A stretch of DNA of 21,829 nt from a virus, in the IMG/VR virus record IMGVR_UViG_3300005513_000031, positions 1 to 21,829 of that record; one strand, given 5' to 3'. Below, in pieces: positions 1 to 21,829 of this stretch. The notes beneath the pieces were generated by a model. The model did no database searches. It worked only from the letters and a program-made list of their open reading frames with translations, and was not told the origin of the DNA. The translations under genes and the position numbers were made by a program. Every line of letters starts with the position of its first letter. The stretch's first letter is position 1.

Positions 1-159
1 GAGCAGCGTGAGAAGAAAGCGAGTGATGCGCTAGCAGCCTTCCAACAGAACGCTGCTTTGAGTCAGCAGAACTACCAAAAGAAAGTTACACTTAATAAGA
101 CGAAGCCGGAATGCGCCGTCTTACAGGAGCGCTTATGCCCCGCCGCTTTGGGTTACTGA
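1..159 (+). CDS. Rz: i-spanin (Rz-like), C-terminal part; 5' end outside window
   Basis: The open frame from base 1 to the TGA at 157-159 gives the last 52 residues of a protein whose start lies upstream. It begins with a charged Gln/Ala/Lys-rich helical stretch and ends with two cysteines in the motif CAVLQERLCPAALGY. A helical coiled region followed by a Cys-containing tail is typical of the periplasmic part of Rz-type inner-membrane spanins, which act with Rz1 to fuse the inner and outer membranes at the end of lysis. The strongest support is the neighbour: a lipoprotein gene starts inside it in another frame, the classic Rz/Rz1 arrangement. The N-terminal membrane anchor cannot be seen here. 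The identity is inferred from this tail and the nesting. Confidence 0.8.
   Translation, partial: EQREKKASDALAAFQQNAALSQQNYQKKVTLNKTKPECAVLQERLCPAALGY
125..129 (+). promoter_or_regulatory. Shine-Dalgarno that decides the Rz1 start
   Basis: AGGAG lies 5 bases before the ATG at 135. An earlier in-frame ATG at 111 has no comparable site, so 135 is the better start for the lipoprotein spanin. The site lies inside the Rz coding region. Confidence 0.6.
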
Positions 160-425
160 TAGTCGGTGTGTGTCTGTTCTTGGCTAGCTGCGCCTCGCAG
201 CAACCGATTATCCAGTATAAGGAAGTCAAAGTACCTGTTTACAAGTACGTGGCTGTTCCTGCAAAATACACTACACACGATAAGACGATCCCGGAACCGA
301 AGGACGATTACGTCAATACGGCTCTGATTATCGCCAATCAAAGAAAAGCTAAGCTGCAAGTGTGCTATAAGCAGCTAGATGACATCAGCTTTATACAGGG
401 ATCAGACTCTAATGGCGGCCCCTAA
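135..425 (+). CDS. Rz1: o-spanin lipoprotein (Rz1-like)
   Basis: A 96-residue protein starting with two arginines, a hydrophobic stretch and the lipobox LASC, so Cys19 would be lipidated and become residue 1 of the mature protein. The mature part has the short Val/Pro/Tyr-rich pattern of Rz1-type outer-membrane spanins (VPVYKYVAVP) and one further cysteine near the C-terminus (QVCYKQL). Spanins of this class bind the inner-membrane partner across the periplasm to disrupt the outer membrane after endolysin action. The gene starts within the end of Rz in another frame and its last 14 bases overlap the portal start. Starting at ATG 111 would add 8 residues and leave the lipobox intact. No holin or endolysin is visible in the window. 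Confidence 0.85.
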   Translation: MPRRFGLLIVGVCLFLASCASQQPIIQYKEVKVPVYKYVAVPAKYTTHDKTIPEPKDDYVNTALIIANQRKAKLQVCYKQLDDISFIQGSDSNGGP

Positions 426-2421
426 TACCGATCCGACACTTGAAGGGACTGATATCCCGGACCCGAGTAACTTCGGATTAGGTGAAATCAGCAATACAAC
501 CTTGGAAGATAATCTCGCCGCATACGTGCAGCGCCAGTATATTATCGCCAAGCAGAATAAGTGGAATGCCGGTATCACAGACTTGCTTGTACGTAATATG
601 TACGCCAAGCGCTGTAAGTATTTGCCGGATGAAGAAACTGCTTTCGGGCCGTACAATAATATCTATATCGGACTGTGCGCGCTTAAAGCGCGTGCGGCTG
701 CATCGTGGCTTATTGATATTATCGTCAACAATATCGATAAGCCGTGGACAATCGACCCCACTCCTGAACCAGAGTTACCTGAACGTCTCATGGCACAGGC
801 CATCGAAACGTTGCTTCAAGAATTGCCTAGCTTTCAGAGCTTTGATGCTTTGAAGGATCGTGCCACACAGATTAAGTCGGTACTACAGGACATTAATCAG
901 AAGCAAGCCACGGACGCAACAAAGCGTATGGAAACGCGCATTAATGACCAGATGACCGAAGGTGGCTGGGTCAATACTTATGCGAACTTTATTGATGACT
1001 TAACAGTCTTCCCGACTGCGTTCCTGCGTGGGCCTATCGAAATGAATGTACCGTCCCCGGAATGGGATGGCAATAAGTTCGAGGTTAAGCAGAAAGCTGT
1101 ACCGCAAGTACGGCAGATGAATCCATTCGATGTATACCCTGCACCGAATGCGACGAATGTAAATAATGGCGACTACATGATTGAGGCGCCGGAGTTTACA
1201 CATGCAGCAGTACACGAATTAATTGGCGTACCCACATTCTTAGAACCTAATATCCGTCAGGTGCTCGATGAGTACAAGCATGGATATAAGCCTAATAAGA
1301 TGGAGGATAGTACACGCGCCTATCTGGAAGATCGTCGCCAGACATTAGTTATGAAGCGCGGTCTTGAGACTGTGATTTATAACGGTAAGATTGAAGGTAA
1401 ATATCTTATCGAAAATAATGTCATCGTAGATGATCCTCAGAAGTTTTACGAGGCAGAAGTATGGGTGATCGGTAACTATACGATCCGTGCCGTACTTAAT
1501 CCGAACCCGCTCGGTAATCGCCCGATCTACGCGACTAGCTTCGTTAAAGTTAATAATTCTATCTGGGGTCAGAGTGTTGTAGATTTAGTTTACGATACTC
1601 AGCGTGTATGCAATGCAGCGTCACGGGCAACCGTACGTAACATGGCATATAGTTCCGGCCCCATTGGTGAGGTAGTTTCTGACCGCCTGTCCAGTAGTGA
1701 CGATGAGACAGAGGCCCAGCCATACAAGATTTTCCGGGTCGGTCCAGACATCACGGGCACAGGTGCGCCAGCCTTCAAGTTCCATAATGTGCAATCGGTT
1801 GCGCCGGACTTGATGAATGTGTTTGACAAGTACAACAAGATGGCGGACGATCTATCGGGCGTACCTGCCTACGTGCTTGGTAACCCGCAGGTAGCAGGTG
1901 CAGGTCGCACACTTGGCGGCTTGTCGATGCTGATGGGTAATGCAGCTAAGGGTATCAAGAACGTACAACTTAATATCGACCGGGATATCATTTCGCCAGT
2001 AGTGGAAGGTTTCTACTACTACAATATGATCGTCTCGACTGATATGGGTATTAAGGCAGATGCAAAGGTAGTGGCACGCGGAGCAACAGGTCTACTGCAA
2101 CGCGAGTTGGCACAGAGTCGCACGACAGAGATTCTGCAATTGCTTACTCCGTACGTACAAATGGGCCTACTGGATAAGACGGCACTGGATTACATTCTGC
2201 GTTCACTGCTACAGAATACAGGATTGCCGATTGACAAGATCATCCCTGACCCGGACGCAGCAAGTAACATCGCAGACTTGCAGAGTCTATTAGGGAGCCA
2301 AAGTGCAGCATTGAACCGGGGAACAAGTACACCGGTACCACTGCCGCCACAGAGCCAACCACAACCTAATCCACAAATGGCTCCGTTTCCACAACCTGTA
2401 AACCTTGCGCAAGGTGCATGA
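412..2421 (+). CDS. Portal protein (podovirus type)
   Basis: A 669-residue protein, the largest head gene here, placed before the scaffold and capsid genes as portals usually are. Portals form the dodecameric ring at one capsid vertex through which DNA enters and leaves. Recognisable features are the central region around residues 483-525 (GVPAYVLGNPQVAGAGRTLG, then a run of small residues) and the following helical part, which resemble the portal crown and clip regions of short-tailed phages. The C-terminal 50 residues are rich in Pro, Gln and Ser and probably flexible. The length lies between the T7 (about 536) and P22 (about 725) portals. ATG 412 is preferred, with AGGGA 10 bases upstream; ATG 379 would add 11 residues and has no clear ribosome site. 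No terminase is visible; it may lie upstream. Confidence 0.85.
   Translation: MAAPNTDPTLEGTDIPDPSNFGLGEISNTTLEDNLAAYVQRQYIIAKQNKWNAGITDLLVRNMYAKRCKYLPDEETAFGPYNNIYIGLCALKARAAASWLIDIIVNNIDKPWTIDPTPEPELPERLMAQAIETLLQELPSFQSFDALKDRATQIKSVLQDINQKQATDATKRMETRINDQMTEGGWVNTYANFIDDLTVFPTAFLRGPIEMNVPSPEWDGNKFEVKQKAVPQVRQMNPFDVYPAPNATNVNNGDYMIEAPEFTHAAVHELIGVPTFLEPNIRQVLDEYKHGYKPNKMEDSTRAYLEDRRQTLVMKRGLETVIYNGKIEGKYLIENNVIVDDPQKFYEAEVWVIGNYTIRAVLNPNPLGNRPIYATSFVKVNNSIWGQSVVDLVYDTQRVCNAASRATVRNMAYSSGPIGEVVSDRLSSSDDETEAQPYKIFRVGPDITGTGAPAFKFHNVQSVAPDLMNVFDKYNKMADDLSGVPAYVLGNPQVAGAGRTLGGLSMLMGNAAKGIKNVQLNIDRDIISPVVEGFYYYNMIVSTDMGIKADAKVVARGATGLLQRELAQSRTTEILQLLTPYVQMGLLDKTALDYILRSLLQNTGLPIDKIIPDPDAASNIADLQSLLGSQSAALNRGTSTPVPLPPQSQPQPNPQMAPFPQPVNLAQGA
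2411..2414 (+). promoter_or_regulatory. Shine-Dalgarno core favouring the start at 2424
   Basis: AAGG lies only 3 bases before an ATG at 2418 but 9 bases before the in-frame ATG at 2424. The spacing favours 2424 for the following gene. Confidence 0.4.
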
Positions 2422-2423
2422 CA

Positions 2424-2714
2424 ATGGCTAATAAGAAAACAAGTTTTGGTAGTGGTCCCGGCTCGGCTAAGTCTACGAGCCTGACGTACAACCCGGGGGC
2501 TCAGGGAACTGTGAGCTTTGGTAAGAGCTTCCCGAACGATACTAAGAACGTGGTGTCAAGCAAGCTGCCCCTTCGGCAGTCGGTTGCGAACCCGCGCAAT
2601 GCGCCCGTCAACAATAAGGGCAACTCGGGCGCAGGCCCGAAGCGTGTGCAGTTTGGTAATACTCCGCTGCCGAAGCCCGCGAAGAACCGCGTGGGCTTCA
2701 AGACATCGAGTTAA
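2424..2714 (+). CDS. Small, very basic, low-complexity protein with F-G motifs
   Basis: A 96-residue protein I do not recognise. It is dominated by Gly, Ser, Asn, Pro and Lys, with 11 Lys and 4 Arg against a single acidic residue (Asp39), so it should be strongly positive and probably disordered. Short aromatic motifs recur: TSFG near residue 6, VSFG at 30, VQFG at 75 and VGFK at 90. It lies between portal and scaffold, where podoviruses often keep small head proteins. Val and Leu codons are mainly GTG and CTG with no GTA, TTA or CTA, closer to the capsid gene than to the portal, which may mean high expression. Charge and position suggest contact with DNA or with the acidic scaffold, but this is inference. 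Its stop overlaps the next start by one base (TAATG). Confidence 0.75.
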   Translation: MANKKTSFGSGPGSAKSTSLTYNPGAQGTVSFGKSFPNDTKNVVSSKLPLRQSVANPRNAPVNNKGNSGAGPKRVQFGNTPLPKPAKNRVGFKTSS

Positions 2715-2917
2715 TGGACGATAAAATCCAAGCTGAGTTTAGGCGAGCAGTGGCGTCAGGTGTAAACCGGCCACTGCTTTCTTACATTCAGGCAAGACTA
2801 AATGATGTAAAGGATCAACTCACAATCTCTGGCGATGCTGGGTTCAAGCAACTACAGGGACGTGCACAAGAGTTGAGTGACCTAATCAAAGAACTAGAGA
2901 GAGCTAGAGAACCATGA
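2714..2917 (+). CDS. Small helical protein of unknown function
   Basis: A 67-residue protein, mostly predicted helix by eye. The first half contains RPLLSYIQARLNDVKDQL and the second half is charged with heptad-like spacing (LQGRAQELSDLIKELERA), so a coiled coil or helical hairpin is likely. It sits between the basic protein and the scaffold, overlapping the former by one base and the latter by four (ATGA), and is thus probably translated in a coupled way with both. Reality is supported by this tight fit and by the lack of a competing frame. The place in the head operon suggests a role in assembly, but no family is recognised. Confidence 0.75.
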   Translation: MDDKIQAEFRRAVASGVNRPLLSYIQARLNDVKDQLTISGDAGFKQLQGRAQELSDLIKELERAREP

Positions 2918-3870
2918 GCTTACCGACATCTATGGCAGCAAAGCGGGCATCACTGGAAGCCCAAGAACAGACTCCGACTGCACCTACTCCGACACCGGAG
3001 CCGGTAGCCGAAGTAGCACCTACCTCGACAACGGAAGTGCAGCCAACTCCCGGTGAAGGTGAGCGAATCACAATTACCCGCACAGAGTTTAATGACCTAC
3101 AGGCAGCGGCAGGCAAGACCCGCGCCGCCGAGGGTCGGCTCGAAATGCTCAACATGGACATGGAGGCGATGCGGAAGCGCTTGACAGAGCTTGAGGACGC
3201 CTCTAAGGGTAATCCCAAGCCCAGCGCCCCGGCTGCAACGGCGGACGTTTGGGAGGCTCCCACCGTCGAAGGCGTGACCGAACAGGAGCAAGCAGATTAC
3301 GGCGAGTCGATCCCGCTAATTGAGAAAGTAGCTAAGCGTATCTGTGCGCAGATGATTAAGGAAATGCTGCCCACAGTCACTAGCAAAATCGATCAGGTGA
3401 AGTCGGTCGCAGAAAGTACAGCCGGTGCAGTCGTGAAGTCTACGGTAGATGCGTATACCGCAGCCGTAGCAGAAGAAGTCGGCAACATGGAAGAATGCGT
3501 CGAACACGAACACTGGCAAGCATTCTTAGAATCGTTTGATGACGACACAAGTTTGCAAGTTGGACAGCTTGTACGTAACCACATTGATAAGAAGAATATC
3601 AAGGGTATGGTTAAGCTGTTCGATAAGTTCAAGGCTAAGTACGGTGTGGGTACTCCCAAGCCGACTCAGACAGGCTACGAAGGAGCGAAGCCGGGTGGTG
3701 GTACAGCGGAAGCCGCGCCGCGACAGGAAGAACAAAAGCTCCCGTTTAGTAAGCGAAAGGAAGCCCACGATAAATACATCAAGGGCCAGATGGACGCTTC
3801 TGAATACGAGAAGATTAAAGACCAATACAACAAGGCCGACGCAGAAGGCCGAGTGGATTACAATAAGTAA
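2914..3870 (+). CDS. Scaffolding (capsid assembly) protein
   Basis: A 318-residue protein directly before the major capsid gene, close in length to the scaffolds of T7 (307) and P22 (303). Scaffolds guide coat proteins into a procapsid and then leave. The N-terminal 60 residues are a Pro/Thr/Glu-rich linker; residues 58-96 form a probable coiled coil; residues 133-245 are helical and include HWQAFLESFDDD at 200-211 followed by a charged helix, a pattern I associate with podovirus scaffolds. A Gly/Pro/Ala-rich linker at 246-275 leads to a strongly charged, Lys-rich C-terminal helix (280-318), as expected for the coat-binding end of a scaffold. The ATG overlaps the previous gene's stop by four bases. 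Assignment rests on position, length, charge and helical character. Confidence 0.8.
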   Translation: MSLPTSMAAKRASLEAQEQTPTAPTPTPEPVAEVAPTSTTEVQPTPGEGERITITRTEFNDLQAAAGKTRAAEGRLEMLNMDMEAMRKRLTELEDASKGNPKPSAPAATADVWEAPTVEGVTEQEQADYGESIPLIEKVAKRICAQMIKEMLPTVTSKIDQVKSVAESTAGAVVKSTVDAYTAAVAEEVGNMEECVEHEHWQAFLESFDDDTSLQVGQLVRNHIDKKNIKGMVKLFDKFKAKYGVGTPKPTQTGYEGAKPGGGTAEAAPRQEEQKLPFSKRKEAHDKYIKGQMDASEYEKIKDQYNKADAEGRVDYNK

Positions 3871-3887
3871 ATAACGGAGAGAATTAA

Positions 3888-4823
3888 ATGTCTATCCCTG
3901 CCGCAAGTGGTTACCCGCAATACAGCAATAGTCTCATCACCCCGCTTTTCCGCATGGACTTGCTGGAACGCTTCTACACGACTACGGTCTACAGCGATAT
4001 CTCCACCACGGAGTATACTGGCGACTTGCAGAAGGGTGGTGACCAGATTACCTTCATGCGTGAACCGAAGGTGATTGTTCGCGACTACGACAAGAACGGC
4101 AAGATTCAGCACGACACGATCGATGGCGAGCCGGTCACCATGACCATCGACTACGCCAAGACGTTCTCGATCAAGATGAACCATATCGACGAACGCCAGA
4201 TTCAGAACTTCGATAAGTGGAAGGCTGGTTTCCTGAAGTCGGCGGGTTACGAACTGACCCGTGCTATCGACCCGCAGTTGCTTACCGCAATGTGGACAGG
4301 TGTAGCTACCTACAATCAGGGCGCTACCGCAGGTCTGGTGTCTAAGAACATCAACTTGGGCGTAACAGGTACACCTGTTTCGGTGTCGTCTACTAACGTA
4401 GTGCTTGTGTTATCGCAGATTCATCAGGTGCTTGATGAAGCATTAGCTCCGCGCGATGGCCGCTTTATCGTACTCCCCTCAGTCGCACTTACGAGCATGA
4501 AGAACTCGGAACTGCGTCTGGCGTACGCTACCGGCCTCAGTGGTTCACCGATGGTGAATGGCAAGTTGCCTGATACCGTGGCGGGTTTCACGGTGCTGGA
4601 ATCGCAGAACGTCCCGAGCGTGATGGACGGTGCAAACCGTTGCTACCACATCGTGGCTGGTGTCAAGATGGCTACTGCCTTCGCAGCCCAGATCGAAGAT
4701 AGCCGTGTCGTTACCGATAAGGATGATTGGGCGAACTACTATCAGGGCCTCTCGGTCTACGGCTTTAAGGTGCTGTATGCCGACGCGCTGGTCCACCTGT
4801 ACGCCACCTTCACTGGTACCTAA
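3888..4823 (+). CDS. Major capsid protein (HK97-fold type)
   Basis: A 311-residue protein that would form the icosahedral shell. Near the N-terminus is a pattern common in podovirus coat proteins: FTTTVYSDI-like spacing in RFYTTTVYSDISTTEY, then GDQITFMREP, followed by a basic and acidic stretch fitting the HK97 E-loop region. Later parts include LDEALAPRDGRFIVLPS at about 185 and the C-terminal strand GLSVYGFKVLYADALVHLYA. The gene has a good Shine-Dalgarno (GGAG at 3876-3879, 8 bases before ATG) in a 17-base gap, one of the few gaps in the window, and a GC-richer, more regular codon choice than the portal, both fitting very high expression. Position after the scaffold agrees. The exact coat family cannot be settled by eye. 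Confidence 0.88.
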   Translation: MSIPAASGYPQYSNSLITPLFRMDLLERFYTTTVYSDISTTEYTGDLQKGGDQITFMREPKVIVRDYDKNGKIQHDTIDGEPVTMTIDYAKTFSIKMNHIDERQIQNFDKWKAGFLKSAGYELTRAIDPQLLTAMWTGVATYNQGATAGLVSKNINLGVTGTPVSVSSTNVVLVLSQIHQVLDEALAPRDGRFIVLPSVALTSMKNSELRLAYATGLSGSPMVNGKLPDTVAGFTVLESQNVPSVMDGANRCYHIVAGVKMATAFAAQIEDSRVVTDKDDWANYYQGLSVYGFKVLYADALVHLYATFTGT

Positions 4824-4836
4824 TAGGAGCTAAGTA

Positions 4837-5448
4837 ATGACGACTCATCAACTTTGGGATGGTGGTCCCGCGAACTCGCAGATGTCGCGCCGTCAGTGGC
4901 CCGCATATACGTTTGCCGCAGCAGACCCGGCGCTCGCTAAGATCGATTCGGCAGTCCACCAAGCTCCCGCGCTGTACAAGCTCAAGCGTGTGCTCGACTT
5001 CAAGAATGATAAGGCGCTTCGCGACTACTTCAATAATAACGCAGTTGCCGCAAGTGATGTCCTGAACATTCTGCTTCTGCCGGCTAAGGGCTTGCTGTTC
5101 GGTGCCTACGTTGAAGTGGAAGTGCCCGCAGATAATGGTACCGCCGTTGCAGTAAAGCTCGGTAGTGCTGCTGGTCTGTTCTTCGGCGGTGCGGCGGCTT
5201 CGACTGCAATTGACTGTACCGTAGCTTCGGCACAGTGGACCGCACCGGGTGCAGCGGCTTACGCAACAGGTACGGGCGTCACAGCCAACTCGCTGGCAAC
5301 TGCAACGTACGTGGGTACCCAGCCTGACATGTTGCAGCTTACGCTGTCTACGCTGGCTCAGGCGAACCTTGCAGGTTTCGGTAACCTCCGCCTCAACGTG
5401 GAAGCTGTCTACTGCGACCTCGGTGAAATGTTCCCGATTAACTTCTAA
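4837..5448 (+). CDS. Probable capsid accessory (decoration/cement-like) protein
   Basis: A 203-residue protein following the coat gene after 13 bases that contain a strong AGGAG (4825-4829, 7 bases before the ATG). The N-terminal half has charged and aromatic residues; from about residue 85 it becomes Ala/Gly/Thr-rich with alternating hydrophobic residues, suggesting a beta-sandwich domain, ending in LRLNVEAVYCDLGEMFPINF. Its codon choice resembles the coat gene, so an abundant product is likely. A gene of this kind immediately after the coat gene is often a decoration or cement protein that stabilises the shell, but I do not recognise the family and a head fibre or other minor head protein is possible. 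Confidence 0.7.
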   Translation: MTTHQLWDGGPANSQMSRRQWPAYTFAAADPALAKIDSAVHQAPALYKLKRVLDFKNDKALRDYFNNNAVAASDVLNILLLPAKGLLFGAYVEVEVPADNGTAVAVKLGSAAGLFFGGAAASTAIDCTVASAQWTAPGAAAYATGTGVTANSLATATYVGTQPDMLQLTLSTLAQANLAGFGNLRLNVEAVYCDLGEMFPINF

Positions 5449-5460
5449 GGATAGTACAAC

Positions 5461-5619
5461 ATGAGTGAGAGTCAGTACATCGAGGATAAGGTGTACCTTC
5501 GCGATAAGCGGAATGGAAACATCTATATCTACGAACGGAATCTTGCGAAGCTAAATGACTTCGAGCCGTATGTACCTAATCCGAGCGAGAAGCAGGAACA
5601 GGAAGTCACAACCAGTTGA
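5461..5619 (+). CDS. Small conserved-looking structural-region protein, unknown function
   Basis: A 52-residue protein starting at ATG 5461 with AAGGA at 5447-5451, 9 bases upstream. The first part contains VYLRDKRNGNIYIYERNLAK and then FEPYVPNP, ending in a Gln/Glu-rich tail. Short proteins with a YxRDxRtG-like motif are often found near capsid genes in tailed phages, but I know of no firm function. It fills the gap between the capsid accessory gene and the connector gene exactly, with 12 and 15 bases on either side, each containing a ribosome-binding site, which supports it as real. Confidence 0.7.
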   Translation: MSESQYIEDKVYLRDKRNGNIYIYERNLAKLNDFEPYVPNPSEKQEQEVTTS

Positions 5620-5634
5620 TTAAGAGGAACAAGC

Positions 5635-6336
5635 ATGAATACTGTGGGTGAATACATTACTCATGCTTCCTCCCAACTCAACGATCAGCGATATGGGCGC
5701 GCTTTCACTCGGTGGGGGCGCGCCCTTCTTTTGGACTACTTAAACCTCGCACTGGCCGAGATTGGTACTTACCGTCCTGAAGCTTTCGCAAACAGTGTCG
5801 TTGTAACGTTGGTTGAGGGGGCACTGCAAACGATTGATGGTAAGACCGCAGTTCAAACAGTCTACTCCAATGAGGACGGTAGCAAGATCGTTCCGATGGA
5901 TGAAGACTTGTCTAACGCATTCAGTGCGTATGACATCAATCCCCCAGATATTGCTTTCCGCAACGGCATGCCTCAATATAAGGTACGGTCGGCAGCGGTA
6001 ACGCAGAACAATGCGAATATGTTTATCGTTGACCCACCTGTGCCGCCGGGGTTATCCCCGAAGGTCAATGTGTGGGTCGATGGTATTACACCTAAGTACG
6101 ACTTGACCGATTGGGACAATACCCTTGAAGTTAATAGCAAGTACATCAATACTTGCCTAGACTTTATTATGGGTAAGGCGTTAGCACTTAATGCTGACTC
6201 CGTATCTTCCCAGCAGGAAAGCGAGAAATACTTTACTCGGTTCTACACCGTCATGGGCGTGAACTACCGCCAAGACGCTAAGTTCAAGAGTGGGTATTAC
6301 TTAGGCCAGACGGGCCAAGGTAATAGGACTAGCTGA
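5635..6336 (+). CDS. Probable head-tail connector / adaptor protein (first of two)
   Basis: A 233-residue protein after the capsid block with AAGAGGA at 5622-5628, 6 bases before ATG. The N-terminal helices (RWGRALLLDYLNLALAEI) followed by a beta-rich middle (VVVTLVEGALQTI, FIVDPPVP) and a helical C-terminus (DFIMGKALALNADSVSS, FTRFYTVMGVNYRQDA) match the layout of podovirus adaptors such as T7 gp11, which bind the underside of the portal ring. Those adaptors are usually 160-200 residues, so this one is slightly longer. The next gene seems to have the same layout. The stop overlaps the next start (TGATG). A terminator-like hairpin lies about 60 bases into the gene. The role is inferred from layout and position; sequence similarity to gp11 is not obvious by eye. 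Confidence 0.6.
   Translation: MNTVGEYITHASSQLNDQRYGRAFTRWGRALLLDYLNLALAEIGTYRPEAFANSVVVTLVEGALQTIDGKTAVQTVYSNEDGSKIVPMDEDLSNAFSAYDINPPDIAFRNGMPQYKVRSAAVTQNNANMFIVDPPVPPGLSPKVNVWVDGITPKYDLTDWDNTLEVNSKYINTCLDFIMGKALALNADSVSSQQESEKYFTRFYTVMGVNYRQDAKFKSGYYLGQTGQGNRTS
5695..5732 (+). terminator. Terminator-like hairpin inside a coding region, downstream of the capsid block
   Basis: A perfect 8-bp GC stem pairs GGGCGCGC (5695-5702) with GCGCGCCC (5718-5725) around a 15-base loop, followed by TTCTTTT (5726-5732). The position just after the capsid genes recalls the leaky terminator behind the T7 capsid gene. The arms also encode two Gly-Arg-Ala triplets, a direct repeat of a nearly palindromic word, so the structure could be a by-product of the protein sequence. 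Confidence 0.3.
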
Positions 6337-6974
6337 TGAATGGGTACAGTGTCGATACGCAGGACTTCGAGGAATTAATTAATCTCTCGACCCTGTTACG
6401 CCATGTGGTCGGTGTAGTGCCTAGCGTCCCGCATGCTATGGCGCTCGATCTTCTGCGCCAGAAGTTTATTGACTTCTGCGTACGTACGAAGATTATGACC
6501 GCAGAACTGGTGATGGATTACCAGTCAGGCGTGGTCGATTATCAGCTATGCGCGCCGGAAGGCTACCAAGTCTTTAGCATCGTAGGTATCGAAGGTGGGC
6601 ACTACGGCTACTACTGGTACGGCATGCAGCGCGTCGAATTCAAGCACAACTTCGATGTTATCGACAACAATGTTATCCGACTGCGCAGCGTGCCTAGCGT
6701 AGACCGTAAGTGTGGGCTAAAGGTCTTCGTGAACTTAATCCCCACCGACTTCGTGAACCAAATCCCTTTAAGTCTGGCTACACCGTATGGCCGCAGGATC
6801 GCGCTAGGTGTAGTGGCCGACTGCTTACGTATCCCGGGCAAAGACTGGACCAACCCACAGTTGGCGCAGTATTACGAACGCGAGTACGAAAAGGGCGTCT
6901 TAGATGCGCGCTCACTAGCAGGCACGAACCGACAGGTACGCAGTAATGACTTTAAGCCTGTGAGGATCGTATGA
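6336..6974 (+). CDS. Probable connector / adaptor-like protein (second of two)
   Basis: A 212-residue protein starting on the last base of the previous gene. It has an N-terminal helical region (ALDLLRQKFIDFCVRTKI), a beta-rich middle (VVDYQLCAPEGYQVFSIVGI, then VIRLRSVP) and a helical C-terminal end (PYGRRIALGVVADCL, then LAQYYEREYEKGVLDARSLA). This order mirrors the preceding gene and the gp11/gp4-type adaptor pattern: helices, beta domain, then a helical bundle with an arginine-rich tail. One of the two could be the portal adaptor and the other a head-completion or tail-closure protein. The stop overlaps the next ATG by four bases. The family is not recognised with certainty. Confidence 0.6.
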   Translation: MNGYSVDTQDFEELINLSTLLRHVVGVVPSVPHAMALDLLRQKFIDFCVRTKIMTAELVMDYQSGVVDYQLCAPEGYQVFSIVGIEGGHYGYYWYGMQRVEFKHNFDVIDNNVIRLRSVPSVDRKCGLKVFVNLIPTDFVNQIPLSLATPYGRRIALGVVADCLRIPGKDWTNPQLAQYYEREYEKGVLDARSLAGTNRQVRSNDFKPVRIV

Positions 6975-7315
6975 AGCTACCTTACGCGCATGTAAGCAAG
7001 AAGAACCCATTCTTGTACGTGGAAGCGGACTTTGATCCAACCACGATTCAGACGACCGGCGCAACTAATATCCAAGTGTATCGGGTGCAGAAGTTAGCGC
7101 AGTATTACACTAACTACCCGCCGTCTCCGATAGCACAGTACACGCCGTTAGAGTCCTGCAAAAATAAATTCACCTTCGTACTAGACGACCAGGTATTTAA
7201 CCAAAGCGGGGGTCGCTACGTCGCTAGGTTCTATTATCTGGGCACATTCGTCGGTGAGGTGCAATTCATCTACGATAAAATCCAGCCATACGTGGTAGGT
7301 AGCTCACATGTTTAA
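6971..7315 (+). CDS. Small beta-rich protein of the connector/tail region, unknown
   Basis: A 114-residue protein with aromatic and beta-strand character: FLYVEADF near the start, NIQVYRVQKLAQYYTNYPPS in the middle and FTFVLDDQVF and RYVARFYYLGTFVGEVQFIY towards the end. I see no signal peptide, membrane segment or known motif. It lies between connector-type proteins and the appendage genes, so it may be a small tail component. It overlaps the gene before it by four bases and the gene after it by eight. No function is assigned. Confidence 0.65.
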   Translation: MKLPYAHVSKKNPFLYVEADFDPTTIQTTGATNIQVYRVQKLAQYYTNYPPSPIAQYTPLESCKNKFTFVLDDQVFNQSGGRYVARFYYLGTFVGEVQFIYDKIQPYVVGSSHV

Positions 7316-7796
7316 GGCCCTTTACGGACTGTGCGGTGAGTTAACGGTAGCGCTTACATCGTTCGCAGCGACGATTACCGTTAATGATGAAATGCTGGCC
7401 AAGCTACGCTTGGCACTTCAAGGTAGTAACTACACGTTCCTAATAATCAAAACGTCTACCACATACGAAGTCGTCCGCACAGCCGGTTTTATTGGTAACA
7501 CTATCTCGGTAGTACGCGCACAGGATGGAACCACGGCGCAAGCGTTTCCGGTTAATACCGAGGTAGAATTCGTATTAGGTGATACTGCCATCGCGGATAT
7601 GATTAGCGAGCGCATGCTCGGACAGATTAATATCCAAGGTGCCGGTATTGTCCAAGTAACCCAGACAGGGACGAATAGCTACAGCATCTATGTACCGGAG
7701 ATTAGTATTACTTCGGACTCAGACAAGGTGCTAGTCGGCGGTGAGTTCCCCTCGTTCGTACTGTCTGCCCCGCTAACAAGTGGATGCTGTGATTAA
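7308..7796 (+). CDS. Short appendage protein: shared N-terminal module ending in Cys-Cys (paralogue A)
   Basis: A 162-residue protein that is almost only the shared module. Residues 1-100 match the N-terminus of three other appendage genes: a hydrophobic start, a variable beta strand set, a YEVVRTAGF/VVRAQDGTTAQAFPV segment, and then IADMISE. Residues 111-150 (GAGIVQVTQ, then a beta strand set) match residues 117-156 of the 14091 product, where the same GAGIV-VTQ motif is followed at the same distance by a Cys motif. The protein stops right after Cys160-Cys161-Asp. It may be a free docking or adaptor subunit for the appendages. The ATG overlaps the preceding stop by 8 bases. The function is inferred from the paralogy. 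Confidence 0.65.
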   Translation: MFKALYGLCGELTVALTSFAATITVNDEMLAKLRLALQGSNYTFLIIKTSTTYEVVRTAGFIGNTISVVRAQDGTTAQAFPVNTEVEFVLGDTAIADMISERMLGQINIQGAGIVQVTQTGTNSYSIYVPEISITSDSDKVLVGGEFPSFVLSAPLTSGCCD

Positions 7797-8715
7797 GAGA
7801 CTCTATCTCGCTAATGGAACACTGACAACACCGTTAGCGAGTACGTCCGAAGATATCGCCGTGGACAGTACGCTAGGGGCGTATCTGGCTGCGCAGCTCG
7901 ACGTAGGAGACTGGACATATCTAAGCCTTATGTGGCAGGATAAGGTAGAGATTATCCGACTGCATATGGAGTTTAGTGGGCTAGAAGTAGACCGTGGAAT
8001 TAATGGTCAGCGGCATTCGTACCCGGCTGGATCGGTAGTCAAATACCAATTGACCCAGCAAGAGATTCAGGATGCTACTAACAGCGCTCCACTGAACTTA
8101 TATGCTAGCGGCTATGGCGCAGCGACCGTAGATAACACAGGCAGCACATGGACTGTAGGCTACCCGACACTTACGACCCAGACGGTAGGCGGTATCGAAA
8201 CATACTACACCGATTTGGGCGAACTGGTTATTACGGATAAGATTGGCGCGTTCGGGTGTTGCGGCGAAGGGTTAGATGGCGCACCGGGGATCGATGGGCC
8301 GTTTTTCTACTTTACGTCGATGCTGTACCCACTTAATATCACGGACAGCGGCATTGATGGGATGCCACAGGGGCGAGCCAAAGACGGGCACCCGTTTAAC
8401 TGGCCCTTTGACTTCCAACTGCTGAACAAGTGGTTTACGCAAGTAGACATGCGTATAGCCGCAACGCTGACCGCAAAAGACTTTAATCTGTATGGTGGTG
8501 CCCATTCTTACGCGTTCTTGGATAAAGCGTACGCAACGATAGTAGTGGAAGACTCATTACTGTACGGCGCTAATCATACCTACGCAGCTACAGAAAACTT
8601 GTACTCGGACGCATACCCACTGTCTGCATTACTCTACGGCGGCGCAGTGACTTACTCCACTGATATAGACCAATTGTATGGTACTATATCTGTATCTAAT
8701 ATGACGGTAGCATAA
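7789..8715 (+). CDS. Appendage protein with shared N-terminal module and 24-residue repeats (paralogue B)
   Basis: A 308-residue protein. The start GTG at 7789 gives MIKRLYLANG, matching MKRAYLANG of the 10359 gene; an in-frame GTG at 7780 adds three residues. Residues 1-97 are the shared module (a VDRGINGQRHSYPAG segment, then IQDAT), and a beta segment ends in FGCCGEG (Cys157-Cys158), followed by a short Gly-rich collagen-like hinge (GLDGAPGIDG). Residues 175-220 are unlike the rest. Residues 233-304 are three 24-residue repeats, each starting with a LYG motif followed by a TY or SY. Such repeats fit a beta-helical or fibrous tip. It is probably part of the tail-appendage apparatus; the host-binding role is inferred. 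The gene overlaps the previous stop by 8 bases and the next ATG by one. Confidence 0.65.
   Translation: MIKRLYLANGTLTTPLASTSEDIAVDSTLGAYLAAQLDVGDWTYLSLMWQDKVEIIRLHMEFSGLEVDRGINGQRHSYPAGSVVKYQLTQQEIQDATNSAPLNLYASGYGAATVDNTGSTWTVGYPTLTTQTVGGIETYYTDLGELVITDKIGAFGCCGEGLDGAPGIDGPFFYFTSMLYPLNITDSGIDGMPQGRAKDGHPFNWPFDFQLLNKWFTQVDMRIAATLTAKDFNLYGGAHSYAFLDKAYATIVVEDSLLYGANHTYAATENLYSDAYPLSALLYGGAVTYSTDIDQLYGTISVSNMTVA
8485..8700 (+). repeat. Three tandem 24-residue (72-base) coding repeats
   Basis: Residues 233-256, 257-280 and 281-304 of the 7789 product each follow the pattern of a hydrophobic residue, LYG, Gly or Ala, a variable pair, then TY or SY, with aromatic residues in the second half. The copies diverge in DNA, so they are old or under selection for the protein pattern rather than recent duplications. 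Confidence 0.6.
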
Positions 8716-9776
8716 TGGGCAGAATAATTACCCCGGATCAAGCTCTCATTCTCCCGAAAGGTCCGCGCGGGTTTAATGCCGATGGCCTAGAGATACCCAC
8801 CGCCTATGCAGGTTTAGGTGGGCGCTACCGTATGCAGGTGCATAAAGCCAAGTCTGGTACGCTCAGCCATGACACAGGGTGGTTCAGCAATCTCATCACT
8901 AATACTGGCCTCGTCAATATGGCGACGGCTGGCATTATCAATGAGTGGGCAGCGGGTTGTGCGGTAGGTACAGGTAACACTACCCCCCAAAACACTGACA
9001 CACAGTTAGCTAACTACCTAACTAAAGTCGGTGCGCAGGGGTCGTACAACCCCGCAGGTATTATGAGTTATGTACCCCAGAACGGCTCAACGCCGCCTAT
9101 GTGGGTGCTGACGTACACCTTCGTTTTCCCGACAGGAGCAGCCGCAGGTAATCTGACTGAAATCGGTACATTCTCCCCGAATAACCCCACGGGGCAGTTA
9201 GCACTTACCAGTCGCGCACTCATCGTAGACTCTAATGGTAACCCGACGTCGATCACCGTACTGTCTAATGAAATTCTGACAGTCACGTATCAAATTCTGT
9301 TCTATCTGGACCCGACTGACCACGCGTTTACTTTCAACGTGAATGGTAGTCCGGTGACAGGTACGTACCGCATAATGAACATGGCGACGCCTACGGCGTG
9401 TTACTGGACCCTCCAGTCAAGCTCTGGCAGCAACGGCTACGCGTCTACGTATATCTATGTATACTCCGGCAACATGGGCATCAATACAGGCGCCCCAACA
9501 GGATCGAGTACAAGCTTTACATGCTATACCGGCAATTGCACGATGACGTTCGTAAACGATATCGTCAATTCCGATACCTGCTATGTGGATGTTCAGAACG
9601 TAACGTTTACGGCGACACAGGCCAATTACGCAGGCGGTATTAATTCCTTCTCGGCAGAAAGCCGCTTCCAGCGTATGCAGTTCGGTAACCTAAGCGCACC
9701 GATCAACAAGATCGCGGGACAGCAGCTTACTATGGGCTTCCGCTTCGCATGGGGCCGCTACCCAGCAGGTTCGTAA
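8715..9776 (+). CDS. Tail-fibre-like virion protein
   Basis: A 353-residue protein. Residues 56-70 (WFSNLITNTGLVNMA) match a motif often seen in phage tail-fibre proteins, where a tryptophan-Phe-x-Asn-Leu-Ile segment opens a beta domain covering roughly residues 35-200. The second half (200-353) is Thr/Ser/Asn-rich beta sequence with four cysteines (229, 270, 275 and 289) and a C-terminal INKIAGQQLTMGFRFAWGR. It probably forms part of the tail appendage, possibly a baseplate-like or fibre connector. The ATG overlaps the previous stop by one base (TAATG) and there is a single base before the next gene. I do not recognise a precise family. Confidence 0.65.
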   Translation: MGRIITPDQALILPKGPRGFNADGLEIPTAYAGLGGRYRMQVHKAKSGTLSHDTGWFSNLITNTGLVNMATAGIINEWAAGCAVGTGNTTPQNTDTQLANYLTKVGAQGSYNPAGIMSYVPQNGSTPPMWVLTYTFVFPTGAAAGNLTEIGTFSPNNPTGQLALTSRALIVDSNGNPTSITVLSNEILTVTYQILFYLDPTDHAFTFNVNGSPVTGTYRIMNMATPTACYWTLQSSSGSNGYASTYIYVYSGNMGINTGAPTGSSTSFTCYTGNCTMTFVNDIVNSDTCYVDVQNVTFTATQANYAGGINSFSAESRFQRMQFGNLSAPINKIAGQQLTMGFRFAWGRYPAGS

Positions 9777-9777
9777 T

Positions 9778-10362
9778 ATGGCGATGCCTAATAATTCGTT
9801 GTCCCAGATCGCCATTAAGTACACATGGCGCGGGCGCGACACACAAGACCCTACGGACCTACAGGACACCGAAGAAGGCGGCGTCGCACTCAATAACACG
9901 TCGATGGGGCTTGAGTACCAGCTATGGACGTTTACGTATGATGCCCATTACGCCTACGTCAATGCACCTAATCAACCGAAGATCGCTCTGTTCGCTAAGG
10001 ATGGCATAGAGAACATCAGAGGATGCTTCGACCAGAACATGAACCCCTTCGTGGCGTTCTTTCAGGGCGGTCAATGGCAATACTGGTGGTATGATACCGT
10101 GTCGTCGGGGATGGTGTTTAGTTCCCTGCCCGTAGGAGTTACTTCGGTAGCATGCACCTTAGACGACAAACGGCAGATAAACTCCAATACATCGGACATT
10201 CTACTGTTCTATACCAACAACGGAAATCTATATCACCGTAGACAGCGCGACCGATACACCGCCGAACTACTCGTTCGGGCCGGAGTGGGCGGCACGCTAG
10301 TCAAGGTCGGTATGAACGGTATTCAACGACTACAGATTAAGATGCAGACGCCCCCACTATGA
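9778..10362 (+). CDS. Virion structural protein of the tail-appendage cluster
   Basis: A 194-residue protein. A central beta region (QPKIALFAKDGIENIRGCF, NPFVAFFQGGQWQYWWYD) is followed by SDILLFYTNNGNLYHRRQRD, a segment I associate with phage structural proteins that carry a propeller-like or blade-like domain. The WQYWWYD stretch and paired arginines look like an exposed sheet and a positively charged edge. It overlaps the following gene by four bases (ATGA). An in-frame ATG at 9784 is an alternative start two residues shorter. The gene has a normal codon pattern and no break with the 8715 gene. It is likely a tail or appendage subunit; no activity is proposed. Confidence 0.65.
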   Translation: MAMPNNSLSQIAIKYTWRGRDTQDPTDLQDTEEGGVALNNTSMGLEYQLWTFTYDAHYAYVNAPNQPKIALFAKDGIENIRGCFDQNMNPFVAFFQGGQWQYWWYDTVSSGMVFSSLPVGVTSVACTLDDKRQINSNTSDILLFYTNNGNLYHRRQRDRYTAELLVRAGVGGTLVKVGMNGIQRLQIKMQTPPL

Positions 10363-10910
10363 AGCGCGCTTATCTCGCTAATGGATACCTTGTTCAGCCG
10401 CTTAGCGAGAAAGGTTACGTCGCTACAGTGGACGCGGCAACGTGGCTGTACTTAAATACGTTGCTGGGCACGGACTACTGCTACCTAGTCATCGCTGGCA
10501 GGGAAGTTGTCAAAGTCCTTGGGCTACAGGCGACCAATCAGGTTCTATTGCAGCGCGGACTAGAAGGCACGCATCGGAAGACATGGATTGCAGGCCGGTC
10601 TATTAAGTACGGACTCACATGGTCAGAAGTACAGGACGCTACAACGTACATAGGGTATACCCTTAATGTAAGCGGCGGCGTGTCATGGGATGGAGTTAAT
10701 ATCTTCTACCCCGAACTGAACTTACTAGGTATAGGCGGCATCACATGCGATGGCACGTATATTGATGATATCCCCGATAATGTAGGGTGCTGCATTAGTA
10801 CCGAGCCGCCATCGATCCCGCTGCAATACTTACCACTACGTCAAGTGTATTTGACAGGCGCATTTGACTACAGAATTACAGATTCAGGCGATTATAGGGT
10901 GTATCAATAA
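10359..10910 (+). CDS. Appendage protein with shared N-terminal module (paralogue C)
   Basis: A 183-residue protein starting MKRAYLANG and closest to the 7789 product. The shared module runs to about residue 95: EVVKVLGL, LLQRGLEGTH, then VQDAT in the position of IQDAT. A beta segment (INIFYPEL-like VNIFYPEL, then GGITCDG) ends in VGCC (Cys144-Cys145). The last 38 residues (YLPLRQVYLTGAFDY, ITDSGDYRV) recall part of the 7789 product after its hinge (ITDSG occurs in both). There is no long tip, so it may be a short adaptor or stalk subunit of the same apparatus. It overlaps its neighbours by four bases upstream and one downstream. Confidence 0.65.
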   Translation: MKRAYLANGYLVQPLSEKGYVATVDAATWLYLNTLLGTDYCYLVIAGREVVKVLGLQATNQVLLQRGLEGTHRKTWIAGRSIKYGLTWSEVQDATTYIGYTLNVSGGVSWDGVNIFYPELNLLGIGGITCDGTYIDDIPDNVGCCISTEPPSIPLQYLPLRQVYLTGAFDYRITDSGDYRVYQ

Positions 10911-11491
10911 TGGGTAAGTACATCAGTGATCTGCCTGCGAAAACTCCACTGGTAGGTTCGGAGTTAATTGAAATACAAGACGGTGCCGGTAGCGGCTCTA
11001 GTAAGCACGCGACCGTGCAAGACGTGGCCAATTTATTTGAGCCGGCCTACCCCGTCTCGTCCGTCAATGGGCAGACCGGAGCGGTTGCTCTAACCGCAGA
11101 TAACGTCCCCGAAGCGACACCGACACCGACCAATAAGTATTACACGACTAAGCGCAACGCGCAGAGTCCGGTTAATGCGCTTGCGATTGTGGCGGGCGTC
11201 GTTACGATTGACTGTTCACTAGGTTCGTATTTCACGTTGCTGCTTAATGCCAACGTGACTAGCATCGTGTTCGCCAATCTGCCAGCGGCGGGGATCGGCC
11301 AGACCATCGCTATCCGCATGCAGCAGGACGCCACCGGAAACCGCACGGTTGCGCTTCCAAGCGCCTTCAAGGCCACCACGGGTAGTCTGTCCTCCCCGGT
11401 CGCCACGGCGGCGCTCTACACCCTTCTGATGGCGACGACGTTCGATCAGGGCACCCGCTGGGAATACACCATGCAGGGAGTAGCTTCGTGA
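10910..11491 (+). CDS. Tail-fibre-type protein with an exchanged high-GC C-terminal domain
   Basis: A 193-residue protein. Residues 5-40 (ISDLPAKTPLVGSELIEIQD, then TVQDVANLF) and residues 49-66 (VSSVNGQTGAVALTADNV) are motifs that recur in many tailed-phage fibre proteins, the first near N-termini that attach to the virion and the second before the tip. Residues 114-187 form a beta domain (VTSIVFANLP, IAIRMQQDATGNRTVALPS, TRWEYTM) of a kind common in fibre tips. The DNA for residues about 124-184 is 68 % GC, well above its surroundings, suggesting that this domain came in from another source. The protein probably belongs to the appendage apparatus. It overlaps the next gene by four bases (GTGA). 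Confidence 0.75.
   Translation: MGKYISDLPAKTPLVGSELIEIQDGAGSGSSKHATVQDVANLFEPAYPVSSVNGQTGAVALTADNVPEATPTPTNKYYTTKRNAQSPVNALAIVAGVVTIDCSLGSYFTLLLNANVTSIVFANLPAAGIGQTIAIRMQQDATGNRTVALPSAFKATTGSLSSPVATAALYTLLMATTFDQGTRWEYTMQGVAS
11281..11460 (+). other. High-GC island within the fibre gene
   Basis: Hand count gives 122 G or C in 180 bases (68 %), against 47 % in the 60 bases before (11221-11280), 53 % in the 60 after (11461-11520) and 43 % at 12361-12420. Codons shift to GCC, CTG and ATC. The segment covers most of the C-terminal fibre domain. Confidence 0.6.
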
Positions 11492-14091
11492 TCGGATTGC
11501 TCGCGCACACAGCCTTATACCTGGCAATTACCGGAACCGTACCCGTCGATTTAGGCGACGCGCAGTGGTCGAATACCGCTGCGCTTTTGCATTGCGAGAC
11601 GAATACCTATACGCATAAAGCGCTTATACGCGCAGATCAGCCGAACAATACGACGACGTTTACCGACGAAACAGGTAATACGTGGACGGCAGGTGGTACA
11701 GCTAAGATCGTTACCACTAATAAAAAGTATGGCATGAGTTCCATGTACTTCGATGGATCGGTGAACTGCTGCTATACTGGCCCGACTAACTTCGTAGGTA
11801 TCGGTACTCAAGACTTTACATTCGAGGCATGGGTCTACCCGACTAAGGTACAAGATACTACAGCAGTCGATGCTAACGACCGCTGGATTTTCGGCGGCTG
11901 GAATACAGCGAATGGATGCTTCGTGGTGTTCTTAGGTAGCCAGAACTACCAGCTACAGTTATGGGATGGATATAACGCGAACAAGTCTATCGTCGCTGTC
12001 CGCCCGTTCATGTGGAACCATGTCGCTATCGTACGTAAGTCCAACACACTCTACTTTTTCGTCAATGGAGTGTTAGGCAATACCATCGCGAACTATACAA
12101 CCAGTTTCGTAAACCAGACCGGCACATGGATCGGCGGTGAGAAGGGCGTTAGTAGTCGATGGTTCTCTGGCTATATCGACAGCGTTCGCTGGATCACAGG
12201 CACGGGGCTGTACACCACAGACTTTACACCTCCACTGCGCGAGTTTGATTACACGGTAGCTAAGCCGACGGACGAAGTAGGTAACCGCTGGAACCTGAGC
12301 GGCTCGTCGTCGCATGTCTATCCTAGCCCTACATGGAAAATGTTTGGGTCTACCTCGTACTATTTCGATGGTGCAGGTACTAATTACCTGTATACCACAG
12401 ACGTAGCGGCGCTTAATTCTTCGGATTACACAGTAGAAGGATTCTTCTGCTTAGACCAACTTAGTACGTCATACATCAGAACCCTATGGTCTAACTACGA
12501 TGGCAACCAATCTCACGGCAGAATCTTACTAACGGTTAGTACAAATAATACTCTCAACTTCGGAGAGCAGGATTCCAACGGCAATAATAGCTCCGGCGGC
12601 AATACTACAGTTACCGTAGCCGCTAACACGACGTACCATTTCGCCTGCGTTAAACAAGGTACGACATGTACACTGTACTTAAATGGTGTAAATGTATTAC
12701 AGTTTACATCGGTGGCGCGTACTCAATATACGAATATGCTAACACTAGGTATATTCGACTACACATCGGGAACGTATAATTACCCATATAAAGGTTATAT
12801 TGATGAGGTTCGCGTGTCGCGCTTTGCGCGGTATACCGCGAACTTCGTCGTGCCCGCACAACAGTTCTCCAACAAAGGCAAGACTGCCGCATTGCTGCAT
12901 TTCGATGGCGCAAACGGTAGTACCGTATTCAATGACGATATCGGGTCTACGTGGACGGCTAATGGTTCGGCAGCGCTTAGCACTGCGCAGCAAAACTTTG
13001 GGCCATCGTCGGGCTACTTCGATGGGGCGAGTGGGTATATATCTACGCCCGCAGCGAATGACTTTAATCTGACAAGCGGGGACTGGACAGTAGAATGTAA
13101 TTTCTACTGCACTGCGCTAACTTCGGGCAGCCAAAGTCTTATCGACAAAGACGGCACGTTCGGCAGATCGTTCGCGCAATACGACCTATCCATCAGTTCT
13201 ACTGGTAAGCTGCTAGCTACCATAGGTACAGGCAATGGCACAGGCTACCAACAGACGATAACAGGAACGACGACTGTAACGCTCAATACGTTCCACCATA
13301 CCGCAGTCGTACGGTTAGGATCAACGTTCTACCTATACCTTGATGGCGGGCTAGAAGGCTCCTTAGCAATCACGGGTACCATGGCCGAAGGCAGTAAACC
13401 ATTACTGGTGGGCTACCAGACAGGACAACCTACAGCGGTAAGGTTTAATGGCTACATAGACGAACTACGCATCGTAAAGGGTGAAGCGAAATATCGCACC
13501 CAATTCTTGCCGCCTATCCGCGCGCATCTGGCGGACGCGAGCAATGCGGTGTATGCTTTCTCCGACGACTACACCACCGGGTCGCTGGGGAATTACCTCG
13601 ATCTTGCTAGCTCGCCAGTTACCACTTGGACATATGGCGCAGGCCAGTTAATCGCAGTCCACGGTACGGGAAGTAGTGAAGCGGCTAAGCTCTATAATGG
13701 ATTACGGGCCACAGATTTCCGTGTCGATTGGACTATGACACAGGCGGACGATTCTGGCGTAGCTGTACGGTATCAGGACATTAATAACCGTTATGTAGTT
13801 GCCTGCTACGATAACTCGTCCAGTGAAGGTAGTGCGTCGTACAGTCGAGTCACGGTTTATCGTGTTGTTGCTGGTACGGCTACTCAGATCGGCACGAGCA
13901 CCATTCCAACATGGACACGCGGAGTCGCTACTAACTTCACGGCTACGATTAGCGGCAACTTAATTACGGTTTACGTCAATGGTACACAATACCTGAGTAT
14001 CACAGATAGTACGCCGTGGTCTGGATTAGGTAGGTGCGGTCCTCGTATCTACACGGGTCAGAGTAACTATACTAAATATAAGGTGCAGTAA
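11488..14091 (+). CDS. Large multi-domain lectin-like (LamG/concanavalin-type) virion protein
   Basis: An 867-residue protein with a GTG start, AGGGAG 7 bases upstream. It has three clear LamG/concanavalin-like jelly-roll domains of about 200 residues: 31-250, 262-460 and 466-676. Each carries the family landmarks of a YFDG strand near the start (87, 291, 510), a VEGF-like or FEAWVYP strand, a YLNG or FVNG turn and a closing GYID with VR or LR (228, 436, 655). Residues 690-867 appear to be a fourth beta-sandwich (SDDYTTGSLGNYLD, DFRVDWTMTQADDSGVAVRY) of a related shape. These folds usually bind sugars, so a role in binding a host glycan is likely but unproved, and no catalytic motif is seen. 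Domain 1 has Cys94-Cys95 and a roughly 13-residue insertion near its start. The first 15 residues are hydrophobic. Confidence 0.85.
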   Translation: MIGLLAHTALYLAITGTVPVDLGDAQWSNTAALLHCETNTYTHKALIRADQPNNTTTFTDETGNTWTAGGTAKIVTTNKKYGMSSMYFDGSVNCCYTGPTNFVGIGTQDFTFEAWVYPTKVQDTTAVDANDRWIFGGWNTANGCFVVFLGSQNYQLQLWDGYNANKSIVAVRPFMWNHVAIVRKSNTLYFFVNGVLGNTIANYTTSFVNQTGTWIGGEKGVSSRWFSGYIDSVRWITGTGLYTTDFTPPLREFDYTVAKPTDEVGNRWNLSGSSSHVYPSPTWKMFGSTSYYFDGAGTNYLYTTDVAALNSSDYTVEGFFCLDQLSTSYIRTLWSNYDGNQSHGRILLTVSTNNTLNFGEQDSNGNNSSGGNTTVTVAANTTYHFACVKQGTTCTLYLNGVNVLQFTSVARTQYTNMLTLGIFDYTSGTYNYPYKGYIDEVRVSRFARYTANFVVPAQQFSNKGKTAALLHFDGANGSTVFNDDIGSTWTANGSAALSTAQQNFGPSSGYFDGASGYISTPAANDFNLTSGDWTVECNFYCTALTSGSQSLIDKDGTFGRSFAQYDLSISSTGKLLATIGTGNGTGYQQTITGTTTVTLNTFHHTAVVRLGSTFYLYLDGGLEGSLAITGTMAEGSKPLLVGYQTGQPTAVRFNGYIDELRIVKGEAKYRTQFLPPIRAHLADASNAVYAFSDDYTTGSLGNYLDLASSPVTTWTYGAGQLIAVHGTGSSEAAKLYNGLRATDFRVDWTMTQADDSGVAVRYQDINNRYVVACYDNSSSEGSASYSRVTVYRVVAGTATQIGTSTIPTWTRGVATNFTATISGNLITVYVNGTQYLSITDSTPWSGLGRCGPRIYTGQSNYTKYKVQ

Positions 14092-15503
14092 TGGCACTCA
14101 AAATTCTCTACACCCGCGTTCAAGGGTCGCTTACAGCAAACATTTCGGCAGCAGCAACTTTACTGCCCGTGGATGCGACAACCCTTGCGGTACTCACTGC
14201 CCAAGTAAACTTTGCGGGCGGCGATTGGACGTACTTAACACTGACTAACGGTATCTATTCCGAAGAAGTCAAAGTCACAGGATTAAGTACGACTAATCTC
14301 GTTGTGACCCGTGCATGCTCCGGGTCTACGGCGCAGATATTCGCCGCCAGTAATACGTCGCTCTACGACCATGTAGGCGCAGATGCGATCAAGGATATTA
14401 TTGCAGCTAACCCGTCGCCATCCAGCGTCACCGTAGGCGGTGCGGGTATTGTTGCAGTGACCCAGCCGACGACAGGCAATTATGTCGTCAATGTGTCTAC
14501 GCCTACCTTTAACGGCGACAACGGCGTAGCGGTCACAGGCAACTGGCCTAACTACACTATCTCCTATGAAGGCTCGGGGGATGGATGCGGTTGCGGCGGT
14601 GGGTCCAGCAGCGGTGGCGGGGTCGATACCCTCGTCCTTGAGAGTAGCATCCTCACGGGCAATATCACAGGCGATACACTTACCTTAAATCTGCCTGCCC
14701 CGACGTTCACGGGCACAGGTGGCGTTACCGTGTCCGGTAGCTGGGCCACCGGCTTCACTATCGCAGGCGCAGGCGCAGGCGGTACAGGCACCGTGCAGTC
14801 GGTCAGCGTGGGCGCAGGCTTGACGCTGGCGGGTACGCCAACCGTTAATCCTACCATCAGTCTTAGTAATACAGGTGTTACCCCCGGCACTTTCGGCGGT
14901 ATTACCGTCAATGCGCAAGGTCAGATCACCAATATTGCAAGCGGATTCGCGCCGGTATACGGCATCACCATGTCCAATGGTGGTACGGTCACCGAAGTGG
15001 CTAATGTCGCAAATATTACGCTTAATGTCGCCGCAGTCGGTGTCCAAGGTATCGTAGAATTGGCGGACAGCAGTTCGCCATTCAATGCGAACGAAGACAC
15101 CATGGCGGTCACTTCAAAGGTGGTGTCGCAGGCTATTAGTGCACTGTCTGCCACGCTGTTAGGCGGCACGCAGACGGCCGGTGAATCGGCATCTAGCTAT
15201 ACAAATGCCGTAGCATCTACAGCCATGTCGCTGAACCTTAGTAGCAGCCAGAAGTGCTTGCTGATCGGTGAGATTCAGGTGATCGATAGTGGCGGCTCAA
15301 CCGTCCCAAGCTATGGCGTGTGCATCATCGCCACCGATGCGACTGTGTACTTTAGCTCTCGCATCACACAGCAAGGCAAGCAAACGTTCGTCGCGCTACT
15401 GTCCGGTGTCACTGTCTCGTCTAAGACCATCGGCATTTCGACAACCGCGCTCTCTGGAACGCAGTCAGTAGCTACAGCCACCCTTGCAGCGATCATTGTC
15501 TAA
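14091..15503 (+). CDS. Tail-fibre protein with shared N-terminal module and C-terminal head domain (paralogue D)
   Basis: A 470-residue protein. Residues 1-105 are the shared module (DWTYLTL, EEVKVTGL, VVTRACSGSTAQIF, IKDII); residues 117-158 match the 7308 product and end in GCGC (Cys166, Cys168) followed by a Gly/Ser linker. A second, related beta repeat runs over residues 197-224, 66 residues further on. Residues 233-290 (VQSVSVGAGLTL, GTFGGITVNAQGQITNI) and 318-350 (VQGIVELADSSSP, AVTSKVVSQAI) are typical fibre shaft motifs. The last 95 residues (SLNLSSSQKCLLIGEIQVID, YGVCIIATDATVYF) look like a compact beta-sandwich tip. This is the best candidate for a receptor-binding fibre. It overlaps both neighbours by one base. 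Confidence 0.78.
   Translation: MALKILYTRVQGSLTANISAAATLLPVDATTLAVLTAQVNFAGGDWTYLTLTNGIYSEEVKVTGLSTTNLVVTRACSGSTAQIFAASNTSLYDHVGADAIKDIIAANPSPSSVTVGGAGIVAVTQPTTGNYVVNVSTPTFNGDNGVAVTGNWPNYTISYEGSGDGCGCGGGSSSGGGVDTLVLESSILTGNITGDTLTLNLPAPTFTGTGGVTVSGSWATGFTIAGAGAGGTGTVQSVSVGAGLTLAGTPTVNPTISLSNTGVTPGTFGGITVNAQGQITNIASGFAPVYGITMSNGGTVTEVANVANITLNVAAVGVQGIVELADSSSPFNANEDTMAVTSKVVSQAISALSATLLGGTQTAGESASSYTNAVASTAMSLNLSSSQKCLLIGEIQVIDSGGSTVPSYGVCIIATDATVYFSSRITQQGKQTFVALLSGVTVSSKTIGISTTALSGTQSVATATLAAIIV
14481..14762 (+). repeat. Two related beta repeats inside the fibre
   Basis: Residues 131-158 and 197-224 of the 14091 product align with a 66-residue offset: PTFNGDNGVAVTGNW against PTFTGTGGVTVSGSW. 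Ten of nineteen positions from 134 to 152 are identical. The Cys-x-Cys and Gly/Ser linker lie between the two copies. Confidence 0.55.
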
Positions 15504-17329
15504 TGGCAAGTATACGGATCACGACATTCGGCGGCATTAATACGGAAGTAGCCGCCCGTAATTCTGAACCTAATATTGCTACAGTAGCGCATAATTGCCT
15601 ACTGTGGGATGGCACACTGCGGCCCACCGCTAAGTGGCAGAGTAACCAAGGCGGACTTAATCAGCGGTATACGCTTGAGTTCGACGGGACCAATCTCTAC
15701 ACCATTAACCTAGAACGCGCGCAGTTAATGAAGACTGCGCAGTACGTCAAGGGTACAGTCATTGGACTTAATCCCTTCGTCGTTGATAATGACCGGTCGA
15801 ATATATGCTACCAGAACGCATATACACAGATCGACCAAGTGGTTGAAGTGGGGGTAACCCCGCCGGTAGTTTCAACCTACTCCGGCATCGCCTATACCCG
15901 ACAGTTCGCATCGAACAAGCCCGTGAGCAAGCTTTACGCTTGCTCACTGGTGCGCAACAACAATGGCCGTCTCGAAGAATCTCCTTTAGCGCTTATACCC
16001 CAACAAGACCCCAATGCGCAGCTATATGAAGGCGACACGGCTACACTCACTGTACGTATCAGTGACGCGCCTGTACGTGAGAATTGTTACCTCCGAATTT
16101 ATCGGGCCATGTCTAGCCTTGATACAGGCCATGCAGTAGAGAATAAGTTCGATACCGAGTGGTACTTAATCGCGGAAGTGAAAACCTACGTCGCCTTCTT
16201 GGGCGGCGTCTTCCGCGAGTACGTCTACATCGATACCGCGTCAGTAACGAATAACCCGCTGGACTTATATTTGGCGGGGCACTTCTACGCACCTAATGCA
16301 CTGACCTATAACTTCCTGACGCAGACCGAAGGTGGATGGTTAGTCGCAGCGACGACGGATGGTCAGATGACTATCTCCGAGCGCTACATGACGCATGCGT
16401 GGCCGACTGAGAATATCCAAGGTATTCCCGGCACCATTACCGACATGAAGTCCTCGTACGATAACGTCTATATCGGCACGACCGGCAAACCCTATATCGC
16501 CTCGCTAGCCATGGGTGAAGGTGGGCTACAGGTAGGTATCAAACCCTTCCACGAAGACTACGCCTGCCTACCGGGAACCATGACTAAGGCCGCTGGTGGC
16601 GTACTGTACGCGTCGGCGGCAGGTGTCGTATCCTTAAACCAAGACGGCATGCGCCTCGTGACAGCGGGCGTGGCCAGTGGCATCCGGCCCCTGTACCATG
16701 CGGAGTACACAGACACTTCGGTTACGCCCAACGTAGACGCATGTACTGACGTTAACTTCGCAGACACTACTTACGGCACGTATTTCCGAGGGACGTATTT
16801 CGGATTTATGAATCCGCCGATTAATGGCGGCTTGACTTTATCCATCGGGTATATGTTCGATACCGGGTCCAGTATCGATGGTTCGCATCCCATTGCCCGA
16901 TTAAGTACGTTCGACTATCCGGCGGGCAAGGTACTGTCTAGCGTCATCACAAATGATGGTATGGCGGTACTGGCAAATAATGCGGTATGGACTATGCCGC
17001 TGCCGAACATGCCTAATAAGAATAGCTACGCCCAAGCAGCAAAGAACTGCTATGTGTGGCGAAGCAAGAAATACGTATTCCCGGGCCTCACAACCTTTGG
17101 TGCGCTCAAGGTAGTGCATAAGTGTGACGGGTTTGTCCGGGTTAAGGTTTACTGTGACGAGGTTTGCGTATACGACACTAACGTACCCAGCAACAAGCCG
17201 CTGACTTTACCGCCGAGCATCGTGGGTATAGAATGGCAGCTTGAAGTGCATGGCAACGCTACCGTCCACGAAATTCACATGGCGTCGTCTACGACAGACC
17301 TAATCGAACAAAAGGCAATGACACAATGA
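15503..17329 (+). CDS. Tail nozzle / tubular protein B-type protein
   Basis: A 608-residue protein. The opening (FGGINTEVAAR, then VAHNCLLWDGTLRPTAKW) and the ending (LTLPPSIVGIEWQLEVHG, then VHEIHMASSTTDLIE) are patterns I associate with podovirus tail nozzle proteins, where an early asparagine-rich 'N..L..G.LRP' segment and a late 'LP....WqvEv.G' segment flank a beta-propeller-like body. The middle has repeated beta strands (TEGGWLVAATTDGQ, YDNVYIGTTGKPYI, GGVLYASAAGVVSL) fitting that body. Nozzle proteins form a hexamer under the adaptor and the DNA exit. It is shorter than T7 gp12 (794). It follows the appendage genes and precedes the internal proteins, as expected. The overlap with the next gene is four bases (ATGA). 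Confidence 0.72.
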   Translation: MASIRITTFGGINTEVAARNSEPNIATVAHNCLLWDGTLRPTAKWQSNQGGLNQRYTLEFDGTNLYTINLERAQLMKTAQYVKGTVIGLNPFVVDNDRSNICYQNAYTQIDQVVEVGVTPPVVSTYSGIAYTRQFASNKPVSKLYACSLVRNNNGRLEESPLALIPQQDPNAQLYEGDTATLTVRISDAPVRENCYLRIYRAMSSLDTGHAVENKFDTEWYLIAEVKTYVAFLGGVFREYVYIDTASVTNNPLDLYLAGHFYAPNALTYNFLTQTEGGWLVAATTDGQMTISERYMTHAWPTENIQGIPGTITDMKSSYDNVYIGTTGKPYIASLAMGEGGLQVGIKPFHEDYACLPGTMTKAAGGVLYASAAGVVSLNQDGMRLVTAGVASGIRPLYHAEYTDTSVTPNVDACTDVNFADTTYGTYFRGTYFGFMNPPINGGLTLSIGYMFDTGSSIDGSHPIARLSTFDYPAGKVLSSVITNDGMAVLANNAVWTMPLPNMPNKNSYAQAAKNCYVWRSKKYVFPGLTTFGALKVVHKCDGFVRVKVYCDEVCVYDTNVPSNKPLTLPPSIVGIEWQLEVHGNATVHEIHMASSTTDLIEQKAMTQ

Positions 17330-17841
17330 CGGACATTGGCACAACAGTAAGGGAACGGCTGCAAAAGCATACGGAGCAGGACGACAATATCCGTAAAATC
17401 CTGATGAAGCACATGGAGCTAGACGACGATAAGAAGGAGAAGAATGCAGGGTACTATGCGTGGGGACTGCATGCCGTTGAGTGCGGTGTCCAGATCGCTA
17501 ATATTCTGCTCGCTGCTAAGCACCCGGAATCCGGTCGCGGCCTACGTGCCTTGCAGGACTTGACCTACGGACTTAATGGCAACGACTTCTGGAATAAGAA
17601 TGCTCCGGCGTTGATGCCCATTATTACCGTAGCGTTGAATGCCCAGAAAGATTGGGTGGACCTAACAATCCGCCACAAAGAACTGGACGAGTACGCAGGC
17701 TACGACAAGCTGCTTTCGGGCGCACAGGCCGTGGCATTAGAAGTCTTCTCGATGCTGCTTTACATGACCGGCGGTCCCTTGCTCCTTGGTACGGTCAGCG
17801 TCAATCTCAAGATCGACCTAGCCCCTTATTTCGTGAAGTGA
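17326..17841 (+). CDS. Helical virion protein, probable internal/ejection component
   Basis: A 171-residue protein with a charged N-terminal helix (RKILMKHMELDDDKKEKN), a middle with hydrophobic helices (VECGVQIANILLAAK) and a strongly hydrophobic stretch at about 132-159 (AVALEVFSMLLYMTGGPLLL) followed by a short tail. Proteins that leave the capsid with the DNA in podoviruses (for example T7 gp14 and P22 gp7) are often helical and able to enter membranes, so an ejection role is reasonable. It is not a holin by layout, having one clear hydrophobic stretch and lying far from the spanins. It is separated from the next gene by a single base. Confidence 0.6.
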   Translation: MTDIGTTVRERLQKHTEQDDNIRKILMKHMELDDDKKEKNAGYYAWGLHAVECGVQIANILLAAKHPESGRGLRALQDLTYGLNGNDFWNKNAPALMPIITVALNAQKDWVDLTIRHKELDEYAGYDKLLSGAQAVALEVFSMLLYMTGGPLLLGTVSVNLKIDLAPYFVK

Positions 17842-17842
17842 C

Positions 17843-18613
17843 ATGGCAACAGCGAGCTTCGTAACTGACTTGACGGAAGTGCTGACACAGGCCGTAGAAG
17901 CTGCGGCAGGTATCGGCTCGCTTATTTCCGGCTTCAAGAATGTGTCGCTAGCTCGCAGTTACTATAACCTGTACAACACGCAGCGCCAGTATTACTACGC
18001 CACCTTCCAGCAAGGTGTGGAGAAGCCGCTGGCCGCAGCCACGTATACCGATCCGTACTACAACCTAAACTACGCAGGCCGTATAGCTACGCTGTACGAT
18101 CCGAACAGCGGCCCATTAGGTGGGTCGAGTACGGATATCGCAGGCTGGTGGAGCCGGCATGGGGCGATGTACGCCACCGCGCCTGACCCCTTAATCGTTG
18201 AATTAAATACGGACACCGCACGCCTTCAAGTGGATTGGGCAAACTACTTATTTCGGTTTGAGGAATTGTGGTTCGATATCCGCAACGATACTCGCTGGGC
18301 GAAGCGTCTAGCGGTACACAACATCGGTATCAAGCAAGGAAATGCGATATCCCATGCGCTCGATTATAGTCTTAGCAACTACCAAGATAACATCGTTGAT
18401 ATGGCGAGCCAGCTTGCGACATATGGGAATGGCATCGCTAAGTACGCAGGATATAAACGCGGACTTAATGATGTATCGACGCAGTTCCAGACTAACGGAG
18501 GCTACCAAGATAAGCCTTCGCCGTTCCGGTTCGATATCGACGCACAGGCTAAGTCATCCGCGAACGCTAATGCGTGGCAGGGAGCGCCGTTCTTAATCGA
18601 CGGTGGACAGTAA
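17843..18613 (+). CDS. Internal virion protein, paralogue of the next gene
   Basis: A 256-residue, Ala/Tyr/Asn-rich, mostly helical protein. Two stretches match the next gene: residues 34-56 (SLARSYYNLYNTQRQYYYAT) and residues 150-213, where KRLAVHNIGI and YGNGIAKYAGYKRGLND line up with RKLAVANIGL and IGNGFAAHAGYQDGRDN. Position between the nozzle protein and the hydrolase suggests an ejected inner-core protein, as in T7 gp14 to gp16, but I do not recognise the family. The N-terminal 30 residues contain a small-residue, hydrophobic helix (AAAGIGSLISG) that could interact with a membrane. It overlaps the next gene's start by one base. Confidence 0.65.
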   Translation: MATASFVTDLTEVLTQAVEAAAGIGSLISGFKNVSLARSYYNLYNTQRQYYYATFQQGVEKPLAAATYTDPYYNLNYAGRIATLYDPNSGPLGGSSTDIAGWWSRHGAMYATAPDPLIVELNTDTARLQVDWANYLFRFEELWFDIRNDTRWAKRLAVHNIGIKQGNAISHALDYSLSNYQDNIVDMASQLATYGNGIAKYAGYKRGLNDVSTQFQTNGGYQDKPSPFRFDIDAQAKSSANANAWQGAPFLIDGGQ

Positions 18614-19377
18614 TGGCCGCTAATCAACTTGGCATAGACACACCTGCACCTTATCGAAGCTTAGGCCAGTTCGGCTATAGCTCGGGCGCAGGTATGCAGA
18701 CGTTCGGTGCAGACGGTGCTTTCGTGGCCCAGACGTCTATGTCTATCGATAAAGGCGGTATGCGTGGTCTAGGTCTGCTAGCCATGGCTATCGCAGAATA
18801 CGAATTAAAGTCCAAGGCGATTGATTTAGCGCAGGACTACTACAACTTAAATAAGCAGGACTACGCGTTCTTCCAGAGCACGCATCAAGGGCCAATTTCA
18901 CAGACCGCCCAAGAAGCAATGTCCTCGACGACGAATCCTACTTATAACTACGACTACTATGCGTCCGCTCCGGGCGGTATCGCGAGCGTACTAGCCAATA
19001 CAGAACGCCAGTGGTTTGAGTCACGTCGCCGCACGTCAAAGTATAATATCGGCGTCCAACGCCGACTTGACTACGACATGGCGGTGGCTCGCGCACATAC
19101 TGTCATCGCAGGCTGGAACGCAGGTAGTCGCTACGAACTTAATTGGGCCGATGCCCACAATAACCGTGCTAACGACCGCAAGTTGGCTGTAGCTAATATC
19201 GGTCTAGGTATCGGCGCGATTGTCCGCCAAGGTATGGCCGCAAGTGTGACGCGGCTCGCTAGTAGCTACGACGCTATTGGCGATACCGTGGCAAGCATCG
19301 GTAATGGCTTTGCAGCGCACGCTGGCTATCAAGATGGCCGCGACAATACAAGAACCCGTATAAACGGAGTCGGCTAA
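18613..19377 (+). CDS. Internal virion protein, paralogue of the previous gene
   Basis: A 254-residue protein. The ATG at 18613 sits on the previous stop (TAATG); an in-frame start at 18574 would overlap the previous gene by 40 bases and adds residues unlike the family, so it is rejected. The N-terminal 50 residues are Gly/Ser/Thr-rich, followed by a helical core with the hydrophobic segment GLGLLAMAIAEYEL. Residues 69-91 and 183-248 match the preceding gene as described there. The region 141-190 is helical and arginine-rich. Two similar subunits side by side suggest a mixed ring or tube in the internal core. It overlaps the next ATG by one base. Confidence 0.68.
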   Translation: MAANQLGIDTPAPYRSLGQFGYSSGAGMQTFGADGAFVAQTSMSIDKGGMRGLGLLAMAIAEYELKSKAIDLAQDYYNLNKQDYAFFQSTHQGPISQTAQEAMSSTTNPTYNYDYYASAPGGIASVLANTERQWFESRRRTSKYNIGVQRRLDYDMAVARAHTVIAGWNAGSRYELNWADAHNNRANDRKLAVANIGLGIGAIVRQGMAASVTRLASSYDAIGDTVASIGNGFAAHAGYQDGRDNTRTRINGVG

Positions 19378-20231
19378 TGGCACGTCAAGTATACTTCGAC
19401 CCATTCGGGCGCTACACCGAGGGTTACGATCAAGGCACCGGGCGTGAGCTACAGGTGCAGCGTGAGGGTCGCCAGAACCGGCTGGAAGACTACCAGTACA
19501 ATAACTTTCTACCTTTGCAGCTTCGCAATCAGCAGCGCGAAGATACATTAGGTCAGGCAATTTTGCCGTACCGTATTGCCGCTGCACCGCTTAGTTATGA
19601 AGATCAGCGCCAGCAGCTATTCTCGCGCCAGCTTGGTAACGACTATGGCGTATCGCGGTTATTCGGTTTAGGTACACCGGCTGCGGCGCATGTCGCAGAC
19701 TTCTATGGCTTTCACTATGCCCCGGGCGCTAATGGTCAGGTAAACTGGACCGATAATCAAGGTACACCTATTGGTGCTACAGGCGACATTAATAGTACCG
19801 TCTATAATGACGCAAACTATGAACGTGCGATGCAGCAGCAAGCTGCCGCGTTACAGCGCTTGGGTGTAGTTAGTAATATTGAAGATCGGCGTTACTTGCT
19901 GCCGTATCAGGCTGGACAGATTAATGCGCAGATCGGCTATTTGGGAAACCATGGTGACTACTTCGCTAATGGTGGCGCAGCCGGTGCGCGTGCAGCTAAT
20001 CGACCGCCATTAAGCACGTATGGGGCTAACTCCGCTGTATTCGGCTGGCCCGGTATGGGCGCACAACCCCAAGGCGGTCAGGGTAATCAAGGTGGTCAGG
20101 GCGCAACTCCGCAGAATACAACCGGCCAGCTACCGGCCTACGGTGGACAGAGCTACTACGCACCTAACCCGGCGTATGATGCTTTCCGTGTACCACAGGT
20201 AAATACTAATGATGGGGACTTAGACCAGTAA
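19377..20231 (+). CDS. Gln-rich virion protein, probable internal component
   Basis: A 284-residue protein with a Gln/Arg-rich helical N-terminal half (REGRQNRLEDYQYNN, LQLRNQQREDTLGQ, EDQRQQLFSRQLGNDY), a central part with aromatic residues and a helical stretch near residues 150-185 (RAMQQQAAALQRLGVV). The last 90 residues are Gly/Gln/Asn/Pro/Tyr-rich and look disordered (GAQPQGGQGNQGGQ). No membrane segment or catalytic motif is seen. Such composition is common in podovirus internal proteins, but I do not recognise it. It is coupled to neighbours by one-base overlaps on both sides, so its dose is probably tied to theirs. Confidence 0.62.
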   Translation: MARQVYFDPFGRYTEGYDQGTGRELQVQREGRQNRLEDYQYNNFLPLQLRNQQREDTLGQAILPYRIAAAPLSYEDQRQQLFSRQLGNDYGVSRLFGLGTPAAAHVADFYGFHYAPGANGQVNWTDNQGTPIGATGDINSTVYNDANYERAMQQQAAALQRLGVVSNIEDRRYLLPYQAGQINAQIGYLGNHGDYFANGGAAGARAANRPPLSTYGANSAVFGWPGMGAQPQGGQGNQGGQGATPQNTTGQLPAYGGQSYYAPNPAYDAFRVPQVNTNDGDLDQ

Positions 20232-20959
20232 TGGCTGACCCTATCCTAGATGCCACTAATGCCGCGAACTTCGGATTAGGCCCTAAGCCTGACCCGCAGC
20301 AAGACGCGCCCATGGTGGCTAACCCCAACGCAAGTTCGTTGCCGGATGAATATGCGCCGCCAACGATGCCTAATAATGTAATTCAACTGCCGCAGTTAAT
20401 GCGTAATAAGTATTTTGCAACTGAGGTTGAACCAGATGCAGTACAAAACGCACAGCAGTTTGAAGGTACACGCAATCTCCTTACGAACATTATCAAGCAG
20501 AAAGAATCGACCGGTAATTACCAAGCGGTTAATACTGAGAAGGTTGGCAATACCGCTAGCGGTGCATATCAGTATACCGACAGTACATGGAATAATTACG
20601 GCGGTTATCCAAAGGCTGCATTAGCGCCTAAAGAAGTACAAGACCGTAGGTTCCAAGAAGACATTACAAACCGACTCGCTAAATACAATGGCGACCCATA
20701 CAAGGCGATAGCTGAGCACTACTTACCCGCGCTAGCTAGCGATCCGACAAAGTGGAATCAGTCGTTTCGCGTGCGTGGCAGGACTGTTCAACCCGTCCTC
20801 AACTATGTACGATATGTGGTCAAGGGCACACCCTTAGAGGCTGGACTAGATGATTACCTCGTTCAACAACATCAACAGCCCATTGGTAGCCCCCACGGGT
20901 CCGGTGTCGTTGCGCAACAACCAACGAATGGGGTCGGAGTTACAGGTCCAACTAGCTAA
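20231..20959 (+). CDS. Virion-associated peptidoglycan hydrolase (lysozyme-like, lytic transglycosylase type)
   Basis: A 242-residue protein with a disordered Pro/Asn-rich N-terminus and a lysozyme-like domain at about residues 82-175. Residues 88-92 (IKQKE) give the candidate catalytic Glu92, followed by STGNY and at 108-121 TASGAYQYTDSTWN, the SGAYQ-x-x-STW pattern of soluble lytic transglycosylase and Rpf-like domains. The 156-168 helix (PYKAIAEHYLPAL) ends the domain. Podoviruses carry such an enzyme in the internal core to open the cell wall for the DNA channel, as in T7 gp16 and P22 gp4. The last 37 residues are Gln/Gly/Pro-rich and lie under the overlap with the next gene. Cleavage of the glycan strand is inferred from the motifs. 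Confidence 0.78.
   Translation: MADPILDATNAANFGLGPKPDPQQDAPMVANPNASSLPDEYAPPTMPNNVIQLPQLMRNKYFATEVEPDAVQNAQQFEGTRNLLTNIIKQKESTGNYQAVNTEKVGNTASGAYQYTDSTWNNYGGYPKAALAPKEVQDRRFQEDITNRLAKYNGDPYKAIAEHYLPALASDPTKWNQSFRVRGRTVQPVLNYVRYVVKGTPLEAGLDDYLVQQHQQPIGSPHGSGVVAQQPTNGVGVTGPTS
20836..20840 (+). promoter_or_regulatory. Shine-Dalgarno for the overlapping gene at 20850
   Basis: AGAGG ends 9 bases before ATG 20850, inside the hydrolase gene. A later in-frame ATG at 20928 has no such site, so the long overlap is probably real. Confidence 0.45.
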
Positions 20960-21230
20960 GTTTGGTGTAATGCGTGAGGAAGCTAAGGAAGGCACTCATA
21001 ATACGGCTAGCTTCTTTGGGCTTAGTAAACAGGGTAGTGATTTCAAAGAATCATTTCCGAACGATATTAGTTCCCTGACCAATGAACCTGATATGCGCTT
21101 AGCGCAATTCGTGCCTTCGGGAACACAGACGACTAACTTACTGCAAACAGTTCCATACGGTAAGAAGTTGTCGATGAAAGACCCTAAGACGATCAAGGCG
21201 TACTTAAGAAAATTGTTGGAGTCCATCTAA
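20850..21230 (+). CDS. Small protein overlapping the hydrolase gene, unknown function
   Basis: A 126-residue protein beginning MITSFNNINSPLVAPTG. The start lies 110 bases inside the hydrolase gene, in a different frame; the overlap is backed by the AGAGG at 20836-20840. The middle is charged (KFGVMREEAKEGTHN), then SFFGLSKQGSDF, and the C-terminus is basic and helical (KTIKAYLRKLLESI). No family is recognised. Starting at ATG 20928 would remove 26 residues and reduce the overlap to 32 bases; the true start is therefore uncertain by this amount. It is likely another virion or ejection-related protein because it lies between the hydrolase and the large gene, one base before the latter. Confidence 0.6.
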   Translation: MITSFNNINSPLVAPTGPVSLRNNQRMGSELQVQLAKFGVMREEAKEGTHNTASFFGLSKQGSDFKESFPNDISSLTNEPDMRLAQFVPSGTQTTNLLQTVPYGKKLSMKDPKTIKAYLRKLLESI

Positions 21231-21231
21231 T

Positions 21232-21829
21232 ATGGCTGACGGATTATCGGCATTCGGCTTACCGCCGCAGCAGAACGCACCCCCGTTACCGCCGCCCGCG
21301 CCTGTCCAACCGAACTACCCAATAGCAGCCCCCGGCACAGTCGATGCGGGGGCTTCGCCGTTTATGGGTCAACGGTTACCGCCTGCCGCGAGCGTACCTC
21401 CGTTACCCCCGGCTCCGCCCGTCGCTACTGCGCCAACTAATAATGGGCCGCGCGGTTTAGGTACGCCGCCTGCACAGGATGAACCGCACCCGCTGACACT
21501 GCCCGAAGCTTTGCAGCAGTGGGCACAGGTCAATGGTCGCAAGCCTACGGCTGATGAATTCGACCAGATTGCTAATGACTATCGCACTAATACTTTCGTG
21601 CCTACAATCACGAAGCTAAAGGGTGTAAAGTCAGATGCTATTAAGGCCGAAGAAGCTTCGTTCGATAACCAAGTACAGCAAGTCCGTAATCAACTTTATC
21701 CGGCTCCCCCGCCGAGTGCTGGCGGCACCGCTGGTAATATAGCGCTGTCTGCGGGCCAGCAATTCGGCGGACGCCTACTCAATAACGCAGCGCAGGTATT
21801 CGGTTTAGCTGGTGGTGGTTTAGCTGGTG
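21232..21829 (+). CDS. Start of a larger, proline-rich internal virion protein (3' end outside window)
   Basis: From ATG 21232 the frame stays open to the window edge for 199 residues. GGAG at 21218-21221, 10 bases upstream, supports the start. Residues 10-85 are very rich in Pro and Ala (PPLPPPAPVQP, VPPLPPAPP), a flexible linker; residues 88-155 are helical and charged (LPEALQQWAQVNGRKPTADE); and after 164 a Gly/Ala-rich hydrophobic stretch begins (GNIALSAGQQFGGRLL). In short-tailed phages the gene after the hydrolase is often a very large internal or ejection protein, so this may be the N-terminus of one, but only the first part can be judged. A strong hairpin lies at 21327-21354. Confidence 0.65.
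   Translation, partial: MADGLSAFGLPPQQNAPPLPPPAPVQPNYPIAAPGTVDAGASPFMGQRLPPAASVPPLPPAPPVATAPTNNGPRGLGTPPAQDEPHPLTLPEALQQWAQVNGRKPTADEFDQIANDYRTNTFVPTITKLKGVKSDAIKAEEASFDNQVQQVRNQLYPAPPPSAGGTAGNIALSAGQQFGGRLLNNAAQVFGLAGGGLAG
21327..21354 (+). other. Strong hairpin in the coding region
   Basis: AGCCCCCG (21327-21334) pairs perfectly with CGGGGGCT (21347-21354) around a 12-base loop. There is no T-run after it, so it is not a typical terminator. It lies in the proline-rich coding part and may simply result from the C-rich and G-rich codons there. Confidence 0.35.

Follow-up and report, generated by a model that had tools for sequence, protein, structure and literature searches.

The window analyzed here is a 21.8-kb virus contig; another contig, of 62,203 bases (G001), encodes identical proteins in the fibre region. 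The window contains four genes, designated A to D, whose products begin with a homologous stretch of about 145–168 residues that ends in each case in CC or CxC (Table 1). Beyond this module the ends differ from one paralogue to the next: A has nothing further, B continues with 24-residue repeats, C with a short Pro-rich tail, and D with a β fibre and a head. The positions of the four genes and of their paired cysteines in the preliminary description, which was made from the sequence alone, are correct, and the shorter resemblances that it pointed out, a YLANG start and a YPxL segment common to B and C and a GAGIV-VTQ segment common to A and D, are indeed present. The GTG start codon of B is overlapped by the last 8 nt of A (7789–7796). 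None of the four products belongs to an accepted Pfam family.

Table 1. Fibre genes, cysteine motifs, and flanking tail genes in the window
Feature	Position	Strand	Description	Basis
Tail adaptor homologue	5635..6336	+	8jov chain 2	Via Bcep22-like DC1/JC1; direct match E 0.9
Tail adaptor homologue	6336..6974	+	gp81 of GP4, 8jov_G, 12 chains	E 2.6e-6
A, 162 aa	7308..7796	+	Docking domain 1–101, β unit 107–153, C-terminal GCCD; no distal part	Model pLDDT 84, 8jov fold
A Cys160-Cys161 codons	7785..7790	+	TGC TGT
B, 308 aa	7789..8715	+	Docking module, FGCC, short Gly-X-Y-like stub, three 24-residue repeats	hhalign
B Cys157-Cys158 codons	8257..8262	+	Retained in 6 of 7 genomes; GCLS in G003
B collagen-like stub	8269..8304	+	GLDGAPGIDGPF, directly after the Cys pair	Direct reading
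B repeats	8485..8700	+	Three 24-residue protein repeats (LLYGGAxxY...)	Direct reading
Genes 8715 and 9778	8715..10362	+	Two further fibre-type genes between B and C, without the docking module	phrog_4176 E 1e-56, phrog_4950 E 7e-48 (tail fiber protein)
C, 183 aa	10359..10910	+	Docking module, VGCC, ~38-residue Pro-rich tail	hhalign
C Cys144-Cys145 codons	10788..10793	+	Orthologues GCLC, GCC, GCGC, GCAA, GCSN
Genes 10910 and 11488	10910..14091	+	Fibre-type gene and lectin-like gene between C and D	PF13385 E 3e-51, four stretches, LamG/ConA-like
D, 470 aa	14091..15503	+	Docking module, GCGC, Gly/Ser linker, β fibre, C-terminal head
D Cys166-Gly-Cys168 codons	14586..14594	+	Orthologues GCCAGC, GCC, GCC, GCGC
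Tail nozzle homologue	15503..17329	+	8jov_A, 6 chains	E 6.5e-7; DC1/JC1 homologues

The 867-residue product of the lectin-like gene (11488–14091) has several LamG/ConA-like stretches and, near its C terminus, a match resembling 3-keto-disaccharide hydrolases; at the same place there is a gene with LamG-like sequence and a SPRY domain in the relative L004 and an apparently unrelated gene in L005. Downstream of the fibre region, three late virion-type genes (17326, 17843, and 18574; 17326–19377) gave no PHROG match at E 0.01, and a late gene contains a transglycosylase-like domain (20231–20959; PF06737, E 2e-7), to judge from which its product is probably a cell-wall-degrading ejection protein.

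Homology among the four modules

Comparison of family profiles with hhalign gave a match for all six pairs of modules, with E values of 2e-19 (A-B), 1e-12 (A-C), 8e-23 (A-D), 9e-33 (B-C), 1e-17 (B-D), and 2e-13 (C-D), the A-C alignment being limited to residues ~1–100. Single-sequence tblastn searches against relatives connected A with D (31%, E 6e-13), B with C (33%, E 5e-14), and B with D (E 1.5e-5). The N-terminal module proposed from inspection to be common to the four proteins is therefore borne out by profile comparison. In A5, an alignment of 27 module sequences that covers the window and its relatives, Glu54 and Arg70 (A numbering) are invariant, and Lys3, Gly10, Tyr44, Leu45, and Cys160 are present in at least 90%. 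In a tree of the docking domain, the A copies make up a single branch relative to the other groups, as do the D copies, and a further branch unites B and C; the L005 copies of B and C branch early, so that the boundary between these two groups is blurred at that point. These alignments and the tree show that the four modules are paralogous.

The same set of four, when sought in related genomes, was found as exactly four module copies in each of the five near-complete relatives of ~62–64 kb (G001–G004 and G009), and each of two shorter relative contigs has three copies before its end. The more distant pair L053/L054 has a single copy, located in a D-like protein of 489 residues; in the 54-kb contig L054 this protein (8001–9461) has a single motif Cys and also a second, repeated β unit. 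C and D had no tblastn match in the phage collection, where the sole match of A was Aeromonas phage phiA008, and a search of TM3_14A, phiM6, and MQM1 found no module copy. No relative turned up when genome contigs were scanned with the A family, and thus no prophage copy was seen.

Fold of the docking domain and identity of its neighbours

By every method, the top solved structure for the module is chain 1 of 8jov, the tail fibre of Ralstonia phage GP4. The A5 profile matches 8jov_1 with an E value of 7.5e-10 over profile positions 4–98. The AlphaFold2 model of A, made from a 27-sequence alignment, has a mean pLDDT of 84, with values of ~95 over residues 1–101, ~75 over the β unit (107–153), and 34 over the Cys tail, which is disordered in this monomer model. 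The GP4 fibre is also the top Foldseek match of the model (E 2.9e-5), and structural comparison (VIA) superimposed the two with a Z score of 13.6 over 108 residues at 2.9 Å, spanning residues 2–111. The next structural matches were the tail tip of phage Chi (Z 9.8) and unrelated barrels (Z about 6); those to F1-ATPase and similar structures were taken as a common small β-barrel arrangement. Many predicted viral "tail fiber" proteins match too, and together with the 8jov match this identifies the N-terminal domain as a known and widespread fibre-docking domain. Residues 1 to ~100 of A–D are therefore not a new module but have the tail-docking fold of the GP4 fibre, and the identity of the four proteins as docking fibres is very highly probable. 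The likeness to the GP4 dock includes the fold, detectable sequence homology, and homologous adaptor and nozzle genes as neighbours, but the profile match ends at about residue 100, and the β unit and Cys motif of the window proteins have no sequence match to the GP4 chain. It should be noted that the GP4 fibre query sequence was read from the profile alignment, with its first letters filled in, and that the listed matches begin at query residue 6, the edge of the real sequence.

The 8jov structure is the portal-tail complex of GP4, with 18 fibre chains, 12 + 12 adaptor chains, and 6 nozzle chains; the names adaptor and nozzle are used here on the basis of the numbers of chains and of the general anatomy of podophages (PMC11784390). 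Homologues of both components flank the fibre genes in the window and in the Bcep22-like phages DC1 and JC1, and the DC1 homologue of gene 15503 matches 8jov_A with an E value of 2e-243. The window thus has the GP4-type partners, two adaptors and a nozzle, the assignment of gene 5635 being indirect, through DC1/JC1. The portal and capsid profiles of the window match HMO-2011, TM3_14A, phiM6, MQM1, and CHOED and not DC1/JC1, and a Bcep22-type portal and capsid, as in Lessievirus, were not found with these profiles. The head genes (379–4823) are HMO-2011-like, whereas the tail genes (5635–17329; adaptors, nozzle, and fibre docks) are Bcep22/GP4-like, and by these resemblances the phage appears to be a mosaic of head and tail. 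The source is probably a podophage of an uncultured lineage with a tail of the GP4/Bcep22 type, in which A–D would be paralogous tail-fibre (adhesin) subunits.

Exchange of the distal parts

In L005, the B protein (8482–10119) keeps the module and the CC pair but has a C-terminal part of ~390 residues in place of the 24-residue repeats; this part has weak Ig/PKD-like matches and, by eye, propeller-like repeats. The swapped end, together with the paralogy of the modules and their GP4-type fold, supports the earlier suggestion that a docking unit was duplicated and that its ends can be exchanged. In the window B protein the Cys pair is followed by a collagen-like stub, in which the pattern G-A-P..P-G-P is retained in L004, L051, and L052. 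In the model of D only residues ~365–470 are confident. This region bears a resemblance to TNF/C1q-like trimeric lectin heads, with middling Z scores (best 8.8), and its structural matches include the A-1(L) short fibre and the cyanophage A4 tail complex. The N-terminal half is of low confidence and was too weak in the full-length model for comparison with A.

The cysteine motif

The preliminary description made its reading depend on conservation of the Cys positions among close relatives. Such conservation is seen for the first Cys, found in 26 of the 27 modules, but the second is missing in 5 (22/27), and A of G003 has neither. In the same genome, B and C have one Cys each and D keeps both (CC); C of G004 and the D-like proteins of L053/L054 also have one. 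On these losses the motif, and any clamp that it forms, is dispensable. Elsewhere in the module bodies Cys accounts for only 0.6% of residues, and the Cys codons alternate between TGC and TGT among relatives with the residue kept, as at Cys160 of A. A CC or CxC at residues 95–230 was found in 0 of 74 distinct docking-domain ORFs from outside the lineage; as they come from loci that matched A in searches, these ORFs are not a random sample. The sequences therefore portray the Cys motif as lineage-specific and favoured but not essential.

A by-product of the overlap with the B start codon was considered as the origin of the CC pair of A and rejected: only codon 161, where G003 has Ser (AGT), is partly tied to the GTG, Cys160 lies outside the overlap and is kept through synonymous change, and in B, C, and D no gene overlap comes near the Cys codons.

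The losses in G003 and G004, the partial overlap of the A motif with the B start codon, and the low pLDDT of the Cys tail would all be expected if the cysteines formed no bond in the virion and were an inherited, mildly favoured feature of the linker or had a transient role in a folding intermediate. We consider this unlikely, however, in view of the retention of the first Cys throughout four deeply separated paralogous groups whose Cys codons vary synonymously, the rarity of Cys in the rest of the modules, and the absence of CC or CxC at this place in the 74 ORFs from outside the lineage.

The spacings CC, CxC, CLC, and CCAGC, at the end of the shared β unit, would suit metal ligands, and a trimer might use its six cysteines to hold a metal ion or iron-sulfur cluster by which the root of the fibre is stabilized. 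His or Cys metal ligands are present in some phage central spikes and in tail-tip protein L. Yet the distance between the cysteines differs freely from one orthologue to the next, several copies have a single Cys, no additional conserved ligand, Cys or His, was seen near the motif, and no solved structure of a relative extends to it; metal binding is accordingly given a rather low probability.

Discussion

The Bcep22-like phages (Lessievirus) are a close parallel to the arrangement in the window. Fibre genes with the dock number four in DC1, BcepIL02, and CSP3 and three in Bcep22, JC1, and BcepMigl, and in DC1 and JC1 they lie as a set with adaptors upstream and a nozzle-type gene directly downstream. 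When DC1 and JC1 were used as controls for the presence of three to four dock-sharing fibre genes per genome, as observed in G001–G004 and G009, all of their annotated fibre genes had the docking domain (E 7e-12 to 3e-17) and none had CC or CxC. The Bcep22-like paralogues form a branch separate from the window lineage, so that the two expansions look independent. The authors of the CSP3 study regarded multiple fibre genes as a unique feature of that phage group (PMC10269572), and GP4 has three fibre types according to the title of Zheng et al. 2023 (J Mol Biol 435:168258), as cited in PMC11784390. One dock with exchangeable tips is therefore a known plan, carried in three or four genes by Bcep22-like phages, and the new part is the Cys motif.

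These comparisons also bear on the earlier idea of a branched adhesion apparatus of a kind not described before, which is not supported: phages with three to four same-dock fibre genes, or with three fibre types, are already on record, and nothing was found that points to cross-links between A, B, C, and D. In such an apparatus the cysteines would cross-link the four different proteins or other parts of the tail. The motif is present in each of A–D; A, with nothing beyond it, could be a partner; and in Agrobacterium phage Milano disulfides also join the short tail fibre to the baseplate wedge (PMC10811340). Against this, the four proteins have not lost the motif together (D of G003 has CC and A none), the single Cys of gene 6971, directly upstream of A, is not retained in relatives, and the GP4 and Bcep22-like fibres use the docking domain with no Cys motif seen. 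We give cross-linking between different proteins a low probability.

A disulfide role within each fibre is plausible. The shared N-terminal domain would dock each of A–D next to the adaptor and nozzle of the tail, with the short β unit following the dock and the CC or CxC at the end of that unit, where three chains would pass from the shared to the distal part. We infer that the fibres are trimeric and that all four are carried on one virion; a trimer would gather six cysteines at the end of the module, and inter-chain disulfides, formed after the virion has left the reducing cytoplasm, could clamp it at its axis and fix the register of the chains, the ends beyond the clamp being exchangeable. 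Because the motif lies at the module end, a trimer would bring six cysteines together, and a precedent exists in Milano, a disulfide clamp at the exchange junction seems the best reading of the cysteines, although taken by itself we hold it to be evenly balanced between right and wrong. Its dispensability in relatives, the pLDDT of 34 for the Cys tail, and the overlap constraint on codon 161 of A count against it, as does the assembly of phage proteins in a reducing cytoplasm. The explanation as a whole, paralogous docked fibres with an inter-chain disulfide clamp before exchangeable tips, is somewhat favoured. A more specific version, in which three CC/CxC motifs form a covalent disulfide knot at the junction of tip exchange, so that any tip could join a standard docking trimer without a trimerization domain of its own and A would be a bare clamped dock, is more speculative and we regard it as doubtful.

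Type III collagen has a cysteine knot in which adjacent Cys residues of three chains lie beside the Gly-X-Y triple helix, and B has a short Gly-X-Y-like stub after its CC pair. The stub consists of only about four triplets, however, is imperfect in relatives, and has no counterpart in A or D, so that this is an analogy and not kinship. The Milano precedent is the trimeric tailspike gp124, which has the inter-subunit disulfides C24-C24, C24-C26, and C26-C26 near its N-terminal tail-binding module (PMC10811340). A–D, as putative receptor-binding proteins, likewise have their CC or CxC adjacent to a tail-binding module, and the CxC near such a module in a trimeric receptor-binding protein is the point of likeness; in Milano, though, the motif is at the N-terminal edge of the module as opposed to the C-terminal edge here, no homology is claimed, and the disulfides of the window proteins are putative.

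The present analysis ties genes of an uncultured podophage lineage to the solved tail machine of GP4, which makes the position at which their fibres are mounted predictable. It also marks a natural junction of fibre-tip exchange, next to a small CC/CxC feature that may explain how trimeric register is maintained when tips are swapped, and A, as a stand-alone dock of 162 residues, would be a convenient laboratory model.
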